Source of the DNA: Jiangella gansuensis DSM 44835
Lineage (GTDB): Bacteria; Actinomycetota; Actinomycetes; Jiangellales; Jiangellaceae
Direction: 5' to 3'
DNA length: 64,000 nucleotides
Assembly (NCBI RefSeq): GCF_000515395.1
Contig: NZ_KI911782.1
Coordinates: 3,904,606-3,968,605 of the forward strand
Shown: one piece after another, positions 1 to 64,000 of the stretch
How the letters are laid out: each line of letters starts with the position of its first letter
How positions within the stretch are numbered: the first letter of the stretch is position 1
Program-made: the position numbers and the translations under genes
The notes under the pieces: model-generated
What the model was told of the DNA's origin: nothing
Seen by the model: only the letters and a program-made list of their open reading frames with translations
The model's database searches: none

Positions 1-626
1 CGGAGGGCGGCTGGGGCGAGTATCCCCTTCCGACGTTCCCGGCCTCGGCGTTCGTGTCCGCGGGTGCCGCGACCGTGCTGCTCGACCACGTCACCGAGTA
101 CGAGCTCACCGGCGACGGAACCGACCTCGCGCTGACACTGCTGCGGGCCGTCGGCTGGATGAGCGTCAACCTGCACCCGCTGCGCGACGAGCCGGCAGGC
201 TCGCAGTTCGAGGTGCCGGGCGCCCAGTACGTGGGCGAACAGGTGCGCGCCCGGCTGGCGGTCGTGCCGCGCGCCGGCGGCTGGGGACCGGCGCGGGCTC
301 CGCGGCTGGCGGAGGAGTTCCGGCACGACCCGCTCACCGTCGCGGGGACGGCGCCGGCGGGTGGTGCGCTGCCGCCGTCGTCAGCGGGGATCTCCGTCGG
401 TGGGCCGGGCGTGGTGACGTCGTCGATCCGCAGCCGCGACGGCGAGATCGAGGTGCGGATGGTCGCGATGTCCGCCGCGCCGACGACGGCGATGGTGGCC
501 GGCCCGTTCACCGCCGCCACCCGCACCGACCTGCTCGGCCGCGCCTTGGAGCCGTTGACCGTCACCGGCGGGCACCTCGACGTCGCGCTCGGACCCTGGG
601 AGATCGCGACGCTGCGCCTCAGCTGA
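1..626 (+). CDS. Probable GH38 alpha-mannosidase, C-terminal part (5' end outside window)
   Basis: The reading frame is open from base 3, so the gene begins outside the window and about 207 residues are visible. The segment starts GGWGEYPLPTFPASAFV and continues with LALTLLRAVGWMSVNLHPLR and a C-terminal beta-rich region ending in EIATLRLS. This layout resembles the C-terminal beta-sandwich of GH38 alpha-mannosidases and mannosylglycerate hydrolases, where an 'LxRxVGxMS' stretch is typical. The catalytic domain is not visible, so substrate and mechanism cannot be judged. A sugar importer operon lies 3.7 kb downstream on the other strand, but nothing in the sequence links the two directly. Other large glycosidase families remain possible. 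Confidence 0.65.
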   Translation, partial: EGGWGEYPLPTFPASAFVSAGAATVLLDHVTEYELTGDGTDLALTLLRAVGWMSVNLHPLRDEPAGSQFEVPGAQYVGEQVRARLAVVPRAGGWGPARAPRLAEEFRHDPLTVAGTAPAGGALPPSSAGISVGGPGVVTSSIRSRDGEIEVRMVAMSAAPTTAMVAGPFTAATRTDLLGRALEPLTVTGGHLDVALGPWEIATLRLS

Positions 627-650
627 GCGGGTCACGGTCCCCAACGTCCC

Positions 651-722
651 GTTGATCTTGGAGTAACCGCGGAATCCATCGGACAAAGCGGACGGCGATT
701 CGGCAGTTACTCCAAGATCAAC
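651..722. repeat. 72-bp inverted repeat R1, copy 1
   Basis: The arms GTTGATCTTGGAGTAAC (651-667) and their exact reverse complement (706-722) face each other across a 38-nt interior that contains GCGGAATC. With three more C/G pairs outside, the perfect arm is 20 bp (648-667 with 706-725). It lies between convergent genes and could act as a terminator in both directions. A second copy is at 4184-4255. Confidence 0.85.
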
Positions 723-785
723 GGGGCGGGGTGGGCGCGCGCCGTGCTGCCGTTCAGCCACCCGCCGGTCCTGATCAGGCGGCGG

Positions 786-2663
786 TCAGACGGCGCTGGG
801 CTCCTCGACCGGTGGCTCGGCCGCCGCGACGTTGATCCGCAGCGCCGCCACCAGCTCGCGGTAGAGCTCGTCGGCCTCCAGCAGCTGCGGGTGGGTGCCG
901 ACGGCGCGGACCCGGCCGGCCTCCATGAGCACGATCTGGTCGGCGTCGACCACGGTGGACAGCCGGTGCGCAATGGTGACGACGGCGCCCTTCTCGGCCT
1001 GCCGCCGGATGCCCTCGGCCACGGCCGCCTCGCTGAGCCCGTCCAACTGGGCGGTGGCCTCGTCGAGCAGCAGCAGCTCGGCGTCGGACACCAAGGCCCT
1101 GGCCAGCGCCACCCGCTGCCGTTCCCCGCCGGACATGGTGGTGGGTGACACCTCGGTGTCCAGGCCGTGCTCGAGCGCGCGGACCCGGTCGGCCAGCCGG
1201 ACCACGTCGAGCGCGGCCCAGACGGTGTCGTCGCCGGCGCCGGGGGCGGCGTAGGTCAGGTTCTCGCGCAGCGTGCCCGGGACCAGCGGGGTGTCCTGTT
1301 CGACGTAGGCGATGCGGCCGCGCAGGTCGGCGAGGGTCCAGTCGGCGAACGGCCGGCCGTCGAGCAGGATCTCGCCGCGCTGTGGCTGCAGGAACTTCAG
1401 CAGCAGCGAGAACACCGTCGTCTTGCCGGCACCGGACGGCCCGATGATGGCGGTGTGCCCGCGGCGCGGAATGCTGAGCGAAACGCCGTCGAGCGCGGGG
1501 TCGGCGTCGGGCGCGTACCGGTAGACGACGTCGTGGAGTTCGAGCGTCGTCGGGGCGGCGTCGGTGGGCCCGCCACGGGTCGGCGCGGACGCCGTCGTCG
1601 TCGGCGGGTCGGTCTCGACGGCGAGGCCGTCGATCTCGGCGATGCGTGCGGCGGCCGCGAGACCGGACTGGATGGCCGTCAGGCTCATGGTCAGCAACAT
1701 CACTGGCATCATCAGCTGGAACGCGTAGAGCAGGAACGCCACCAGCGCCGTCACCGTCATCTCGCCGGCCGACACGCGGTATGCGCCGATGCCGAGGATC
1801 AGCATGACCGCAAGGTTGATGCCCCCGCCGGTGATGGTCCAGGCCCACGCTTCGATCTTGACCGCGCGGATGCTCTTCTCGGCCGAGCGGCGGGCGTGGC
1901 CGGAGATGCGGTCGGTCTCGCGGTCCTCGGCCCGGGCGGCCTTGACCGTGCGCAGCGCCCGCAGCACGCCCTCCAGGCGGCCGCCCAGCGCTCCGACCTC
2001 CTCCTGTGCCTCCTGCTGGGCCTTGGCCAGCCGTGGCATCAAGGCGCCGGCCAACCCGCCGACGACGACGATGACGCCGAGGGTCGTCGCCAGGAGCACC
2101 CAGTCCAGGTAGGCCATGAATACCAGCGCGCCGACCAGGCCGACCAGCCCGTTGACGGCGTTGACGATGCTGGACGTGGTGGCCTCGCGGATCAGCATGG
2201 TGTCCGACGTGACGCGGGTGACCATCTCGCCCGGGCTGCGGTTGCCCAGCTCGGTGACCCTGGTGCGCAGCAGGTGCCGGACCATGCCGGTGCGGGCGGC
2301 CAGGATGATCCGCTCGGCGAGCTGGCCGAGCATGATCGCCTGCACGAGCCCGATGACGGCGCCCGCCACCAGCAGAACCGCCAGCAGGGTGACCGGCCCG
2401 CGCAGCGACGCCGACACCTCCAGGCCGTCGAGCACGCTCTTGGTGACCATGGGCGTTACCAGCTCGGCACCGGTGCCGAGCAGGCCGAGCACGATGCCGA
2501 CCACCAGCACCGCACGGTGCGGCCGGGCGTAGCGCCACAGCAGCCTGACCTTGGCGGACATGGGCAGGTCGGGAGTCTGGCCAGGGTCCGGCGGCTGGCC
2601 GGGCTGATGGTAGGGGACCGCGGGCGACGGCTGGCTCGGGGTGTTGGCGGGCGGCCGGTCCAT
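786..2663 (-). CDS. ABC exporter, fused membrane and ATPase domains
   Basis: This 625-residue half-transporter of the type I exporter (MsbA/LmrA-like) class should work as a homodimer in the membrane. It has a Pro-rich cytoplasmic start, about six membrane segments (residues 45-330) and a C-terminal ATPase. The Walker A is GPSGAGKTT, the signature is MSGGERQ (first residue M instead of the usual L), the Walker B is LLLLDEAT and the switch histidine is in IAHRLS. I chose the ATG at 2663 because GAGGAGCGCCG precedes it; an upstream in-frame start would add 15 residues without a ribosome site. A divergent TetR-type gene follows at 2772 and probably controls it, suggesting export of a drug or lipid-like ligand. 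The substrate cannot be read from sequence. Confidence 0.9.
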   Translation of the reverse strand: MDRPPANTPSQPSPAVPYHQPGQPPDPGQTPDLPMSAKVRLLWRYARPHRAVLVVGIVLGLLGTGAELVTPMVTKSVLDGLEVSASLRGPVTLLAVLLVAGAVIGLVQAIMLGQLAERIILAARTGMVRHLLRTRVTELGNRSPGEMVTRVTSDTMLIREATTSSIVNAVNGLVGLVGALVFMAYLDWVLLATTLGVIVVVGGLAGALMPRLAKAQQEAQEEVGALGGRLEGVLRALRTVKAARAEDRETDRISGHARRSAEKSIRAVKIEAWAWTITGGGINLAVMLILGIGAYRVSAGEMTVTALVAFLLYAFQLMMPVMLLTMSLTAIQSGLAAAARIAEIDGLAVETDPPTTTASAPTRGGPTDAAPTTLELHDVVYRYAPDADPALDGVSLSIPRRGHTAIIGPSGAGKTTVFSLLLKFLQPQRGEILLDGRPFADWTLADLRGRIAYVEQDTPLVPGTLRENLTYAAPGAGDDTVWAALDVVRLADRVRALEHGLDTEVSPTTMSGGERQRVALARALVSDAELLLLDEATAQLDGLSEAAVAEGIRRQAEKGAVVTIAHRLSTVVDADQIVLMEAGRVRAVGTHPQLLEADELYRELVAALRINVAAAEPPVEEPSAV

Positions 2664-2706
2664 CGGCGCTCCTCGAGTGGATGGGACCTGTCGGCGCCAG
2701 AATGAC

Positions 2707-2716
2707 ACATCGATGT
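2707..2716. promoter_or_regulatory. Palindrome, candidate TetR operator
   Basis: ACATCGATGT is a perfect 10-bp palindrome in the 108-bp gap between the divergent exporter and TetR-type genes. Its position suits an operator for both promoters. It is short, so this is a candidate only. Confidence 0.35.
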
Positions 2717-2771
2717 CCCATTTTCAAGTGCGATTGTCCTTTTATGGAAGCGCTTAGTAACATGACGGCCC

Positions 2772-3341
2772 ATGACGACGCAGGCGGATTCCGGTGTGCG
2801 CCAACGCACCCGGCGGGCCATCCTCGACGCGGCGGCCGCTGCGTGGGCCCGCGACTGGTCGACCTCGCTGGGCGACATCGCCGACCGTGCCGAGGTCAGC
2901 CGCAGCACCTTGCACCGCTACTTCCCGGAGCGGCAGGCGCTGGTGGACGCGCTGCTGATCGACGCCCAGGACGTCCTGGACCGGCTATGGGTCGACGCCA
3001 CCGCAGCCTCCGCGTCGCCCATCGAATCGATCGAGAACATCATGATGGCCATCGCCGGGGAGGCCGACCGCATCGTCTTCCTCTTCACCGATCCCGGCCG
3101 GTTCGCCGGAAACCCGAACTGGCGCACCGACGACTCCGATGACGACATGGTCGACCTCGTGCGCGCGGCCCAGGGGGACGGCACCGTCGACCCGGACGTC
3201 GACGCCGAGTTCGCCGTCGGCGTCGTGTACTCGCTGGTCTACGTCGCCGCCGAGGCCGCCGCCTCGGGCCGGATGCCGCGCCACAAGGCCGCCGAGCTCG
3301 CCGTCCGCACCTTCCGCTACGGCCTCTCGCCCCGCCCTTGA
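2772..3341 (+). CDS. TetR-family regulator, divergent from ABC exporter
   Basis: The 189-residue protein has the usual TetR length. Residues 10-58 form the helix-turn-helix (TRRAILDAAAAAWARDW, then DIADRAEVSRSTLHRYFPER), with the typical HRYF recognition helix. The remainder is an alpha-helical ligand and dimer domain of no recognised subtype. It is transcribed away from the exporter at 786-2663, an arrangement in which TetR proteins usually repress the exporter and themselves until a substrate binds. An alternative start ten bases upstream is out of frame. The ligand is unknown. Confidence 0.9.
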   Translation: MTTQADSGVRQRTRRAILDAAAAAWARDWSTSLGDIADRAEVSRSTLHRYFPERQALVDALLIDAQDVLDRLWVDATAASASPIESIENIMMAIAGEADRIVFLFTDPGRFAGNPNWRTDDSDDDMVDLVRAAQGDGTVDPDVDAEFAVGVVYSLVYVAAEAAASGRMPRHKAAELAVRTFRYGLSPRP

Positions 3342-3381
3342 GCGCCTGTCGGGCGATGCTGGCCGCGAGGCCCGGGCGGCG

Positions 3382-3843
3382 CTACGTGCCGAGCCCGAGC
3401 TGTTCGAGCTGGTCCGCGACGTCGTAGTAGCGCCGCTCGTCGACGATCAGGCCCTGGTTGTCGATACGTGCGAAGAACGCCATCGCGAACTTCAGGAGCC
3501 TGCCGGTGGGTGGGACTTCCCCGGAAGGCAATGTCAGCGGGCCGGTGTGGGTGCCCTCGATGGTCATCTCTGCCGCAAGGGTGGCTCCGCTGGCGACCAT
3601 GCACGTCACCTCGGCCCGCAAGTCCGGGAACGCGGTGAAGAAGATCTTGGAATCGTTCGCCACCGCGGCCCGCCCTACCAGCGGTTCTGGGTACTGGGGG
3701 TCGCGGACGACGGCATCTTCACTGTAGAAGGCAGCGAACCGAGTGGCATCCCGCTCGTTGATGGCAGCGACCTGATCCTCGAGGACTTGGGTGTTGACGG
3801 CAGCGGCAATGCCTGGGTCCGGGTCGCCGGGCGAGGTGGTCAT
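3382..3843 (-). CDS. SnoaL-like / NTF2-fold protein
   Basis: The predicted protein is 153 residues. VLEDQVAAINERDATRFAAF at residues 17-36, the following FYSEDAVVRDP, and GPLTLPSGEVPPTGR are typical of SnoaL-like ester cyclases and NTF2-fold hydrolases or isomerases. These form a small cone-shaped barrel holding a hydrophobic ligand. The ATG at 3843 was preferred over a longer in-frame start because GAGAGGAG lies just upstream. The gene converges with the TetR gene, 40 bp away. Members of this family do many different jobs, so no reaction is proposed. Confidence 0.75.
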   Translation of the reverse strand: MTTSPGDPDPGIAAAVNTQVLEDQVAAINERDATRFAAFYSEDAVVRDPQYPEPLVGRAAVANDSKIFFTAFPDLRAEVTCMVASGATLAAEMTIEGTHTGPLTLPSGEVPPTGRLLKFAMAFFARIDNQGLIVDERRYYDVADQLEQLGLGT

Positions 3844-4031
3844 GGCTGGCTCCTCTCGGGAGGCCGACGAAACAATGGTCCTCCGCGCGCGGCGGTTTCG
3901 CCAGGGGAGTCCGCACCCGATCACGGGATGCCTGACCCTCGGTCGGCGGGCCGATCACCTCGGCTCGGCGGACGCTTGCACGCCTAATCGATCGGTGGCG
4001 CGGCATGGCCAGCGGCCGAGGTTCTTCCGCG

Positions 4032-4181
4032 TCAGGGCAGGACGGCGACGGCCTCGACCTCGATCAGCAGATCGGGTTCGCCGAGGGCCGTGACGCCCAG
4101 CAGGGTGATGGGCCGGACGAGGTCGAAGCCCAGGCGCTGCGCAGCCCGCGTGGAACGCGGCCTGGCTGCCGCCGTCGACGC
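4032..4181 (-). pseudogene. Truncated, frameshifted Rid-family (YjgF/RidA-like) remnant
   Basis: Read on the minus strand, the last 37 or so codons give QRLGFDLVRPITLLGVTALG followed by EPDLLIEVEAVAVLP and a TGA at 4034-4032, which resembles the end of Rid-family proteins. Just upstream a different frame reads GGSQAAFHAGCA, the expected preceding stretch, so a single-base frameshift near 4134-4140 separates the two. Nothing upstream continues the gene: the R1 repeat starts three bases further on. It therefore looks like a decayed 3' end rather than a working gene. Confidence 0.55.
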
Positions 4182-4183
4182 GC

Positions 4184-4255
4184 GTTGATCTTGGAGTAAG
4201 TGCGGAATCGGGCGCCGAAATGTCCGGTAGATTCCGCCATTACTCCAAGATCAAC
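4184..4255. repeat. 72-bp inverted repeat R1, copy 2
   Basis: The arms GTTGATCTTGGAGTAA (4184-4199) and their reverse complement (4240-4255) are perfect over 16 bp. A second inner pair, GCGGAATC (4202-4209) and GATTCCGC (4230-4237), extends the stem. It shares arms, length and the inner GCGGAATC with copy 1 at 651-722. It sits between a broken Rid-family remnant and the end of the PHP gene. Confidence 0.85.
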
Positions 4256-4289
4256 GGGGGAGGGGAGGGGAGTGCTGAGGGCGGCGGCC

Positions 4290-5500
4290 CTACGGAGTGA
4301 GTGCCACGACGGCGGCCAAGGGGGTTTCCAGGCGGTGCGGGCCGTCGGCGGCGGGGAAGCGGGCCAGGTCGCCGTGGACCGGGCGCCGCCGGCCCCAGAC
4401 GTCGGCGAGCAGCAGGCCGTCGGCACCGACGGCGACCAGTTCGCCGTCCACCCGCAGCAGTACGGGGGCGTCCGCGGCCCAGGCCACCGCCGTCCGGCCG
4501 GCCCGTAGCGCGTCCAGCACGTCGGCCACGTCCGGTGAGCGCGAAGCCACCCACGTCAGCGGGGCGCCCAGGGGCCGGTTCTCGGCGGGGGTGTGGAAGT
4601 CGGAGCCGCCGATCGGCACGGTCGACAGCCCCCACGCCGTCCACCAGGCCAGCGGTCCGGTCCAGGTGCGGTCCAGCCACGACCAGTGGAAGATCTCCGC
4701 GAGCGGTGGGCGCTGGTCGAGCGGGTGGTGCCAGGCGCAGTCGGCGGCGAGAGGGTGGTTGATCGAGAGCAGGCCGTCGTTCGCGGCGACAAAGGGAACC
4801 CACGACGCCGCCGGCTGGCGGAAGTCCACCCACGGGATGGGGCCGAAGGCGTTGGCATGGCCGCGGTCGGTCGTCACCTCCTGCCCGGGCAGCAGCGTCA
4901 CCCCGTACCGCGAACCCACAGACGGCAGCGAGGCATGGTGGCTGACGGTGTTGTGGTCGGTGACCGCCAGTACGTCCAGTCCGGCGGAGACGGCCGTCGC
5001 CGCCAGTTCCGCCACCCCCAGCGACCCGTCGGAGTGCAGGGTGTGTGCATGGAAGTCGCAGGCCAACCAGGTCAGTCCGGTATCGGCCGGCAGGGCGCGG
5101 CGGGGCGGGCGCTGGGGTACGGGCGGCGGGGCCGGTTCGGGGTCCAGCGGTGCCGCGGGGTCGTCCAGCGTCACGGTCACCGACACCGACAGCCTGGCCG
5201 CGGGAACCCGGTGCAGCCCGAGCACCACCGCCCAGACGCCGGGCTCGGGCTCGCCGGGCAGGTAGCCGGGCGTGGCCGCGTCCGGCGTGATGGTGAAGCG
5301 CGACCGCGCCCCGCCGGACCAGCCTCGCCATCCGCCGGGGCCTACGCACCCCATGTCGATCACGCCTGCCGCGCTGTCGTACTGCAGCGTCACGTGTACG
5401 GACGACGTCCCCGGCCGCACCTCGAACGGCAGCTCGAGGTACGGCGACTCCGCGCGGTCGTCCGGTCCGATCCGCCGGTCGAACCGCGCCGACGACACCG

Positions 5501-5504
<4 letters not shown>
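4290..5504 (-). CDS. PHP-domain metallohydrolase, CehA/McbA-like
   Basis: The 404-residue protein has an N-terminal beta-rich domain (about 1-120), a Pro-rich linker and a PHP-type phosphoesterase domain. The metal motif DFHAHTLHSDG holds H152, H154, H157 and D159; VTDHN and GGSDFH supply further ligands. CehA/McbA-family proteins hydrolyse phosphoesters or carbamates with bound divalent metals. The start overlaps the end of the upstream ATPase gene by four bases, so it is the last gene of the importer operon. Here it may process the imported glycerophosphodiester or sugar-phosphate ligand, which is inference from neighbours. No signal peptide is evident. Confidence 0.8.
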
Positions 5505-6594
<1,090 letters not shown>

Positions 6595-6595
<1 letters not shown>

Positions 6596-7416
6596 CAGCG
6601 CTTGATCCCTCCGTGGAAGCGGAAGCCGTAGCGGCGGTTCACGAACAGGTACATGGCCACTACCGGGATGGAGAAGAGCAGGGAGAACGTGGAGATGAGG
6701 CCCAGGTTGGGCTGGCCGCCCTCGGTGTAGAAGGTGAACATGACGACGGCGGCCGGCTGCTGGTCGGGGGAGCGCAGCAGGATGAACGGGACCAGGAAGT
6801 TGCCCCACACCTGCACCACGGCCCAGACCGCGATGGTCGCCAGCCCGGGCCGGGCGATCGGCACCACGACGTGCCGCAGGATCTGCAGCGACGACGCCCC
6901 GAACACCCGCGCCGACTCCTCGTAGGAGCGCGGCGTGGAGTCCATGAAGTCCTTGAGGATGAAGATGGCCGTCGGCAGCAGCCCGCCGGTCAGCACCAGC
7001 ACCACGCCGAGCTGCCGGTCGATCAGCCCCAGTTCGGTCATCAGCAGGAACGTCGGCACCATGGCCGCCGTCCCGGTGACGATCGACGACAGCAGGAGCA
7101 GCAGGTAGAGCAGGGTGTCTCGGCCGGGGATGCGCACCCGGGACAGCGCGTACGACGCCAGCGCCGCCAGCACCAGGGTGATGACCATGGTGCCGGCCGC
7201 GATGATCACCGAGTTGCCGAGCGAGCGCATCGCGTACGGGTTGTCCCACAGGGTGCGGAAGTTCTCCAGCGTGAAGTCCGGCACCGACACCTGCACCGAC
7301 GGCGCGGTGTCGAACGGAGCCGTCAGCAGCCACAGCAGCGGCAGCGCGAAGAACACGAGCACGAAACCGGCGAACACGTACCGGCCGATGACGCCCAAGG
7401 CAGCCCGAACACTCAT
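6595..7416 (-). CDS. Sugar ABC importer permease, MalG/UgpE-type
   Basis: The 273-residue inner-membrane subunit has about six membrane helices. The EAA loop that docks on the ATPase is visible as SYEESARVFGASSLQILRHV followed by VVPIARPGL. Such subunits pair with a MalF-like partner, here the gene directly upstream, which it overlaps by four bases. Length and layout match carbohydrate uptake type 1 (CUT1) importers. Specificity cannot be assigned from the permease. Confidence 0.92.
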
Positions 7417-8393
7417 GACCGGCGCTCCCTCAACAGTCGCAGGTACACCGACGCCACCACCAGGTTGATGATGATCATGATGAGCGACAGCGCGGCGCCC
7501 TGTCCGAGCGCGCCGTCACGCAGCGCCACCCGGTAGATGTACACGCCGAGGATCTCGGTGCGCCCCTGCGGTCCGCCGGCCGTGATCAGGTACGGCGCGA
7601 ACACGTTGAACGTCCACAGCGTGATCAGCAGCGTGTTGGTCAGGATGTGCCCGCGGATGTTGGGCAGCACGACGTCGCGCAGGGTGGCGAACGTGCCGGC
7701 ACCGGCCATGCGGGCGGTCTCGAACTGCGACGGCGGCACCGACGCCAGCGCCGAGCTGAACAGCAGCATCGAGAACGCGGTGCCGTTCCAGATGTTGAAG
7801 ACGATGATGGACTGCATCGGGTACTCGAGCAACCACGCGGTGCCGTCGGTGCCGAGCAGCGCGTTGAGGGTTCCTTCGCGCCGGTCCAACAGGGCCAGCC
7901 ACAGGAACGCCACCACCGAGGCCGGGATGATCCAGGCCAGCAGCACCACGGTCTCGACGACGGAGCGCAACGCCGGACGCAGCTTGCGCGCCGTCCACGC
8001 CAGCGCGAACCCGAGGATCGACTGCCCGACGATGGCGGAGAAGAACACGAACGCCAGCGTCAGGACCAGCGAGTTGCGGAAGTCCGGGTCGGTGAGCGCG
8101 TCGGTGTAGTTCTCCAGCCCGACGAACTCCGGCTCGCGGGCCGCGAGGCCGGTCAGCCGCCAGTTCGTCAGCCCCAGGTACAGCGTCCAGATGGCCGGGA
8201 ACAGCAGGAAGATGGCGATGACCAGCATGGCCGGCGCGACGAATCCGGTCGCGCGCCATCGGCCGAGGCCGGCGGCGTCGCCGTCGTCGACGCCCCGGCG
8301 GCGGGAACGTCGTTTGCTGGGGACCCGGCGGGCGTCCCCAGGAGGGGGAGCGCCCGCCGGATCGTGATCAGTCGGCGATGGAACCGTCGTCAC
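7413..8393 (-). CDS. Sugar ABC importer permease, MalF/UgpA-type
   Basis: The 326-residue protein has a charged cytoplasmic start rich in Arg (KRRSRRRG) and then about six membrane helices beginning at FVAPAMLVIAIFLLF. The EAA loop reads FETARMAGAGTFATLRDVVL. It is the partner of the MalG-like subunit. The GTG at 8393 lies inside the end of the binding-protein gene, overlapping by 26 bases; GGAGGA stands about eight bases upstream, which supports this start. Confidence 0.9.
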   Translation of the reverse strand: MTTVPSPTDHDPAGAPPPGDARRVPSKRRSRRRGVDDGDAAGLGRWRATGFVAPAMLVIAIFLLFPAIWTLYLGLTNWRLTGLAAREPEFVGLENYTDALTDPDFRNSLVLTLAFVFFSAIVGQSILGFALAWTARKLRPALRSVVETVVLLAWIIPASVVAFLWLALLDRREGTLNALLGTDGTAWLLEYPMQSIIVFNIWNGTAFSMLLFSSALASVPPSQFETARMAGAGTFATLRDVVLPNIRGHILTNTLLITLWTFNVFAPYLITAGGPQGRTEILGVYIYRVALRDGALGQGAALSLIMIIINLVVASVYLRLLRERRS

Positions 8394-9786
8394 CGACGAG
8401 GTCCTCCAGTTCGCTCTGGTACGCGGCCGCGGCGTCCGCGGCCGGTGTGCCGCTGGCGACGGCGGCGGTGGCCTCCTGCAGGGCGACCGACACCTCCGGG
8501 TAGAGCGCCAGCGCCGGGCGGTAGGCCGTGATCGGCAGCACCTCCTCGGCGATGAAGCTCAGCATCGGGTCGCCGGCCAGAGCGGTGGCGTTGACGTCGT
8601 CGCGCGGGGTGATGCGCGGGACGCCGGCGAGCTGTGCCTCGAAGGCCTCGGGGGAGTTCATGAACATCATCAGCTCCCACGCCTGCTGCGGGAACTCCGT
8701 GTTCGGGTTGATGACGCGGCCGGTGCCGCCGGACATGCTGACGAAGTCCTGGCCGTTCAGCCCGGCGCCGGGTTCGCGCGCGGGGATCTTCGCCCAGCCG
8801 ACGACCTCGTCGCGGTTCGCCATCGGTGCGATGCCGCCGTCGGGGTTGACCACCGAGCGCCAGAAGTAGTCGCTCTCGATGAGCATGCCGAGCTGACCGC
8901 CGGCGAACAGCTGGAACGACGTGTCGCGGCCCTGGGCCTCCTGCTGCAGCAGGGGGTCACCGTAGGCGTCCTCGCCGTACACCTGGCCGTAGAACTCGAG
9001 CACCTGCTCGACCCCGTCGGTTGCGCCGGTCCAGGTGTCGTCGGCCCAGATCTCCTCGCCGGTTCCGGCCAGCAGCGGCAGGAAGCCCTGCATGGTGGTG
9101 GCTTCGCCCATCGGGACACCGGCGTTGATCTGCAGCGGGGTGACGCCCTCGAGTTGCTTGAGCGCCTCGGCCGCCTGCAGGATCTCGTCCCAGCTGGTCG
9201 GCTGCCAGTCGGCCGGCAGTCCGGCCTGGGCGAACAGGTCCCGGTTGTAGAAGATGACGCGGCCGTCGGTGCCGACGGGGATGCCGTACGCCTCGTCGTC
9301 GAACGTCATGGCCTGCTGGACGGCCTCCGGGATCTGGTCCCAGCCGTCCCATTCCTCGACGGCGTCGCCGGCGACGTCGGTCAGCGGAGTGATGTAGCCG
9401 GCCTCGGCGAACTCGCCGGTCCAGATGCCGTCGATGCTGATGATGTCGCCGCCGCCCCCGGACTGCAGATCGAGGGCGATCTTGGTCTTGTAGTCCTCGT
9501 CGTCGACGCCGTTCTCCTCGAACTCGACGGTGACGTCGACGCCCTGCTCCGCCTGCATGGCGGTGAACTCGGGGATCACCCAGTTGGTGATCCACTCGGC
9601 GCCTTCGGAGTTCTTGCCGCCGACGATCGAGTTGTCGGTGATGGTCAGTGTGACCTCGGTGGCGTCGGCGTTCTGTTCGGGATCGCCGCCGGAGCCGCCA
9701 TCGTCGTCGTTCCCGCACGCGGCCAGGACGAGCGCCGTGGCGAGGAAGCCGGCGGCCGTACCGCCGAGCCGGGAGTTGAGCCTCAT
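8368..9786 (-). CDS. Sugar ABC importer binding lipoprotein
   Basis: This is the extracellular solute-binding protein, 472 residues. It has a lipoprotein signal with the box LVLAAC and lipidated Cys24, then an acidic Gly/Asp/Ser linker and a family 1 binding-protein fold. GTDGRVIFYNRDLF and an FVSMSGGTGRV stretch are typical of carbohydrate binders. The ATG at 9786 follows AGGAGGATCG, a strong ribosome site. It is the first gene of a five-gene operon (8368-9786 down to 4290) and is divergent from a GntR-type regulator. The ligand is unknown; similarity of the whole operon to UgpBAEC systems hints at a polyol- or glycerol-phosphate-like compound, but this is weak. Confidence 0.9.
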   Translation of the reverse strand: MRLNSRLGGTAAGFLATALVLAACGNDDDGGSGGDPEQNADATEVTLTITDNSIVGGKNSEGAEWITNWVIPEFTAMQAEQGVDVTVEFEENGVDDEDYKTKIALDLQSGGGGDIISIDGIWTGEFAEAGYITPLTDVAGDAVEEWDGWDQIPEAVQQAMTFDDEAYGIPVGTDGRVIFYNRDLFAQAGLPADWQPTSWDEILQAAEALKQLEGVTPLQINAGVPMGEATTMQGFLPLLAGTGEEIWADDTWTGATDGVEQVLEFYGQVYGEDAYGDPLLQQEAQGRDTSFQLFAGGQLGMLIESDYFWRSVVNPDGGIAPMANRDEVVGWAKIPAREPGAGLNGQDFVSMSGGTGRVINPNTEFPQQAWELMMFMNSPEAFEAQLAGVPRITPRDDVNATALAGDPMLSFIAEEVLPITAYRPALALYPEVSVALQEATAAVASGTPAADAAAAYQSELEDLVGDDGSIAD

Positions 9787-9797
9787 CGATCCTCCTG

Positions 9798-9819
9798 AGC
9801 CGAACCTCGATGTTCGGCT
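9798..9819 (-). promoter_or_regulatory. Perfect inverted repeat before the importer operon
   Basis: AGCCGAAC (9798-9805) and GTTCGGCT (9812-9819) are perfect 8-bp arms around a 6-nt loop. The repeat lies immediately upstream of the AGGAGG ribosome site of the binding-protein gene. It could be an operator for the divergent GntR-type regulator or a leader hairpin affecting translation. Confidence 0.45.
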
Positions 9820-9965
9820 GTCAGATTGTCATGACCTGTTGACGAAGGCCAGACATCGCCGTAACAAGTGACCCAACCGCGACCTGGACGACGGTCCGGT
9901 TGATCGATGGTCTTCCAAATGTCTTAACATACTGACGTCTATAGGTGAGAGGTGAGGGGGTCGGG

Positions 9966-10709
9966 GTGGCCGAGGGAATCCCGCAGCTGGTCGTCGACCG
10001 CACCAGCCCGGTTCCGCTGTACTTCCAGGTGGCTCAGCACCTCGAGCAGCTCATCGAATCCGGCGCCTACCCGCCCGGTACCCGGCTCGACAACGAGATC
10101 ATGCTGGCCGACCAGCTCGGACTGTCGCGGCCCACCATGCGCCGCGCCATCGAGTACCTGGTCGACCGCGGGCTGTTGGTCCGCAAGCGCGGCGTCGGCA
10201 CCCAGGTCGTTCAGCCAAAGGTTCGCCGTCCGGTGGAGCTGTCCAGTCTCTACGACGACCTGCGCGCGGCCGGCAAGGAGCCACGCACCGAGATCCTCTC
10301 CTTCGAGGTCCAGGAGCCCAGCGAGGTGGTGGCCGAGGCACTCGGGTTGACCACGGGCGGCGAGGTCTACGCCATCCGCCGGCTGCGCTACACCGGCGAC
10401 GAACCACTGTCGATCATGAGCAACTTCGTCCCGACCGAGCTGCTCCGGCTCGACGCGGCATCGTTGGCGGAGAACGGTCTGTACGCGCTGATCCGCAACG
10501 CCGGCGTCAACCTGAAGATCGCCACCCAGACCATCGGCGGCCGGGCGGCCCGGGCGGCGGAAGCGCGATTGCTCGCCGAGAACGCCGGTGCGCCGCTGCT
10601 GACCATGACCCGCATCGCCTACGACGACACCGGCCGTGCCGTGGAATACGGGTCCCACCTCTACCGCGCGTCCATGTACACCTTCGAGCTGACGCTCACG
10701 ACCACCTGA
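9966..10709 (+). CDS. GntR-family regulator, HutC subfamily
   Basis: The 247-residue protein has an N-terminal winged helix (about 5-75, with YFQVAQHLEQLIESGAYPPG and LGLSRPTMRRAIEYLVDRGL) and a C-terminal UTRA ligand domain containing ALGLTTGGEVYAIRRLRYTG. HutC-type members sense small metabolites, often sugar phosphates or amino sugars. It is divergent from the sugar importer operon, its probable target. The GTG at 9966 was chosen because GAGGGGG lies a few bases upstream; an in-frame GTG at 9945 would add seven residues. The gap 9787-9965 must hold both promoters. Confidence 0.9.
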   Translation: MAEGIPQLVVDRTSPVPLYFQVAQHLEQLIESGAYPPGTRLDNEIMLADQLGLSRPTMRRAIEYLVDRGLLVRKRGVGTQVVQPKVRRPVELSSLYDDLRAAGKEPRTEILSFEVQEPSEVVAEALGLTTGGEVYAIRRLRYTGDEPLSIMSNFVPTELLRLDAASLAENGLYALIRNAGVNLKIATQTIGGRAARAAEARLLAENAGAPLLTMTRIAYDDTGRAVEYGSHLYRASMYTFELTLTTT

Positions 10710-10794
10710 CGAACGCCGCCGCCCGCTCGCAAAATGATCACGTGAAGCGGGCCCGCGCTATGCGAGCAGCCAGTTCTTGGAAACACAGCGTCCA

Positions 10795-10830
10795 CCCGCT
10801 TCACCAGGGAGCTACGCCTGGTGAAGCGGG
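10795..10830. terminator. Hairpin between convergent genes
   Basis: CCCGCTTCACCAGG (10795-10808) and its exact reverse complement (10817-10830) enclose an 8-nt loop. It lies between the ends of the GntR-type gene and the membrane-protein operon, so it may stop transcription from both sides. No T-run follows. The GCTTCACC/GGTGAAGC core recurs near 19421, 22259 and 22459. Confidence 0.6.
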
Positions 10831-10867
10831 AGAACGCCTGGTGGTGTCCGCCGGGCGGCCGCCGCCG

Positions 10868-12028
10868 TCAGCGCTCCTGCAGCCGGTCCAGCAGGTCCGG
10901 CGCCAACGCCCCGAAGCCGGTCGACGCCCACGGCTCGGCGGCGGAGTCCATGTAGTGCACCACCGTGGTCTCCGTGGGCAGGTCGAGGATCTCCGGCTCC
11001 CGGCGCTTGCGCAGGTCGCGACGGCAGTCGGCGCAGCACGGCACCTTCCGGGTGCCGGCCGACGTGGCCCACGGCGACGTCGTCGTCGCCGGACCGTGCA
11101 GCGGGTTGAAGAAGCACACCACGGTGGGGGTCCACGCCTTCCCGGCCACCGCGTGGTCGAGGGCGTCGTCGCCGCGACGGGTGAGCACGATGGCGCCGAT
11201 CGAGTCGGCGGCGTCGGCGGATCGGTCCAGCACGGCGGTCGCGGCCTGGTAGTGGTCGAGCGCCGCGGCCCAGGCCGCGCTGTCGGCACCGTGGCCGATC
11301 TCGAGCTGCCGAATGCGCTCACCGAGCGCGGCGCTCTCCGTCTCGGCGCGCCGGCGCCACTCGCGGGTCTGCGCGGACGAGATCCGCTGCAGCGCCCGCC
11401 GCTTCAACGTCACGTCCGCCCGCGGGGACCGCCGCCGGGCGAGCAGCCAGCCGAGGACGACGACGGCGACCAGCGCGGCGCCCAGCCCGGCGGCCACCGG
11501 AGCGTCCATGCCGAGGATCTGGGCCGGCTCGCCCGGGTCGCTCTGAGTGGTGCTGGAGTCCTGCCGTTCCGGGAACTGCTCCTCGTACACCTGACGGACG
11601 TTGCCGCCGGTGTAGATCTCGAGCGTTTCCACCAGCTGTTCGCCGAGATCGGTCGGGTAGCGGTCCATCGCCACGGAGGTGGCCAGAGCGTTCTCGTTGT
11701 CGGTCGAGACACCGTAGGTCGTGGTGTCGATGCGCCAGCGGTCCGAGCCCGCCGAGACGAAGTAGACACCGTCCTCGGGCAGCTCGCGGCGTACGAGGGC
11801 GGCGAGCTGGTTGGACGAGATGTCGCTGCCGTAGTCCAACGGCACGGCCAGCACGAACACGCGGTGGCCGGCATCGGCGACCAGTGACGTGATGTCGTCC
11901 AGCTGAGCGGGGGTGACGGCCTCGGCGAGCGACGGGTCGAGGTGGACGCCGTCGTCGGCCAGATCGGCTGCGATGGCCGCCGGGTCGGGCACATACGCCG
12001 GCTGTTCTACGTCATCCTGCCTGATCAC
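10868..12028 (-). CDS. Membrane protein with TPM-like domain and Cys-rich tail
   Basis: The predicted protein is 386 residues. Residues 1-160 have no clear signal peptide but resemble a TPM-type alpha/beta domain (VFVLAVPLDYGSDIS, then EDGVYFVSA and DRWRIDTTTYG). One membrane helix follows near 185-210 (GLGAALVAVVVLGWLLA), then an Arg-rich helical region and a Cys-rich tail: CFFNPLHG, later CCADC, then STGFGALAPDLLDRL at the end. The tail is shared with the gene at 12672-13955 (CFVNPAHG, CRSC, RTGFGALVGDL), so the two are paralogs. The start is the GTG at 12028, overlapping the upstream stop as GTGA. Function unknown; the Cys pairs may bind zinc. Confidence 0.75.
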   Translation of the reverse strand: MIRQDDVEQPAYVPDPAAIAADLADDGVHLDPSLAEAVTPAQLDDITSLVADAGHRVFVLAVPLDYGSDISSNQLAALVRRELPEDGVYFVSAGSDRWRIDTTTYGVSTDNENALATSVAMDRYPTDLGEQLVETLEIYTGGNVRQVYEEQFPERQDSSTTQSDPGEPAQILGMDAPVAAGLGAALVAVVVLGWLLARRRSPRADVTLKRRALQRISSAQTREWRRRAETESAALGERIRQLEIGHGADSAAWAAALDHYQAATAVLDRSADAADSIGAIVLTRRGDDALDHAVAGKAWTPTVVCFFNPLHGPATTTSPWATSAGTRKVPCCADCRRDLRKRREPEILDLPTETTVVHYMDSAAEPWASTGFGALAPDLLDRLQER

Positions 12029-12675
12029 GTCCTCGCCCTCCGTCGTCGCACCGCGAACCAGCCGCCGAGGATCAACGGCCCGGCCACACCGCCGCTGAAG
12101 ACGCCGATGAGCAGCCCGGCCGCGATGGTGCCGCCGGTGCCGCCCCAGTAGTGGCTGCCGGTGTCCTCGCCCAGCTCGTACTCGCGGCCGTCGTTGGCCT
12201 CGATCTCCTCCAGCACCCGGGTGGTCTCGCGGGCGCTGGTCCATTCGCCGTCGAGGGTGCCGTAGGCGGAGAAGTACTCGCCGGTGATGCCGATGTCGGC
12301 GCTGGACAGGTCGCCCCCGGGGCTGACCTCGAGGTAGAGGCCGGGCCGGCCGGTCAGCCGGCCGATCTGACGCAGTACGTCCGAGCTGAAGCGGTACCCC
12401 GCCTCGTAGCTCTCCGGCCACACGACGACGAAGACTTGCGGGTCGGCGGCGGCTGCCGCGGCCTCGAGCCGGCTCAGTTCCTCCTCGGTGAAGGCACCGT
12501 CGGCGCTCGGCTCCACGTAGAGGTGCGAGTCCCGCAGTTCGTCGGCGGCCGCCCGGGCGCGCTCCGTGACGTCGGGCTCGGCCGGTACCCCGGGCGTGGC
12601 GGCCCACCAGGCGATCGCGGCCCCGGCCAGCGCACAGACCAGCGTGATCAGCAGACCTCGGGCGTGGCGACTCAT
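12025..12675 (-). CDS. Small membrane protein with TPM-like domain, no Cys tail
   Basis: This 216-residue middle gene of the operon has an N-terminal membrane anchor or uncleaved signal (LLITLVCALAGAAIAWW), an outer domain with DPQVFVVVWPESYEAGYRF and RPGLYLEVSPGGDLS, and a second hydrophobic segment near the end (GGTIAAGLLIGVFSGG) followed by RRRRA. It resembles the outer domain of its neighbours but lacks their Cys-rich module. The ATG at 12675 overlaps the preceding stop by four bases, as its own stop does the next start, so the three genes are translationally coupled. No function can be assigned. Confidence 0.75.
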   Translation of the reverse strand: MSRHARGLLITLVCALAGAAIAWWAATPGVPAEPDVTERARAAADELRDSHLYVEPSADGAFTEEELSRLEAAAAAADPQVFVVVWPESYEAGYRFSSDVLRQIGRLTGRPGLYLEVSPGGDLSSADIGITGEYFSAYGTLDGEWTSARETTRVLEEIEANDGREYELGEDTGSHYWGGTGGTIAAGLLIGVFSGGVAGPLILGGWFAVRRRRART

Positions 12676-13955
12676 CGGCGGGCGCTCCGATCCTCGAGCA
12701 CCTGGGCGGCGAGGTCGCCGACCAGGGCCCCGAACCCCGTGCGGGCCCACACCGTGGGTGTCTCGACGTACGGGGTCCAGCCACGCAGCCGCCGGCGTAC
12801 CGACAGGAACCGCCCTTCGGCGCGGTCGCGGGCGCAGGACCGGCAGACCGGTGCGTCGATCGACGACCCGCCCACCCGGACGGTGTCCCGGGCCTCGCCG
12901 TGGGCGGGGTTCACGAAGCACGGTCGGTACGCGGCCAGCTTCGGCTCGGACTGTCGCTCCAGCTCCCGGTCCGCGATCCGCGCCAGCACCAGAGCTCCGA
13001 CGGCGTCGAGGTCATCGGCGTCGTCGCCGGTGGTCAGCACCTGGTCGGCGGCCTCGATGGCGAGCGCGGCCGCCGCGGCGTGCGGGGCGGACAGCGTGTG
13101 GGCGGGCAACCCGGCCAGACGGCGGCGGGCGTCGTCGAGCCGGCGCTCGGCCTGGGCGCGGACGCCGGCCGGTATCGGTGCGTGGCCGGTTCGGTCCCGG
13201 CCGTCCTTGCGCGACAGCGGCTTCGCCCGAGCGACGACCAGGGTGACGATGAGGCCCGCGACGACGATGCCGGACGCGGTGGCGAGGACAGCCACCCAGC
13301 GCGCAGCGGCGGCGTCCGCCCGGTCGGAGTCCGGCTCCGGGAGGATCGCCCAGGGCTGGGCCGCGTACTCGTCGACGACGGCGTCCGGCAGCGCGGCGCC
13401 GGGGTCGACGGCGGACCGGACCGTGTAGACGGCCTCCAGCAGCGCCGATGCCCGCGGGTACTCGCCCGGTGCGTTCGCTTCGGCCCGCCGGATGGCGTCG
13501 GCCGCCGGCCGGACGGTGAACTCGTCCAGGCCGTCGCCCCAGGCTTGGGTGTAGGAGATCCCCTCCAGGAATTCGATGTGATACAGCCCGTCGCCGAGCT
13601 CTTCGCGGAACAGGACGGCCGCCTGCTCGGCAGCGCGTTCCGCGTTCGCCAGGTCGGGAGGGGTCTCGGCGAGAACTACGTAAACCGGGACGTCGACGTC
13701 GGCGGCGGCATCGGTGAGCACGTCGTGGGCGCGTCGCGAGTCACCCATCGCCATGGACGGCCGCACGAGCACGGGGTCGGCCCGCAACTCCTCGATGAGC
13801 TGTGCGACGGTGCCGCCGGGCGGGAGGTCGGCAGGCGCGGCCGCTGCCGGCGCGACGGGCGCGGCGAACGCCAGAGCACCGGCCGCCAGCGCGCAGACCT
13901 GTACGGCGCGCCGCCACCGGGACAGTGTGGTCTTCGAATCGGGGACGACGGCCAC
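12672..13955 (-). CDS. Secreted-domain membrane protein with Cys-rich tail, operon leader
   Basis: The protein has 427 residues. A signal peptide (AVQVCALAAGALAFAAPVAP, about 17-36) leads an outer TPM-like domain (VPVYVVLAETPPD, GDGLYHIEFLEG), a membrane helix near 225-245 (VAVLATASGIVVAGLIVTLV) and a cytoplasmic part with CFVNPAHG, CRSC and a closing RTGFGALVGDL. It is the first gene of a three-gene coupled operon and the fuller paralog of the product of 10868-12028. The paired Cys motifs look like a zinc ribbon, suggesting an intracellular partner for the outer sensor-like domain. No named family was recognised with confidence. Confidence 0.75.
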   Translation of the reverse strand: MAVVPDSKTTLSRWRRAVQVCALAAGALAFAAPVAPAAAAPADLPPGGTVAQLIEELRADPVLVRPSMAMGDSRRAHDVLTDAAADVDVPVYVVLAETPPDLANAERAAEQAAVLFREELGDGLYHIEFLEGISYTQAWGDGLDEFTVRPAADAIRRAEANAPGEYPRASALLEAVYTVRSAVDPGAALPDAVVDEYAAQPWAILPEPDSDRADAAAARWVAVLATASGIVVAGLIVTLVVARAKPLSRKDGRDRTGHAPIPAGVRAQAERRLDDARRRLAGLPAHTLSAPHAAAAALAIEAADQVLTTGDDADDLDAVGALVLARIADRELERQSEPKLAAYRPCFVNPAHGEARDTVRVGGSSIDAPVCRSCARDRAEGRFLSVRRRLRGWTPYVETPTVWARTGFGALVGDLAAQVLEDRSARR

Positions 13956-14024
13956 CCGGCGAGCCTATCCACCATCGGTGATCACACGAGCCGCAGGGCC
14001 GGCGTCAGCCGTGTCAGCGACCGC

Positions 14025-14053
14025 GTCAGCGACATGTCACGGCGGTGTCAGCG
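14025..14053 (+). promoter_or_regulatory. SARP-style direct repeats upstream of exporter
   Basis: GTCAGCG (14025), GTCACGG (14036) and GTCAGCG (14047) begin exactly 11 bp apart. Two more GTCAGC units lie at 14004 and 14013 with irregular spacing. Heptamer direct repeats at 11-bp steps are the known binding pattern of SARP regulators, and such a regulator is encoded just downstream at 15961-19191. The repeats end 52 bp before the exporter ATG. No clear -10 box was seen after them. Confidence 0.5.
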
Positions 14054-14105
14054 GTACCGGCGACGGTTGTCGCATCGAAACCGCGACACCGAGACGAGGC
14101 ACCCC

Positions 14106-15110
14106 ATGACCACCGACCGACCTACCGCGATCAGCGCGGCCGGGCTCCGCAAGGCCTACGGCGAGCAGACCGTCCTCGACGGCGTCGACATCGTCGTTCC
14201 CGAAGGCACGGTCTTCTCGCTGCTCGGCCCGAACGGCGCCGGCAAGACCACCACCGTCCAGATCCTCTCGACGCTCATCGAATCCGACGGCGGCAGCGTG
14301 CGAGTCGCCGGCCACGACCTCGCGACGGACGCGGACGGCATCCGCCGCTCCATCGGCGTCACAGGTCAGTTCTCCGCCGTCGACAACCTGCTCACCGGCG
14401 AGGAGAACCTGCTCCTCATGGCCGACCTCAACCACCTTCCCCGGGACGAGGGCCGGCGCCGCACGGCCGAGCTGCTGCAGCGCTTCGACCTGGTGGACGC
14501 CGCGGACAAGAACCCGACGACTTATTCCGGCGGCATGCGGCGCAAGCTCGACCTCGCGATGACGCTGGTGGGCGACCCGAAGGTGATCTTCCTCGACGAG
14601 CCGACGACCGGTCTGGACCCGCGGACCCGGCGCATCATGTGGGACGCCATCCGCGGGCTGGTGGCCGGCGGCGTGACGATCTTCCTCACCACGCAGTATC
14701 TCGAGGAGGCCGATGAGCTGGCCGATCGGATCGCGCTGCTCGACCATGGCCGGATCGTCGCCGAGGGCACCTCAGCGGAGCTGAAGCGGCTCATCCCCGG
14801 CGGCCACATCCGGCTCGAGTTCGCCGACCCGGACGAACTCGACCAGGCCGCCCGTGCGTTCGCCGGTTCTACCCGCGACGACGCCGCGCTGGCTCTGCAG
14901 GTCCCGAGCGACGGCGACGTCCAGTCGCTGCGCGCCGTCCTCGATCACCTCGACGTCGCGTCGATCGAGGTCACGAACCTCACCGTGCACACCCCCGACC
15001 TCGACGACGTGTTCCTGGCGCTGACCGGCCGCCCGGCTGTCGCACACGCCGACGCCGCCGAGGCGACCGACACCGCACCCGGCTCGATGACCAAGGAGAC
15101 CGCCCGATGA
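14106..15110 (+). CDS. ABC exporter ATPase, DrrA-like
   Basis: The 334-residue ATPase drives a two-component exporter with the next gene. Walker A is GPNGAGKTT (41-49), the signature YSGGM, Walker B VIFLDEPTTGLDP and the switch His position is occupied by Gln in LTTQYLEEADEL, as in DrrA-type proteins. The C-terminal 90 residues form the DrrA-style extension. The family exports daunorubicin-like drugs and many other hydrophobic compounds. It overlaps the permease gene by four bases. The SARP-style repeats upstream and the convergent SARP gene suggest inducible control. Confidence 0.9.
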   Translation: MTTDRPTAISAAGLRKAYGEQTVLDGVDIVVPEGTVFSLLGPNGAGKTTTVQILSTLIESDGGSVRVAGHDLATDADGIRRSIGVTGQFSAVDNLLTGEENLLLMADLNHLPRDEGRRRTAELLQRFDLVDAADKNPTTYSGGMRRKLDLAMTLVGDPKVIFLDEPTTGLDPRTRRIMWDAIRGLVAGGVTIFLTTQYLEEADELADRIALLDHGRIVAEGTSAELKRLIPGGHIRLEFADPDELDQAARAFAGSTRDDAALALQVPSDGDVQSLRAVLDHLDVASIEVTNLTVHTPDLDDVFLALTGRPAVAHADAAEATDTAPGSMTKETAR

Positions 15111-15898
15111 GCACTCTCACCCTTGCTGCCCACGACTCGCGCACCATGCTGCGCCGGAGCATGCGCCGGTGGGCGCGCTATCCGGCGATGACCGTGCAGC
15201 TGATCGCACTCCCGGTGATCATGCTGCTGATGTTCGTCTTCGTCTTCGGCGAGACCCTCGGCGCCGGCCTCGGCGGCTCGTCCGCCGGTAGGGGCGACTA
15301 CATCGACTACCTCGTCCCCGGCATCATCCTGATGACCGTGTCCGCGTCGATCCAGGGGACGGCGATCTCCGTCGCCATGGACATGCACGAAGGCATCATC
15401 GCCCGGTTCCGCACCATGGCGATCTCCCGCGGCGCGGTGCTCACCGGTCACGTGATCGGCAGCTTTCTGCAGACCCTGGTCGGCATCGCGATCGTCATCG
15501 GGGTGGCCTTCCTGATCGGGTTCCGGACGAATGCGAACCTGGTGGAGTGGACGGCCACGATCGGCCTGCTGTGTCTCTTCGCCATCGCGCTGACCTGGCT
15601 GGCCGTCGCCATGGGCCTGCAGGCGAAGAGTGTGGAGACGGCCAGCAACACGCCGACGCTGCTGGTGCTGCTGCCGTTCCTGGGCAGCGGGTTCGTCCCC
15701 GTCGACTCGATGCCGGCTGGTCTGGCGTGGTTCGCCGAATACCAGCCGTTCAGCCCCGTGATCGAGACAGTGCGCGGCCTGTTGCTGGGAACCGAGATCG
15801 GCAACAACGCCGTCCTGGCGCTCGCCTGGACAGCCGTGCTCGGCCTGCTCGGCTACTTCTGGGCGCTCAAGCTGTTCCGCCGGCCCCCGGTCCGCTGA
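15107..15898 (+). CDS. ABC exporter permease, DrrB-like
   Basis: The 263-residue protein has about six membrane helices and belongs to the ABC-2 permease class. Visible features are the amphipathic start RSMRRWARYPAMTVQ, the stretch IIARFRTMAISRGAV typical of DrrB coupling loops, and FGSGF-like FLGSGFVPVDSMP. It forms the membrane channel for the ATPase encoded just before it. The two genes overlap as ATGA. A strong hairpin begins six bases after its stop. Confidence 0.88.
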   Translation: MSTLTLAAHDSRTMLRRSMRRWARYPAMTVQLIALPVIMLLMFVFVFGETLGAGLGGSSAGRGDYIDYLVPGIILMTVSASIQGTAISVAMDMHEGIIARFRTMAISRGAVLTGHVIGSFLQTLVGIAIVIGVAFLIGFRTNANLVEWTATIGLLCLFAIALTWLAVAMGLQAKSVETASNTPTLLVLLPFLGSGFVPVDSMPAGLAWFAEYQPFSPVIETVRGLLLGTEIGNNAVLALAWTAVLGLLGYFWALKLFRRPPVR

Positions 15899-15904
15899 CT
15901 TCAC

Positions 15905-15972
15905 CCTTCCCCATGATCATCAAGACTTGACCCGGGCGGGGCCGGGTCAAGTCTTGATGATCATGGGGAAGG
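15905..15972. terminator. Long perfect hairpin between convergent genes
   Basis: Two 31-bp arms (15905-15935 and 15942-15972) are perfectly complementary around a 6-nt loop, GCGGGG. The hairpin lies between the exporter permease and the convergent SARP gene, and the SARP stop codon (15961-15963) falls inside its right arm. It should stop transcription from both sides. Confidence 0.8.
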
Positions 15973-18900
15973 TTCAGGGGAAGGGGCCAGGACCGACGAC
16001 GCCAGCTCGCGCAGCCACGATTCGGCCGAATCGCCATCCAGACCGGCGAGCTCCCGCTTCGTCTCGGCCAGCAGTTCCGAGGCCGCCTCGTCGCCCAGTG
16101 CGGCGCGGGCGGCCTCATCTGCGTGTGCGCCCCAGGGTGACGACCGGTCCAGGCCGCCGGCCAGCACCTCCACCGCGGCCAGCACCCGCACGGCGTCGGC
16201 CGGCCGGTCCTGGCGCAACGCCTGGTCGGCGATGCCGACCAGCACTGCCCCGACCGTCTCCTCGTCGCCGTCATCGCTGCTCAGGACGGCCTCCAGCGCC
16301 TGCGCACGGGCGGCGGCCGCGGCGTCCAAACTCCCGTTCCCGGCGTCCATCCAGGCCCGGATCCCGAGCATGACGGCCCGGAACACCGGATGGACGGGGA
16401 CGTCTCTCAGCAGCGCCTGCGCCCGAGCCAGCTGTTGCGCGGCGGTGGTGGTGTCGCCGGCCCAGATGGCGAGGGTGGCGCGGTTGAGCGCCATGATGGC
16501 CAGGCCGTCGGGCCAGGCGACCTGTTCGGCGTCGTGCTCGGCTCGCTCGACCTCGGCGGCGCTGCCGGCGCGGTCGCCTGTCAGCCACCGCAGTTGGGCG
16601 AGCCGGCTGCGCATCATGACGACGTCGTCGACGGTGCCGATCTCGGCGAGCGCCACGATGGCCTCGTCGTAGTGCTCGATCGCCCGCTCCAGCTCGCCGC
16701 GCCGGGCGTGCAGGTCTGCCAGCGTGGTGAGGGCGTACGAGATTCCCCACCGCTCGCCGACGGCGCGGAACTCGGCAAGCGCCTGCGTGACGTCGGCCTC
16801 CCGATCCCGGGCGGACAGCATCTGCGCCCGGTTCAGCCGAGCCTGGGCGCGGAACCACGGGTCGGGGTCCTCCAGCAGCGGCGCCAGGGCGTCAGCGAGG
16901 CTTGTCAGGGGTTCGTCGCCGGCTCCGAGGATCACGCTCAACGGGGGCATGAACCGCAGGAACGGCCCGGGATTCTCGATGCCGGCGGACAGCTCGCGGG
17001 CCTGGCGCACCCATTCCGCGGCGTCCTTGAGGTCGCCCACCCCGGTGGTGATCAGGAAGGTGACGACGGCGCATGCGGTGGCCCGTGCTTCGCGGTCGGT
17101 CGGGCCGGGAACGGCCAGCGCCTGGGTCGCCAGCTCGATTCCCTCGCTCTTGTGGCCGCTGAGCCACCAGTACCAGCCGCAGGCTGCCACTAGCCGGACC
17201 GCGTTCCGCGCGTCGCCGGCCGCGGCCGCGCCGCGCAGAGCCGCCGTGATGTCGTCGTGCTCGGCGCGCAGCCGCCGCAGCCAGCTGAGTTGCTCGTGGC
17301 GGTGCAGGTGGGGTTCGGCGGTCTCGGCCAGCTCGATCAGGTAGCCGATGTGCGCGCGCCGGACGGCGTCGAGCTCGCCCACCTCGCCCATCCGTTCCAG
17401 ACCGTAGGCCTTGATCGTCTCGAGCAGTCGGTACCGGGGCGCTTCACCGTCGTTGTCGACCGCCAGCAGTGACTTGTCGCTGAGCGAGCTGAGCTCGTCG
17501 AGGACGTCGGCGCCGTCGCAGCACACCCGGGCCGCGGCTTCGGCCGTCGCACCGCTGGCGAACACCGCGAGCCGGCGCAGCACGACCCGTTCGGGTTCGG
17601 GCAGCAGGCTCCAGCTCCAGTCGACGACGGCGCGTAGCGTCTGGTGCCGAGGCAGCGCGGTACGGCTGCCACCGGTGAGCAGCCTGAATCTGTCGTCCAG
17701 GCGGGCGGCCAGCTGCTCCACGGACATGGCGCGCAGCCGGGCGGCGGCCAGCTCGATGGCCAGCGGCATGCCGTCGAGGGCGCGGCAGATGCGGGCGACG
17801 GTGGGCGCGTCGGTGTCGGTGACGGTGAAGCCCGGGCGGGCGGCGCGGGCACGGTCGACGAACAGCCGGACGGCGTCGAAGCGCAGCAGATCATCGGCGC
17901 CGTCGTGCCCCGTCGGGAGTGCCAGCGGCTCGACCGGCCAGACCGCCTCGCCGGTGATGCCGAGCGGCTCGCGGCTGGTTGCGAGAATGCGCAGGTCAGG
18001 GCATTCGCCGAGCAGCCGGTCAGCCAGTGCTGCGGCAGCGTCGATGACGTGCTCACAGTTGTCCATCACGAGCAATGCGGTCCGGGACCGTAGGGCCGCG
18101 ACCAGCCGCCCGGTGGCGTCCTCGGTGGTCGCGCCGAACGCTTGGTCGCGCAGGTCCAGGGCCGCGAGGGCGGCGGCCGGCACGTCGGCGCCGGCAGCGA
18201 CCGGGGCCAGCTCGACCAGCCAGACGCCGTCGGGCAATTGGCTTGTCAGCGTGCTCGAGGCTTCGTTCGCCAGCCGGGTCTTGCCTGACCCGCCCGGCCC
18301 GGTGAGTGTCGTCAGCCGGTACTCGTCGATCAGGTCGCGCACGCGGGCGACGTCGGTGTCGCGGCCGACGAAGCTGGTCAGGCCAGCGCGCAGGTTGGTG
18401 CGGGGGATGGCGGCCCGGGCCGCCGGCTCTGCCTCCCGCGGCGGCGGCGAGGCCGGGTGCGTCAGTTCACCGCGCAGGATCGCCGTGTGCAGGTCGGACA
18501 GCGCCGCGGACGGGTCGGTGCCCAGCTCCTCGGCCAGCGCCTCCCGGGTCCGCTCGTACGCCGCCAGCGCCGCGGCGGGCCGCCCGGCCGCGACCAGCGC
18601 CCGCATGAGCTGCCCGACCAGCCGTTCGCGCAGCGGGTGCTCGGCGACCAGCGTGGTCAGCTCGGTGGTCAGACCGGCGCCGCGGCCCAGCCGCAGCGCG
18701 GCGTCGACGCGGTCCTCCGTCGCCGTCAGCCGCAGCTCCTCCAGTCGCGCCCGCGGCGCCGTGAAGAACCCCGACTCCGCGACGTCCAGCAGTGCCGGCC
18801 CGCGCCACAGCGCAAGTGCGGCTCGTAGCCCGTCCTCCACCGCGGCATCGTCGGACGCGGACCGCGCGGCCACGACCTCCCGCTCGAACCGCGTGGCGTC

Positions 18901-19191
18901 GACGGCGTCCGGCGCCAGCGCCAGCCGGTAGCCCGCCGGGTGCGACTCGATGGCCAGGCCCGGCAGCGCCCGGCGCAGCCGGGACACGAGGGCCTGCAGA
19001 GCGTTGGCGGCACCGGCCGGCGGGTCGTCACCCCAGACGCCGTCGACCAGCTGACCCACCGGTATGAGGCGGCCGGGCTCCAGCGCGAAGGTGATCAGCA
19101 GTGTGCGCAACCGCGCGCCGGCCACGTAAACCGGCGCATCGTCGTTGTGGACCTCCAACGGTCCAAGGATCCCGATGCGCACCGGAGGCAT
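15961..19191 (-). CDS. AfsR/SARP-type regulator with BTAD, NB-ARC-like ATPase and TPR region
   Basis: The 1076-residue protein has a winged-helix OmpR-like domain (1-90, beginning VRIGILGPLEVHNDDAP), a bacterial activator domain (95-242), an ATPase with P-loop GPGGSGKT (298-305) and LLVMDNCEHV as Walker B, and a long C-terminal helical region with TPR-like repeats. This is the AfsR layout; such proteins activate secondary-metabolite or export genes from direct heptamer repeats. Repeats of that kind precede the convergent DrrAB-like operon at 14106-15898, a likely target. The ATG at 19191 starts exactly at the family's usual N-terminus with GGAGG partly overlapping upstream bases. Confidence 0.9.
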   Translation of the reverse strand: MPPVRIGILGPLEVHNDDAPVYVAGARLRTLLITFALEPGRLIPVGQLVDGVWGDDPPAGAANALQALVSRLRRALPGLAIESHPAGYRLALAPDAVDATRFEREVVAARSASDDAAVEDGLRAALALWRGPALLDVAESGFFTAPRARLEELRLTATEDRVDAALRLGRGAGLTTELTTLVAEHPLRERLVGQLMRALVAAGRPAAALAAYERTREALAEELGTDPSAALSDLHTAILRGELTHPASPPPREAEPAARAAIPRTNLRAGLTSFVGRDTDVARVRDLIDEYRLTTLTGPGGSGKTRLANEASSTLTSQLPDGVWLVELAPVAAGADVPAAALAALDLRDQAFGATTEDATGRLVAALRSRTALLVMDNCEHVIDAAAALADRLLGECPDLRILATSREPLGITGEAVWPVEPLALPTGHDGADDLLRFDAVRLFVDRARAARPGFTVTDTDAPTVARICRALDGMPLAIELAAARLRAMSVEQLAARLDDRFRLLTGGSRTALPRHQTLRAVVDWSWSLLPEPERVVLRRLAVFASGATAEAAARVCCDGADVLDELSSLSDKSLLAVDNDGEAPRYRLLETIKAYGLERMGEVGELDAVRRAHIGYLIELAETAEPHLHRHEQLSWLRRLRAEHDDITAALRGAAAAGDARNAVRLVAACGWYWWLSGHKSEGIELATQALAVPGPTDREARATACAVVTFLITTGVGDLKDAAEWVRQARELSAGIENPGPFLRFMPPLSVILGAGDEPLTSLADALAPLLEDPDPWFRAQARLNRAQMLSARDREADVTQALAEFRAVGERWGISYALTTLADLHARRGELERAIEHYDEAIVALAEIGTVDDVVMMRSRLAQLRWLTGDRAGSAAEVERAEHDAEQVAWPDGLAIMALNRATLAIWAGDTTTAAQQLARAQALLRDVPVHPVFRAVMLGIRAWMDAGNGSLDAAAAARAQALEAVLSSDDGDEETVGAVLVGIADQALRQDRPADAVRVLAAVEVLAGGLDRSSPWGAHADEAARAALGDEAASELLAETKRELAGLDGDSAESWLRELASSVLAPSPEPSP

Positions 19192-19284
19192 TCTGCCGTA
19201 GCAGCCGAGCCGGGCTGAGCTGACTCCCCGCGCGTCCGCGGCGCGTCGACCGCGGGGCCCATCACCAGGATCGTGTTCGCCTCC

Positions 19285-19453
19285 CCAGTGTCAATGGTCG
19301 TCGGGCCGGGCACGTCACAGACTGCTTGCTGAACCCGCGTCGGGCACCGGCGCTGAGAGGAGGCCTCCGGCCCCCGTCTCAGCACCGGTCTTGCCCGGCC
19401 CTCCTGGGGGCAAGCATTCATGGTGAAGCGGGAGCACCCATGGTGCACGTGAT
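19285..19453. repeat. 169-bp direct repeat R2, copy A
   Basis: This segment aligns without gaps to 22265-22433 with about 159 of 169 positions identical by eye. It contains nested inverted repeats: TGCTTGC (19323-19329) with GCAAGCA (19410-19416), and CTGAGA (19353-19358) with TCTCAG (19377-19382). Its right edge meets the stop codon of the serine-hydrolase gene. It could be a mobile miniature element, a structured RNA or a duplicated intergenic region. Confidence 0.85.
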
Positions 19454-20271
19454 CATTTCGAGGTCAGTTCGGCGACGACCGCGTCGCTGAACGGCGGCCA
19501 GGCCTCGACCGCCCAGGGGCCGAAATCGCGGTCGGCCAGGGCCACGCAGGCCGCGCCGAGCTCGGGGTCGACCCACAGGAACGTGCCGGCCTGACCGAAG
19601 TGTCCGAACGTGCGCGGCGAGTTGGCCGAGCCGGTCCAGTGCGGCGACTTGTCGGCGCGGATCTCGAACCCCAGACCCCAGTCGTTCGGGTCCTGCCGCC
19701 CATACCCCGGCAGCACCCCGGACAGCCCGGGAAACGCCACCGTCGTCGCGGCCTGAACGGTTGCCGGGTCGAGCAGGGCGGGGGACTGCAGCTCGGCGGC
19801 GAACCGGGCGAGGTCGCGCACCGTGGAGGTGGCCCCGGACGCGGGTGAGCCCTCGAACGTCGTGCCGGTCATGCCCAGCGGGGTGAGCAGGCCGTCGCGG
19901 ACGTAGTCGGCGAACGGGATGCCCGACCGTTTGGCGACGGCGTCGGCCAGCTGCTCGAAGCCGGCGTTGGAGTACAGCCGCCGCGCGCCCGGCTCCCACG
20001 CCACCTTGTGCTCGTCGAAGGCCAGCCCGGAGGTGTGTGCCAGCAGGTGCCGGACGGTTGAGCCCTCGGGTCCGGCGGGGTCGTCCAGGCCGATGGCGCC
20101 TTCCTCGACGGCGATCAGGGTGGCGTAGGCGGTGAGCGGCTTCGTCACCGACGCCAGGCTGAACGGCCGGTCCTGGTCACCGTGGGTACCGAGCAAACCG
20201 CCGTCGGCGCCGACGACCGCTGTCGCCGCGTGATCGACCGGCCACTGATCCACCAGCTGAACACTCCGCAT
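19453..20271 (-). CDS. Serine hydrolase, class C beta-lactamase / DD-peptidase fold
   Basis: The 272-residue protein carries the active-site set of this fold: S41-V-T-K44 (nucleophile and base), Y100-S-N102, and H224-F-G226 in place of KTG. The family includes esterases, D-aminopeptidases and peptidoglycan peptidases. No signal peptide or membrane helix is seen, so a cytoplasmic esterase-like role is more likely than a cell-wall one. It is shorter than full class C beta-lactamases. It follows the MFS gene with an 18-bp gap and may be co-transcribed with it. Confidence 0.85.
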   Translation of the reverse strand: MRSVQLVDQWPVDHAATAVVGADGGLLGTHGDQDRPFSLASVTKPLTAYATLIAVEEGAIGLDDPAGPEGSTVRHLLAHTSGLAFDEHKVAWEPGARRLYSNAGFEQLADAVAKRSGIPFADYVRDGLLTPLGMTGTTFEGSPASGATSTVRDLARFAAELQSPALLDPATVQAATTVAFPGLSGVLPGYGRQDPNDWGLGFEIRADKSPHWTGSANSPRTFGHFGQAGTFLWVDPELGAACVALADRDFGPWAVEAWPPFSDAVVAELTSK

Positions 20272-20289
20272 GATCCCGACCCTACGACG

Positions 20290-21537
20290 TCACGCGTCGC
20301 AGGCCACCGGCGGCGTGGACGCGGCGGCTCCCACCGGCGCCGGTGCCGTGCGCGGTTGCGCTGCCGCCGCCAACGCCCGCTCGTGGCGCTGCTCGTGCGC
20401 CCACGCCGTCAGGGCCAGCACCAGCCCCGCGAGTGCCAGCCCGGCCGCCAGCCACACCGGCGCCACGTAGCCCCAGCCGGCCGAGATGGCCGCGCCGCCG
20501 AGCCACGGACCCACGGTGTTGCCGACGTTGAACGCCGACGTGTTGACCGACGACGCCAGCGTCGGCGCGTCACCGGCGACGACGAACACGCGGGCGTTGA
20601 GCCCTGGCGCGATCGAGAACCCGGCGACACCGACCGCGAACACCGCCGCGACCGCTCCGGCCGTGCTGCCCGACACCAGCGCCAGTACCGACATCGTCAC
20701 CGCCAACGCCACGAGGCTGCCGAAGATGTTGAGGAACAGCCCACGGTCGGCGATCCGCCCGCCGATGGTGATGCCGATGAAGCTGCCCAGCCCGAACAGC
20801 GCCAGCACCAGCGGTACGTCCGCCTCGTCCAGCCCGGCGACATCGGTGAGCAGCGGGGCGAAGTACGAGAACGCGGCGAACATGGCCGCCTGGAAGGTCG
20901 CCGTTGTCGCCAGGGCCAACCAGATGCGCCGGCCCCGGAACACCCGCAGTTCGTCTCGGACCCGCGGCGGCTCCGACGCGGCGCCGGCGCTCTTCGGCAC
21001 CAGCGCGACCACGGCCAGCGTGGTCAGCACCGCCAGCCCGGCCACCGCCCAGAACGCCGCTCGCCACCCGAGCTGCTGGCCGACCCAGGTGCCGGCCGGC
21101 ACTCCGAGCACGTTCGACAGCGTCAGCCCGCCGACCAGCACCGCCAAGGCCCGCGCCGTGGTCCCCGGCGGCGAGATCCGCACCGTCACCACCGCGGCCA
21201 CAGCCCAGAAGGCTCCGGTGGCGACGGCCGTCACCACGCGGGCGGCCATCAGCAACTCGTACGTGGGCGCCAGCGCCGCCACGACGTGACCGGCCAGGAA
21301 CACCGCCGCGGCCGCGAGCAGGGTCGCCTTGCGCGGCAGGCGCAGCGTCGCGACCGCCATCACCGGCGCGCCGATCGTCATCCCGATCGCGAACCCGGAG
21401 ATGAGCAGACCGGCGTCCGGGATCGAGACGTCCAGGTCTGTCGCGATGGTCGGCAGCAGTCCGGCGATCATGAACTCCGTCGTGCCGAGCACGAAGATGC
21501 TGGAGCCGAGGACGTAGACGGCCGGTGGGACGCGCAC
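20290..21537 (-). CDS. MFS drug efflux transporter, DHA1 (Cmx/AraJ-like)
   Basis: The 415-residue protein has about twelve hydrophobic segments. The opening FVLGTTEFMIAGLLPTIATD is typical of the DHA1 group that includes chloramphenicol exporters and AraJ-like proteins, and LRLPRKATLL is the loop 2-3 motif in degenerate form. It should expel a small hydrophobic compound using the proton gradient. Start is a GTG at 21537 with AAGGAGAG upstream. A TetR-type gene lies 71 bp upstream, and an operator-like palindrome sits in that gap and before the regulator too, indicating joint repression. Confidence 0.88.
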   Translation of the reverse strand: MRVPPAVYVLGSSIFVLGTTEFMIAGLLPTIATDLDVSIPDAGLLISGFAIGMTIGAPVMAVATLRLPRKATLLAAAAVFLAGHVVAALAPTYELLMAARVVTAVATGAFWAVAAVVTVRISPPGTTARALAVLVGGLTLSNVLGVPAGTWVGQQLGWRAAFWAVAGLAVLTTLAVVALVPKSAGAASEPPRVRDELRVFRGRRIWLALATTATFQAAMFAAFSYFAPLLTDVAGLDEADVPLVLALFGLGSFIGITIGGRIADRGLFLNIFGSLVALAVTMSVLALVSGSTAGAVAAVFAVGVAGFSIAPGLNARVFVVAGDAPTLASSVNTSAFNVGNTVGPWLGGAAISAGWGYVAPVWLAAGLALAGLVLALTAWAHEQRHERALAAAAQPRTAPAPVGAAASTPPVACDA

Positions 21538-21550
21538 TGTGCTCTCCTTA

Positions 21551-21572
21551 TGGACTGATCAGTTCAGAATGC
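21551..21572 (-). promoter_or_regulatory. Operator copy before MFS gene
   Basis: The plus strand contains the perfect palindrome ACTGATCAGT (21554-21563). Read on the minus strand the site is TTCTGAACTGATCAGTC, matching the site before the TetR-type gene at 15 of 17 positions. It lies just upstream of the MFS ribosome site. Confidence 0.65.
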
Positions 21573-21608
21573 TGGTAGGAGCCGGCGCGTCGTTGCTGCC
21601 AGACATGG

Positions 21609-22187
21609 TCAGAGGCTGTCGACCAGGGCGTCGACGATGTCGGTGAGTCGCTCGCGGTCCTGGGCGACCCGGCCGACGACGTGGATGGCGGTCAGTGCGC
21701 CGTGCACCAGCCGGGCCAGCGCCTCGGCGTCGCGGTCGGCCGCGATCTCGCCGTCGCGCTGGCCGCGCTCGATGATGACGCGCATGGTCGCGACGATGGC
21801 GTCGAAGTCCGCCCGGGTGAGGCCGGCGACGACGTCGTCGCCCGGTCCGATCTCGACCGCGGCGTTGAGCGCCAGGCAACCGCGGCGGTCCGGATCGGCG
21901 AGCTGCCGGTCCACGGCCGCCAGCAGGAAGTCGCGGATGACGGTGCGCGCCGGGCCGGTCCGGGCGAGCAGGTCCACCTGGTCGGCCCGGGTGCGCTCGG
22001 CGTACCGGCGCAGCGCGTGCTCGTACAGCTCGTGCTTGCTCTTGAACGTGTTGTAGAGGCTGCTGCGTCCCAGCCCGGTCCGCTCGCAGAGGTCCTGCGT
22101 GGAGGTGGAGGCGTATCCGCCGGCCCAGAAGACGTCCAGGGCCGCGTCGACGACGTGGTCCGGGTCGAACTCTTTCGGGCGCGGCAC
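21609..22187 (-). CDS. TetR-family regulator of the MFS gene
   Basis: The 192-residue protein has an N-terminal helix-turn-helix (residues 8-55, VVDAALDVFWAGGYASTSTQ and GLGRSSLYNTFKSKHELY) and a C-terminal part with RGCLALNAAVEIGPGDD, the Cys-containing stretch common in the YxaF/AcrR-like TetR branch. Start is a GTG at 22187. It leads the group TetR, MFS, serine hydrolase on the minus strand. Near-identical palindromes upstream of itself and of the MFS gene point to auto-repression plus repression of the efflux gene. Confidence 0.9.
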   Translation of the reverse strand: MPRPKEFDPDHVVDAALDVFWAGGYASTSTQDLCERTGLGRSSLYNTFKSKHELYEHALRRYAERTRADQVDLLARTGPARTVIRDFLLAAVDRQLADPDRRGCLALNAAVEIGPGDDVVAGLTRADFDAIVATMRVIIERGQRDGEIAADRDAEALARLVHGALTAIHVVGRVAQDRERLTDIVDALVDSL

Positions 22188-22203
22188 CGGCTCACCGTAC
22201 CGG

Positions 22204-22227
22204 GTTCTGTACTGATCTGTCTAGAAC
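22204..22227 (-). promoter_or_regulatory. Operator copy before TetR gene
   Basis: GTTCTGTACTGATCTGTC (22204-22221) continues to TAGAAC, giving outer arms GTTCT/AGAAC. It shares the 17-bp core TTCTGWACTGATCWGTC with the site at 21551-21572 and ends 17 bp upstream of the TetR start. Confidence 0.65.
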
Positions 22228-22264
22228 CGTCTGGCGGGCCTCGCCCAGGAGTGTTCCTGCTTCA

Positions 22265-22433
22265 CCAGTGTCAATGGTCGTCGGGCCGGGCGCGTCACAG
22301 ACTGCTTGCTGAACCCGCGTCGGGCACCGGCGCTGAGAGGAGGCCTCCGGCCCCCGTCTCAGCACCGGTCTTGCCCTGCCCTCCTGGGAGCAAGCATGGG
22401 TGGTGCAGCAGGAGGACCCATGGTCCACGTGAT
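22265..22433. repeat. 169-bp direct repeat R2, copy B
   Basis: This is the second copy of the element at 19285-19453, in the same orientation and 2,980 bp away, with about ten substitutions and no gaps. The nested inverted repeats are preserved. Together the two copies bracket the TetR/MFS/serine-hydrolase block. Confidence 0.85.
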
Positions 22434-22834
22434 TGACCACGGTCGGTGTGGGTGTTCCGCTTCACCCCCATGGTGAACACCCGCAGCTGCGGGCACAGTC
22501 CGGAGCCGGGCTGGCCGGGCTTTGATCGCAGCGCCCGACTTCAATAGCGCGATTCGGGGCGGAGGGACGGAATCCGCCCGCTGACGCGGTTGCGGCTATT
22601 GAGGGCCGCTGCCTGCTATTGCGGTCAGTGTCAGTCGGCCGGACAGCACGGCGGGGCGCCGACGAAGGCCGGCAAGAACCAGGCATCTTCGCCATCGCGG
22701 TCGGACCGCTCGAGCCCAGACCCTCGCCGGCTCCTACTCGAACGACCGGTTGGCCCGCGAGTACCACCGTGACCGCGCCCACCCGATCCCGCCACGAATC
22801 GGGTCGGAGGGCCGCATCTGGGGTGGCTGGATGG
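22434..22834. other. Intergenic region with small inverted repeats
   Basis: No gene is supported here. TTCACC-CCAT-GGTGAA forms a short hairpin near 22460-22480. CAATAGC (22542-22548) faces GCTATTG at 22595-22601 and again at 22615-22621, with an inner pair GGGCGGA (22557-22563) and TCCGCCC (22573-22579). These could fold, but no known RNA was recognised. The stretch lies after the end of the M3 peptidase gene. Confidence 0.4.
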
Positions 22835-24874
22835 TTACTGGGTGAGGCCGCGGCGCTCCAGGAGCGGCTCGATCTGCGGGTCGCGGCCACGGAAGGTGCG
22901 GAACGCTTCCATGGGGTCGACGCTGCCGCCGCGGGACAGCAGAGTGCTGCGGAAGTGGTCGCCGTTCTGACGGGTCAGCCCGCCGTTCTCCTTGAACCAC
23001 TCGACGGTGTCGGCGTCGAGGACCTCGCTCCAGATGTAGGAGTAGTACCCCGCGCCGTATCCGCCGGCGAAGATGTGGGCGAAGTAGGTGGTGCGATACC
23101 GCGGCGGAATGGTCTCCAGTGCGACACCGGCGCGCTCGAGGGCCCGCGCCTCGAACTCGGCGACATCGTCGACCGTGGTACCGGGGGACAGCTCGTGCCA
23201 GGCGAGGTCGAGCAGGGTGGCCGCAAGGTACTCCGTCGTCGCGAAGCCCTCACCCCAGATCTGCGAGTCGAGCAGCCGCTGGACGGTCTCCTGCGCGAGC
23301 GGCTCACCGGTCTGGTGGTGGACGGCGTAGTTCGCCAGCACCTCGGGCCAGACCGCCCACATCTCGTTGACCTGGGAGGGGAACTCGACGAAGTCGCGTA
23401 GCACGCTGGTGCCGCTGAACGTCGGGTACGTGACCCGGGAGAACAGCCCGTGCAGGGCGTGGCCGAACTCGTGGAACAGGGTGTTGACCTCGTCGAAGGT
23501 CATCAGCGCGGGCTCGCCGGCCGGCGGCTTCACCAGGTTGAGGTTGTTGAGCACCACGGGCTTGGTGTCCATGAGCGCGGACTGATCGACCAGCGAGTTC
23601 ATCCAGGCACCGCCGCGCTTGGAGTCGCGGGTGAAGAAGTCGCCGATGTACAGCCCGACCGCGGAGCCGTCCTCGTCGAACACCTCGAACACGCGCGCGT
23701 CGGGGTGGTAGGCGACGAGGTCGGGCCGCTCGGTGAAGGACAGCCCGTAGAGCTTTCCGGCGGCGAAGAAGACGCCGTCGCGCAGCACCCGCTCCAGCTC
23801 GAAGTACGGGCGCAGCTCGGCGGCGTCGACGTCGTAGGTGGCCCGGCGGACCTGCTCGGAATAGAACGACCAGTCCCACGCCCGCAACTCGAACGCGTCG
23901 CCGATGGCTTCCTGCAGCTTGGCGGCCTCGGCCTGCGCGTTCGTGACGGCGGTGGGGGTCAGCTTCCCGAGCATGTCGTGCACCGCGGCGGGCGTCTTGG
24001 CGGTGCGGTCTTCCAGCACGTAGGTGGCGTGATCGGGGTGACCGAACAGTGCGGCCCGCTCGGCCCGCAGCGCTGCGATGCGGGCCGCGATGACGTGGTT
24101 GTCGTGCTCGTTGCCGTTGGCGCCGCGCTGGACGGACGCACGGTACAGGCGCTCGCGCAGGGACCGGTCGGTCAGCGAGGCCAGCGCCGGCTGGCCGCTG
24201 GGCAGCACGAGGGTCAGGACATACTTGCCCTCCAGCCCTCGCTCCGCCGCCGTCTGGGCCGCCGCGGCCACCGCGTCCGCGGACAGGCCGTCGAGCTGAG
24301 CGGCGTCGTCGACGACGACGGCGGAGGCGTTGGTGTCCTCGAGCAGGTTGTTCTGGAACGTGGTGGACAGCGCGGAGAGCTCCCCGTTGATCTCGCGCAG
24401 CCGGGCCTGCTGCTCCTCGGAGAGGCCGGCGCCGGCCCGGACGAAGTCGAGGTGGTAGCGCTCCAGCAACCGCCGCGACTCCGGGTCGAGCCCGTCGGCG
24501 TCGTCGAGCAGGGCGGTGATGCGGGCAAACAGACGCGAGTCCAGGTGGATGGCGTCGCTGTGCGCGGCCAGCCGCGGCGAGATCTCTGACTGAATGGTCT
24601 GGATCTCCGCATTCGTGTCCGACGACGCCTGGTTGAAGAACACCGCCGCCACCCGCTGGAGGATCTGCCCGGACCGCTCCAGCGCCACGATGGTGTTCTC
24701 GAACGTCGGCGGCGCCGGATCGGCGGCAATGGCCTCGACCTCGGCGAGCTGCTCGGCCATGCCGCGTTCGAACGCCGGGCGGTAGTGCTCGGTCCGGATG
24801 AGCTGGAACGGCGGGAGCTGGTACGGAAGGTCGCTCGCGGCGAAGAAGGGGTTCTCGGGGTGGCTCGCAGGCAT
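22835..24874 (-). CDS. M3 family zinc oligopeptidase, Dcp-like
   Basis: The 679-residue protein matches the length of bacterial peptidyl-dipeptidase Dcp and oligopeptidase A. The zinc site HEFGH is at residues 468-472, followed by ALHGLFSRVTYPTFSGTS, and the third ligand region is WPEVLANYA with an upstream VEFPSQVNE. The C-terminal GGYGAGYYSYIWSEVLDAD is characteristic. It cleaves short peptides in the cytoplasm; no signal peptide is present. The ATG at 24874 gives the family's expected start (NPFFAASDLPYQLPPF near residue 10). The gene stands alone and its regulation is not evident. Confidence 0.93.
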   Translation of the reverse strand: MPASHPENPFFAASDLPYQLPPFQLIRTEHYRPAFERGMAEQLAEVEAIAADPAPPTFENTIVALERSGQILQRVAAVFFNQASSDTNAEIQTIQSEISPRLAAHSDAIHLDSRLFARITALLDDADGLDPESRRLLERYHLDFVRAGAGLSEEQQARLREINGELSALSTTFQNNLLEDTNASAVVVDDAAQLDGLSADAVAAAAQTAAERGLEGKYVLTLVLPSGQPALASLTDRSLRERLYRASVQRGANGNEHDNHVIAARIAALRAERAALFGHPDHATYVLEDRTAKTPAAVHDMLGKLTPTAVTNAQAEAAKLQEAIGDAFELRAWDWSFYSEQVRRATYDVDAAELRPYFELERVLRDGVFFAAGKLYGLSFTERPDLVAYHPDARVFEVFDEDGSAVGLYIGDFFTRDSKRGGAWMNSLVDQSALMDTKPVVLNNLNLVKPPAGEPALMTFDEVNTLFHEFGHALHGLFSRVTYPTFSGTSVLRDFVEFPSQVNEMWAVWPEVLANYAVHHQTGEPLAQETVQRLLDSQIWGEGFATTEYLAATLLDLAWHELSPGTTVDDVAEFEARALERAGVALETIPPRYRTTYFAHIFAGGYGAGYYSYIWSEVLDADTVEWFKENGGLTRQNGDHFRSTLLSRGGSVDPMEAFRTFRGRDPQIEPLLERRGLTQ

Positions 24875-25064
24875 GCTGTGCACGCTACCCGAAGGGTCTG
24901 ACCGCGGCGGCTCAGCTTCCTGGTCCCGCGTCCCGTCATGGCCGTACGCAACGCGGAACGGCGAAATCGGGCCGAGGGACGTCACTGCGAGCCAACAAGC
25001 CGCCGACGTCGGGACGAGACACCCCCTAGTCTGCAAACACGGCATCGGATGAGAGGAGCAGCAC

Positions 25065-26009
25065 GTGAGCGGCGAGGAACGCGAAGGCATCGAGCTGACC
25101 AACCTCGACCAGCCGCTGTTCGACGGCGCCGAGGCCACCAAGCGCGACCTCGTCGACTATGTGGACGCGATGAGCGGGCGCATCCTGCCCGAACTCGCCG
25201 ACCGGCCCCTCACCGTCAAGCGGGTGCGGCCCGGGCAGCCGCCGTTCATGCAGAAGAACCTGCCCAAGTACGCGCCGTCGTGGATCCCCAGCGTGTCGGT
25301 GTGGGCTCAGGCCTCCAAGCGTGACGTCGCCTACGCGCTGTGCAACGACCGCCGCACCCTGCTGTGGTTCGCCAACCAGCGCGCCGTCGAGTACCACCCG
25401 ACGCTGGTCACGGCCGGCGACTGGGAGCACGTCACGCATCTGATCCTCGACATCGACCCGCCGGAAGGCGGCCCGTTCGCCGACGTCGTCGGCGCCGCCC
25501 GGCTGGTGCGGCGGGCCCTGGCCAACGACGGCCTGACCGGCGTGGTGAAGACGAGCGGCGCCAAGGGCGTGCACGTGTTCGTCCCGCTGGCGCCGCAGTC
25601 GCACGAGGACGTCGCCGCCGCCACCCGGGCGCTGGCGGCCCGGGCCGAGCGCCTCGACCCCGAGCTGGCCACCACCGCCTACATCAAGCAGGACCGCGGT
25701 GGGAAGGTGTTCCTCGACTCCACCCGCTCCGGCGGCGCCACCGTGGCGGCGGCCTACAGCCCGCGCGCGCGGCCAGGTGTCCCGGTGTCGTTCCCGGTCG
25801 GCTGGGACGACCTGGACACGGTCGCGCCAGCCGACTTCACCGTCCGCACGGTGCCCGGGCTGCTCGGCGATGCCGACCCGTGGGCCGAGCGGATGCCGCA
25901 GCCGCAGTTGCTGCCCGCCGATCTCGTCGCCGAGGGGCACACGATCCCCGTCGCTCGGGTGCAGGCCATGCACGAAGGGAAGCGTCGAGCCCGCGAACGC
26001 CGAACCTGA
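25065..26009 (+). CDS. Stand-alone LigD polymerase (PolDom) domain
   Basis: The 314-residue protein is the primase-polymerase module of bacterial non-homologous end joining without ligase or nuclease parts. The catalytic acids are in LILDIDPP (D129, D131) with a third Asp in KVFLDSTRSG; KTSGAKGVHVFVPL binds the template and nucleotide. In other bacteria this enzyme fills gaps and adds nucleotides at broken ends with Ku and a ligase. Neither partner is in the window. Start is the GTG at 25065 with GAGAGGAG upstream. Many actinomycetes carry such free-standing copies. Confidence 0.92.
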   Translation: MSGEEREGIELTNLDQPLFDGAEATKRDLVDYVDAMSGRILPELADRPLTVKRVRPGQPPFMQKNLPKYAPSWIPSVSVWAQASKRDVAYALCNDRRTLLWFANQRAVEYHPTLVTAGDWEHVTHLILDIDPPEGGPFADVVGAARLVRRALANDGLTGVVKTSGAKGVHVFVPLAPQSHEDVAAATRALAARAERLDPELATTAYIKQDRGGKVFLDSTRSGGATVAAAYSPRARPGVPVSFPVGWDDLDTVAPADFTVRTVPGLLGDADPWAERMPQPQLLPADLVAEGHTIPVARVQAMHEGKRRARERRT

Positions 26010-26178
26010 CCGACGGGGCGTGGTAGGTTGCTCCGTGGTTGCATGAGTGGTTTCTGGCACGTTCTCAGTACGTGACGGCCCTGATCATCGGTGTCCGGCT
26101 GTGGGACGACGAGCACCGCGCAATCCGGATCGGCGAATCTGCCGGTTCGACCCCCTCGTCCCCACACAAGGAGCAGAC

Positions 26179-26382
26179 ATGGCACAGGGAACCGTGAAGT
26201 GGTTCAACGGCGAAAAGGGCTTCGGCTTCATCGCGCAGGACGGTGGCGGCGCGGACGTGTTCGTGCACTACTCGGCCATTGCCGCTGAGGGCTACCGCTC
26301 GTTGGACGAGAACCAGCGCGTCGAGTTCGACGTGACGCAGGGCCAGAAGGGGCCGCAGGCGGAGAACGTCCGCCCCATCTGA
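26179..26382 (+). CDS. Cold-shock protein, CspA family
   Basis: The 67-residue protein is one cold-shock domain. The RNP1 motif KGFGFI and RNP2 motif VFVHYSAI, and the opening [15 protein letters not shown], leave little doubt. It binds single-stranded RNA or DNA and acts as an RNA chaperone. AAGGAG stands before the ATG. The 169-bp gap upstream is long enough for the extended leader common in this family, but no cold box was recognised. A hairpin follows 12 bases after the stop. Confidence 0.96.
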
Positions 26383-26394
26383 TCGTCCTCGCCG

Positions 26395-26426
26395 AAGCGG
26401 CCGCACCGGTGACGGTGCGGCCGCTT
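26395..26426. terminator. GC-rich hairpin after cold-shock gene
   Basis: AAGCGGCCGCACCG (26395-26408) and its exact complement (26413-26426) enclose the loop GTGA. It lies between convergent genes (cold-shock protein and radical SAM enzyme) and may end both transcripts. No T-run follows. Confidence 0.75.
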
Positions 26427-26454
26427 CCGCATTTCCGCCTGCCGGCTCGGCGCC

Positions 26455-28113
26455 TCAGGGCACCGGCTGGCCGCTCATGATCCGTTCCCGGAGCGGCCAG
26501 TGCGACCAGTACGCACCCTTGTACCCCAGCTCGGTCAGGCGCAGCAGGAACGGGTTGTCGGCATAGTTGTTGTCCTCTGGCGTCAGGCCGGGTGCCGTCG
26601 GGAGCATCACCCGGTGCCGCTCGGCCGGCGGCACCCACTCCCAGAGCAGTTCCAGGCTCGTCAGCCAGCGATCGCCGGGCCGCTGGTGTGTCCGGCCCTC
26701 GGGCAGGTCGGGGGAGAAGTAGTAGACCGGACGCAGTTCGCCGTCCGGGCCGAACATGAACTGCCGCTCGTACTCGACCCGGCCGTCGCACAGTGCCAGC
26801 GGCTTGAGCAGGATCGGCCCGGTCGCGGTGTTCGACTGCACCCCAGGCACCGGGCGCTCGCCACCGCTGCGGGTGGCCAGGTCGCGGCCCAGCGGGGAGT
26901 ACGGGAACGCGCGGATGCCCAGCGTGTAGCCCACGACGGTGGCGTCCAGTGCGAGCAGCCCGTCGACGCAGGCCCGCATGGTTTCAGCCGTCTCACCGGG
27001 CATCCCGAGCAGTGCCTCCACCATGGTCAGCATTCCGTGCCGCCGGGCCAGCTGGCACAGGCGCCGCACGTCGTCGTAGGTGTAGAACCGGGTGCCCTTA
27101 CCGGTGATCTTCCAGCCGTCCAGGACCTCGTCGCGGACGTGGTCGGGCGCGACGTTGATGCCCGCGCAGCCGGCCTCCGCCAGCAACTCGGCGTACTCGT
27201 CGTCGAACGGAGCCGGCTGGACGTAGATCCACAGCCGCAGCCGGTGCAGCGGCGAGGACGTGTCGGCCCGCTTGCGGCGGACGATCTCGCGCAGCACCGC
27301 CTTGCTGTGTGCGATGTTGAGGTTGAACTCGCTGTCCGTGGTGTGCAGGTCGTGCACGCCCTGACCGGTCAGCGCCTCCATCTCGTCGACGACGGCGGCC
27401 TCCGCCCGGCGGGCGAACTGCCCGCCCTTCGCGTCCGGCTCGACACAGTGGGCGCAGGCGAACGTGCACCCGTTCTTGGTGAGGATGTTGCCCAGCCCGC
27501 CGCGGCGATAGTAGGCGAGGTTGTCCACCTTGCCGGGGGTGCCGGAGCGGCGCAGGTACGCCGTCGTGCGGTTCACCAGGGCAGCGCGGCCGATCGAGAT
27601 CTGCCGGCTCAGGTGCGGCACCTGGCGCACCGAACCGTCCTGGTCGCGGACGATGAGGCCCGGCACGTCGTCGGTCGCCTTGCCCTTCGCCAGAGCCATG
27701 GCCAACTCGACCAGGGTGACCTCACCGGGGCCCTTGACGCCGAAGTCGATACCGAAGTAGTCGACCAGTGCGAAGGGCATCGAGGAGAACCCCACGCCGC
27801 CGCCGACCACCGGCGCCGTCGTGCCCCGCCGGATCGCGCGGATGATCTCGCGGTGCGAGTCCAGGAAGACCCGCTGTTCCTGCGGATAGATCGTGTCGGT
27901 GTTGCGGATGGTGACACCGACGAGCAGCGGATCGCGCCGGGCGAAGTAGCGGGCGACGGCGGCGCGCCAGTGCTCCCGGTCCAGGGTGAGGTCCAGCACC
28001 TCGACCTCGAAGCCGGCGGCCTCCAGCGACGTGGTCAGGATGTCCAGCGCGTACGGGGTGATGGGCGGGTGGACGAGGTTGGGATTCACCAACGTGACGG
28101 TGTTGCTATGCAC
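26455..28113 (-). CDS. B12-binding radical SAM enzyme (class B-like)
   Basis: The 552-residue protein starts with a cobalamin-binding-like Rossmann domain (1-150, TLVNPNLVHPPITPYALDIL) and then a radical SAM barrel whose 4Fe-4S motif is C216-TFA-C220-AH-C223. The C-terminal 150 residues are unassigned. Class B members transfer methyl groups or rearrange unactivated carbons using methylcobalamin. The tryptophanase next door and the known class B tryptophan methylase TsrM make tryptophan or an indole a plausible substrate, which is inference only. AAAGGG precedes the ATG. It is divergent from a small XRE gene and shares a 168-bp promoter gap with it. Confidence 0.85.
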   Translation of the reverse strand: MHSNTVTLVNPNLVHPPITPYALDILTTSLEAAGFEVEVLDLTLDREHWRAAVARYFARRDPLLVGVTIRNTDTIYPQEQRVFLDSHREIIRAIRRGTTAPVVGGGVGFSSMPFALVDYFGIDFGVKGPGEVTLVELAMALAKGKATDDVPGLIVRDQDGSVRQVPHLSRQISIGRAALVNRTTAYLRRSGTPGKVDNLAYYRRGGLGNILTKNGCTFACAHCVEPDAKGGQFARRAEAAVVDEMEALTGQGVHDLHTTDSEFNLNIAHSKAVLREIVRRKRADTSSPLHRLRLWIYVQPAPFDDEYAELLAEAGCAGINVAPDHVRDEVLDGWKITGKGTRFYTYDDVRRLCQLARRHGMLTMVEALLGMPGETAETMRACVDGLLALDATVVGYTLGIRAFPYSPLGRDLATRSGGERPVPGVQSNTATGPILLKPLALCDGRVEYERQFMFGPDGELRPVYYFSPDLPEGRTHQRPGDRWLTSLELLWEWVPPAERHRVMLPTAPGLTPEDNNYADNPFLLRLTELGYKGAYWSHWPLRERIMSGQPVP

Positions 28114-28281
28114 CCTTTCAGGCTCGCAGCCGGCCGAGTCGCTGGGCAGGGGCCAAGATCGTCCGGATGTCCCGATGCGTTCGCAAAGTGGACAAGATCA
28201 TTCGCGGAGCGTCCTGGCCGCGGTGGGGCCTGGTCAGCAGGCTGTTGGCGGGAGGCCCGGCAGCGACGACGAGGTGGTGTG

Positions 28282-28578
28282 GTGAACGGTCAGGAGCCCG
28301 TCGGGGAGGTGATCCGGCGCGCCCGCGGCCGTCTCGGCTACAGCCAGTACGAGTTCGCCGGCGAGCTCGCCCGCGTGTCAGGGAACCCGTCGCTCACCCG
28401 GGAGGAAGTGGCCCGGTGGGAACGCGGCAAGAGGATTCCCGGGCCGTACTGGCGGCAGTGGCTGAGCCGGGTCCTGCACATACCGACGGGGGAATTGGTC
28501 GCAGCCGCCAGAGTGACCCGCCACGCCCGTGCCGACGGTCCGTCGCCGTTCACTCGACTGGTGAGAGCACCGCGCTGA
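28282..28578 (+). CDS. Small XRE-type helix-turn-helix protein
   Basis: The 98-residue protein is essentially one HTH: IRRARGRLGYSQYEFAGEL, then REEVARWERGKRIP and YWRQWLSRVL. The same pattern is found in the first 75 residues of the large regulator at 31900-33303 (RDRVARWERGRQIP, WRQWLSAVL), so the two share an ancestor. There is no effector domain. Start is a GTG at 28282 with GAGGTGG upstream. Its 3' end overlaps the convergent tryptophanase gene by 29 bases. It probably regulates the divergent radical SAM gene. Confidence 0.8.
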   Translation: MNGQEPVGEVIRRARGRLGYSQYEFAGELARVSGNPSLTREEVARWERGKRIPGPYWRQWLSRVLHIPTGELVAAARVTRHARADGPSPFTRLVRAPR

Positions 28579-29923
28579 AGTGCCGCAACGTGTCCGCCTG
28601 TTCGACGATCCGGTACCCGGGGATCTCGGCGGCTTTCGCCACGGCGGTGGCAGCGGTCTCGGCCACGTACTCGAGGTGGCTCTTCGTGTAGACCCGCCGC
28701 GGCAGGGCGAGACGAACCAGCTCGCGCGGGGCCGGCAGGTCCGGCCCACCGTCGGGGTCGGCCCGGCCGAATACCAGGGTGCCCAGTTCGGACACCCGCA
28801 CGGCTCCGGCCAGGTAGAGCGCGTTGGCCAGCGCGGTGGCCGGTAGCCGCTGGGGCGCCACGTGGGGGAGGAGCTGCGCTGCGTCGACGTACACCGCGTG
28901 ACACCCGGTCGGCTGCAGAACCGGCAGGCCGGCCTCCTGCAGGCGCTCGCCGAACCAGCGTGCGGTCTGGGCGCGGTAGCGCAGATACGCCGGGTCGGTC
29001 ACCTCCTGCAGGCCCTGAGCCAGCGCTTCGAGGTCCCGGCCGGCCAGGCCGCCGTACGTCGGGAACCCTTCGACCGCGATGAGCCGGTCCCGGCAGCGAC
29101 GCGCGAGGCCGGCGTCGCGCAGTGCGATCATCCCGCCGATGTTGCCGATGCCGTCCTTCTTGAGACTCGCCCAGCAGCCGTCCGCCAGCGAGAACGTCAG
29201 CTGGGCGACCTCGCGCGGGGTGTAGTGCGCGTGATCGGGGTCGCGTTCGGTGATCAGATAGGCGTTCTCGGCGAAGCGGGACGCGTCCAACAGCAGCGGC
29301 ACGTCGTAGGCGTTGCACAGTGCCCGGGTGCCCGCGATGTTGGCCATGGAGACCGGCTGGCCCCCGCCGGCGTTGTTGGTGATGGTCAGGACGACGCAGC
29401 GGACGGAGGCGCCGCCCTGACCGTCCAGGAGGGAGTGGAGGGCGTCGAGATCGATGTCGCCGCCGAACGGCGAGGGTTGCGAACCAAGACCCGCGCCGAC
29501 CGGAAGGTCGACGGCGTGACCACCGACGGCCTCGACACTGGCCCGGGTGGTGTCGAAGTGAGTGTTGGCGACAGAGACGTCGCCGGGCCGCAGCAGGGTC
29601 GCGAACAGGATGCGTTCGGCCGCCCGGCCCTGGTGCACGGGGATGATCTCGTCGTAACCGGTGAGATGCCGCACCACCGCTTCGAAGCGCTCGAACGACG
29701 TGGCGCCGGCGTAGGACTCGTCGCCGGAGAGCAACGCGGACCACTGCGCGGCGGACATCGCACTGGTGCCGGAGTCGGTCAACAGGTCGACGGTGATGGC
29801 CCGGGACGGCACCCGGAACAGGTTGTACCCGGCCTTCGTCAGCGCGGCGTCGCGCTGCTCCGGCGTGGGGAACGGGATCGGCTCGACGGCCTTGATCCTG
29901 AACGGCTCCATGAACACGGGCAC
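28550..29923 (-). CDS. tnaA: Tryptophanase (PLP-dependent beta-eliminating lyase)
   Basis: The 457-residue enzyme splits tryptophan to indole, pyruvate and ammonia. Family marks are PFRIKAVEPIPFPTPEQRDA, VDLLTDSGTSAMS, VPVHQGRAAER-like VHQGRAAE, DASRFAENAY and the PLP lysine K256 in SLKKDGIGNIGG. Tyrosine phenol-lyase is the close alternative: at the position where it has Thr in FTTTR this protein has D124 (HFDTTR), and where it has Arg in MERG this protein has Leu (SELG). Both choices match tryptophanase. Start is the GTG at 29923, preceded by AAGGGGA. No TnaC-like leader was seen. It sits in one locus with a B12 radical SAM enzyme and several regulators. Confidence 0.88.
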   Translation of the reverse strand: MPVFMEPFRIKAVEPIPFPTPEQRDAALTKAGYNLFRVPSRAITVDLLTDSGTSAMSAAQWSALLSGDESYAGATSFERFEAVVRHLTGYDEIIPVHQGRAAERILFATLLRPGDVSVANTHFDTTRASVEAVGGHAVDLPVGAGLGSQPSPFGGDIDLDALHSLLDGQGGASVRCVVLTITNNAGGGQPVSMANIAGTRALCNAYDVPLLLDASRFAENAYLITERDPDHAHYTPREVAQLTFSLADGCWASLKKDGIGNIGGMIALRDAGLARRCRDRLIAVEGFPTYGGLAGRDLEALAQGLQEVTDPAYLRYRAQTARWFGERLQEAGLPVLQPTGCHAVYVDAAQLLPHVAPQRLPATALANALYLAGAVRVSELGTLVFGRADPDGGPDLPAPRELVRLALPRRVYTKSHLEYVAETAATAVAKAAEIPGYRIVEQADTLRHFSAVLSPVE

Positions 29924-30211
29924 CGGCGCGTCCCCTTCCCGACGTGCGACTCGATGTCATCAAGTCTGTGGGCACAGCCCCGCCGCAGGTAGGGGCCAAT
30001 TTCGCCGCTCGGTGATCTTGTGACAACAGGGCCCGATCTGTGACGGCGACCAGCAGTGACGAGCGAACTGGTAAGCGCTAACATTTGGATGATCTTGCCC
30101 AGCATTGGGGCTGCGGGCGGGTGTGCGCCGTGGATGCACGCCTGTGGGCGCCACGAGGGTGCCGTGTCGCACGTCGATTCACCATCGGGCAAGTCTCCGC
30201 AGGGGGACGTG

Positions 30212-31192
30212 ATGACAGCACTGCCGCTGGAGCGCTACGAGCTGTTCCACTCCAAGGACCTCGACGACGCGAGGGAAACGGTCGGGCGGGTCTTCGTGCC
30301 GCATCGGCTCGACCTCGTGGGCGGATCCACGGGACTGGATGCACGAATGCACACGCGGCGAATCGCGAGGATCGCGGCCAACTACGTCGCGTACGGCGGC
30401 GAGGTCGTGATCGAACCCGGGGAGCTGGGCTCGTTCTTCGTCGTGCAGGTGCCGCTGTCCGGACAGAGCATGATCCGGTACGGCAATGAGTCGATCGTCT
30501 CCACACCGGACGTCGCGACGGTGGTGTCGCCCACTGTGCCGTTGAGCATGCGGTGGAGCGCGGACTGCGCGCAGCTGATCCTGCGGCTGGAGCGGCCGGC
30601 CGTCGAGGCGCATCTGCGCGACCTGATCGGCGCGCCGCTACCCGGCCCGGTCCGGTTCGAGCTGGGCATGAACGTCAGCACCGGCTACGGCCGCAGCTGG
30701 ACCGACGCGTTCCGGTTGCTGGTGGGTGAGCTCGACCGCACCGACGGCAGCATGATCAACAACCGGGTCGCCGCGGCCGAGTTCGAGGATGGCCTGATGA
30801 CAGGCCTGCTGCTGGCCCAGCCGCACAACTACTCCCATCTTCTCGAGGAAACCCAGCTTCTCCCGGCGCCCAACCGGGCTGTGACGATCGTGCGAGAGAT
30901 GATCGAGAATCATCCGGAGTGGGAACACACCGTCGCGAGCCTCGCACGAGAAGCAGGGGTGGGCGTGCGAGCGTTGCAGCTCGGGTTCCGGCAGCACTTC
31001 GGCACGACACCCATCACGTACCTGACCAGCGTGCGGATGCAACGCGCCCGCGAAGAACTGCGCGCCGCCCAGCGTGACACCACCACGGTCACCAAGGTCG
31101 TGGCCAGATGGGGTCTGGGTCATCCGGGCCGGTTCGCCGCGTCGTACAAGATGCTGTACGGCGAGCTGCCGTCGGAAACCCTCGCCCGGTGA
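30212..31192 (+). CDS. AraC-family regulator
   Basis: The 326-residue protein has an N-terminal cupin-like AraC-binding-like domain (1-200, with FHSKDLDDARETVGRVFVPH, typical of the NahR/XylS-like AraC group) and a C-terminal pair of helix-turn-helix motifs (about 235-322, SLAREAGVGVRALQLGF and RWGLGHPGRFAASYK). Members respond to aromatic or other small effectors. The ATG at 30212 follows AGGGGGA. It is divergent from tryptophanase across 288 bp and is followed by a shortened paralog, so tryptophanase is its most likely target. Confidence 0.88.
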   Translation: MTALPLERYELFHSKDLDDARETVGRVFVPHRLDLVGGSTGLDARMHTRRIARIAANYVAYGGEVVIEPGELGSFFVVQVPLSGQSMIRYGNESIVSTPDVATVVSPTVPLSMRWSADCAQLILRLERPAVEAHLRDLIGAPLPGPVRFELGMNVSTGYGRSWTDAFRLLVGELDRTDGSMINNRVAAAEFEDGLMTGLLLAQPHNYSHLLEETQLLPAPNRAVTIVREMIENHPEWEHTVASLAREAGVGVRALQLGFRQHFGTTPITYLTSVRMQRAREELRAAQRDTTTVTKVVARWGLGHPGRFAASYKMLYGELPSETLAR

Positions 31193-31209
31193 ATCCGGGG
31201 GAGGGGCCG

Positions 31210-31863
31210 ATGCCGGTGCCGCTCGACCGCTTTCCGTTCCTGCACTCGTCGGATCTCGACGAGGTCCGTGCGGCGGTGTGGCGCCACATGGGGGAGCATC
31301 CGATCCAGCTTGACGATCCGTTCGACCAGGTGGATGCCAGGATCCACGGCCGCCTCATCGACCGGATCACGGTCAGCTACCTGTCCTTCGGTGCTCGCGT
31401 GCGCACGGAACCAGGCGAACTCGCCTTCTACCTGATCCAGCTGGTCGAGTCGGGTACCTATACGGTCCGGCTCGGCGAGGACGAACTCGTCGCCGGACCA
31501 GGCGAGGTCCTGGTGCTCTCCCCGAACCTGCGCATGACGACGCGATGGTCAGCCGACTGCGGCGTCACGGCGTATCAGCTGCGCGCACCGGACCTCGTCG
31601 GTCACCTGAGCCGGCTGCTCGTGCGGCCGGCAACCGAGCCGCTGCGCTTCGACCTGAGGATGCGTGTCGACGCCGGCCCGGGCCGTCAGCTGCACAGGGG
31701 AATACTGCGCCCCTTGGCTGCGCAGCTGAATCAGCCGCGCAGCAGGATCGACAACCCGGTCCGGGCCCAGCAGGTCGAGAACACGCTGATGACGGCGTTG
31801 TTGCGAGCTCAACCGAACACCTACTCGGACGTCCTCGCGCGCGAGCTCGGCTGGCCGAAGTAG
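31210..31863 (+). CDS. AraC-like sensor domain without DNA-binding part
   Basis: The 217-residue protein aligns by eye with the N-terminal two thirds of the upstream AraC regulator: both have FLHSSDLDEVR or FHSKDLDDAR, then LSPNLRMTTRWSADC or VSPTVPLSMRWSADC, and MTALLRAQPNTYSDVL or MTGLLLAQPHNYSHLL. It stops where the helix-turn-helix pair would start; I see no HTH in any downstream frame. The gene starts 17 bases after the regulator with GGGGGAGGGG before its ATG, so it appears to be expressed. It might titrate or modulate the full-length protein by mixed dimers, or simply be a decaying copy. Confidence 0.75.
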   Translation: MPVPLDRFPFLHSSDLDEVRAAVWRHMGEHPIQLDDPFDQVDARIHGRLIDRITVSYLSFGARVRTEPGELAFYLIQLVESGTYTVRLGEDELVAGPGEVLVLSPNLRMTTRWSADCGVTAYQLRAPDLVGHLSRLLVRPATEPLRFDLRMRVDAGPGRQLHRGILRPLAAQLNQPRSRIDNPVRAQQVENTLMTALLRAQPNTYSDVLARELGWPK

Positions 31864-31899
31864 TGAGCCCGGCGCGCACGCCGAGCTGTCCGGCTGACG

Positions 31900-33303
31900 T
31901 CAGGCGAACAGGTCGAGCTCGAGGGCGAGGTCCTTCGCCGTCTCCAGCAGCGCTTCGAGGGCGGGTATCGCCGCCTCGACGTCCTGGGTGGTGATCCGGT
32001 TGTCTCGCCCAGCCGGGAAGTTCAGCGCGAGTTGGCGCTGACGGAGCAACTCCACGTGGCCGAACTGAGCGCCGAACTGGGCGACGACACACTGGCTGGT
32101 GACGTCGGTGGTGCCGCCCGCCACCGGCCGTAGGCCCTGCGCCGCGAGGAGCCCCAACGCGATCATGTTCGCCGCATGACACACCAGGACGAACGCGGAT
32201 CCGGCCGACCGCGTCGCCACGTCCTCGGCCGCCGCGAGGTGGTTCGTCGCCACGTCGAAGTACGGGCGGGCGTCGGCCTCCGGTCCGCTGAAGAGCTCGA
32301 GCTGGCCGCTGGCGACCAGCCGCGAGACGACGTCGCCACCGGGCCGCCAGGATTCTCCGACCGGCGCTGTGGGCTCGTCGAACGGCGCGATCCGGACGAT
32401 CGGCGGGCCGTTTCGCTGCGGGGGCACGCGCCCCGTGCCCCCGGCGGCCCGCCTGCCCGCAGGCCTGTTCGCGGCCACCAGGGTGAACCGCACGGGACGA
32501 TGGAGGCGGTGCTGGGCCCGGGCCGCCGCGGCGTTCAGGGCGTCGAGATCGGGCGTGGCGTTCGGGCGTTGTGTGAGGCGCACCTGGATGGACTCGGGTT
32601 CCGGGCCGACGACTCCGGCGAACCGCTCGGCCCAGCAGCCGACCAGCGAGATGCGGCCGACGGCGGCCACCCGGCCGAACTCCTCGCCGATGATCTGCGG
32701 CACGCCGTAGGTGACGCGGATGAGCTCGGTCAGCGGGCCGAGACTCGCCTTGCCGCTGGCGGCGCGCATCAGCCGGATCGCGCCATCGTGGCGGGTGACC
32801 AGGATGCCCGCGTCCTCCAGCAGTTTGGCCTCCTTGGACACCGACGCAAGGGAGCCGCCCGCGTGATCGGCCAGCTCGGTCAGGCTGAACGCTCGGTGCG
32901 GATTGAGCAGGGTGGCGGCGAGGATGCCAGCCTGGACCCTGGAGCGGAAGACGGGGAGCAGAGCGGGTGTTCCCTGCTGCCGCCGGGTGGTCTGGCGTTG
33001 CGGACTCTGCGTGGTGACAACGGCGTGACCCAGCCGGTTCTGTTGCCGGGCGGCGACCGCGCCGGCGTCCAGGCGCTCCGGCGGCACCTGGAGCACAGCC
33101 GAGAGCCACTGTCTCCACTCACGACGGGGAATCTGGCGACCGCGCTCCCACCGAGCGACTCGATCGCGGCCCATCGTCGGCCTGCCGGACACGGCCGCGA
33201 GCCGGTCGGCGAGGGCGTACTGGCTCAGGTGGAGCTGCTGCCGGGCGGACCTGATGAGCTGGCCGATAGGCAGGTCGACATTCTCCTGAACTTCGTGATT
33301 CAT
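31900..33303 (-). CDS. XRE + winged helix + MNT-like + HEPN-like fusion regulator
   Basis: The 467-residue protein seems to hold four parts. Residues 14-72 are an XRE helix-turn-helix (RDRVARWERGRQIP). Residues 118-182 look like a winged helix (AFSLTELADHAGGSLASVSK, LLEDAGILVT). Residues 190-280 resemble a minimal nucleotidyltransferase fold, but the expected GSxARG...D.D residues are absent (GCWAERFAG, SIQVRLT), so it is probably inactive. Residues 345-462 look like a four-helix HEPN domain (YFDVATNHLAAAEDVA, FVLVCHAANMIALGLLAAQG, ELLRQRQLALNFP), without an obvious RxxxxH RNase motif. MNT-HEPN pairs are known toxin-antitoxin parts; here they may have become a sensor. Assignments of the last two domains are by pattern only. 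Confidence 0.6.
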   Translation of the reverse strand: MNHEVQENVDLPIGQLIRSARQQLHLSQYALADRLAAVSGRPTMGRDRVARWERGRQIPRREWRQWLSAVLQVPPERLDAGAVAARQQNRLGHAVVTTQSPQRQTTRRQQGTPALLPVFRSRVQAGILAATLLNPHRAFSLTELADHAGGSLASVSKEAKLLEDAGILVTRHDGAIRLMRAASGKASLGPLTELIRVTYGVPQIIGEEFGRVAAVGRISLVGCWAERFAGVVGPEPESIQVRLTQRPNATPDLDALNAAAARAQHRLHRPVRFTLVAANRPAGRRAAGGTGRVPPQRNGPPIVRIAPFDEPTAPVGESWRPGGDVVSRLVASGQLELFSGPEADARPYFDVATNHLAAAEDVATRSAGSAFVLVCHAANMIALGLLAAQGLRPVAGGTTDVTSQCVVAQFGAQFGHVELLRQRQLALNFPAGRDNRITTQDVEAAIPALEALLETAKDLALELDLFA

Positions 33304-33538
33304 TCTTCGCCACACCTCGTTTCGGTGCCGTCGCTCCGGGGATTCGCGACGGGTTGCCACCGGAGACGGTACGGCGGAATCAGTCCCGTGGCCGGTGCAT
33401 TTTGCGACGAGACTTGTCCACATCACGAATCTCGGGCCCACTGGCGGCAAGGACACCGGTCGACGAAGAATTCGCCCCCTGGTTTAAGCCCGCCGCGCCT
33501 CACCAGAGTGTTATGCGTGAAACGGTGCGGAGTGTGTG

Positions 33539-34600
33539 ATGGGTGAACAGAAGATACAGCTCGAAGACATGCTCGCCACTCTCGGATCGTCCGTCCGGGA
33601 GTGCCTCACGATGATCGACAAGTATGACGTGGCGACGGTCTTCGTCGTGGACGAATCAGGCCGGCTGGCGGGCGTCGTCGGCGAGCGAGAGATCAGAAAG
33701 GCGCTGGTGAGCGGCGCCGAGCTGGACGATCCGGTGGCCGCCTTCGTGGACCGGCCGGCCGCGACATCGACCGCCAGCGACGGACGCGCGGAGGTCCTGG
33801 ACGTGATGCGCGCCCTCGGGGTGGGCGAGGTCCCGATCGTCGACGGCGACGGGCGCGTCGTGGGCGTCCACCGCGACGACGAAATACTCGGTTCGAATTC
33901 ACTGGAAAATTGGGCCGTGGTCATGGCCGGCGGCCGCGGGACACGACTCGCGCCGCTGACCGACGACATTCCGAAGCCGATGCTGCCCGTGGCGGGCCGG
34001 CCCATTCTGGAGCGAATCGTGCTCCATCTGGTCGGGTCCGGGGTCCGGCGGCTCTTCCTGTCGGTGAATTACCTGGGAGACCTCATCGAATCGTACTTCG
34101 GCGACGGCGCGAAGTACGGCTGTGACATCGCGTACCTGCGTGAGGCTCGCGATCGTCCTCTCGGGACGGGCGGCGCGCTGGGGCTGCTGGGCGACACCGG
34201 GGAGACACCGGCAGCCCCGGTGCTCGTCATGAACGGTGACCTCGTCACCCACTTCCCGGTCGCGGAACTCCTGGCCGCCCACTCCGAGAGCGGCGCCGTC
34301 GCGACGATCGCGACGAGCACGTACGAGCACCAGGTGCCGTTCGGCGTCCTGGAGTCCCGATCCGGACGCCTCGCGCGCATCGTCGAGAAGCCCCGACCCT
34401 CGTGGCCCGTGAACGCCGGCATCTACGTCGTGTCGCCGACGCTGCTGGCCCGTGTACCGCGAGGCGAGATGTACCCGATCACCGCCCTGTTCGAGGATTG
34501 CCTCGCCCGCGGCGAGCCGATCGGCCTCTGGTCCCTGCCCGACGACTGGCAGGACATCGGCCGCCCCCACGAACTCGCTCAGGCGAGAGGTCACTTCTGA
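33539..34600 (+). CDS. CBS-domain sugar-phosphate nucleotidyltransferase
   Basis: The 353-residue protein joins a CBS pair (1-118, VRECLTMIDKYDVATVFVVD and VGEVPIVDGDGRVVGV) to a nucleotidyltransferase domain starting at VVMAGGRGTRLAPLTDDIPK (128-147), with VMNGDLVTHF as the metal site. It should make an NDP-hexose or NDP-amino-hexose from the sugar 1-phosphate. The CBS-plus-transferase layout is known from PtmE of legionaminic acid synthesis, which makes GDP-glucosamine. Amino-sugar genes of that type lie 20 kb away at 54565-59681, but no direct link is visible. GGAG lies upstream of the ATG; an in-frame GTG is one codon earlier. Confidence 0.85.
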   Translation: MGEQKIQLEDMLATLGSSVRECLTMIDKYDVATVFVVDESGRLAGVVGEREIRKALVSGAELDDPVAAFVDRPAATSTASDGRAEVLDVMRALGVGEVPIVDGDGRVVGVHRDDEILGSNSLENWAVVMAGGRGTRLAPLTDDIPKPMLPVAGRPILERIVLHLVGSGVRRLFLSVNYLGDLIESYFGDGAKYGCDIAYLREARDRPLGTGGALGLLGDTGETPAAPVLVMNGDLVTHFPVAELLAAHSESGAVATIATSTYEHQVPFGVLESRSGRLARIVEKPRPSWPVNAGIYVVSPTLLARVPRGEMYPITALFEDCLARGEPIGLWSLPDDWQDIGRPHELAQARGHF

Positions 34601-35039
34601 ATCCCGTCCCAGTCGGGGACTCGCGTGGCACAGGCCACGTCGCTTCTGCTGGCGAGGCGTGACGACGAATCTCTGACTGTCCGATCTCGTCCACCGGTAT
34701 ACGCGCGATCCACGAGGGGCCCGTTGCCGGGCCCGTCGGCGCTTGTTAGCGAGGCGCTCGCGGCCCGAACGGCCAAGTACACGCGTGGACGTACGTCGCC
34801 GCCTATGAGTAGTATCTGCAGTAAATCGGTGTCACTTGTCTTAAGGGCGGCCGGCCTCGGAAGGTGCTGAGCGACGTACAAAGTTCAGCTTGACGCCAAG
34901 CGACTCCGACGTTACATTTCGCGAAATAGCTCTTGAGGGCGCTCACGTTAAGCAACACTTTTGGTTGCGGAGAGTCAAGCCTTTCTGGGCCCGTCGATGC
35001 CGCGGTGTGCATCCCCGCTGAACCGGCCCTTCAAATTCA
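34601..35039. other. Intergenic region at the edge of the lower-GC segment
   Basis: No gene is supported in these 439 bases. GGGCCCG-TTGC-CGGGCCC (34717-34734) is a compact hairpin that may terminate the preceding gene. From about 34800 the base composition drops. Nearer the next gene the 12-bp palindrome ATTTCGCGAAAT occupies 34916-34927. Confidence 0.45.
34916..34927. promoter_or_regulatory. 12-bp palindrome upstream of peptide-type importer
   Basis: ATTTCGCGAAAT is a perfect palindrome 113 bp before the first permease gene. It could be an operator. No regulator gene is adjacent to support it. Confidence 0.3.
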
Positions 35040-36107
35040 TTGCGTGTCGAACCATTCGACAACGAAGATGCGGTGGATTCCGTGACTGTCCAAGTCCCAG
35101 GCTCGTCGCCGATAAGCGTGACATCCAGGACGCGAGAGCGCGGGCGTCGGCCCTTGGGTGGGTTCGTGCTGCAGCGGTTGCTGCTCGCGCCGGTCACCTT
35201 GGTCGGGGTAACACTCGCGGTCTTCATCATGGTGGACCTGTCGCCGAACGACCCGTCGTTCGCGCGACTTGGCATGTTCGCTTCCGCGGAGACGCGCGAG
35301 CAGTTTGCCGAAGAGCACGGGCTCGACGATCCGCTACTGATCCGCTACTGGCGGTTCCTCCTGGAAGTCGGCCGCCTGGACTTCGGCGAATCGGTCGTTC
35401 GCTCGGAGACGGTAGGCGAGCTGATCTCACGTGCGCTGCCGATCTCGATCCAGCTCATGCTGCTATCTGTTGCCATGGCTGCAGTGTTGGCACTCGTGCT
35501 AGGTGTCCTCGCTGCTTGGATGGAAGGACGCGCTACCGACCGTGTGATCAGTGGTCTCGTTGCCGGTATTCATGCCGCGCCCGACTTTTGGGTGGGGTTG
35601 CTCCTTATCCAGGTGTTCGCAGTCGGCCTCGACGTGCTGCCGTCGGGCGGCTTCACGCCGATCTCCTACGGGTTCGGGCCTTGGTTGTCCTCGGTGATCG
35701 GACCGGCGACTGTTCTCGCGCTGGGAACGATGGCAGTCCTGGCGAGGATCGTCAGGGCGTCGATGGCCGACGAACTGGCGAAGGACTACGTCGTTACTGC
35801 ACGCGGCGGCGGCGTGTCCTGGCCCGTCGTCCTCTTCCGTAATGTCCTGCGCAATGCGCTGATCACCCCGATCACCGTGCTTGGCGTCATTATCGGTTCT
35901 CTGATGTCGGGGGCCGTACTCGTAGAAACGATCTTCAATATCCCTGGAATGGGCAACCTGCTGATCACTGGAGTGAATCAGGGGGATCTGGGCGTCGTTC
36001 GCGGGGTGACCATCGTGGCCGCCGCTACCTTTGTCGTGACGAACCTGATCGTTGACTTGCTGTACCTGGGTCTGAGCCCTCAAAGCGCGGAGGCGAGCGA
36101 GTCATGA
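35040..36107 (+). CDS. Peptide/nickel-type ABC importer permease, DppB-like
   Basis: The 355-residue membrane subunit has about six helices and the DppB pattern: VDLSPNDPSF, then EEHGLDDPLLIRYWRFLLEV, and the ATPase-docking loop VVTARGGGVSWPVVLFRNVL. The start is uncertain: the TTG at 35040 adds a 45-residue tail before VLQRLLLAPVTLVGV, while a GTG at 35082 would shorten it; neither has a strong ribosome site. It overlaps the next permease by four bases. Despite the family name, such importers often carry oligosaccharides or glycosides, which suits the rhamnosidase downstream. Confidence 0.88.
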   Translation: MRVEPFDNEDAVDSVTVQVPGSSPISVTSRTRERGRRPLGGFVLQRLLLAPVTLVGVTLAVFIMVDLSPNDPSFARLGMFASAETREQFAEEHGLDDPLLIRYWRFLLEVGRLDFGESVVRSETVGELISRALPISIQLMLLSVAMAAVLALVLGVLAAWMEGRATDRVISGLVAGIHAAPDFWVGLLLIQVFAVGLDVLPSGGFTPISYGFGPWLSSVIGPATVLALGTMAVLARIVRASMADELAKDYVVTARGGGVSWPVVLFRNVLRNALITPITVLGVIIGSLMSGAVLVETIFNIPGMGNLLITGVNQGDLGVVRGVTIVAAATFVVTNLIVDLLYLGLSPQSAEASES

Positions 36108-36982
36108 CGGCGACCTGGTCTGATCGGCGGTCCGCGGCAAAGTCAACCGACGCCGAGGGCGAGGTCGGGGACGGGCGGTCGGCACAGAGGCGCAGATTGT
36201 GGCGCTGGCTGACCATCGCGGCCAGCCTGCTCGTCACTGTGTTGGTGATAGCGCCTGCGATGTCCGCGTCGCCTACCGCGATTGAGGTGGATGCGGCGCT
36301 CGCGCCACCAGGTCCGGATCATCTCTTCGGTACGGATCAACTCGGCCGCGACGTGTTTGCAAGAGTCGTCCACGGGGCGCGACTGAGCATGGCAGTGGCT
36401 GTGGCCTCGACTCTGATGGCACTGATCATGGCAAGTGTGCTCGGTGCGCTCGCAGCAACGGGGCGGCGCTGGGTCCAGGAGATCGTGATGCGGTTGGTGG
36501 ACATCGGACTTGCTTTCCCCGGCATCTTGCTACCGCTGGTGCTGGCTGCTGTACTCGGGCCCAGCCTCACAACGACCATCATCGCGCTCGGCATTTTGTT
36601 CACATTTCCCATGACGCGCGTCGTGCGCGGGGCCATTTTCGCGGAATACGGCAACGACTATGTTCTTGCCGCCCGGTTGCTCGGCACGCGACGCTTTCGA
36701 TTGGTTGGCTACCACGTCGGCCTCAATGCCGCCCTGCCAGTGCTCGTGTACGCCACCCTCATCATGGCTGGCGCGATCCTGGCCGAGGCGGGTCTGTCGT
36801 TCTTGGGTGCTGGCGTTCCGCCGCCGGCGCCCTCGTGGGGGAACATCATTCGGGATGGCTTCACCATCGTTCACGCCGGGGCGTGGTGGGTGTCCATCTT
36901 TCCTGGCCTGGCCATCTTATGCAGCGTACTTGCTCTAAATAGATCGGCAGAGGCGTTCGGGCGGAGTCTGCGGCGGCGTTGA
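36104..36982 (+). CDS. Peptide/nickel-type ABC importer permease, DppC-like
   Basis: The 292-residue partner permease shows the DppC marks PGPDHLFGTDQLGRDVFARV, AGLSFLGAGVPPPAPSWGN and the docking loop YVLAARLLGTRRFRLVGYHV. It has about five to six membrane helices after a charged N-terminus. The ATPases needed for this importer are not adjacent; candidates lie at 61349-63255. It overlaps the preceding gene as ATGA. Confidence 0.92.
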   Translation: MTATWSDRRSAAKSTDAEGEVGDGRSAQRRRLWRWLTIAASLLVTVLVIAPAMSASPTAIEVDAALAPPGPDHLFGTDQLGRDVFARVVHGARLSMAVAVASTLMALIMASVLGALAATGRRWVQEIVMRLVDIGLAFPGILLPLVLAAVLGPSLTTTIIALGILFTFPMTRVVRGAIFAEYGNDYVLAARLLGTRRFRLVGYHVGLNAALPVLVYATLIMAGAILAEAGLSFLGAGVPPPAPSWGNIIRDGFTIVHAGAWWVSIFPGLAILCSVLALNRSAEAFGRSLRRR

Positions 36983-37106
36983 GCGTCGGAGTTGCGATTT
37001 TCGTCGGTCTGGAACGTCTATCGCACGGCCTGGGGAGGGGTGTTCGGCGAACCTTTTGAGGCGATCTGATCGATTGCCGGAACGTCTGACCATCTTGGAG
37101 GTCGGC

Positions 37107-38735
37107 ATGAAAGACACACCTGAGGGCGCCGACGGCGCGGCTGGCACGTCGATCACTCCTCTCACGAGGCGCGCGGTTTTACGTGCAGCGGGCCTCGGAG
37201 CGGGCGTACTTACGCTCGGCACTGGTCTCCTATCCGCGTGCAGCGGTGATGACCGGAGCGCGAGCAGCACGCCGGGCACTGACGGGTCTCCTCCTCGCGG
37301 CGGCCGCTTCACGGCTGCGTTCCGCCGCGGATTCTCCAATCTCGAGACATCAACGATCCCCGGCGCGGCGGCCATTGCGATTTCCTGGTATTGGTCTGAG
37401 CGGCTGTACCGGCCGGATCCGCTCCCTCCAAGGAGCGAGCTGTTTCCGGAATTGGCGACCGCGATGCCGGAAGAATTGTCTCCAACTACATATCGCATTC
37501 CACTGAGGGCTGACGTCACGTTCCATGATGGCGCTCCCCTCACTGCAGAAGACGTTGTTTTCACGGTGGAGTGGGTTCGCGATCCGGCGAATGGTTCTTT
37601 GTGGGCGCCATTCCTCGACATTATAGAGAATATTGGTGCCATCAATGACACTGAACTAGAGGTGACATTGCAGGCGCCAACGACTCTCCTTGCGGCCCGC
37701 CTCGCGCTCTTCCCCATCAGGTCGAGAGCCGCCCAAGAACCGTTCGAGCTGGAGCCCATAGGGTCGGGGCCGTACCGAGTAGTGTCCGCTGCCTCAGACG
37801 AACGTGTCGTCCTCGAGCGGTTCGAGGGCTACGCGGGCTCCAGAGACATCGAATACGACGAACTCGAACTCGTTGTCGTGAGTGACGACAATGCGCGCAT
37901 CTCAGGTCTGCGTGCCGGACAGTTCAAGTTGGTCGAGGATGTTCCTCCGAGCGCATTCGAGCAACTCTCGGGCGCCGACGATGTCAAGGTAGAGGCAGTC
38001 GACGGATATGGCTGGACGACTGCAATATTCAACTGCGGACGGTCTCCGTTCGATAATGCGAACCTGCGACGAGCCGTGGCATACGCGATCGACCGAGATG
38101 CCATCAACCAGACCCGCTTTCTTGGCCTGGCGGCTCCGGCGTGGACCGGATTCGTCTCGCCCGACCATCCTGACTACACCGAGCCCGACGTTGTGTACAG
38201 GTTCGACCCGGCCCATGCTCGTGGCCTGATCGAGGACGCCGGGTTTGACGTTGACGCTGGCGTTCCCATCGACCTGCTGGTGTCCGGAGCGCCTGCTGAC
38301 GCGCCGATCATCGAGCAGAATCTGCGCGATGTCGGCTTCGCGCCGCGGATTATTCCGATCGACGACGCGTCAAGCCTCCAGACCAGCGGGGAATTCGATC
38401 TATCCATCACGGCAGGAATTACGGATACCTCCTTCTTCTCAACGGGCCTCGAATTCATGACAAGGTTCTCCTTTACGGGGTTTGTCGTCGATTCGCTCGC
38501 ACACTGGTCAGGTTCGGAGCGTGAGGAGGTGGAGCGTATTCTGAACGAATCCGTGGCCGCCGCTGACGAGGATGCGTACCGAGCCGCGCTGGCCGACGCA
38601 CTGAACATCATCCAGGATGAAGTCCCCATTCTCGCGATCATGAGGCCCAAGCAGATCACCGGATGGTCGAACACGCTTGAAGATTTCCGACCCGGCCCCA
38701 GTATTGGCGTCGTCGTCGACGGTGTGCGGGGCTGA
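37107..38735 (+). CDS. Peptide/nickel-type binding lipoprotein (family 5), Tat-type signal
   Basis: The 542-residue protein has twin arginines (R21-R22 in LTRRAVLRAAGL), a hydrophobic stretch and the lipobox LLSAC with Cys45. The mature part has the family 5 pattern: RLYRPDPLPPRSELFPELAT, YRIPLRADVTFHDGAPLTAEDV, FNCGRSPFDNANLRRAVAYA. It should capture a peptide or oligosaccharide for the permeases just upstream. GGAGG precedes the ATG at 37107. The product of 59698-61320 is a close paralog. GC content is clearly lower here than in most of the window. Confidence 0.9.
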   Translation: MKDTPEGADGAAGTSITPLTRRAVLRAAGLGAGVLTLGTGLLSACSGDDRSASSTPGTDGSPPRGGRFTAAFRRGFSNLETSTIPGAAAIAISWYWSERLYRPDPLPPRSELFPELATAMPEELSPTTYRIPLRADVTFHDGAPLTAEDVVFTVEWVRDPANGSLWAPFLDIIENIGAINDTELEVTLQAPTTLLAARLALFPIRSRAAQEPFELEPIGSGPYRVVSAASDERVVLERFEGYAGSRDIEYDELELVVVSDDNARISGLRAGQFKLVEDVPPSAFEQLSGADDVKVEAVDGYGWTTAIFNCGRSPFDNANLRRAVAYAIDRDAINQTRFLGLAAPAWTGFVSPDHPDYTEPDVVYRFDPAHARGLIEDAGFDVDAGVPIDLLVSGAPADAPIIEQNLRDVGFAPRIIPIDDASSLQTSGEFDLSITAGITDTSFFSTGLEFMTRFSFTGFVVDSLAHWSGSEREEVERILNESVAAADEDAYRAALADALNIIQDEVPILAIMRPKQITGWSNTLEDFRPGPSIGVVVDGVRG

Positions 38736-38768
38736 AACTTGGGCGGCTCGAGAAGTAGGCGGCAGCTC

Positions 38769-41456
38769 ATGGCTCGCCCGTGGGCGCTGCGTGTCGAACA
38801 CCTCGATGCGCCGCTGGGTTTGACGACGCCCGTCCCCCGGTTCTCCTGGCGGCTGCCGCCTGGTTGCCGCGACCAGCACGCCTACCAGTTGCAGGTGGGT
38901 GAGTGGGACAGCGGGCGGGTCGAATCGGACCAGTCGGTACTCGTCACGTACCGCGGGCGCAGCCTCGTGTCGCGGGAACGGTTGGATTGGCGAGTGAGGA
39001 CCTGGACCGACCAGGGCGCGAGTGAGTGGTCCGACCATGGATGGTTCGAGATGGGGCTGCTCGCACCAGAAGACTGGTCAGCACGCTGGATCGGACCGGT
39101 AGCTACGAACGAAGACGGCAGCCGTGGTCCAGGCCCCGCTCATGGTCTCCAGCGTGCCTTCACCGTGCCCGCATACGTGGCCCGCGCTCGCATTTACGCC
39201 ACCGCTCACGGTGTCTACGAGCTCTTTCTCAACGACAGGCGTGTCGGCGACATGGAACTGACGCCGGGCTTCACCAGCTACGGTTCGCGCTTGCAGGTGC
39301 AAACATTCGACGTGACCCGCCTGCTTGAACCGGGAACCAACGTTCTCCGCGCCATTGTCTCGGACGGCTGGTTCCGAGGACAGGTTGGCGGGTGCCGGAT
39401 GAGTCGGGTGTACGGGGATGACGTGGCACTTCTGGCTCAATTGGAAGCGCAATGGGTTGACGGTTCATCTGTATGTATCGGAACGGACGGGACATGGACT
39501 ACTACCGTGAGTCCGATCGTTGCTGCCGATCTCATGCAAGGTACGACCGTCGACCTTCGCTTGGCGGCACGCGCGGGACGTGCTGAGCTCAGAACTCCGA
39601 GGTCTGCGCCTGGGGTGCGCAGGGTCGCCGTCCACGAATATGACCTCCGGCGCTTGTGTGGATCGCCTGCTCCGCCGGTCCGGCGTGTGGATGAGCTCGC
39701 GCCGATCTCGGTCACCCGACATGAGAACGATCAATACGTCATCGACTTTGGTCGGAACATCAATGGTTGGATCAACCTCAGAGGCGCGGGCGACCGTGAG
39801 GCTGAGCTGACTCTCACCCATGGTGAGGCGCTCGATCAGCATGGCGACGTCACCCTCTCAAACATCGCCGCCGAGCCGACTGCACCGGCGTATATCCCCG
39901 ACTCCTCGAAGCTGACGGCGGAGTTCCAAGTTGACCGTGTCACGGTGCCGGCCGGTGCAGAAGCTCTGTCGTTCGAGCCTCGGCACACGGTGCACGGCTT
40001 CAGGTACGTACGACTTGAGGGTGCCTCCTATCCCGTGGAGCTTGAGGACGTCAGGGCGGTGGTCGTCCATACGGACCTCAGGCGGACTGGATGGTTCGCG
40101 TGTAGCGACGAGCGTTTGAACCGCCTGCACGACGCAGCTGTGTGGAGCTTTCGGGGAAACGCATGCGACATTCCCACCGACTGTCCGACTCGGGAGAGGC
40201 AGGGTTGGACCGGTGATTGGCAGATATTCGCGCCGACCGCGGCCTTTCTGTTCGACGTGGCCGGCTTCTCGGCAAAATGGCTTCACGACCTCGCCGCCGA
40301 ACAGAGCGCTGACGGCCTGGTATTCGACTGTGTGCCCAACACTCAGCCGAGCGAGCTCTACGAAAAGCTCGGAATCGCACATGGCTCCGCGGGATGGGGT
40401 GACGCCGCCGTGCTCGTGCCGTGGGAGATCTATCGGGCGTACGGCGATCGTGACCTGCTCGCCGAGCAATGGGAGTCGATGTGCGCATGGGTCGATCACG
40501 CCGCTCGCTCAGCGGCCTCGCGGCGGCACCCGGCGCGTGCCCGCCAGCGTCCCCTTCCGGCGAATCACGATCGATGGATCCTCGACACCGGCTTTCACTA
40601 CGGCGAGTGGCTCGAGCCCGGCGAGTGGGATCTGCGCGATATCGAGGACAACATGAAGGCGCTCGCCGCTGCGGATCACGGTGAGCTCGCCACGGCTTAC
40701 CTCCATCGCTCCTCACGGTTGCTCGCCGCGATCGGCCGAGTGCTAGGGCATGAGACAGCGGCGACACGGTACGAACGCATCGCCGATTGCACACGACGAG
40801 CCTGGCGATACGAGTTCATCCGCGACGACGGGCTGCTGGAATCGGACTCCCAGGCCGGCTATGTCAGGGCGCTCGCCTTCGGCCTGTCGCCTGCGAAGCA
40901 CCGTCAGCGGCACGCCAATCGCCTGGTGGAGCTGATTCGTGCGGCTGGGACGCATCTACAGACCGGATTCCTGAGTACGTCGCATCTGCTTCCCGTGCTG
41001 GCGCGGACAGGGCATATCGACGTCGCGTACCAACTGCTTCTCCAGGATACGGAGCCTTCGTGGCTTGCCATGATCGACCGTGGCGCAACGACGATCTGGG
41101 AAGCGTGGGACGGAATCGACGAAGAAGGGAGGCCCCGCCTGTCGCTGAATCACTACAGCAAAGGTGCGGTCGTCTCCTTCTTACACCAGGTGACTGCCGG
41201 GATTCAGCTCCTCGACGAGGCCCCTGCGTACAAGTACTTCCGGATCGCGCCGATGCCTGGAGGAGGTCTGAGCTGGGTTCGCGCGGTCCACGACTCGCCG
41301 TACGGGCTCGTGGAAGCATCGTGGCGACTGGAGGAGGGGCGATTCCACCTGGAGGTCGTCGTCCCGTCAGGCACGACGGCGGAAGTACGTCTGCCGGACG
41401 GACAACGTCACCAAGCGGGCGTAGGGCCGAACCATTACGTATGTCCAGCGCGTTGA
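38769..41456 (+). CDS. GH78 alpha-L-rhamnosidase
   Basis: The 895-residue enzyme has N-terminal beta-sandwich domains (1-330, with RIYATAHGVYELFLNDRRVG and PGFTSYGSRLQVQTFDVT), an (alpha/alpha)6 catalytic barrel (about 430-780) and a C-terminal beta domain. The probable general acid is E476 in CPTRERQGWTGDWQIF and the base E778 in TIWEAWDG, both in the usual GH78 settings. It removes rhamnose from flavonoid, saponin or polysaccharide glycosides. There is no signal peptide, so the substrate must be imported, consistent with the ABC genes upstream. The ATG at 38769 was preferred; an in-frame TTG at 38739 is possible. Confidence 0.92.
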   Translation: MARPWALRVEHLDAPLGLTTPVPRFSWRLPPGCRDQHAYQLQVGEWDSGRVESDQSVLVTYRGRSLVSRERLDWRVRTWTDQGASEWSDHGWFEMGLLAPEDWSARWIGPVATNEDGSRGPGPAHGLQRAFTVPAYVARARIYATAHGVYELFLNDRRVGDMELTPGFTSYGSRLQVQTFDVTRLLEPGTNVLRAIVSDGWFRGQVGGCRMSRVYGDDVALLAQLEAQWVDGSSVCIGTDGTWTTTVSPIVAADLMQGTTVDLRLAARAGRAELRTPRSAPGVRRVAVHEYDLRRLCGSPAPPVRRVDELAPISVTRHENDQYVIDFGRNINGWINLRGAGDREAELTLTHGEALDQHGDVTLSNIAAEPTAPAYIPDSSKLTAEFQVDRVTVPAGAEALSFEPRHTVHGFRYVRLEGASYPVELEDVRAVVVHTDLRRTGWFACSDERLNRLHDAAVWSFRGNACDIPTDCPTRERQGWTGDWQIFAPTAAFLFDVAGFSAKWLHDLAAEQSADGLVFDCVPNTQPSELYEKLGIAHGSAGWGDAAVLVPWEIYRAYGDRDLLAEQWESMCAWVDHAARSAASRRHPARARQRPLPANHDRWILDTGFHYGEWLEPGEWDLRDIEDNMKALAAADHGELATAYLHRSSRLLAAIGRVLGHETAATRYERIADCTRRAWRYEFIRDDGLLESDSQAGYVRALAFGLSPAKHRQRHANRLVELIRAAGTHLQTGFLSTSHLLPVLARTGHIDVAYQLLLQDTEPSWLAMIDRGATTIWEAWDGIDEEGRPRLSLNHYSKGAVVSFLHQVTAGIQLLDEAPAYKYFRIAPMPGGGLSWVRAVHDSPYGLVEASWRLEEGRFHLEVVVPSGTTAEVRLPDGQRHQAGVGPNHYVCPAR

Positions 41457-41502
41457 GCGGGTCGCGCAACTCTTGGTGCTGATCCCGTATTGAGGGAGAG
41501 CG

Positions 41503-43797
41503 ATGGAACGACTCATCAGAAGTGCCCCAGTCCACCGTCGTGAGTTCGTCACAGAAAATCTTCATGCAGATCTGGTCATCGTCGGTGGTGGTATGGCGGG
41601 AACATGTTGTGCTATCACTGCGGCCCGGGCCGGGCTGAGTGTGGTTCTGATACAGGACCGCCCTGTGCTGGGCGGAAATGCGTCGAGCGAAGTCCGGGTG
41701 CCGGTCTGTGGCGCAGGATGGACCTACAACAACCGCTGGGCTCGCGAAGGCGGGGTCGTCGACGAAATACTCGTCGAGAATCGGTTCCGGAATCCAGAGG
41801 GTAACGCCGTGCTCTTTGACACGGTGCTCCTGGACATGGTCACAGCCGAACCAGGCATCAGTCTTCTACTGGACACTGTGGCCGTCGACGTTCAGGGTCG
41901 CGGTGCCGCCATCCGTTCCGTCCGTGCGTTTTGCAGTATGAGCCAAACGATCTACGACGTCGAGGCGCCGTTGTTCTGTGACGCATCCGGTGATGGTGTG
42001 CTGGCTTACCTCTCGGGCGCCGCCTTCCGCATGGGCGCGGAAGCGCGCGAGGAGTTCGGTGAGGATTTCGCACCAAGTGAGGAGTTCGGTACGCTGCTGG
42101 GGCACACGATTCCTTTCTATATCAAGGACGGCGGCCGACGAGTGTCGTTCAACCCGCCAGGGTACGCGCTCGAGGAAATCTCTCGGATTCCCCGGCACCG
42201 CCGGATGTTCACGCAGGTGCGAAGTGAAATGACGTTCTTGAGCGAGTACGGCGGACGTCTGGACACGGTACGACAGGCGGGGCAGATCAAGTGGGAATTG
42301 TGGCGGATCGTCTTCGGGATCTGGAACCATCTGAAGAACTCGGGCTCATTCACTGGAGTTGAGAACCTGACGCTCGAGTGGGTCGGGGCCATCCCGGGCA
42401 AGCGCGAGAGCAGGCGCTTCGAGGGGTATTACATGCTCACCCAACGCGACATCGTCGAGCAGACGGAACACGATGACGCCGTGGCGTACGGAGGATTCGC
42501 CGTCGACCTGCATCCAGCCGACGGAGTCTTCGCTGATGATGATGGAGACGAAATCATTTCTGGCGCGCACCTTCTGGTGCCAAGGGGCATATATCAGATT
42601 CCTTACCGGTGCCTGATCAGCAAGGATGTGCCTAATCTTTTCCTCGCCGGCCGGCTCGCCAGTTCGTCGCACGTCGCGTTCGGCTCGACCCGGGTGATGG
42701 CGACTTGCGCCCAGATGGGCCAAGCGGTGGGTATGGCCGCGGCGGTGTGCACGGCGACTGGGGCGACACCACGAGCGCTTCTCGAGCCCGCGCGGATGGT
42801 CCGGCTGCAACGAGAACTGCTCAAGTCGGGGCAGTTCATTCCGGGTGTCGCCTTGCAGGACGACGACGATCTGGTCCAGAAGAGTGAGATCTCGGCCTCA
42901 AGTGAGCTCGTCCTGACAGGTCTTCCGGCGAATGGGGCCCAGCTGCGGCTGGACCGGTCACGGGCACAGTTGCTGCCACTTCCGGCAGGAGAGCTCCCTT
43001 CGGTGACCTTTGTGGTTGACGTGGAGAAGCCGACGACACTGAGGGCGGAGGTGCGCACGGGTCGCGGAACATCGGACTACACGCCGGACGTTGTACTTGG
43101 TGTCGTTGAGGTGCCGCTGCTGCCGGGAGTGAAGCAGAAGGTGGACGTGGCCGTCGAGGGCAAGCTCGACGAGGCGCGCTACGTGTTCTATTGCCTGCTC
43201 GAGAACGAGCACGTGGCAGTCCATACGAGCGACCAGCTCGTTTCCGGCTTGACATCCGTCTTCTACGAGGGCAAGCAGGGGGCAGCGGCGAAGCGCGGTG
43301 CGCCGGACGTCGAGTACTGGTGGCCCGGACTTCGTGAACCACGGCGGAACCTTGCGTTCTCTGTCGACCGCCCGCTGCGGCCGGGTGCCGCAGAGAATGT
43401 TCGTAATGGGTACAGCCGTCCCACCACGGGTGTGAACGCCTGGGTGGCGGCCAAGGGCGATCTCGCTCCCAAGCTACTTCTGTCATGGGGGGAGGCCAAG
43501 ACTATCGCTGAGATCGATATTTCGTTCGACACTGATTTCGATGACGTGATGCAATCAGTGCTGCGGGTGCATGATGATCGGTCAGTGTTGTCTTGTGTTC
43601 GCCACTATCGCATCTGGGCCGATGGAGAGTTGGCAGTCGAGTGCCTGGACAACCACCAGACCATCAACAAGCATGTGTTCGAGAATCCGTTGAAGGCACG
43701 GCGGCTGACGCTCGATATTGTGGCGTCTCACGGCGACGTGCCCGCGGCAGTCTTCGAGTTCCGCTGCTACGAATCGCCCCAGGCCGTGGCTGGCTAG
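41503..43797 (+). CDS. FAD-dependent oxidoreductase with C-terminal lectin-like region
   Basis: The 764-residue protein begins with an FAD-binding fold (ADLVIVGGGMAGTCCAITAA, then RPVLGGNASSEVRVPV) of the FAD_oxidored type, and LFLAGRLASSSHVAFGSTRV closes the cofactor domain. From about residue 490 the chain changes to beta-rich segments, with a final part (about 625-760, NVRNGYSRPTTGVNAW to FEFRCYE) resembling a discoidin-like sugar-binding domain. Similar proteins occur in glycoside-use loci. It may oxidise a sugar or help break a glycosidic bond; the reaction is not known from sequence. It shares its last four bases, CTAG, with the convergent next gene. Confidence 0.75.
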   Translation: MERLIRSAPVHRREFVTENLHADLVIVGGGMAGTCCAITAARAGLSVVLIQDRPVLGGNASSEVRVPVCGAGWTYNNRWAREGGVVDEILVENRFRNPEGNAVLFDTVLLDMVTAEPGISLLLDTVAVDVQGRGAAIRSVRAFCSMSQTIYDVEAPLFCDASGDGVLAYLSGAAFRMGAEAREEFGEDFAPSEEFGTLLGHTIPFYIKDGGRRVSFNPPGYALEEISRIPRHRRMFTQVRSEMTFLSEYGGRLDTVRQAGQIKWELWRIVFGIWNHLKNSGSFTGVENLTLEWVGAIPGKRESRRFEGYYMLTQRDIVEQTEHDDAVAYGGFAVDLHPADGVFADDDGDEIISGAHLLVPRGIYQIPYRCLISKDVPNLFLAGRLASSSHVAFGSTRVMATCAQMGQAVGMAAAVCTATGATPRALLEPARMVRLQRELLKSGQFIPGVALQDDDDLVQKSEISASSELVLTGLPANGAQLRLDRSRAQLLPLPAGELPSVTFVVDVEKPTTLRAEVRTGRGTSDYTPDVVLGVVEVPLLPGVKQKVDVAVEGKLDEARYVFYCLLENEHVAVHTSDQLVSGLTSVFYEGKQGAAAKRGAPDVEYWWPGLREPRRNLAFSVDRPLRPGAAENVRNGYSRPTTGVNAWVAAKGDLAPKLLLSWGEAKTIAEIDISFDTDFDDVMQSVLRVHDDRSVLSCVRHYRIWADGELAVECLDNHQTINKHVFENPLKARRLTLDIVASHGDVPAAVFEFRCYESPQAVAG

Positions 43798-44921
43798 CCG
43801 GGCTTGGCGGACTCGCGCACGCTGTCGACCAACGTGATCGACATCCGGCGCGCCTCGTCGCCGTTGTCGGCCCAGCGGGCGAGCTTGCTGGGTTTCGTCC
43901 AGGCATCATAGACACCACGCACCTTGCCGTAGGAGTTGTCCAGTACGACGTGCGGCAGGCCTGCGAGCAAGGCAAGAATGTGGCCGTGGAGGCGATTCGT
44001 GACTACGACGCTGCTCGATCGCAGGATCGTGAGACCACGTAGCAGGGCCGCTGTGGCAAGCGGCTCGAACGTCGAACCGAAAAGAGCGGCAAGTGGTGAG
44101 CGGAGTCGAGGGTGCCGCTGAAGTGTCAGACACAGCTTGCCGTTGATGCGCCTGACAGCCCGTTGCCTCGGTCGCCAGGATGGTTCGGCCTCGATAGGGC
44201 GGGTCCATTCGATCTCACGATGACTTAGTTGGCGCGGAGGTCCGCCGATGTCCACGTACTCCGCATCGCTGCCGAACCAGTGGAGCCACGTGATCGCGAT
44301 GTGCGGCAGCCGCTCCGACGGCCGAGTCTGGGGAGTGTCGTCGAGTCCGAATGCCATGTCGGGCGTCAGGCGCAAATCGGCGTCGAAGTTCTCTTGGGCA
44401 AACTGGTGACTCCTGCGGTCGCGAACCATCATGGTGAAACGGCCGTGCCGGTCGATGAGCCGCCGCGTGTGATCGGCTGCGATTTGATCGCGGAAGTTCA
44501 CACTCTGTGGCAACTGGATCACCGGGATGCCGGGCATCTCAGCGAGGATCTGTTCGCGTAGGTGCGGTCGCCCGTCAGGCCTTGTATACAGATCACCGAA
44601 ATCCCCGCCGCCGGTCAGTAAGACCGGGCCGTCGGGTACAGCGCGGCGGAGCGCGTCCATGGAGAACGTGTCTTGATCGTCGCATTGGTAGCCAACCTTG
44701 ACGCCGAGTCTCCGGAGGGAGGCGAGCGCGCCGAGCCAGATCGCCATATCGCCTGGGCTCCATAGCCGCCCAGGATAGAATTTGTTGAGGTTCGGGAAGT
44801 TGAGGAGAGCGACCTCTCGTGCTCCCTCAATGGCTTGTCCAATATGGCCATCGAGGCGATGGCGGAGGTCAGTTATGAGTTCCTGATCGGGATGAATTGG
44901 ACGGCCTGTTCCGAAGCCCAT
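43794..44921 (-). CDS. Polysaccharide pyruvyl transferase family protein
   Basis: The 375-residue protein has the marks of this family: VLLTGGGDFGDLY, IPVIQLPQSVNF, FTMMVRDRRSHQFA and VVTNRLHGHILALLAGLPHV followed by VLDNSYGKV. These enzymes place a pyruvate ketal on cell-wall or exopolysaccharide sugars, using phosphoenolpyruvate. It stands alone and is oriented against the sugar-use genes, so it may belong to the surface-glycan part of the region rather than the rhamnoside locus. No signal peptide is seen. Confidence 0.8.
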   Translation of the reverse strand: MGFGTGRPIHPDQELITDLRHRLDGHIGQAIEGAREVALLNFPNLNKFYPGRLWSPGDMAIWLGALASLRRLGVKVGYQCDDQDTFSMDALRRAVPDGPVLLTGGGDFGDLYTRPDGRPHLREQILAEMPGIPVIQLPQSVNFRDQIAADHTRRLIDRHGRFTMMVRDRRSHQFAQENFDADLRLTPDMAFGLDDTPQTRPSERLPHIAITWLHWFGSDAEYVDIGGPPRQLSHREIEWTRPIEAEPSWRPRQRAVRRINGKLCLTLQRHPRLRSPLAALFGSTFEPLATAALLRGLTILRSSSVVVTNRLHGHILALLAGLPHVVLDNSYGKVRGVYDAWTKPSKLARWADNGDEARRMSITLVDSVRESAKPG

Positions 44922-45345
44922 GTGTCACATCCTGAACATTGTTCTCGGTTGTCATGTCAATGGTTCAGGACACTGACGCCAGCCCTGGCGCTGTCCTCCC
45001 ATGCCGCGTCCAACTGGTCCGCGCCGTGGCCCCCGGAGTGCTCCGATGCTTCGGTCTCTAGTGGGCATAAGAGTGCCATCGATGACCTGTGGCGCACAGG
45101 GGGCTGCTTTCGACAATCGCCGCGAGTGGGCTAGTCCTTGCTTCACCCGGACCGGCATGGGTGACGTGGTTCTGATGTCCCACAAGGTGTTCACCGACAC
45201 GCAGTGCGGGCTGCGTGCCTCCAAGGCGAATGGCACCCAGCTCTACTGCCGAGGTTTGACACCTCGTGTTCTACGCCGGCAGCCTACGTGGCGCCAGGTC
45301 CTGAGGTGCACCACATTCGGTGCATCGGGGCGCGTCCGCGTCGAA
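44922..45345. other. Gene-poor stretch, possible transposase scrap
   Basis: No intact gene is supported in these 424 bases. On the minus strand, near 45055-45110, a frame reads PQVIDGTLMPTRDRS, which recalls the catalytic-Asp region of IS5-type transposases, but the expected sequence does not continue and no terminal repeats were found. On the plus strand, around 45189-45221, FTDTQCGLRA resembles a short motif of family 2 glycosyltransferases, again without support around it. Both may be chance. Confidence 0.25.
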
Positions 45346-46350
45346 TCAGTCCGGCAAGCGAAGTTCAGAGAGTCCTTCCGGTGCGGAGTAGATGGCTTCG
45401 GCAAGCCGCATTGCCTCGACGCCGTCGGCAATTCCAGGTGAGACGCGCGAGCCTGTCTTGATCGATTCGGCGAAATGGTTGAGCTCGCCGGCGTAGCCCT
45501 GAAGAACGTGGTTGTCGTGGCTGCCAATCGGCAGCGTGAACTCTGGGAACCAGAGTGAGGTCATGGTTTCGTCGGTGGACATGACGGCACGCATGTCCGG
45601 AGCGGCCGGGTGGTACCGGAGTTCAGTAACATTGCGTACCTCGACAAGTGCTGATTCGCCGACCAGTTCAACCGACTCTTGCACGCGCGGTTCGTGCGCG
45701 GAGAGAGTGATCTGCGACGCACCGCCATCAACGTGCTGGAGGAGCAGCGCCACCACGAAATGGTCCCCGATCCCGCGCTTGAAGACGGTGCCTGACGCCA
45801 CGTCTCCCATGAGATATCGAGCCAGATCGAGGGGGTGGGTGCTCATGAACACGAGGTGATCGCGAAGCGGCAGATGATAGTGCGAGTAGTTCAGCCTAAG
45901 AATGGTCCGCTTGCCGAACTCCGGCCGCTGGCTGATGGCCATGGCGCGGACGTAGGCACTGGCGTGACGCTTCATGAAGCCGACCATGACCTGAAGACCT
46001 CGCTCGGCCGCAAGCTTCTCGAGTTGGCGCGTCCGGGCGAGGTCTGGAGCCGGCGGCTTCTCTACGAAGAGATGCCGACCAGACTCCACGACGGCACGGC
46101 CGCCCTCGTAGTGCAGCTCGGGTGGGCCGACGACGCCGACGGCATCCAACTCCTCGGCTTGGAGCATCTTCTCCAGGTCGGTGTAGATGCGTGGATTGCC
46201 GAATCGGGTACCTACGTCTCGCGCTCGGTCCTCGTCGAGGTCCGCGACGGCGACGAGCTCGAGGTCGGTGAACCGAAGCGACGGGTAGATCGACTGGGAG
46301 GCGTGCCCGCCCGCGCCGATCATCGCGAATCGTACTGGGCGATGAGTCAT
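45346..46350 (-). CDS. Gfo/Idh/MocA-family oxidoreductase
   Basis: The 334-residue protein starts with a Rossmann fold (RFAMIGAGGHASQSIYPSLR) and has the family's EKPP motif in LFVEKPPAPDL, which supplies the catalytic-site Lys. The C-terminal alpha/beta domain carries STHPLDLARYLMGD. Members oxidise or reduce sugar hydroxyls with NAD(P), often making 3-keto sugars. It overlaps the TIM-barrel gene upstream by four bases, a pairing known from 3-keto-glycoside and inositol pathways. The role here is probably turnover of the sugar freed or carried in by the neighbouring locus. Confidence 0.9.
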   Translation of the reverse strand: MTHRPVRFAMIGAGGHASQSIYPSLRFTDLELVAVADLDEDRARDVGTRFGNPRIYTDLEKMLQAEELDAVGVVGPPELHYEGGRAVVESGRHLFVEKPPAPDLARTRQLEKLAAERGLQVMVGFMKRHASAYVRAMAISQRPEFGKRTILRLNYSHYHLPLRDHLVFMSTHPLDLARYLMGDVASGTVFKRGIGDHFVVALLLQHVDGGASQITLSAHEPRVQESVELVGESALVEVRNVTELRYHPAAPDMRAVMSTDETMTSLWFPEFTLPIGSHDNHVLQGYAGELNHFAESIKTGSRVSPGIADGVEAMRLAEAIYSAPEGLSELRLPD

Positions 46351-47213
46351 GGCTTGCCTCCAGGAAGCGGCTGCTCAGCCGGCGTTGAATAGTTGGCTGT
46401 GAGTAGGCGCTCGACATAGTCCCGCCCTCGTCTGGCCTCGGACGCGCGCTCGTCGGCGGACGCGTTCGGATTCGGCGGCTCCAGTTCCAGAGTTGCGTCG
46501 CCGGTGTAACCGACCTGGCGGAGCAATTGGAAGAACTCATCGAAGTCGAAGGCTCCGTCGCCGGGCGTGCAGGATCGGCCGTCGGCATGCGCGTCACGTA
46601 ACGCGACATGGACGACGCGGCCACCGATCGCACTAAGCATGTCGGCCGTGCTCGCGCCCGAGTTGAAGATGTGGCAGGTGTCGAGCCCGATGCCGAGGTC
46701 GGGTAGTCCTGCGGCATCGAGCAGTTCGATGACTTCCGGCAGCGATGCGGCAAGCGTTCCGCTGTGGGGGGCTTCGATCCCGAGCCGCAGCCCTCGTGCG
46801 GCGGCGAGTTCCGCGGCCATGGTGATGGTCCGTTTGAACCGCGCGAGACTGACCGCTCGACCGTGGGAATCGTCGCTCGCTGGGACGTTGGCGTCCACAA
46901 TCCAGGCCGATGCACCGACGGCGAGCGCCGCGTCAGCGGCCACCACGTAGCGGCGCCGGAGTTCCTCGGCATCGTCGATCGCGTCAGGAACCCACGGCAC
47001 CGAAATGAATCCAGCGACCTCGAGTCCATGTGCTTGAACGAGGCCGGCCACCACTTCCGCTTGGCCCGCCGGGGGGTCGACGAGCCTGATGTGCTCGAAA
47101 TAGCTGGGGGCGGCAGCGAGGTCGACTACCGAGAAACCGAGATCGGCGATGCGTTGTAGGGCTTCAGCCACTGGCTGTGGGCCGAAGGTGATCGTCGAGC
47201 ATCCGATGCGCAT
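46347..47213 (-). CDS. Sugar phosphate isomerase/epimerase (xylose-isomerase-like TIM barrel)
   Basis: The 288-residue protein matches the AP-endonuclease-2/xylose-isomerase-like barrel. Probable metal ligands are the Glu in RLGIEAPHSGTL, Asp and His in GIGLDTCHIFNSG, His in VVHVALRDAHADG and the Glu in ATLELEPPNP. Family members epimerise sugars, dehydrate inosose or eliminate aglycones from 3-keto-glycosides. With the coupled Gfo/Idh/MocA gene, oxidation followed by isomerisation or elimination is a reasonable model. It is first in its operon; paired TTTCAGT boxes lie upstream. Confidence 0.88.
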   Translation of the reverse strand: MRIGCSTITFGPQPVAEALQRIADLGFSVVDLAAAPSYFEHIRLVDPPAGQAEVVAGLVQAHGLEVAGFISVPWVPDAIDDAEELRRRYVVAADAALAVGASAWIVDANVPASDDSHGRAVSLARFKRTITMAAELAAARGLRLGIEAPHSGTLAASLPEVIELLDAAGLPDLGIGLDTCHIFNSGASTADMLSAIGGRVVHVALRDAHADGRSCTPGDGAFDFDEFFQLLRQVGYTGDATLELEPPNPNASADERASEARRGRDYVERLLTANYSTPAEQPLPGGKP

Positions 47214-47253
47214 GCGGCGACTCCTCGTCCGTCTGAAACATCTGAGGACACGG

Positions 47254-47290
47254 TTTCAGTTAACGAAAATGCTGATTCAATTTACTGAAA
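47254..47290 (-). promoter_or_regulatory. Inverted TTTCAGT boxes before the isomerase operon
   Basis: TTTCAGTTAA (47254-47263) and TTTACTGAAA (47281-47290) are near-perfect inverted arms 17 bp apart, in an AT-rich island 40 bp upstream of the isomerase start. The layout suits a dimeric repressor of the LacI, ROK or GntR type; none is encoded beside it. Confidence 0.45.
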
Positions 47291-47395
47291 TCTAAGTCTG
47301 AGTCGCGGTGGTGTCAACGTGGTGGCGAACCGTTCTCTGTGCACGCGCGCCGGTGCCGCCCCGACAGGTAGGTGCGGAATGGTCGCCGGTGATCC

Positions 47396-48676
47396 CTACA
47401 GCGACGATTCGAAAATCTCGACAGCTGCGGCCGCGCCGCGCTCCGCGCGGACCCTCTGCCCGAGCTCCGTCGCGTTCTTGGCCATCGAGCGGTCGCGCGC
47501 GGCATGTGCGATCGCTCGGCCCAGGTTCTCGGCGGTGAGGCGGTGCTGCGGTATCGGCGCCGGTGCGACACCGGCTGCGTGTAGTCGCTTGCCGAAGAAT
47601 GGCTGCGTCGTCATGAACGGGCACACGACCTGCGGTCTGCCGGCTGCCAAGGCATCACCAGTTGTGCCGGCGCCGCCGTGGTGGACGATGGCGGCCATCT
47701 GCGGGAACAGCCAGTCGAATGGTGCCTGCCGCAGGTAGAAAATGTCGCCATCGGTCGTCTCCGTGCGGATGCCTCCCGCTCCGGCGACCACCACCGCGCG
47801 AACCCCAGCGCTCCGTACCGCGTCGCGGACGATACTGCCGGCGGTGAGCGGATCGGTGCCGACCGCGCTGCCGAATCCGACGTACACCGGGGGCGGCCCC
47901 GCGGCCAGGAATTCGGTCAATGCTAGGGGTGGTGCCCAGGTCGCTGGCGTGGGCAGCAGCCAGAAGCCGGTCGTATGGACCCAGGCCGGGTAGTCATGCG
48001 GGCTGGGAAGTATGTGCCGACTGAACACTTGCAGTAGTGTCGCCGGCTGGCCGTTCGGCCGACGTAGGACATTATGCCGGCGCCGTCGTTGAAGAGGTGG
48101 ACCGGAGAAGCCGACCGGGCTCGCTCCGAAGGGGTCACGGTCGACGAATCCGCCGAACCAGAGCCGGGTGACCACGTACGACATGCGGTTGAGCTGTGAC
48201 GGCAGCCGGTACGGCACCAGCGGATTGCGGAACCGGCTCGTCGGCACCCACATCGGCTCCAGGCAGACCGGCACCGACGGTATGTTCAGATGCTCGGCGA
48301 TGTGATGGCCGGCGTAACCGGGGACGATCGGGTCGTGGACGATCACGTCGGCGCCATCGTCCGCCACTGCGGCCATGTCGCGTACGACCCGAGTCGTCAC
48401 GGCGGCGAAGGTGCGCCGGACGTGAAGAGCGAGCGTCTTGCCAATGAGACCTCGGAAATTGATTTCGAATGCGTGTTGGATCTTCGGATCGGCCACGAGC
48501 TCATGCATCGGATCGTGAAGACACTCGAACCGGACATCGAACGCAGCAGCGAGCGCGGCGGAACCTGCCGGTGCCGCGAGCACCGCGTCATGCCCCGCAG
48601 CATTGAGCTCTCGCGCCAGGCTGACAAAAGGCTGGACGTGTCCTCTGCTGCCCCAGGTGAGAAGCAAGACCTTCAT
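47396..48676 (-). CDS. GT1 glycosyltransferase, MGT/GtfB-like
   Basis: The 426-residue protein has the two-domain GT-B fold of antibiotic and sterol glycosyltransferases. The N-terminal acceptor domain opens with LLLTWGSRGHVQPFVSLARE; the donor domain ends in the nucleotide-sugar motif MAAIVHHGGAGTTGDALAAG followed by RPQVVCPF. It moves a sugar from an NDP-sugar to a small hydrophobic acceptor. It is divergent from the amino-sugar operon at 48926-59681, so that operon's product may be its donor. The ATG at 48676 gives the family's standard start. No signal peptide. Confidence 0.9.
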   Translation of the reverse strand: MKVLLLTWGSRGHVQPFVSLARELNAAGHDAVLAAPAGSAALAAAFDVRFECLHDPMHELVADPKIQHAFEINFRGLIGKTLALHVRRTFAAVTTRVVRDMAAVADDGADVIVHDPIVPGYAGHHIAEHLNIPSVPVCLEPMWVPTSRFRNPLVPYRLPSQLNRMSYVVTRLWFGGFVDRDPFGASPVGFSGPPLQRRRRHNVLRRPNGQPATLLQVFSRHILPSPHDYPAWVHTTGFWLLPTPATWAPPLALTEFLAAGPPPVYVGFGSAVGTDPLTAGSIVRDAVRSAGVRAVVVAGAGGIRTETTDGDIFYLRQAPFDWLFPQMAAIVHHGGAGTTGDALAAGRPQVVCPFMTTQPFFGKRLHAAGVAPAPIPQHRLTAENLGRAIAHAARDRSMAKNATELGQRVRAERGAAAAVEIFESSL

Positions 48677-48925
48677 GATCCGTCCCACGGTCTTCGATGA
48701 CGGGAGTTGCGCACCTCGAGCGGCCGGCGCGCCGACCCGACGACAGTGCCACCTCGCGGTCCGACGCCGAAGGGGGAGAGTTCTGGCGGCACGACGCTTT
48801 AGACGTGCTCGGATACGACATGAGCCATAAGTCGCCCTCTGACCGCTTCTGGTCTCCACTGCGGACCATGGCTACGGACGCCCTCCAGGGCTTGTCTGCC
48901 GATTCGAAGCGCAGGTGATCGAACG
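48677..48925. other. Divergent promoter region, possible small gene
   Basis: These 249 bases separate the glycosyltransferase from the acyl/sugar operon and must hold promoters for both. A plus-strand frame at 48697-48918 could encode 73 residues (EGGEFWRHDALDVLGYDMSH in the middle) and ends seven bases before the dehydrogenase start. It lacks a ribosome site and known relatives, so it is not called a gene. Confidence 0.3.
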
Positions 48926-49825
48926 ATGTCTGTGGACCAGCATGATCCGGCGATCGCCGGTGCGCCCGCCCGTATCGGGGTCGTCGGGTGCGGTGTCATG
49001 GGGTCCGGGATCGCCCGCACCTGCGCGACGGCCGGCGTCGACGTAGTCCTCGCCGTCTCGAGGGTCAGTTCGGTGTCCGTGCGGCATCTGCAGCTGCAGG
49101 ATTCGCTCGACGACATGGTGAGGAAGCATCGCTTGACCCGGGCGGAGGCGGACGAGGCACTTCAGCGCATCGTCTTCACCGCCGACCTGGGTGATCTGGC
49201 GGACCGGGAGCTGGTCTTCGAGGCGGCCCCCGAGGACGAGGAACTCAAGACCGAGATCTTCGCGTCCCTCGACAAGGTGCTCGACCATCCTGACGCGATC
49301 CTGGCGTCGAACACGTCGTCCATCCCGGTGCTGCGGCTGGCCAGAGCCACCGCCCGCCCGGAGCGGGTTCTGGGTGCGCATTTCTTCAACCCGGCGACCA
49401 GGATGCCGCTGGTCGAGGTCGTCGAGACACTGCTCACTGACCGGGCCCAGGCGGACCGCCTGGCTGTCTTCCTCAGCGGCGTGCTCGGCAAGCGGGTCGT
49501 GCGGGTGCGTGACCGGTCGGGCTTCATTGTCAACGCGTTGCTGTTCCCGTACATCATGTCGGCCATCAGGATGCTGGAGTCGGGCTTCGCCACGGCCGAG
49601 GACATCGACGAAGCCATGGTGTTGGGCTGCAACCATCCGATGGGGCCGCTGCGGCTGGCCGATCTGGTCGGGCTCGATGTCGTCCACGCGATCGGCGAGT
49701 CGCTGTACGCGGAGTTCCGGGAGCCGCACCACGCGCCGCCGCCGTTGCTGCGCCGCATGGTCGATGCCGGGCTGCTCGGCGTGAAGACCGGCCGCGGCTT
49801 CCACGACCACGCGCCGACGGGGTAG
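48926..49825 (+). CDS. 3-hydroxyacyl-CoA dehydrogenase family protein
   Basis: The 299-residue protein has the NAD-binding loop GVVGCGVMGSGIA (18-30), ELVFEAAPEDEELK, ASNTSSIP and the catalytic His in GAHFFNPATRMPLVEV, all typical of 3-hydroxybutyryl-CoA dehydrogenases (PaaH/Hbd). It interconverts 3-hydroxyacyl-CoA and 3-oxoacyl-CoA. AGGTGA precedes the ATG. It is the first gene of a ten-gene operon that continues into amino-sugar genes, so it may shape an acyl group for a sugar rather than burn fatty acids. The next gene starts six bases after its stop. Confidence 0.9.
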   Translation: MSVDQHDPAIAGAPARIGVVGCGVMGSGIARTCATAGVDVVLAVSRVSSVSVRHLQLQDSLDDMVRKHRLTRAEADEALQRIVFTADLGDLADRELVFEAAPEDEELKTEIFASLDKVLDHPDAILASNTSSIPVLRLARATARPERVLGAHFFNPATRMPLVEVVETLLTDRAQADRLAVFLSGVLGKRVVRVRDRSGFIVNALLFPYIMSAIRMLESGFATAEDIDEAMVLGCNHPMGPLRLADLVGLDVVHAIGESLYAEFREPHHAPPPLLRRMVDAGLLGVKTGRGFHDHAPTG

Positions 49826-49831
49826 ACGGTC

Positions 49832-52228
49832 ATGTCCGAGAGGCTTTACGTCGTGGTCGCCGGGTCCAGCCCGTCGTTCCATGCGACGGTGGCGGGCGCG
49901 CTGGGACAGCTGGCTTCGGGCCGGCGCCGGTTCCTGGGCGCGCTGGACAAGGACGTGTTCCCGACCGCCTGGCCGGACGTGGCGGAGGCGCTCGTCGAGC
50001 GGGCCACCACGTACCTGGACGAGGTCCTGCCCGACGCTACGGTGGAGCTGGTCGACGTGGCGCGGCTGGACTTCGCGGAGCACCGGCTGCGCCAGCTCAT
50101 CGAGCAACCGGACAGTGCGCCGACCCGTGGTCCCCGACGCTGGTCCGACGCCCCGACGGTCCTGGTCCTGATCGACGCCGCCGATGGGGTGTCCGGGCGG
50201 GACGTCGACAGCCGGCTGGACGCCGTCGACGACACGCTCGACACGTTGCGCGAACGGCTCGGCATCGGCGTCTCGCCGTACTCCGTCGTCGTCTACGACG
50301 AGTTGGACGAGGACCACGTGTACGCGCGTACCCGGTGCACCGCGCGAAAACTGCCGGACGAGGACTGGGTCCTCGCCGCCGAGGTGCTCGTCGCCTTCAC
50401 CGACCTCGTGCAGGCGCGCCACGTCAACCAGCGCGCCGTCCTCACCGAGACCGAGCCGGTCAGCACGCTGGCGACCGCCCTCACCGGCTTCCTGACCGAA
50501 CAGGCCGGCGACCGGTGGGCGCTGCACTTCTTCACCGGCACGCTGCCGGCCAAGCTCATCCAGGACGCGACGGCGATCGCCCGGCGGGCCGGGAACCCGG
50601 TGCTGCGCGGGCCCAACGAGCACAGCCTGGCGTGCGGCGCGCTGGCCCGCTGGCAACTCCAGCAGGCGCCGTTCCTGCTGGTGGCGACCGCGGGCATGGT
50701 CGACGAACTCAAGGGCACTCTGGCGAACCTGCGGGACTCCCAGGCCCGGGGCTTCATCGTCTTCGGCGAGACGTCGCCGGGCGGCTGGCAACCGTTCCAG
50801 GGAACGGTGCACGACGACGAGGACGCCCGGGCCGTCTTCGCCGCGTACGGCGTGCCCTGCTTCTACCTGACCGAACCGGGACGCCTGGCCGAGGACCTGG
50901 CGGCGGCGTTCCGGGCCTACCATCGCCGCACCGGACCCGTCGTCCTGCTGGCCGCCCCCGAGGTGCTCAAGCTCGCCGGCGCCGTCGACGTCCCGAGCCC
51001 CACCGTCGCGACGGCCCATCCACGCACGGTCGAGGACACCGTCGACACGGTCGCCCGGATCCTCAACGAGGAGCCTGCCGCCGTCTTGTGGCAGTGCGGC
51101 AACCTCTCCTCAGCGGAACGCGAGCTCGTCTACGACCTGGCGCACCGTGCGGGCGTCGCGCTGGTGGACTCGCTCGGCCGACCGGGGACGGTCGCTCGGT
51201 ATCACCGCGGGCAGGTGGTGCCGGAGTACCTGGGCACGATGAGCATCTACGGGTGCTCCCCGCAGGTGTGGCGTTTCCTGCATCCGGACGGCCGACGCCG
51301 TGCGTACACCGAACAGGCGCTGTTCTTCCTCAAGAGCCGCATCACCGACCTGGCCACGCCGTTCCCGGACAAGATCCTGCACCAGGACTGCCGGATCGTG
51401 CAGGTCACCGACACGTCGGCTCATATTGCGCCGTTCACCGACATCCCGGTGGTAGAGGAGCTGTTGCCGTTCCTGCGCCGGCTCGACGGCCGCCTCCGGC
51501 CGGACGACGCGGTCGTGGAGCGGCGGCGCGCGGCCATCCGGCGGGCGCGGGACGCCGTCGGCGACCCGGTGGCGCGGATCCCCTCGGTCCCAATGAGCCA
51601 CGAGTACTTCTTCACCGAGGTCAACGCGGTGATCGAGCAGCTCATCGTCGAGTACGGCTACGAGTACACCGGCTTCTACGACGTCGGCCGTGGCGGCATC
51701 TCCGCCATCCGCAATCTCGCCCGCACCGGACCGGGCTTCTCCGGCTGGTACGGCCGGGCGCTGATGGGAGACGCGCTGCAGGCCATCCCGGCGGTGGCGC
51801 TCACCAGCCCCGGCAATGTCCTCGGCTTCATCGGTGACGGTGCGGCCAGGCTGGTTCCGTCGAGCCTGCCCAGCCTGGCGCAGCAGCTGCGCTACGAAGG
51901 TGGCCGGGTCGACGGCAACGTCAGCATCTTCTTCCTGCTCAACGGCGGGTTCTCGATCATCCGCTCCAACCGGGAACTGCAGCACGCGGCCACGGCCGAC
52001 GCCCAGATGTCGCTGCTCACCCCGGTGGACCCGCCGTGGCAGCAGGTGTGGGGGAGCACCACGGTCACCCACGAGCGCATGCCGGCGGTGGACGCCAAGC
52101 ACCTGACACAACGGCTCTTGGCGCCCGCCACCGTCAACCTCTTCTCCGTCTACGTCGCCCATGACAACGAGGGCGACGACATCATGCCGATGTCACGGCG
52201 GAGCTGGCGAATGCGCAAATCGAAATGA
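49832..52228 (+). CDS. Atypical ThDP-dependent enzyme with N-terminal extension
   Basis: The 798-residue protein has about 200 residues of unassigned sequence first. Then comes a ThDP pyrimidine-binding-type domain with the likely catalytic Glu263 in RGPNEHSLACGALARW, a central domain (about 400-530) and a C-terminal pyrophosphate-binding domain with G668-D-G and, about 33 residues later, LLNGGFS. Usual members have GDG followed by NN after 24-27 residues, so this one has a longer loop. The class includes 2-oxo acid decarboxylases and carboligases such as acetolactate synthase and YerE, which attaches a two-carbon branch to a sugar. Its place between acyl-CoA and sugar genes makes carboligation or acyl formation plausible. 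Substrate unknown. Confidence 0.75.
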   Translation: MSERLYVVVAGSSPSFHATVAGALGQLASGRRRFLGALDKDVFPTAWPDVAEALVERATTYLDEVLPDATVELVDVARLDFAEHRLRQLIEQPDSAPTRGPRRWSDAPTVLVLIDAADGVSGRDVDSRLDAVDDTLDTLRERLGIGVSPYSVVVYDELDEDHVYARTRCTARKLPDEDWVLAAEVLVAFTDLVQARHVNQRAVLTETEPVSTLATALTGFLTEQAGDRWALHFFTGTLPAKLIQDATAIARRAGNPVLRGPNEHSLACGALARWQLQQAPFLLVATAGMVDELKGTLANLRDSQARGFIVFGETSPGGWQPFQGTVHDDEDARAVFAAYGVPCFYLTEPGRLAEDLAAAFRAYHRRTGPVVLLAAPEVLKLAGAVDVPSPTVATAHPRTVEDTVDTVARILNEEPAAVLWQCGNLSSAERELVYDLAHRAGVALVDSLGRPGTVARYHRGQVVPEYLGTMSIYGCSPQVWRFLHPDGRRRAYTEQALFFLKSRITDLATPFPDKILHQDCRIVQVTDTSAHIAPFTDIPVVEELLPFLRRLDGRLRPDDAVVERRRAAIRRARDAVGDPVARIPSVPMSHEYFFTEVNAVIEQLIVEYGYEYTGFYDVGRGGISAIRNLARTGPGFSGWYGRALMGDALQAIPAVALTSPGNVLGFIGDGAARLVPSSLPSLAQQLRYEGGRVDGNVSIFFLLNGGFSIIRSNRELQHAATADAQMSLLTPVDPPWQQVWGSTTVTHERMPAVDAKHLTQRLLAPATVNLFSVYVAHDNEGDDIMPMSRRSWRMRKSK

Positions 52229-52408
52229 ACGTTCCATTCATTGACTTGCCTGGAGGAAGGTGAGAGTCTTGATCTACTCGGCCAGCGGGGCGGAGGAGGC
52301 GCGACAGCGCCGCGGAGTGGTCTGTCGTGTCTCCCGTGGCAGACCACTCCGGCGCTCGCTGCGCAGGCGGAGTTCGCCGGGCCGGTCCGGCTCGCACTCG
52401 GATCTCCG
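52229..52408 (+). other. Gap inside the operon with a possible small reading frame
   Basis: A strong ribosome-like GGAGGAAGGTGAG (about 52254-52266) is followed by TTG at 52269, opening a 49-codon Arg-rich frame that ends at 52418, inside the start of the acyl-CoA dehydrogenase gene. It has no recognisable relatives. It might couple translation to the next gene or be a remnant. Confidence 0.25.
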
Positions 52409-53554
52409 ATGGACCTGACCATCCCGCCGGAACTGCGGGAGTTCGTCGACGTGGTCCGGCGGTTCCGCGAGCGCGAGCTGATGCCACTGGAACACGACTT
52501 CCTGATCAGCGGCCGCTTCACCGCGCAGACGCGCACCGACCTGGAGCTGCGGGCCCGAAAGCAGGGACTGTGGGCGCTCGACGTGCCGGAGGAGTACGGG
52601 GGCCAGGGCCTCGGAACACTGGGCGTCTGCCTGGTCGGTGAGGAGCTGTTCAAGCACCCAGCCATGTTCGAGTTCGGCGGCAGCCCGGAGCCGGTCCTCT
52701 ACGCCGGCACGGAGGAACAGCGGCAGCGCTACCTGCACCCGATCATCGACGGCGACGTGCGGTGTTGCTACGCGTTCACCGAGCCCAGCGGCGGCTCCGA
52801 CGTCGCCGCCGTCCGCACGACAGCGACTCGCGACGGCGAGGTCTGGCGGCTCAACGGCACCAAGACGTTCATCTCCTACGTCGAGCGGGCCGACTTCGTC
52901 ATCGTGTTCGCGACGGTGGACCCCTCGCTCGGCGCGCGCGACATCACCTGCTTCCTCGTCGACATCGGCACACCCGGACTCACCGTGTCTAAGCCGATCC
53001 CGACCATGGGCGACGACTGGGACCCGAACGAGCTGGTCTTCGACGACTGCGTGGTGCCGGACGCGAACCGGCTCGGCGCCGTGGGCGACGGGTGGCGGCT
53101 GGCCAGCGAGCAACTGACACACGGCCGGCTGAAGATCGCCGCGTTCCAGCTTGGCATCGCCCAGCGGTGCATCGACATCGCGGTCGACTGGGCCCGCCAG
53201 CGCAGCACGTGGGGTCGGCCGATCGCGTCGCGGCAGGCGGTGCAGTGGATGCTGGCGGACTCGGTGACCGAGCTGGAGGCCGCCCGGTTGCTCGTGTACC
53301 GGGCCGCCTGGATGGCCGACGCCGGTCTGCCGATCCGGGACGAGGCGCACATGGCGAAGCTCTACGCCACCGAGATGGCCCAGCGTGTGACCGACCGGTG
53401 CCTGCAGATCCTCGGCGGCCTCGGCTACACCCGCGAGCTGCCCATCCAGAGCTTCTACCGGCAGGTCCGGGTGTGGCGGATCGGCCACGGCACCAGCGAG
53501 ATCCAGCGCTGGATGATCGCGCGGAACCTGCTGGGCCTGTCCTCGCACGACTGA
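52409..53554 (+). CDS. Acyl-CoA dehydrogenase
   Basis: The 381-residue flavoprotein has the usual family length and order: an N-terminal helical domain, the FAD-contact region CYAFTEPSGGSDVAAVRTTA, the beta domain with KTFISYVERADFVIVFATVD, and the C-terminal helical domain with LGGLGYTRELPIQSFYRQVR. It introduces a double bond into acyl-CoA. In the stretch where many members have the catalytic Glu (YEGT) this one reads IGHGTSEIQRW, so the base must be elsewhere, as in isovaleryl-CoA-type enzymes, or activity differs. The ATG at 52409 begins the conserved protein. It is followed after 17 bases by a MaoC-like pair. Confidence 0.88.
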   Translation: MDLTIPPELREFVDVVRRFRERELMPLEHDFLISGRFTAQTRTDLELRARKQGLWALDVPEEYGGQGLGTLGVCLVGEELFKHPAMFEFGGSPEPVLYAGTEEQRQRYLHPIIDGDVRCCYAFTEPSGGSDVAAVRTTATRDGEVWRLNGTKTFISYVERADFVIVFATVDPSLGARDITCFLVDIGTPGLTVSKPIPTMGDDWDPNELVFDDCVVPDANRLGAVGDGWRLASEQLTHGRLKIAAFQLGIAQRCIDIAVDWARQRSTWGRPIASRQAVQWMLADSVTELEAARLLVYRAAWMADAGLPIRDEAHMAKLYATEMAQRVTDRCLQILGGLGYTRELPIQSFYRQVRVWRIGHGTSEIQRWMIARNLLGLSSHD

Positions 53555-53571
53555 CCACGCGGGAGGCGACC

Positions 53572-54054
53572 GTGGCCCTGGACATCGAGGGAGCCAGTCC
53601 GGACCTCGACCGGGCGTACGAACGGCTCCGACTGCAGCTGGGTGTCGAGCGGCACGAACGTCTCGGCGTCGTGCCCGTCCGCGACCTCGAACGGTTCGCC
53701 GTCGCCGCCGGCACGCCCGAGCCCTGGCACGCGGCACCGCCGCTCTACCTCAGCTCCGTGATGGGCTGGGGCGCCGGGCCAGGGGAGGACGAGCTGCGGC
53801 CGGACGGTTCCGGCGCCGCCGAGACGCGCGGGCTGCCGCTCGACGGCGTCCGGCTCATGGGCGCCGGCCAGGACCTCGAGCTGCACGAGCCGGTCCACGC
53901 CGGCATGGTCGTCGTCGTACACACCCGGCTGACCGGCGTGCGGCGCAAGCGCGGCCGCTCCGGAGCGTTCCTCGTCCTCGAGGTGCTCCGGCGGTTCACC
54001 GGCGACGACGGGCGGCCCCTGGTCACCTGCCGCGAGTCGTTCGTCGCCAGGTGA
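53572..54054 (+). CDS. FAS1-like / MaoC N-domain dehydratase part
   Basis: The 160-residue protein resembles the FAS1-like dehydratase domain that partners MaoC proteins. PLYLSSVMGWGAGPGEDELR and MGAGQDLELHEPVHAGMVVV, followed by ERGRSGAFLVLE-like RKRGRSGAFLVLEVLRRF, are typical. Such chains lack the catalytic residues and form a hot-dog heterodimer with the next gene's product. GGGAGGCGACC lies before the GTG at 53572. Together they should hydrate an enoyl-CoA or dehydrate a 3-hydroxyacyl-CoA. Confidence 0.75.
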   Translation: MALDIEGASPDLDRAYERLRLQLGVERHERLGVVPVRDLERFAVAAGTPEPWHAAPPLYLSSVMGWGAGPGEDELRPDGSGAAETRGLPLDGVRLMGAGQDLELHEPVHAGMVVVVHTRLTGVRRKRGRSGAFLVLEVLRRFTGDDGRPLVTCRESFVAR

Positions 54055-54058
54055 CGCC

Positions 54059-54469
54059 GTGGACGTCGCCGTGGGGACACCCATCACCCCGTATTGCGTG
54101 CAGCCGAGCACCGTTCAGTTGTTCCGGTTCAGTGCCGCGACATGGAACGCGCACCGGGTCCACTACGACGCCGAGTACGCCGCGAGCGAGGGGTACCCGG
54201 GCGTGCTGGTCCAGTCCCACCTGCACGGCTGCATCCTGCTCGACGCGGTGCTGCGGTGGGCCGGCCAGGACGCCGCGCCGCGCCGGTTCAGCTGGCAGAA
54301 CCGCGGCATCGCCGTCGCCTGGGACCTGCTCACCGTCACCGGTGCGGTGGCGGCCATCGACGACAACGGCCCCGGCGGCACCCGGCTGGTCACTGTCGAC
54401 CTGACGGAGCACAACCAGCGCGGTGAGCTGTGCGCGCCGGGACGTGCGGTCGTCGAGCTGCCGCGCTGA
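54059..54469 (+). CDS. MaoC-like hydratase, catalytic part
   Basis: The 136-residue hot-dog protein carries FRFSAATWNAHRVHYDAEYA, the hydratase-2-type motif in the form found in two-part mesaconyl-CoA and (R)-specific enoyl-CoA hydratases, with the Asn/His pair as probable catalytic residues. GYPGVLVQSHLHG follows as usual. It starts at a GTG four bases after the preceding stop, with AGGTGA close upstream. Substrate probably a short or branched enoyl-CoA made by the neighbouring acyl-CoA dehydrogenase. Confidence 0.82.
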   Translation: MDVAVGTPITPYCVQPSTVQLFRFSAATWNAHRVHYDAEYAASEGYPGVLVQSHLHGCILLDAVLRWAGQDAAPRRFSWQNRGIAVAWDLLTVTGAVAAIDDNGPGGTRLVTVDLTEHNQRGELCAPGRAVVELPR

Positions 54470-54564
54470 CGCACTCGTCCCGGCAGCGGAAGGCGCCCCC
54501 TGCCTCGCCCGGCACACCGCCAGCAGAATCGTGATCACCACCCGCACAGTGAAGGGACGGGTCC

Positions 54565-55212
54565 GTGCGTCCATTCGTCATCCTGGGGTCCGGAGGGCTC
54601 GGCCGGCAGATCATCGGACTGGCCGAGGAGGTCGAACGCCACACCGCGGCGGACAAGCTGATCGGGTTCCTCGACGACGGCATCGGCGATCCGGACGTTT
54701 GGGGCGTCCCGGTCCTCGGCGGCGACGACCAACTCGCCGAGCTGGACACACGCTACGTGATCGGTGTCGGTCTGCCCGCGGCCAGACGCGAGCTCGACGT
54801 CATGGCCGCCGACCTCGGCCGAGAGCCGGCGACGCTGGTTCACTCGGCCGCGTGGCTCGGCAAGCAGACCAGTGTCGGACCGGGCTCGCTGATCTTCGAG
54901 ACGGCGCATGTCGTGGCCGGCGCAGCTGTTGGTCGCCACGTCGTCATGGAGGTCAACACGTTCGCCGGCCACGACTCGCGGATCGGGAGCTATGTCGTCA
55001 TGGCCGGCGGTGCGTCCGTCGGCGCCCGGGCCCGCGTCGGCGACGGGGTCATGCTCGGCATCGGGTCCATCGTCCTCGGCGACGTCGTCATCGGGGAGGG
55101 CGCGGTGGTCGGCGCCGGCGCCGTCGTCACCAAGGACGTGGCGCCCGGTGCCTGCGTCGTCGGCGTCCCGGCCCGCGAGACCACGCTGCGGCGTGGCCGG
55201 ATCACGGCCTGA
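54565..55212 (+). CDS. Sugar O/N-acyltransferase, NeuD/LegH/PglD-like
   Basis: The 215-residue protein has a short Rossmann-like N-terminus (PFVILGSGGLGRQIIGLAEE) and a C-terminal left-handed beta helix built from hexapeptide repeats (about 95-200), ending in DVAPGACVVGVPARE. This is the NeuD/PglD family, which acylates the amino or hydroxyl group of bacterial amino sugars from acyl-CoA. With hydroxyacyl-CoA enzymes in the same operon, its donor may be something other than acetyl-CoA. The GTG at 54565 follows AAGGGACGGG. It starts the sugar half of the operon. Confidence 0.85.
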   Translation: MRPFVILGSGGLGRQIIGLAEEVERHTAADKLIGFLDDGIGDPDVWGVPVLGGDDQLAELDTRYVIGVGLPAARRELDVMAADLGREPATLVHSAAWLGKQTSVGPGSLIFETAHVVAGAAVGRHVVMEVNTFAGHDSRIGSYVVMAGGASVGARARVGDGVMLGIGSIVLGDVVIGEGAVVGAGAVVTKDVAPGACVVGVPARETTLRRGRITA

Positions 55213-55215
55213 CTG

Positions 55216-56211
55216 ATGGGTGTGCTCACGGGCCGCCGAGTCCTCGTGACCGGCGCGGACGGGTTCATCGGCAGCCACCTAGTGGAACGGCTGCTCGACG
55301 AGGCCGCGAAGGTGACGGCATTCTGCGTCTACAACTCCAACGGCTCCTACGGCTGGCTGGACGAGCTGCCGCCGGACCGGCTGGCCGGCGTGGACCTGCG
55401 GCTCGGGGACATCCGGGACCCGCGGTCGGTTCGCCGTGCCGTCCACGACGTCGACGTGGTGTTCCACCTGGCCGCGCTGGTGGCGATCCCGTACAGCTAC
55501 CAGGCGCCGGAGTCATTCGTCGACACCAACGTCACCGGCACGCTGAACGTGCTGGAGGCGGTTCGTGACGCGGGCGACGTCCGCCTGGTGCACACGTCCA
55601 CCAGTGAGGTCTACGGAACCCCTGAGTCGGTGCCGATCACCGAGACACACCCGCTCTGCGGCCAGTCACCGTACGCCGCGTCGAAGATCGCCGCCGACCA
55701 GCTGTGCCAGGCATACGCTCGGTCCTTCGACGTGGACGTCCTGACGCTGCGCCCGTTCAACACGTACGGCCCGCGGCAGTCAGCCCGAGCCGTCATTCCG
55801 ACGATCCTGGGGCAGTTGCTCTCGGGCGCGACGACGGTGCGCCTCGGCAGCCTGTCCCCTCGCCGGGACCTGACGTACGTGGCCGACACCGTCGACGGGT
55901 TCGTCCGGCTGGCCGGCGCAGAGCTAGAGCCGGGCACCGTCGTGCAGCTGGGCACCGGGCAGGCGGTGTCGATCAGGCAGCTGTTCGCGATCTGCTGCGA
56001 GGCGACGGGGATCGAGGCGACCGCCGTGACGGACCACGAACGCGTCCGGCCGGCTGCCAGCGAGGTCCAGGTCCTGCTGTCCTCGCCGGAGCGGGCGAAG
56101 GAACTGCTCGAATGGCAGGCGGTCTGGACCCTGCACGACGGGCTGGCCGAAACGATGCGATGGCTCGCCCCGCGCGTCGTCGCCGAGCACGCGAGGCGGT
56201 ACCACCGGTGA
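55216..56211 (+). CDS. NAD-dependent sugar 4,6-dehydratase/epimerase, LegB-like
   Basis: The 331-residue SDR protein has VLVTGADGFIGSHLVERLLD (9-28), the active-site YAASK in SPYAASKIAADQL, and LRPFNTYGPRQSARAVIPTI. The stretch CVYNSNGSYGWLDELPPDRL resembles the YNSFNSWGWLD motif of LegB-type dehydratases, which make the 4-keto-6-deoxy sugar of legionaminic and bacillosamine-like routes. Its partner aminotransferase is the next gene, overlapping by four bases. Donor nucleotide (UDP or GDP) cannot be told. Confidence 0.88.
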   Translation: MGVLTGRRVLVTGADGFIGSHLVERLLDEAAKVTAFCVYNSNGSYGWLDELPPDRLAGVDLRLGDIRDPRSVRRAVHDVDVVFHLAALVAIPYSYQAPESFVDTNVTGTLNVLEAVRDAGDVRLVHTSTSEVYGTPESVPITETHPLCGQSPYAASKIAADQLCQAYARSFDVDVLTLRPFNTYGPRQSARAVIPTILGQLLSGATTVRLGSLSPRRDLTYVADTVDGFVRLAGAELEPGTVVQLGTGQAVSIRQLFAICCEATGIEATAVTDHERVRPAASEVQVLLSSPERAKELLEWQAVWTLHDGLAETMRWLAPRVVAEHARRYHR

Positions 56212-57365
56212 TCCCGCTGGCAGAGCCGGTCCTCGGCGAGCTCGAGGCACGCTACCTGACCGAATGCGTCGACAGCGGCTACGTGTCCTCGGTCGGTCCG
56301 TTCGTGGACCGGTTCGAGCAGGAGTTCGCCACGGCCGTCGGCGCGGCGTTCGCCGTCGCCTGCGCCAGCGGGACCGCGGCGCTGCACGTCGCCCTGCGGC
56401 TCGCCGGCGCGGGCCCGGGCGGGCTGGTCGCGGTCTCGGACTTCACGTTCATCGCGTCCGCCAACGCCGCGGCTTACACAGGGGCGGACATCCTGCTGGT
56501 GGACAGCGAGCCGGACACCTGGTGCATGAACACCGAGCTGCTGCACGACGAGGTCGTCCGCCGGGCCAATGTGGGGGAGCGGCTGCCGGACGTCGTCGAG
56601 GTGGTCCACGTACTAGGGCATCCGGCGGCCATAGAGCCGCTGCTGGAGCTGCGCCGCCGGTTCGGCGTGCGGATCGTCGAAGACGCCGCGGAGGCCCTGG
56701 GAGCGTCGTGGCGGACCGGGCGGGTCTTCAGCCGGCAGGTCGGCACGGTGGGCGACCTCGGTTGCTACTCGTTCAACGGCAACAAGATCATCACCACGGG
56801 TGGCGGCGGGATGATCGTCACCGACGACGCCCGGCTGGCGGCGGCCGCTCGTCACCTGACCACGCAGGCGAAGGTGACCGGCGAGCACTACGTCCACGAC
56901 ACCGTCGGCTACAACTACCGGCTGACCAACCTCGCCGCCGCCGTCGGGCTGGCGCAGCTCGAGCGGCTCCCGGAACTGCTGCGGGCGAAGCGGGCGATCG
57001 CGGACCGGTATCGGGCCGGGCTCGGCGGGTTGCCGATGTCGCCGCCGCCCGCGGCCGCGTGGGCGGCGCCGTCGTTCTGGTTGTCATCGGTCCTGCTGGA
57101 GGCGTCCGGGCAGGACCCGGGCGCCGTCGTTGCCGCATTGGCCGATGACGGGGTCGGCGCTCGTCGGCTGTGGCCGCCCTTGCATCGGCAGCGGCCGTAC
57201 CGGTCGGCCGAGCGGCTCGGCGGCGCAGTGGCGGACGGTCTGTTCCGGCGCGGGCTCTCCCTGCCGTCGTCGGCCGGCCTCACGCTCGCCGACCAGCAGC
57301 GAGTGGTGGCCGCGCTCGCGTCGCTGTTGGGTGCCGTCCCGGCCGAACGAGGGACGGCACCATGA
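56208..57365 (+). CDS. PLP-dependent sugar aminotransferase, LegC/DegT-like
   Basis: The 385-residue protein belongs to the DegT/DnrJ/EryC1 group and is closest in pattern to LegC: GYVSSVGPFVDRFEQEF, ASGTAALHVALRL, VRIVEDAAEALGAS, and the PLP lysine K193 in YSFNGNKIITTGGGGMIV, followed by VGYNYRLTNLAAAVGLAQLE. It should add an amino group to the 4-keto sugar from the preceding enzyme. Start is a GTG sharing GTGA with the preceding stop. Confidence 0.9.
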   Translation: MIPLAEPVLGELEARYLTECVDSGYVSSVGPFVDRFEQEFATAVGAAFAVACASGTAALHVALRLAGAGPGGLVAVSDFTFIASANAAAYTGADILLVDSEPDTWCMNTELLHDEVVRRANVGERLPDVVEVVHVLGHPAAIEPLLELRRRFGVRIVEDAAEALGASWRTGRVFSRQVGTVGDLGCYSFNGNKIITTGGGGMIVTDDARLAAAARHLTTQAKVTGEHYVHDTVGYNYRLTNLAAAVGLAQLERLPELLRAKRAIADRYRAGLGGLPMSPPPAAAWAAPSFWLSSVLLEASGQDPGAVVAALADDGVGARRLWPPLHRQRPYRSAERLGGAVADGLFRRGLSLPSSAGLTLADQQRVVAALASLLGAVPAERGTAP

Positions 57366-57450
57366 CCCGCGGACCGGAGCGGCTCGCCGCCGTCGAGTTC
57401 CTCGCCGCAGTAGCCGGCGGCTGGTGAGAGATAACTGGAGGTTTGCTCAG

Positions 57451-58494
57451 GTGAAGGTACTGGTTACAGGGGTTGCGGGGCGGGTGGGCTCGACGCTGGC
57501 GCAGCAGCTGGTGCGGTCCGGCTACGAGGTACGCGGGACGGTCCGGCCGGACGGCCGGCAGCCGCATCCGGCGCTGGCGCGGCGGATCGAGGTGGTCGAG
57601 GTGGCGCTCAGCGACGCGGCTGCGTTGCGACGGGCCGTGGCGGGGGTGGACGTCGTGGTGCACCTGGCCGCACGGATGGTCCTCGGTGACATGGCACCTG
57701 ATCGGCTGCTCGACGTCAACGTCGGCGGGACCATGCGGCTGCTGGAGGCGTCGGTGGGCGGACGACGGCCGGTGCGGCGGTTCGTCTTCGCGAGTACCGA
57801 CAACACGTACGGACCGGCGCGGCCGCGGTTCAGCCCGATCACCGAAGACCATCCCCAGCAGCCGGCCGATTACTACGGCATGTCGAAGGTGCTGGCCGAG
57901 CAGCTGGTCCGCAACCACCATGAGTTGCACGGACTGGAGTACACGATCGTGCGGCTGGGGTCGGTGGTGGCGCCCAACGAGGTACGGCCGCTGTTCCGGC
58001 TGGCCTGGTCGCGGGCCTTCGTGGCCGGCCAGGTCGACGCGGGACGGCGCGGTAGCCTCTGGCCGCTGTTCGCCGGCCGTGACGACCTCGTCGCCGCGAT
58101 TGACGAGGTGGTGGCGTCGCGTGCGGACAATCCGGCCGTCGTCCTGACGGGTCCGGACGGGTCGCCGTGGGCCGTGCATCTCACCGACGTTCGGGACGCG
58201 GTCGAGGGTCTGACGCTCGGGATCGAGCATGGCTCGGCGGCGAACGGCGTATTCAATGTCGTCGGTCCGCGGACCACGACGTTCGTGGACGGTGCGGCGG
58301 CGGTGGTGGCGGAGAGATTCGACCTGGAGACGGTGACGGTGGAGCTGCCGGTCAGGTTGGCGTTCGAGGTGTCGACGGCGAAGGCCCAGCAGCTGCTGGG
58401 CTACTCGCCACGATGGGACTTCGCCGCCACGTTGGAGACGGCGCTGCGAGCTCCCCACGTCGACCCGACTTACCTGCCGGTGGGCAGGGCGTAG
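57451..58494 (+). CDS. NAD-dependent epimerase/dehydratase (SDR), unassigned
   Basis: The 347-residue extended SDR protein has VKVLVTGVAGRVGSTLAQQL and an active-site YYGMSK in ADYYGMSKVLAEQL. The Ser/Thr-rich ASTDNTYGP is in the expected place. It is not an obvious LegB-type dehydratase; epimerisation or reduction of a keto sugar is possible. The GTG at 57451 is preceded by TGGAGGT; an in-frame GTG at 57424 would add nine residues. It lies 85 bases after the aminotransferase and two bases before the next gene. Confidence 0.82.
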   Translation: MKVLVTGVAGRVGSTLAQQLVRSGYEVRGTVRPDGRQPHPALARRIEVVEVALSDAAALRRAVAGVDVVVHLAARMVLGDMAPDRLLDVNVGGTMRLLEASVGGRRPVRRFVFASTDNTYGPARPRFSPITEDHPQQPADYYGMSKVLAEQLVRNHHELHGLEYTIVRLGSVVAPNEVRPLFRLAWSRAFVAGQVDAGRRGSLWPLFAGRDDLVAAIDEVVASRADNPAVVLTGPDGSPWAVHLTDVRDAVEGLTLGIEHGSAANGVFNVVGPRTTTFVDGAAAVVAERFDLETVTVELPVRLAFEVSTAKAQQLLGYSPRWDFAATLETALRAPHVDPTYLPVGRA

Positions 58495-58496
58495 CG

Positions 58497-59681
58497 ATGC
58501 GCCGGGTGTGTGTCTTCACCGGCTCCCGGGCCGACTACGGACCGCTGCTGGCCGTGCTGCGAGCTCTGGACGCGGAGCCGTCGATCGACCTGTCGGTGCT
58601 GGCGTCCGGCGGGCACCTCCTCGAGTCGCAGGGGCTGACCGTCCGGGAAGTCGAGGCTGACGGATTCCGCGTCGCCGAGCGGGTCGAGATGGTGCTGGCG
58701 AGCGACACCCCGTCGGCCGTGGCGAAGTCGTTCGGTCTCGGTGTCGTTGGGTATGCGGACGCCCTGGACCGCATCGCACCGGACGTCCTGGTCGTGCTGG
58801 GGGACCGGTACGAGACGCTGGCCGTGGCGGTGACGGCGGCGCTACGGTTGCTGCCGATCGCCCACATCGGTGGGGGCGAACTCTCGTACGGGTCCACCGA
58901 CGACTCCGTCCGGCACGCGATCACCAAACTCGCCCATCTCCACTTCACCTCGAACGAGGAGTTCCGGCAGCGAGTGATCCAGATGGGGGAGGACCCGTCG
59001 CGAGTGTTCGCAACGGGTGCGCCGGGCCTCGACACGATCCGGGCGATGTCCTTCGTAGGGCGGGATGAGCTCTCCGCGGAGCTGGGTATCGAGCTGCGTG
59101 ACCCGATTCTTGCCGTGACCTACCACCCGGCCACGGCCGACCCCGACCGAAGCCTCGCCGGGGTCAAGGGCCTGGTGGCGGCGCTCGGTCAGCTGGATGC
59201 CGGGAGCGTCGTGTTCTCGGGCACCAACGTCGACCAGAACGGCGCGGCCACGTTCGAGCCGATCCGCCGGTTCGTGGCGTCGAATCCCGACCGCAGCGTG
59301 GCGGTCAGTTCCCTTGGGGCGAGGAGATACCTCAGCTTGGTCAACCTCTCTGCCGTGGTGGTCGGGAACTCGTCCAGTGGGCTGGCTGAGGTCCCTGCCC
59401 TGCAGACGCCGACAGTGAACATCGGCAGCCGCCAAGACGGCCGGCCCCGCGCCGCCTCCGTCATCGACTGCGGCGAGGCCGCGGCAGAGATCTCGGCGGC
59501 CATCGAGCACGCGATGTCCCCGGAGCACATCGCGCTGACCGCCACTGCCACCTCCCCCTTCGGCGACGGCCACGCGGCCGAACGCATCGTCGGTGTCGTG
59601 CGATCGGTCGAGCTCGCCTACCTGGGCCGGAAGTCCTTCCATCCAGTGGAGGCCGCCCTGGCGGTTCGCCGCGTGAAATAG
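58497..59681 (+). CDS. Hydrolysing NDP-amino-sugar 2-epimerase, NeuC/LegG-like
   Basis: The 394-residue protein begins VCVFTGSRADYGPLLAVLRA, the standard NeuC/LegG start, and has VVLGDRYETLAVAVTA, HIGGGELSYGSTDDSVRHAI and VVVGNSSSGLAEVPALQTPT. These enzymes release free ManNAc-type sugars from UDP-sugars (NeuC) or the 2,4-diamino-6-deoxy equivalent (LegG). With LegB-, LegC- and NeuD-like genes just upstream the LegG role is favoured. No condensing synthase (NeuB/LegI) or CMP-transferase is in the window, so a nonulosonic acid end product is unproven. It ends the operon. Confidence 0.88.
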   Translation: MRRVCVFTGSRADYGPLLAVLRALDAEPSIDLSVLASGGHLLESQGLTVREVEADGFRVAERVEMVLASDTPSAVAKSFGLGVVGYADALDRIAPDVLVVLGDRYETLAVAVTAALRLLPIAHIGGGELSYGSTDDSVRHAITKLAHLHFTSNEEFRQRVIQMGEDPSRVFATGAPGLDTIRAMSFVGRDELSAELGIELRDPILAVTYHPATADPDRSLAGVKGLVAALGQLDAGSVVFSGTNVDQNGAATFEPIRRFVASNPDRSVAVSSLGARRYLSLVNLSAVVVGNSSSGLAEVPALQTPTVNIGSRQDGRPRAASVIDCGEAAAEISAAIEHAMSPEHIALTATATSPFGDGHAAERIVGVVRSVELAYLGRKSFHPVEAALAVRRVK

Positions 59682-59697
59682 GCGCGGTGAGTGCGAG

Positions 59698-61320
59698 TTA
59701 CCCCGAGCCCACGACGGAGTCTATGGCCACGCCCGCAGTCGGCAGCGGCCGGAAGTCGGTCGTCGTGTCGGACCATCCAGTTGGCTGCTTTTTGTGAAAC
59801 AGCGCCCCGATCGGCACCTGCTCCTGGACCAGATCCTGTGCCATGGCGAGCAGCACCCGGCGGTCGTCCTCGTTGGGAGCCTCGATGGCCTGAGCGAGCA
59901 AGGCCTCTACCTTGCTGGCAGCGTCGCCATTCCAGTGCACCATCCGCTGGGTGACGAAGCCCGTGAAGGAGCCGCGGAGTAGGAACTCGAGATCGGGAGC
60001 AAAGAGCGACCAATCTGCCGGACCGTTGATCGTGAGGTGGTAGTCGCCTTCGACCATGCGGGCGTCGGCCGCGCTGAACTCCATGGGGATCATGGCCGGG
60101 GCGAAGCCGATATCGCGCAGGTTTTGTTCGATGATCGGGACTTGTGCCGGTACGAACTCGTAGTCGCTGTGGTAAACCACATCGATCGGAATCGCTTCAC
60201 CACCATGGCCGGCGTCATTGAGCAACCGCCGGGCATGGCCAGGGTCGTAGCGGTGGACTGTGCGAGGCTCGGTGAACTCAGGGTGGTCTGGTGAGATGAA
60301 TCCGGCCCACGCTGGTACGGCCTGACCGAAGAACGCTGCCTGCGCGATGGCCTCGCGGTCGACCCCGTACATGACTGCCTGCCGCACGCGAACGTCGTCG
60401 AACGGCGGCTTGCCGCAGTGGAAGTAGAGGACGGTCCAGACATAGCTGTCGACGGCGTCGGCGTTGGCTCCGGGGGCGGCGTCGAGCTCGGCCAAGGCGG
60501 CGGCGGGCACGTCCTCGATCACCGCGTATCCGCCGGAGCGAAGGCCAGCCACTCGCGCGTTGGCATCAGCGACACGAACGAACTCGAGCCGGTCGTACCC
60601 CGGGCCGTGGTTTCCGTTGTATGCCTCGAACCGCTCCATGATGATCTCCTGGTCGGAGACCGCCGAGACGACCCGGAACGGGCCGCTGCCGATGGGCTGG
60701 AGCTCGAAGGGCGTGGTCGCCGATCGGGGCCGGATGGGCACCAGGACGAGCCGCCGGGCGAGCAGCGTGGTGGGCGTCTGAAGGTCGAACTCCACCTCGT
60801 CATCCGCCGTGACTCGCACGTCACCGAGGAAACCAAGGAACTGCGGCCAGAGGGATCCGGTGTCGGGGTCTCTGATCCAGTCGAACGTGAACTTGACGTC
60901 CTCGGCGGTGAGCGGACTGCCGTCGTGGAACGTCACTCCCTTTCGTACCGCAACTCGGTACGTCGTCGGTGACACCTGTTCGGGCATCGCAACAGCCAGC
61001 TCGGGGATGAGTTCGTCACGCGGCGCGAACTGATCCACTCGATAGAGGCGCTCGCCCCAGAACCAGGATGAAACGATCGCGCCCACGTAGGGGATCACCG
61101 ACGGTTCGAGGTCCGGAAACGGATTGGCGAGGGCGGCCGTGAACGTGCCCCCGGACACCTGCCTCCCACCGGCGCGACCATTTGCCGAGTCGCTGCTACC
61201 ACAGGCCGCCGTTCCGGCCCCGAGGGTCAGCACGCCCAGGAGCCCAGCGGCCCGCAGGAAATCGCGCCTCGGCAATACAACGCCGTCCGCCCAACGTGTC
61301 GTACTTGATTGCGGGATCAT
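59698..61320 (-). CDS. Peptide/nickel-type binding lipoprotein (family 5), Tat-type signal
   Basis: The 540-residue protein has twin arginines R18-R19 (LPRRDFLRAAGLLGVLTLGA) and a lipobox ending at Cys40. Mature features are RLYRVDQFAPRDELIPELAV, YRVAVRKGVTFHDGSPLTAE and FHCGKPPFDDVRVRQAVMYG. It is a paralog of the binding protein at 37107-38735. CGGAGGGCAG precedes the ATG at 61320. The two ATPase genes upstream are transcribed in the same direction, so the three may form one operon, but no permeases are beside them. It converges with the sugar operon, 16 bp away. Confidence 0.9.
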   Translation of the reverse strand: MIPQSSTTRWADGVVLPRRDFLRAAGLLGVLTLGAGTAACGSSDSANGRAGGRQVSGGTFTAALANPFPDLEPSVIPYVGAIVSSWFWGERLYRVDQFAPRDELIPELAVAMPEQVSPTTYRVAVRKGVTFHDGSPLTAEDVKFTFDWIRDPDTGSLWPQFLGFLGDVRVTADDEVEFDLQTPTTLLARRLVLVPIRPRSATTPFELQPIGSGPFRVVSAVSDQEIIMERFEAYNGNHGPGYDRLEFVRVADANARVAGLRSGGYAVIEDVPAAALAELDAAPGANADAVDSYVWTVLYFHCGKPPFDDVRVRQAVMYGVDREAIAQAAFFGQAVPAWAGFISPDHPEFTEPRTVHRYDPGHARRLLNDAGHGGEAIPIDVVYHSDYEFVPAQVPIIEQNLRDIGFAPAMIPMEFSAADARMVEGDYHLTINGPADWSLFAPDLEFLLRGSFTGFVTQRMVHWNGDAASKVEALLAQAIEAPNEDDRRVLLAMAQDLVQEQVPIGALFHKKQPTGWSDTTTDFRPLPTAGVAIDSVVGSG

Positions 61321-61348
61321 CTGCCCTCCGATTTCGGCCAGGTAGGAC

Positions 61349-62191
61349 TCAGGTGAGCCTCGACGTCGCGTTGGGCTCGATTGCCAGCCGCGGGGCAGCT
61401 GCGAGAAGCGACCTGGTGTACTCGTGTTGAGGCGTTTCGAGCACGACATCGGCTGGTCCCGCTTCTACGATTTCGCCGTTGCGCATCACCACGGTCCAAT
61501 CGCTCATGAACCGAATCACCCGCATGTCGTGGGATACCAGCAGCAGAGCGAGACGATGTTGCGCCATCAGGCCTCGCAGCAAGTTGAGGACCTCACCCTG
61601 GACAGACATGTCCAAGGCCGACGTGGGCTCGTCAGCGAACATCACGCTGGGCTCGACGGCGAGAGCGCGCGCAATCGCGACCCGCTGGAGCTGCCCTCCG
61701 GACAGTGCCCGGACCGGCCGGTCGGCGAGTTGTCGAGAAAGCCCGACACTCTCGAGGAGGTCGGCAACACGCGCATCGCGCTGGCGCCGCGGGCATGTGC
61801 GCAGAACGCTCATCGGGTCGCGGATCACAGCACCGACAGACAGCCGCGGGTTGAGTGAACTTCGCGGGTCCTGGAAGACCATGGCCGCGTCTCGACTCAG
61901 CATGCGGAATCGTGCCAACTGCTTCATCGCATAGATGTCTCGACCGCGATACAGCACGGTGCCTGCCGCTGGAGTAACGAGCCCCAGCAACGTGCGGACG
62001 AGGGTCGATTTTCCCGAGCCGGATTCGCCGATGACGCCGATCGCCTCTCCTGGTCGGATCTGCAGCGAGACGTTGTCGAGTGCGGTGACGGAGCCATGAC
62101 GCGCAGAGAACAGAACGATGAGATTCCGCGCATCGAAGATCACCTCATTGGCGGATGGTGTGGCAGCCTGGATCTCTGAACGAGACGTCAT
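61349..62191 (-). CDS. Peptide-type ABC importer ATPase, DppF/OppF-like
   Basis: The 280-residue ATPase has Walker A GESGSGKST, the oligopeptide-type MVFQDPRSSLNPRLSVGAVI, signature LSGGQLQRV, Walker B VMFADEPTSALDMS and switch His in LLLVSHDMRVI. The C-terminal extension is short, without the Cys cluster seen in its partner. It overlaps the partner gene by four bases. With that gene it could power the permeases at 35040-36982. Confidence 0.92.
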   Translation of the reverse strand: MTSRSEIQAATPSANEVIFDARNLIVLFSARHGSVTALDNVSLQIRPGEAIGVIGESGSGKSTLVRTLLGLVTPAAGTVLYRGRDIYAMKQLARFRMLSRDAAMVFQDPRSSLNPRLSVGAVIRDPMSVLRTCPRRQRDARVADLLESVGLSRQLADRPVRALSGGQLQRVAIARALAVEPSVMFADEPTSALDMSVQGEVLNLLRGLMAQHRLALLLVSHDMRVIRFMSDWTVVMRNGEIVEAGPADVVLETPQHEYTRSLLAAAPRLAIEPNATSRLT

Positions 62192-63255
62192 CGACCCGTC
62201 CCTTCCGCCTGCTCGCTTGCATCACGACCGCCCGACGAGGACACGTCTGGATGGCGGCTCGGGGCCAATACCGGATGGTGGCATGCGACGCGCCGCGGCC
62301 CGTCGCGGTCGAGAGCCGGCCGAAGCAGGCATTCGTCGTTTGCGTGTGCACAGCGATCGCGGAATCGGCAACCGGTCAGGAAGTCGCCTGGCTGATGCAC
62401 ATGGCCCGGAATGGGGGCCAGCCTTGGCCAGCGTTCTTCGAGGCTGACGCTGGCTTTGAGCAGTCCTGCCGTGTACGGATGCCGAGGGCGGGCGAGCACG
62501 TCCTTGGTAGGTCCTGCCTCCACGACCTGCCCGGCATAGAGGACGATGATGCGGCTGGTGACCTCTGAAACGAGCGCGAGATCGTGGCTCACGAACATCA
62601 GGGCGAACTGTCGGCTGCGCTGGAGACCCTGGAGTAGTTCCACAACCTGCCTCTGGATCGTGACGTCCAGCGCCGTGGTCGGCTCATCGGCGATGATCAA
62701 GTCAGGATCTCGGGCGAGGCCCAGGGCGATCAGCACTCGCTGTCGTTGGCCGCCGGAAAGCTGATAGGGCCGGGAGCGCAGGATCCTTGCGGTATCGCGC
62801 AGGCCCACGGACGTCAGTAAGTCGTCAGGGTTTGATGTGGAGCCGAGCGCGCAGATCTGGCGAAGCTGTGCACCCACTGTCATACCTGGGTTGAGACTGC
62901 TCGTGGCGTCCTGGTAGACCACGCCGACTCCTGCGCCACGCTTGCGGCGACGGCCGCGTCTGGACATGGTCCGAACGTCCTGACCGCGGAACTCGACCGT
63001 GCCGGTCCATTCGGCAGATGTCGGCAGGAGATCGGCGGCCGCCAGTCCGAGCAGTGACTTCCCACAACCAGATTCACCGACGACTGCGACGGCCTCTCCG
63101 AGGAAGATCTCTAGATCGATGCCATCAAGAATCGCCACGTGGCCGTACCGTTGTGGAAAGCGCACGCGCAAGTCCCTGACCGCCAGGAGCGGCACGCCGC
63201 TCGGGCCGTCTAGGCCGGTACCACCCGGCTCGGCTGAAGCCTTCCACAGCATCAT
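62188..63255 (-). CDS. Peptide-type ABC importer ATPase, DppD/OppD-like
   Basis: The 355-residue ATPase has Walker A GESGCGKSLL (the usual final Ser/Thr is followed by L), VYQDATSSLNPGMTVGAQLR, signature LSGGQRQRV, Walker B LIIADEPTTALDVT and switch His in FVSHDLALV. The C-terminal TGCRFRDRCAHANDECLLRP holds the Cys set typical of OppD/OppF, often linked to an Fe-S cluster. The ATG at 63255 follows GGAGTG. It leads the operon. Confidence 0.92.
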   Translation of the reverse strand: MMLWKASAEPGGTGLDGPSGVPLLAVRDLRVRFPQRYGHVAILDGIDLEIFLGEAVAVVGESGCGKSLLGLAAADLLPTSAEWTGTVEFRGQDVRTMSRRGRRRKRGAGVGVVYQDATSSLNPGMTVGAQLRQICALGSTSNPDDLLTSVGLRDTARILRSRPYQLSGGQRQRVLIALGLARDPDLIIADEPTTALDVTIQRQVVELLQGLQRSRQFALMFVSHDLALVSEVTSRIIVLYAGQVVEAGPTKDVLARPRHPYTAGLLKASVSLEERWPRLAPIPGHVHQPGDFLTGCRFRDRCAHANDECLLRPALDRDGPRRVACHHPVLAPSRHPDVSSSGGRDASEQAEGTGR

Positions 63256-63565
63256 GAGGCACTCCGACCCTGTAGTGAGTCGCTGAGTGAAATGATTAGT
63301 TCGATAGCCAGAATACAACAACCTTCCAAGAGCGTGTCTGCGGGTGGTGAGCTGGAGCCCGTGCGGTGCGCCGACCTGGGCGCGGACCTTCGCAACGAGC
63401 GCAGCTCGCGCTACTGGCGAGACACGGCGATTGCGGCAGCTCGCGATAGAACTGCCGCCGTCGCGGATCAATCCGTTGCTGTAGTCGTCTGTCCGTCGGA
63501 CTGCGACGGGCACGGTTTCGTGCTCTAATATCGCCGCGACCGGTGTCGCCGACCTGTGGTGATAC
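63256..63565. other. Intergenic region upstream of the ATPase operon
   Basis: No gene is supported. On the minus strand TTGTTG (63321-63316), 17 bases, then TAATCA (63298-63293) is a possible sigma-70-like promoter for the ATPase genes, though the -10 match is poor. A plus-strand frame at 63292-63528 (78 codons) has no ribosome site or recognisable content. Confidence 0.35.
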
Positions 63566-64000
63566 TTATGCGATGGTTAGGTAGCCGGTCTCGACGAGGT
63601 ATCCAGACATGTCCGCGAGATGCTCGTAGCGGGTGATGAGTCCGTTATGGACATTGAAGACCATGGCGCCATAGTTCCACTCCGAAAATCCACTGTACCG
63701 TTCCTGGAGAAGTACGACGACGCGGGTGCCTTCCGCGTTCGAGAAATACTCGAGTGGCGCGCCGACCTCCCATTTGACCAGCGATCCCTGCCCGACCTCT
63801 TTGACGTCCACCTGCCCTTTCCCGCCGGACCAGGCCTCCATCATCTCAACTTTCCCCTGCTCTTTTCCGACCACGCTCCAAGGCGGCCGCGAGTAGTCGC
63901 CATCGTGCGGCGACACGGTGGTGCGGGTGATGAACACGAAGTCATCAGAAAGGGAGTCATAGAACGGTTGGTAGTCAATGGTTCGCACTTCAAGCCCATC
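63566..64000 (-). CDS. SnoaL-like / NTF2-fold protein (5' end outside window)
   Basis: The frame is open to the window edge, so the start lies beyond base 64000; 144 residues are visible. YDSLSDDFVFITRTTVSPHD, EMMEAWSGGKGQVDVKEVGQ and YGAMVFNVHNGLITRYEHLA, ending in a hydrophobic GYLTIA, fit a SnoaL-like or ketosteroid-isomerase-like fold. Such proteins bind small hydrophobic molecules and catalyse isomerisation, cyclisation or hydrolysis. No function can be set. It resembles the gene at 3382-3843 only in fold. Confidence 0.65.
   Translation of the reverse strand, partial: DGLEVRTIDYQPFYDSLSDDFVFITRTTVSPHDGDYSRPPWSVVGKEQGKVEMMEAWSGGKGQVDVKEVGQGSLVKWEVGAPLEYFSNAEGTRVVVLLQERYSGFSEWNYGAMVFNVHNGLITRYEHLADMSGYLVETGYLTIA

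Follow-up and report, generated by a model that had tools for sequence, protein, structure and literature searches.

Upstream of drrA, the ATPase gene of a DrrAB-like exporter in Jiangella gansuensis DSM 44835, five GTCA-containing heptamers are aligned within 50 bp. We propose, with a probability of roughly 0.86, that this array forms the operator part of a SARP-type promoter, and that the SARP encoded by the adjacent gene would activate drrAB through it. A SARP operator is a known kind of site; its place here is apparently unreported, and appears to be widely conserved. The features of the window (the whole stretch of DNA analysed, 64,000 nucleotides) that are referred to below are as follows.

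12672-13955, minus strand: divergent gene with no family assigned, sharing its intergenic region with drrA
14004-14010, plus strand: heptamer 1, GTCAGCC (sequence reading), outermost, outside the strict 11-bp phase
14013-14019, plus strand: heptamer 2, GTCAGCG (sequence reading), 9 bp from heptamer 1
14025-14031, plus strand: heptamer 3, GTCAGCG (sequence reading), 12 bp from heptamer 2
14036-14042, plus strand: heptamer 4, GTCACGG, predicted -38 to -32, in register with the upstream afs-box repeat
14047-14053, plus strand: heptamer 5, GTCAGCG, predicted -27 to -21, followed after 8 bp by the -10
14062-14067, plus strand: predicted -10 hexamer GACGGT (NANNNT), at the same place in 35 of the 42 promoters scored
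14074, plus strand: predicted transcription start, from the predicted -10
14106-15110, plus strand: drrA, ABC exporter ATPase (TIGR01188, 330.7 bits, cut-off 312.45; Pfam ABC_tran and DrrA1-3_C)
15107-15898, plus strand: drrB-like ABC-2 permease gene (Pfam ABC2_membrane)
15961-19191, minus strand: large SARP of 1076 aa (OmpR-type DNA-binding domain, BTAD, AAA/STAND region, TPR)

Organization of the repeat array and the predicted promoter

The sequence-only reading had placed GTCA heptamers at 14004, 14013, 14025, 14036 and 14047, and these positions were borne out by direct reading of the sequence. The start-to-start steps are 9, 12, 11 and 11, so that the 11-bp step it proposed holds for the last three heptamers (14025, 14036 and 14047), as in the direct repeats of SARP promoters, and fails for the two outer steps; heptamers 1 and 2 lie off the strict phase, which counts against reading the array as a SARP operator. 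The array, ending 52 nt before the start codon of drrA, is the sole place on either strand of the window with four or more GTCA in 50 bp. Five GTCA within 50 bp appeared once when the 150-bp intergenic stretch was shuffled 20,000 times with dinucleotides preserved, and in 6 of 300 shuffles of the whole window (both strands), and three GTCA in exact 11-bp steps in 8 of 1000 window shuffles. By itself the array is improbable locally and just moderately improbable window-wide, and the case therefore rests on the comparison with relatives.

In SARP promoters, direct repeats with 11- or 22-bp steps are found, the 3' repeat lying 8 bp from the -10 (accessible text of PMC10936776). The window shows the same distance, the NANNNT hexamer following 8 bp past the 3'-most heptamer. 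The start predicted from it, near 14074, would give drrA a leader of 32 nt before the ATG at 14106 and sets the GTCA motifs of heptamers 4 and 5 at -38 and -27, matching the positions of TTCA in the afs box; the incompatibility of start site and repeats that would speak against the sequence-only reading does not arise with this predicted start. Scans for sigma-70 promoters and terminators between 13900 and 14200 gave no match, in keeping with a promoter that lacks a proper -35.

The divergent gene at 12672-13955 was rejected as a target of the array, since it has its own TAGGCT-like -10 and no phased repeats when read by eye. It is seemingly leaderless, with a GTG 6 nt past TAGGCT, and the congeners look similar (also by eye).

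The SARP gene and the exporter genes

Both neighbours expected from the sequence-only reading were recognized. The exporter following the repeats consists of drrA, with a product above the TIGR01188 cut-off, and then the ABC-2 permease gene, while the SARP gene lies just downstream on the minus strand, converging on drrAB and ending 62 bp beyond drrB. The drrB product scored 69.1 bits against TIGR01247 (DrrB), below the cut-off of 223.05, and is a general ABC-2 permease by Pfam.

The regulator shows the domain order of the SARP family, PF00486 (29.9 bits, cut-off 26.2) followed by PF03704 (137.9 bits, cut-off 22.1), together with a weak TPR match. Its nearest solved structures are AfsR (2.9e-38, phmmer) and EmbR, and its score of 179.3 bits against the AfsR equivalog NF053617 falls far under the cut-off of 1430, indicating that it is AfsR-like, not AfsR. 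The AfsR contact residues W74, P79, S91, R92 and R94 are kept and K95 is replaced by Arg; the base-contact residue T88 corresponds to Ala66, which counts against the reading of the array as a SARP operator. No GTCA array was found in the upstream stretch of the SARP gene itself, and autoregulation is therefore not claimed.

Conservation of the array and the -10 element

SARP orthologs of 68-85% identity were detected in all 11 congeners searched, and some match was obtained in 112 of 148 genomes. A drrA of at least 45% identity was present in 43 of the 60 fetched SARP neighbourhoods, convergent in all 43, and absent from the other 17, indicating that SARPs of this kind can have other targets. 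Upstream of the drrA genes of relatives, GTCA(G/C) arrays with an 11-bp step recur. The conservation of repeats in related exporter promoters, named as a check in the sequence-only reading, was thus observed, the congeners keeping their arrays and the distance to the -10 being kept in 35 of 42 promoters.

This distance was profiled on the 42 promoters that have a [GAT]TCA heptamer together with a second, partner heptamer 11 or 22 bp further up. They were drawn from a set of 62, of which 18 came from loci of the drrA scan described below and 44 from the window and the fetched SARP neighbourhoods. NANNNT lay exactly 8 bp past the 3'-most heptamer in the 35 of 42 scored SARP-paired drrA promoters just mentioned (L046 being scored as a miss, with a later GTCA picked by the script). 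At each of the remaining offsets between +4 and +33 it was seen in 0-2 of the 42. Among the 37 pairs passing a stricter word-plus-minus-10 rule, 23 have an ATG or GTG 6-7 nt after the hexamer; this is the leaderless distance, which independently supports the hexamer as a real -10.

As a genome-wide probe the GTCA pair pattern alone was rejected as too noisy (GTCASN6GTCAS, 57 matches vs 22 for the reversed pattern), and the -10 was therefore added. The strict pattern, two phased heptamers plus the -10, has a single match in the genome of the window, the drrA promoter, and 54 matches in 12 genomes of the genus, the reversed-pattern control giving 0 in all 12. Arrays are more numerous in congeners whose genomes are larger, and include those of further drrAB paralogs and of an MMPL transporter. 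A near-invariant sequence, GTCACCGGTATGTCACC, also matches the array pattern, at 9 places in 8 of the 12 genomes, two of them in G010.

The MMPL arrays are TGTCAG triples with 11-bp steps upstream of an MMPL/RND-type transporter gene in 8 congeners (L097-L104, where they lie at about position 1500, and L146-L154), with a -10 (GATACT, AATACT or GATGGT) 8 bp on and mostly a start codon 6-7 nt later. In five 19-kb neighbourhoods examined, no SARP was found beside this transporter. It was rejected as part of the finding, the genome of the window having no ortholog (best 33%).

Association of the array with a nearby SARP gene

A scan with a DrrA alignment gave 80 named drrA loci. A SARP domain was found by HMM near 16 of them, in all 16 cases downstream on the opposite strand (convergent), and two further SARPs, both truncated, were located by tblastn, making 18 SARP-paired loci. 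GTCA chains of two or more precede 6 of the 16 drrA genes with an HMM-detected SARP vs 2 of the 64 others. When three heptamers in 11-bp steps were scored irrespective of their word, triple arrays at p<0.01 were detected at 13 of 18 SARP-paired vs 2 of 51 unpaired drrA genes (69 loci, Fisher 2e-8), counts that are inflated by association through descent because the array is linked to the SARP gene and inherited with it. The 69 loci are the 80 minus 10 with a contig end within 5 kb downstream and minus L200 (N); none of these 10 had a triple array at p<0.01. When periods of 7 to 23 were scanned, just 11 stood out, a score of at least 17 being reached in 13 of 18 SARP-paired vs 2 of 51 unpaired loci, and at the other periods in 0-2 of the 18.

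The word plus the -10 element was found in 37 of 66 SARP-drrA pairs vs 3 of 52 unpaired drrA genes; the 29 pairs missing this strict element count against the proposal, part of them missing it because they have other words or a CTCA unit. Supported independent contrasts on the drrA tree number 5; a mean of 2.8 run the expected way and 0.0 the opposite way, which is not significant with so few contrasts. Counting against the association are two of the 51 unpaired loci, L177 and L208, with arrays, and some SARP-paired loci (L241 and L244 among the 69 loci, L062, L080, L081 and L087 among the convergent pairs compared below) with no scoring array. At L177 the available sequence ahead of the drrA match is limited to 180 bp, and a SARP may lie on that side. 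At L208 the array has a different word, and by eye a MerR-like ORF lies nearby.

Repeat words and recognition-helix residues

Words were compared in 66 convergent pairs (65 distinct, L095 and L232 being the same locus with an exact sequence shared), leaving out L041 with its SARP lacking the N-terminus. A triple score of at least 17 of 21 was reached in 45 of the 66. The word GTCAG occurs in the clade of the window and in several other clades. A clade of 9 has GTCGG, L169 and L245 have GAAACC, and other pairs show a mixture of GTCAG, GTGCG and GCCAG. The repeated word thus differs among SARP clades and the 11-bp step is constant, in a pairing of regulator and exporter that is found again in many soil bacteria. 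Mapped onto the SARP tree, the words require 6 changes vs a shuffled mean of 15, with 0 of 200 shuffles as low, in a count that left out 25 of the 66 rows with no single clear word. Linked descent explains this clustering on the tree, and a constant step with a changing word is what binding by a co-evolving protein would predict.

Residue differences at positions 88 and 91 (AfsR numbering) go with the words. Phased GTGCG, GCCAG or GTCCG was found in 6 of 7 rows with Ser88 vs 3 of 58 other scored rows, and Gly91 in 9 of 9 rows of the GTCGG clade vs 0 of 56 other scored rows (L218, with no recognition-helix columns, was left out), the corresponding independent contrasts on supported branches numbering 2 and 1, too few to part a code from shared descent. 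In a possible recognition code, Ala or Arg at 88 would go with GTCAG, Ser with GTGCG/GCCAG, Val with GAAACC, and Ala together with Gly91 with GTCGG; clade-private words might then allow paralogous modules in one genome to work with no cross-talk. The module itself would be self-contained and belong to a large family in actinomycetes, with a STAND-type SARP sensor convergent with a drrAB pump that it controls via a private heptamer array. The joint claim, that many such STAND-SARP/drrAB modules have private 11-bp arrays with words readable from residues 88 and 91 and no cross-talk among paralogs, is put forward tentatively, the odds being somewhat against it.

Proposed mode of regulation and alternatives

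We infer, rather than observe directly, binding by the adjacent SARP and activation, these two with high confidence, as well as ligand control, the start site and the exported substrate. The SARP encoded at 15961-19191 would be locked in an inactive state by its own C-terminal STAND/TPR part and released by a signal, probably the exported compound or a consequence thereof. Two protomers would then occupy the heptamers at 14036 and 14047 next to each other, and extra protomers may join on the three upstream heptamers. The bound protomers would recruit sigma region 4 and RNA polymerase to the poor -10 at 14062-14067, and drrAB would be transcribed from about 14074, so that the exporter is made.

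The regulator might instead be a paralogous SARP encoded elsewhere in the genome, as the main binder, or several SARPs might cross-bind. Other SARPs are indeed encoded there (five scored matches of the SARP search in G000), and the GTCAG arrays of congeners precede the MMPL transporter with no SARP in the five neighbourhoods. Against this stand the convergence of SARP and drrA in 43 of 43 cases and a second SARP-drrAB pair in the same genome (L076), which has a different word and Ser, not Ala, at the position of AfsR T88; we consider this explanation unlikely. Activation by the adjacent SARP could also be replaced by repression, relieved by a ligand, in line with the negative action of the medium-sized SARP Atr32 (accessible part of PMC10972967). 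A poor -10 with the array ending 8 bp ahead of it, in afs-box register, is, however, an activator placement, and the exposed -10 and start fit recruitment, making repression quite improbable.

Binding by an OmpR/PhoB-type response regulator (PhoP-like), driving drrA from the same -10, deserves mention because such regulators also bind 11-bp repeats, AfsR and PhoP sharing sites at the afsS promoter (PMC10972967), and because the DNA-binding fold (PF00486) is common to both families. A global response regulator does not predict that arrays track an adjacent SARP gene (13 of 18 vs 2 of 51), nor that the word changes with the SARP clade, and this alternative appears very unlikely. Chance repeats in GC-rich DNA could account for the GTCA cluster, an equal one occurring in 6 of 300 whole-window shuffles, and for the excess of GTCASN6GTCAS pairs (57 vs 22), but not for the arrays in congener promoters with their conserved step and 8-bp distance, nor for a single strict match in the genome with a reversed control of 0. 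Chance is therefore extremely improbable.

Comparison with known systems

The closest described system is AfsR of Streptomyces coelicolor, likewise a large SARP with nucleotide-binding and TPR domains, of which the accessible text of PMC10936776 gives the following. The afs box of afsS, at -40 to -19, consists of 11-bp direct repeats over the place of the -35 with a weak -10, and AfsR makes contacts at T-38 and T-27, so that TTCA in the afs box and GTCA in the window share the register of -38 and -27. In agreement with the SARP-type array proposed in the sequence-only reading, the repeats, the 11-bp step and the 8 bp to the -10 are all present and conserved in relatives. The two sites differ in word (GTCAGCG vs CGTT(T/C)ATCG) and in the number of heptamers (five vs two), and the predicted target of the window SARP is the adjacent exporter, not afsS. 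PimR, a SARP-LAL, is also a large multi-domain SARP and binds cooperatively to the pimM operator of three heptamers with 4-nt spacers; it differs in the word CGGCAAG, in an operator lying off the -35, in its biosynthetic-regulator target and in its other C-terminal part (PMC5930380).

Among Amycolatopsis sulphurea mutants resistant to chelocardin, 9 of 9 had point mutations in an AfsR/SARP gene adjoining drrAB, an arrangement like that of the window; overexpression of drrAB alone gave no resistance, which counts against the proposal, and unlike the window array, no operator is described in the accessible text (PMC7559539).

DnrI of Streptomyces peucetius, unlike the large SARP of the window, is a small SARP within a biosynthetic cluster. 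It is reported to bind drrAB (Prija 2017). The literature covered by the search describes SARP operators in biosynthetic clusters. In a search with subscription papers mostly outside its range, no description was found of a convergent large-SARP/DrrAB module with arrays, and likewise none of clade-specific words with a two-residue recognition code. AfsR-like STAND regulators form a large class with mostly unknown targets; the array supplies a definite target and start site for them, both predicted, and ties them to drug export outside biosynthetic clusters. The natural pairs of regulator and word are usable for testing DNA recognition by SARPs.

Close to the SARP-DrrAB module, a gene for a Cmx/CmrA-family chloramphenicol efflux MFS protein (20290-21537; NF033135 above cut-off) was also detected, so that two drug exporters are near neighbours in the window.

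Follow-up and report, generated by a model that had tools for sequence, protein, structure and literature searches.

An XRE-type protein with MNT- and HEPN-derived domains is conserved with TsrM and tryptophanase genes in Jiangellaceae

Introduction

In the type VII toxin-antitoxin system MntA/HepT (HEPN-MNT), an MNT enzyme adds nucleotides to a HEPN RNase toxin (PMC7641770, PMC11586414). A wHTH-nucleotidyltransferase and a HEPN protein also make up the PADLOC pair PDC-M05A/PDC-M05B, encoded by two adjacent genes with the MNT residues intact; PDC-M05 is so far a candidate family for defence or toxin-antitoxin activity, with no confirmed antiviral role (PMC12988326). In the survey of Anantharaman et al. 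(2013, PMC3710099), the SAV_6107 HEPN family is an actinobacterial branch listed as lacking Rx4-6H, in a table that gives no architecture. According to the same survey, MtlR is an inactive HEPN regulator, not considered a conventional DNA-binding factor, and GlnD/GlnE are domesticated NTase-HEPN fusions working as nucleotidyltransferases (PMC3710099). MtlR and GlnD/GlnE are thus precedents for the recruitment of HEPN or NTase-HEPN modules to regulation, but neither is an XRE transcription factor in which both modules are dead. As for the enzymes of the locus described below, a known counterpart is the thiostrepton TsrM, which belongs to a thiopeptide pathway (PMC4632189).

The protein analyzed in this work is encoded on the 5.59-Mb chromosome, available as a single contig, of Jiangella gansuensis; the window, that is, the whole stretch of DNA that was analyzed, is 64,000 nucleotides long. 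This protein is homologous to PDC-M05A/PDC-M05B over the wHTH-MNT part and, through unfused relatives, over the HEPN part, in the same order; in contrast to that pair, it is a single chain in which an XRE domain comes first and both sites have been lost. With MntA/HepT it shares the superfamilies and the MNT-HEPN pairing but, unlike them, it lacks the catalytic Asp pair and the Tyr of the HEPN motif. Its unfused HEPN relatives fit what is said of the SAV_6107 family, a likeness by description only, and a fusion to XRE-wHTH-MNT is undescribed there (PMC3710099). Lastly, the TsrM of the locus is a clear member of the same family as the thiostrepton enzyme but, unlike the latter, it adjoins a tryptophanase-family enzyme.

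Results

Domain architecture of the fusion protein

The open reading frame, its strand and its coordinates (Table 1) agree with an earlier sequence-only reading of this DNA, and the start codon is backed by the alignment of 17 orthologues.

Table 1. Features of the locus; positions are counted from the first nucleotide of the window
Feature	Position	Strand	Basis or remark
TsrM-type tryptophan 2-C-methyltransferase, B12/radical SAM	26455..28113	-	TIGR04428, 6wte
Putative tandem operator (same as that of the fusion gene), divergent TsrM/short-XRE promoter region	28179..28215	+	PWM 31.4 bits
Short stand-alone XRE protein, 98 aa	28282..28578	+	Paralogue of the fusion's XRE head
Tryptophanase/tyrosine phenol-lyase family enzyme	28550..29923	-	NF009709, 1ax4
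AraC-family regulator	30212..31192	+	Kept across locus comparisons
Second AraC-type sensor domain without HTH	31210..31863	+	Directly behind the full AraC gene
XRE-wHTH-pseudoMNT-pseudoHEPN fusion regulator	31900..33303	-	467 aa; ATG 33303, stop 31900
XRE helix-turn-helix domain, residues 10-95	33019..33276	-	HTH_31, P22 c2/HigA folds
Winged helix domain, residues 112-183	32755..32970	-	PDC-M05A match from residue 112; MarR/ArsR folds
Pseudo-MNT nucleotidyltransferase domain, residues 186-283	32455..32748	-	hhalign against alignment of unfused MNT
Site of the lost MNT DxD, here Q240-V-R242	32578..32586	-	Alignment with fusions and unfused relatives
Pseudo-HEPN domain, residues 320-467	31903..32346	-	hhalign against alignment of unfused HEPN; 2hsb fold
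Site of the lost HEPN RN..EY, residues 421-430, RQRQLALNFP	32014..32043	-	Alignment
Putative tandem operator in front of the fusion gene, two half-sites spaced by 21 bp	33394..33430	-	Footprint in 15 loci; PWM 49.9 bits
CBS-domain sugar nucleotidyltransferase	33536..34600	+	Divergent from the fusion in most loci

The architecture, with XRE, wHTH, pseudo-MNT and pseudo-HEPN domains in one chain, is well supported. The XRE head lies just under the Pfam cut-off for HTH_31 (residues 13-80, E 6.8e-6, 26.7 bits versus 27), and the best folds for residues 10-99 in VIA-align are XRE repressors (P22 c2, Z 10.5; P22 c2/HigA, Z 10-11); it is also about 50% identical to the short XRE protein of the same locus, which is itself above the HTH_3 cut-off. 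The winged helix gave weak Pfam matches to HTH_20/MarR_2 (residues 122-173) and MarR/ArsR folds in VIA-align (residues 110-194, Z about 10), and together with the MNT part (residues 112-279) it matches PADLOC PDC-M05A with an E of 1.4e-26.

The fusion C-terminus alone has no Pfam match, and a single-sequence PDB search with the fusion yielded nothing useful. Profile-profile comparison (hhalign) connects the two C-terminal modules with the unfused MNT genes (99.5%, E 4e-23) and the unfused HEPN proteins (99.8%, E 7e-30), whose genes are MNT-HEPN pairs in the same order. This is in agreement with the idea, advanced in the sequence-only reading, of an MNT/HEPN pair built into a regulator; a plain XRE regulator with an unrelated C-terminus is ruled out by the profile and fold matches.

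The full-length AlphaFold2 model, obtained from a 17-sequence input, consists of an XRE bundle, a winged helix, an alpha/beta core (residues 188-276) and a helical bundle (residues 346-460); the relative placement of the domains cannot be trusted, because the mean pLDDT is 71 and the pTM 0.40. The fold search that had been proposed gave a clear answer for the C-terminus and a less clear one for the MNT segment. Indeed, the top folds for residues 340-462 are HEPN proteins (2hsb, Z 13.1, rmsd 2.5 over 116 residues; 1wol, Z 11.6; sacsin HEPN 3o10, Z 11.4), a result recovered only through VIA-align, since Foldseek with the full model returned chiefly winged-helix rows (E about 0.01). The MNT segment modelled by itself (residues 184-283; pLDDT 82, pTM 0.73) had the MNT antitoxins 8xeo, 8xeh and 6m6u among its best Foldseek rows (TM 0.54), with Z values tied with those of unrelated small alpha/beta folds. 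The predicted MNT assignment is carried by sequence and not by fold.

Distribution, phylogeny and selection

Among 99 relatives and 393 Actinomycetes genomes two forms were found, the long fusion and an unfused pair of adjacent genes, present in many Actinomycetes and arranged, as in the fusion, with wHTH-MNT followed by HEPN. The fusions are a single open frame in all cases. They occur in 17 of the 393 genomes, all belonging to the family of J. gansuensis itself (Jiangellaceae), and a scan of named genomes added fusions in Haloechinothrix and in Actinophytocola-like MAGs (Pseudonocardiaceae). The unfused MNT relatives match PDC-M05A at 1e-46, and the unfused HEPN relatives match PDC-M05B and are, at best, above the Pfam HEPN cut-off (one of them with 29.1 bits versus 22 for PF05168). 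In addition, a fragment with about 60% identity to the HEPN domain of the fusion, probably a broken duplicate, lies about 10 kb from the intact fusion of Jiangella asiatica (G005, L032:5613-5965).

In the tree of each domain (MNT and HEPN), the fusions that were sampled group together as one clade (100/100) with a long stem, from which we infer a single fusion event, with rapid change first and constraint afterwards. Between close orthologues, dN/dS is 0.02-0.17 for the XRE domain, 0.00-0.03 for the winged helix, 0.08-0.21 for the pseudo-MNT and 0.11-0.23 for the pseudo-HEPN domain, and 0.2-0.8 for the longer linker. The mean identity among orthologues is 77% for the XRE domain and 84% for the winged helix, the most conserved part. 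Since purifying selection acts on all the domains and the fusions form one clade, the fusion is not decaying; a chance or decaying open reading frame is ruled out by the orthologues and by dN/dS.

Loss of the catalytic motifs

The sequence-only reading held that the active residues of both modules are missing and suggested a survey of homologues for intact ones. Such a survey revealed that the catalytic G[SA][WF]..DxD of MNT is intact in all the 25 unfused relatives aligned and that DxD is absent in 22 of 22 distinct fusions, where it is replaced by [QHL]xR with an invariant Arg242 and where the G-S motif has become [GS]-[TCS]. The closest homologues are, moreover, not plain XRE regulators.

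In the case of HEPN the claim holds in a modified form. The unfused relatives keep R, R, E and Y (R..RN..EYP), with R106, E110 and Y111 invariant in 14 aligned proteins, and the RN..EY motif is gone in 22 of 22 fusions, E and Y being lost together; RQRQLALNFP or variants of it stand at this position. However, the canonical Rx4-6H was already missing in the unfused relatives, where RN..EY takes its place; since the SAV_6107 branch is likewise without Rx4-6H (PMC3710099), a loss of RNase residues is to be read here as the loss of the family motif. The fusions have, in turn, gained an RDN motif (R433-D434-N435, with Asn changed to Ser in one of them) C-terminal to the lost one. No intermediate, that is, no fusion with intact residues, was found among the 393 Actinomycetes genomes and 297 genomes of another family; four high-scoring candidates (L127-L130) turned out to be ordinary two-gene pairs with intact MNT motifs.

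Organization and conservation of the locus

The radical SAM protein that the sequence-only reading had placed next to the fusion, together with a tryptophanase, is a tryptophan 2-C-methyltransferase (TIGR04428, 961 bits versus a cut-off of 500; solved TsrM 6wte, E 1.4e-222), and the tryptophanase is likewise identified by its matches (NF009709, 574 bits versus a cut-off of 285; tryptophanase 1ax4, E 2.9e-115). The link with these genes is stronger than first noted, because of the conserved synteny and of an operator common to the fusion and TsrM (see below). In Jiangella and most Phytoactinopolyspora the gene order is TsrM (-), short XRE (+), tryptophanase (-), AraC (+) and fusion (-), often followed by the CBS-domain nucleotidyltransferase (+); some Pseudonocardiaceae harbor the same genes in a rearranged order.

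Within the 393 Actinomycetes genomes, the fusion is present in 17, TsrM over the cut-off in 15 and both in 15, counts that are not independent because the Jiangellaceae genomes are related. The two genomes with a fusion and no TsrM (G017, which retains a tryptophanase remnant, and G019) imply that TsrM may not be the only use of the fusion. One Jiangella genome (G002) has a 3' TsrM remnant, with none of the other locus genes near it. In Phytoactinopolyspora limicola (L041, L053) the fusion, the short XRE and the AraC genes are kept, with a tryptophanase remnant and no TsrM; hence the regulators have outlived the enzymes.

Some further features of the region are worth reporting. The AraC-type sensor without HTH, possibly a stand-alone ligand binder or an antagonist, is kept in several Jiangella and absent from that place in the loci of Phytoactinopolyspora and Pseudonocardiaceae. 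A small cold-shock-type gene and a LigD-like gene lie behind TsrM in J. gansuensis and in most Jiangella loci (L033, L034, L042, L043, L047, L060). Just past the CBS-domain gene, at positions 34001-50000 of the window, the GC content falls from about 70% to 62-67% in a stretch with ABC-transporter-like genes and a rhamnosidase-like gene, which is possibly an acquired island.

A putative tandem operator at two promoters

The alignment of the fusion promoters revealed a tandem motif, TTCGCaaaGTGGACA-N6-GTCGCgaAgTGCACC, with a period of 21 bp. A PWM was trained on twelve sites taken from fusion promoters only, some of which (L045, L034, L060) were misplaced in register, so that the matrix was blurred rather than sharpened. 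In most loci its next-best match is the TsrM/short-XRE intergenic region; the scores of both sites in J. gansuensis (Table 1) may be compared with a maximum of 21.6 bits over both strands of 3 Mb of simulated sequence. In the whole genome there is just one TTCGCAAAGTGGACA half-site, that of the TsrM/short-XRE operator. A third PWM match (47253-47289, 22.8 bits) was set aside as an AT-rich, palindrome-like sequence of another type; the palindrome-like element in question, TTTCAGTTAACGAAAATGCTGATTCAATTTACTGAAA (window 47250-47292), resembles the operator of another regulator.

With a simple operator pattern, nine Jiangella genomes showed a single site at either place and two more showed one site, with no match elsewhere in the Jiangella genomes and none in a genome without the locus. 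In Phytoactinopolyspora endophytica (G020) the two loci lie 30 kb from each other; both have their own site, and the pattern has no other match. Related tandem sites were recognized at both places in Pseudonocardiaceae by inspection of the alignment. In the genome lacking both TsrM and the short XRE gene (G019), the fusion's own operator alone remains, which points to the fusion as the binder.

A -10-like TANNNT, without an obvious -35, is conserved downstream of the fusion's operator, an arrangement that might suit an activator, even though this indication is weak; a standard sigma-70 scan found no promoter. The tryptophanase promoter has a different conserved motif (29924-30211), the direct repeat TGTCACA, which in this tryptophanase/AraC promoter region is probably an AraC site. 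Furthermore, a GGCCCC(C/T)NCC element is common to the tryptophanase and TsrM promoters (29924-30211 and 28114-28281).

Discussion

In the reading that we consider likely, the fusion is an XRE factor that regulates its own gene and TsrM, and the domesticated MNT/HEPN pair provides its dimerisation or sensing. According to this model, a PDC-M05-type two-gene MNT/HEPN module would have been fused once behind an XRE domain, both catalytic sites being lost afterwards. The XRE head, probably together with the conserved winged helix, would bind the half-sites, whose spacing of 21 bp (two helical turns) would place them on one face of the DNA. The operator upstream of the fusion's own gene would provide autoregulation, and the one at the short XRE/TsrM promoter would allow the fusion to set the expression of the tryptophan-methylation/tryptophanase pathway. 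The pseudo-MNT and pseudo-HEPN domains, the relatives of which pair with one another as antitoxin and toxin, might form an internal dimerisation or ligand-sensing unit, and the short XRE protein, whose head is similar but which has no sensor part, would probably compete at the same sites or act as a partner of the fusion. Control through the putative operator is strongly suggested by the promoter sequences; the protein that sits on it, the sensor role, the sign of the regulation and the pathway product are inferred. Judging from the enzyme families, the product of TsrM and tryptophanase is probably 2-methylindole.

It might be supposed that the short XRE protein is the one that binds the TsrM operator, the fusion acting as an antagonist or co-regulator, via its winged helix or a mixed dimer, and not controlling TsrM itself. 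In favor of this idea, the two HTH domains are similar (about 50% identity), and the short XRE gene is read from the region that holds the TsrM operator; in Pseudonocardiaceae it lies just 5' of TsrM on the same strand and behind the operator. The idea nevertheless seems unlikely to us, given that one genome lacking a short XRE gene still has the operator of the fusion and that nearly every locus carries the operator in front of the fusion itself. Even less room is left for the CBS-domain sugar nucleotidyltransferase as the main partner, with the TsrM link as a positional accident. The operator is kept in some loci (L044, L049) whose fusion has no intact CBS gene next to it, and it recurs at TsrM even with a distance of 30 kb between the loci. 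This makes such a partnership very improbable, even though 14 of the 22 compared loci, Pseudonocardiaceae included, have the CBS gene in divergent orientation to the fusion, with the fusion's operator located between the two genes.

The significant PDC-M05A match and the purifying selection acting on the MNT and HEPN parts would also be expected of a single-chain toxin-antitoxin or antiphage protein still working with an altered catalysis. However, the replacement of DxD by [QHL]xR and the loss of RN..EY in 22 of 22 fusions, the chromosomal position of the gene at a metabolic locus conserved across species, and the operators common to the fusion and TsrM render this hypothesis hardly credible. 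The view of the fusion as a sensor made from defence parts, expressed in the sequence-only reading, is in agreement with the homology to the PDC-M05 candidate defence or toxin-antitoxin family, but it has to be softened in this respect, the antiviral role of PDC-M05 being unconfirmed (PMC12988326).

One can speculate, rather tentatively, that a toxin-antitoxin pair was taken over whole to become the signal-sensing half of a transcription factor, and that the interface between pseudo-MNT and pseudo-HEPN might bind a small molecule (a nucleotide, tryptophan or methylindole), thereby switching a two-operator methylated-indole regulon.

Conclusions

Inactive HEPN regulators and domesticated NTase-HEPN fusions were already known (PMC3710099); in the open literature searched we found no description of an XRE-MNT-HEPN fusion, of an XRE factor derived from a whole dead MNT/HEPN pair, or of TsrM with tryptophanase. 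What is newly found here is the conservation of the fusion with TsrM and tryptophanase in Jiangellaceae and some Pseudonocardiaceae, plus a common operator. One clade, the loss of both active sites, two operator sites per genome and the availability, for comparison, of unfused relatives in related bacteria offer a testable route to what MNT/HEPN interfaces sense once catalysis is gone. The finding is also a warning, in that a regulator of this sort can be annotated as an antiphage protein by tools for defence-system detection, as the PADLOC label PDC-M05A exemplifies. The common operator, in turn, gives a handle on the control of the TsrM/tryptophanase pathway. On the whole, this locus is a clear example of how toxin-antitoxin parts can be domesticated to yield a metabolic regulator, in that parts of a defence type appear to have been turned to metabolism.
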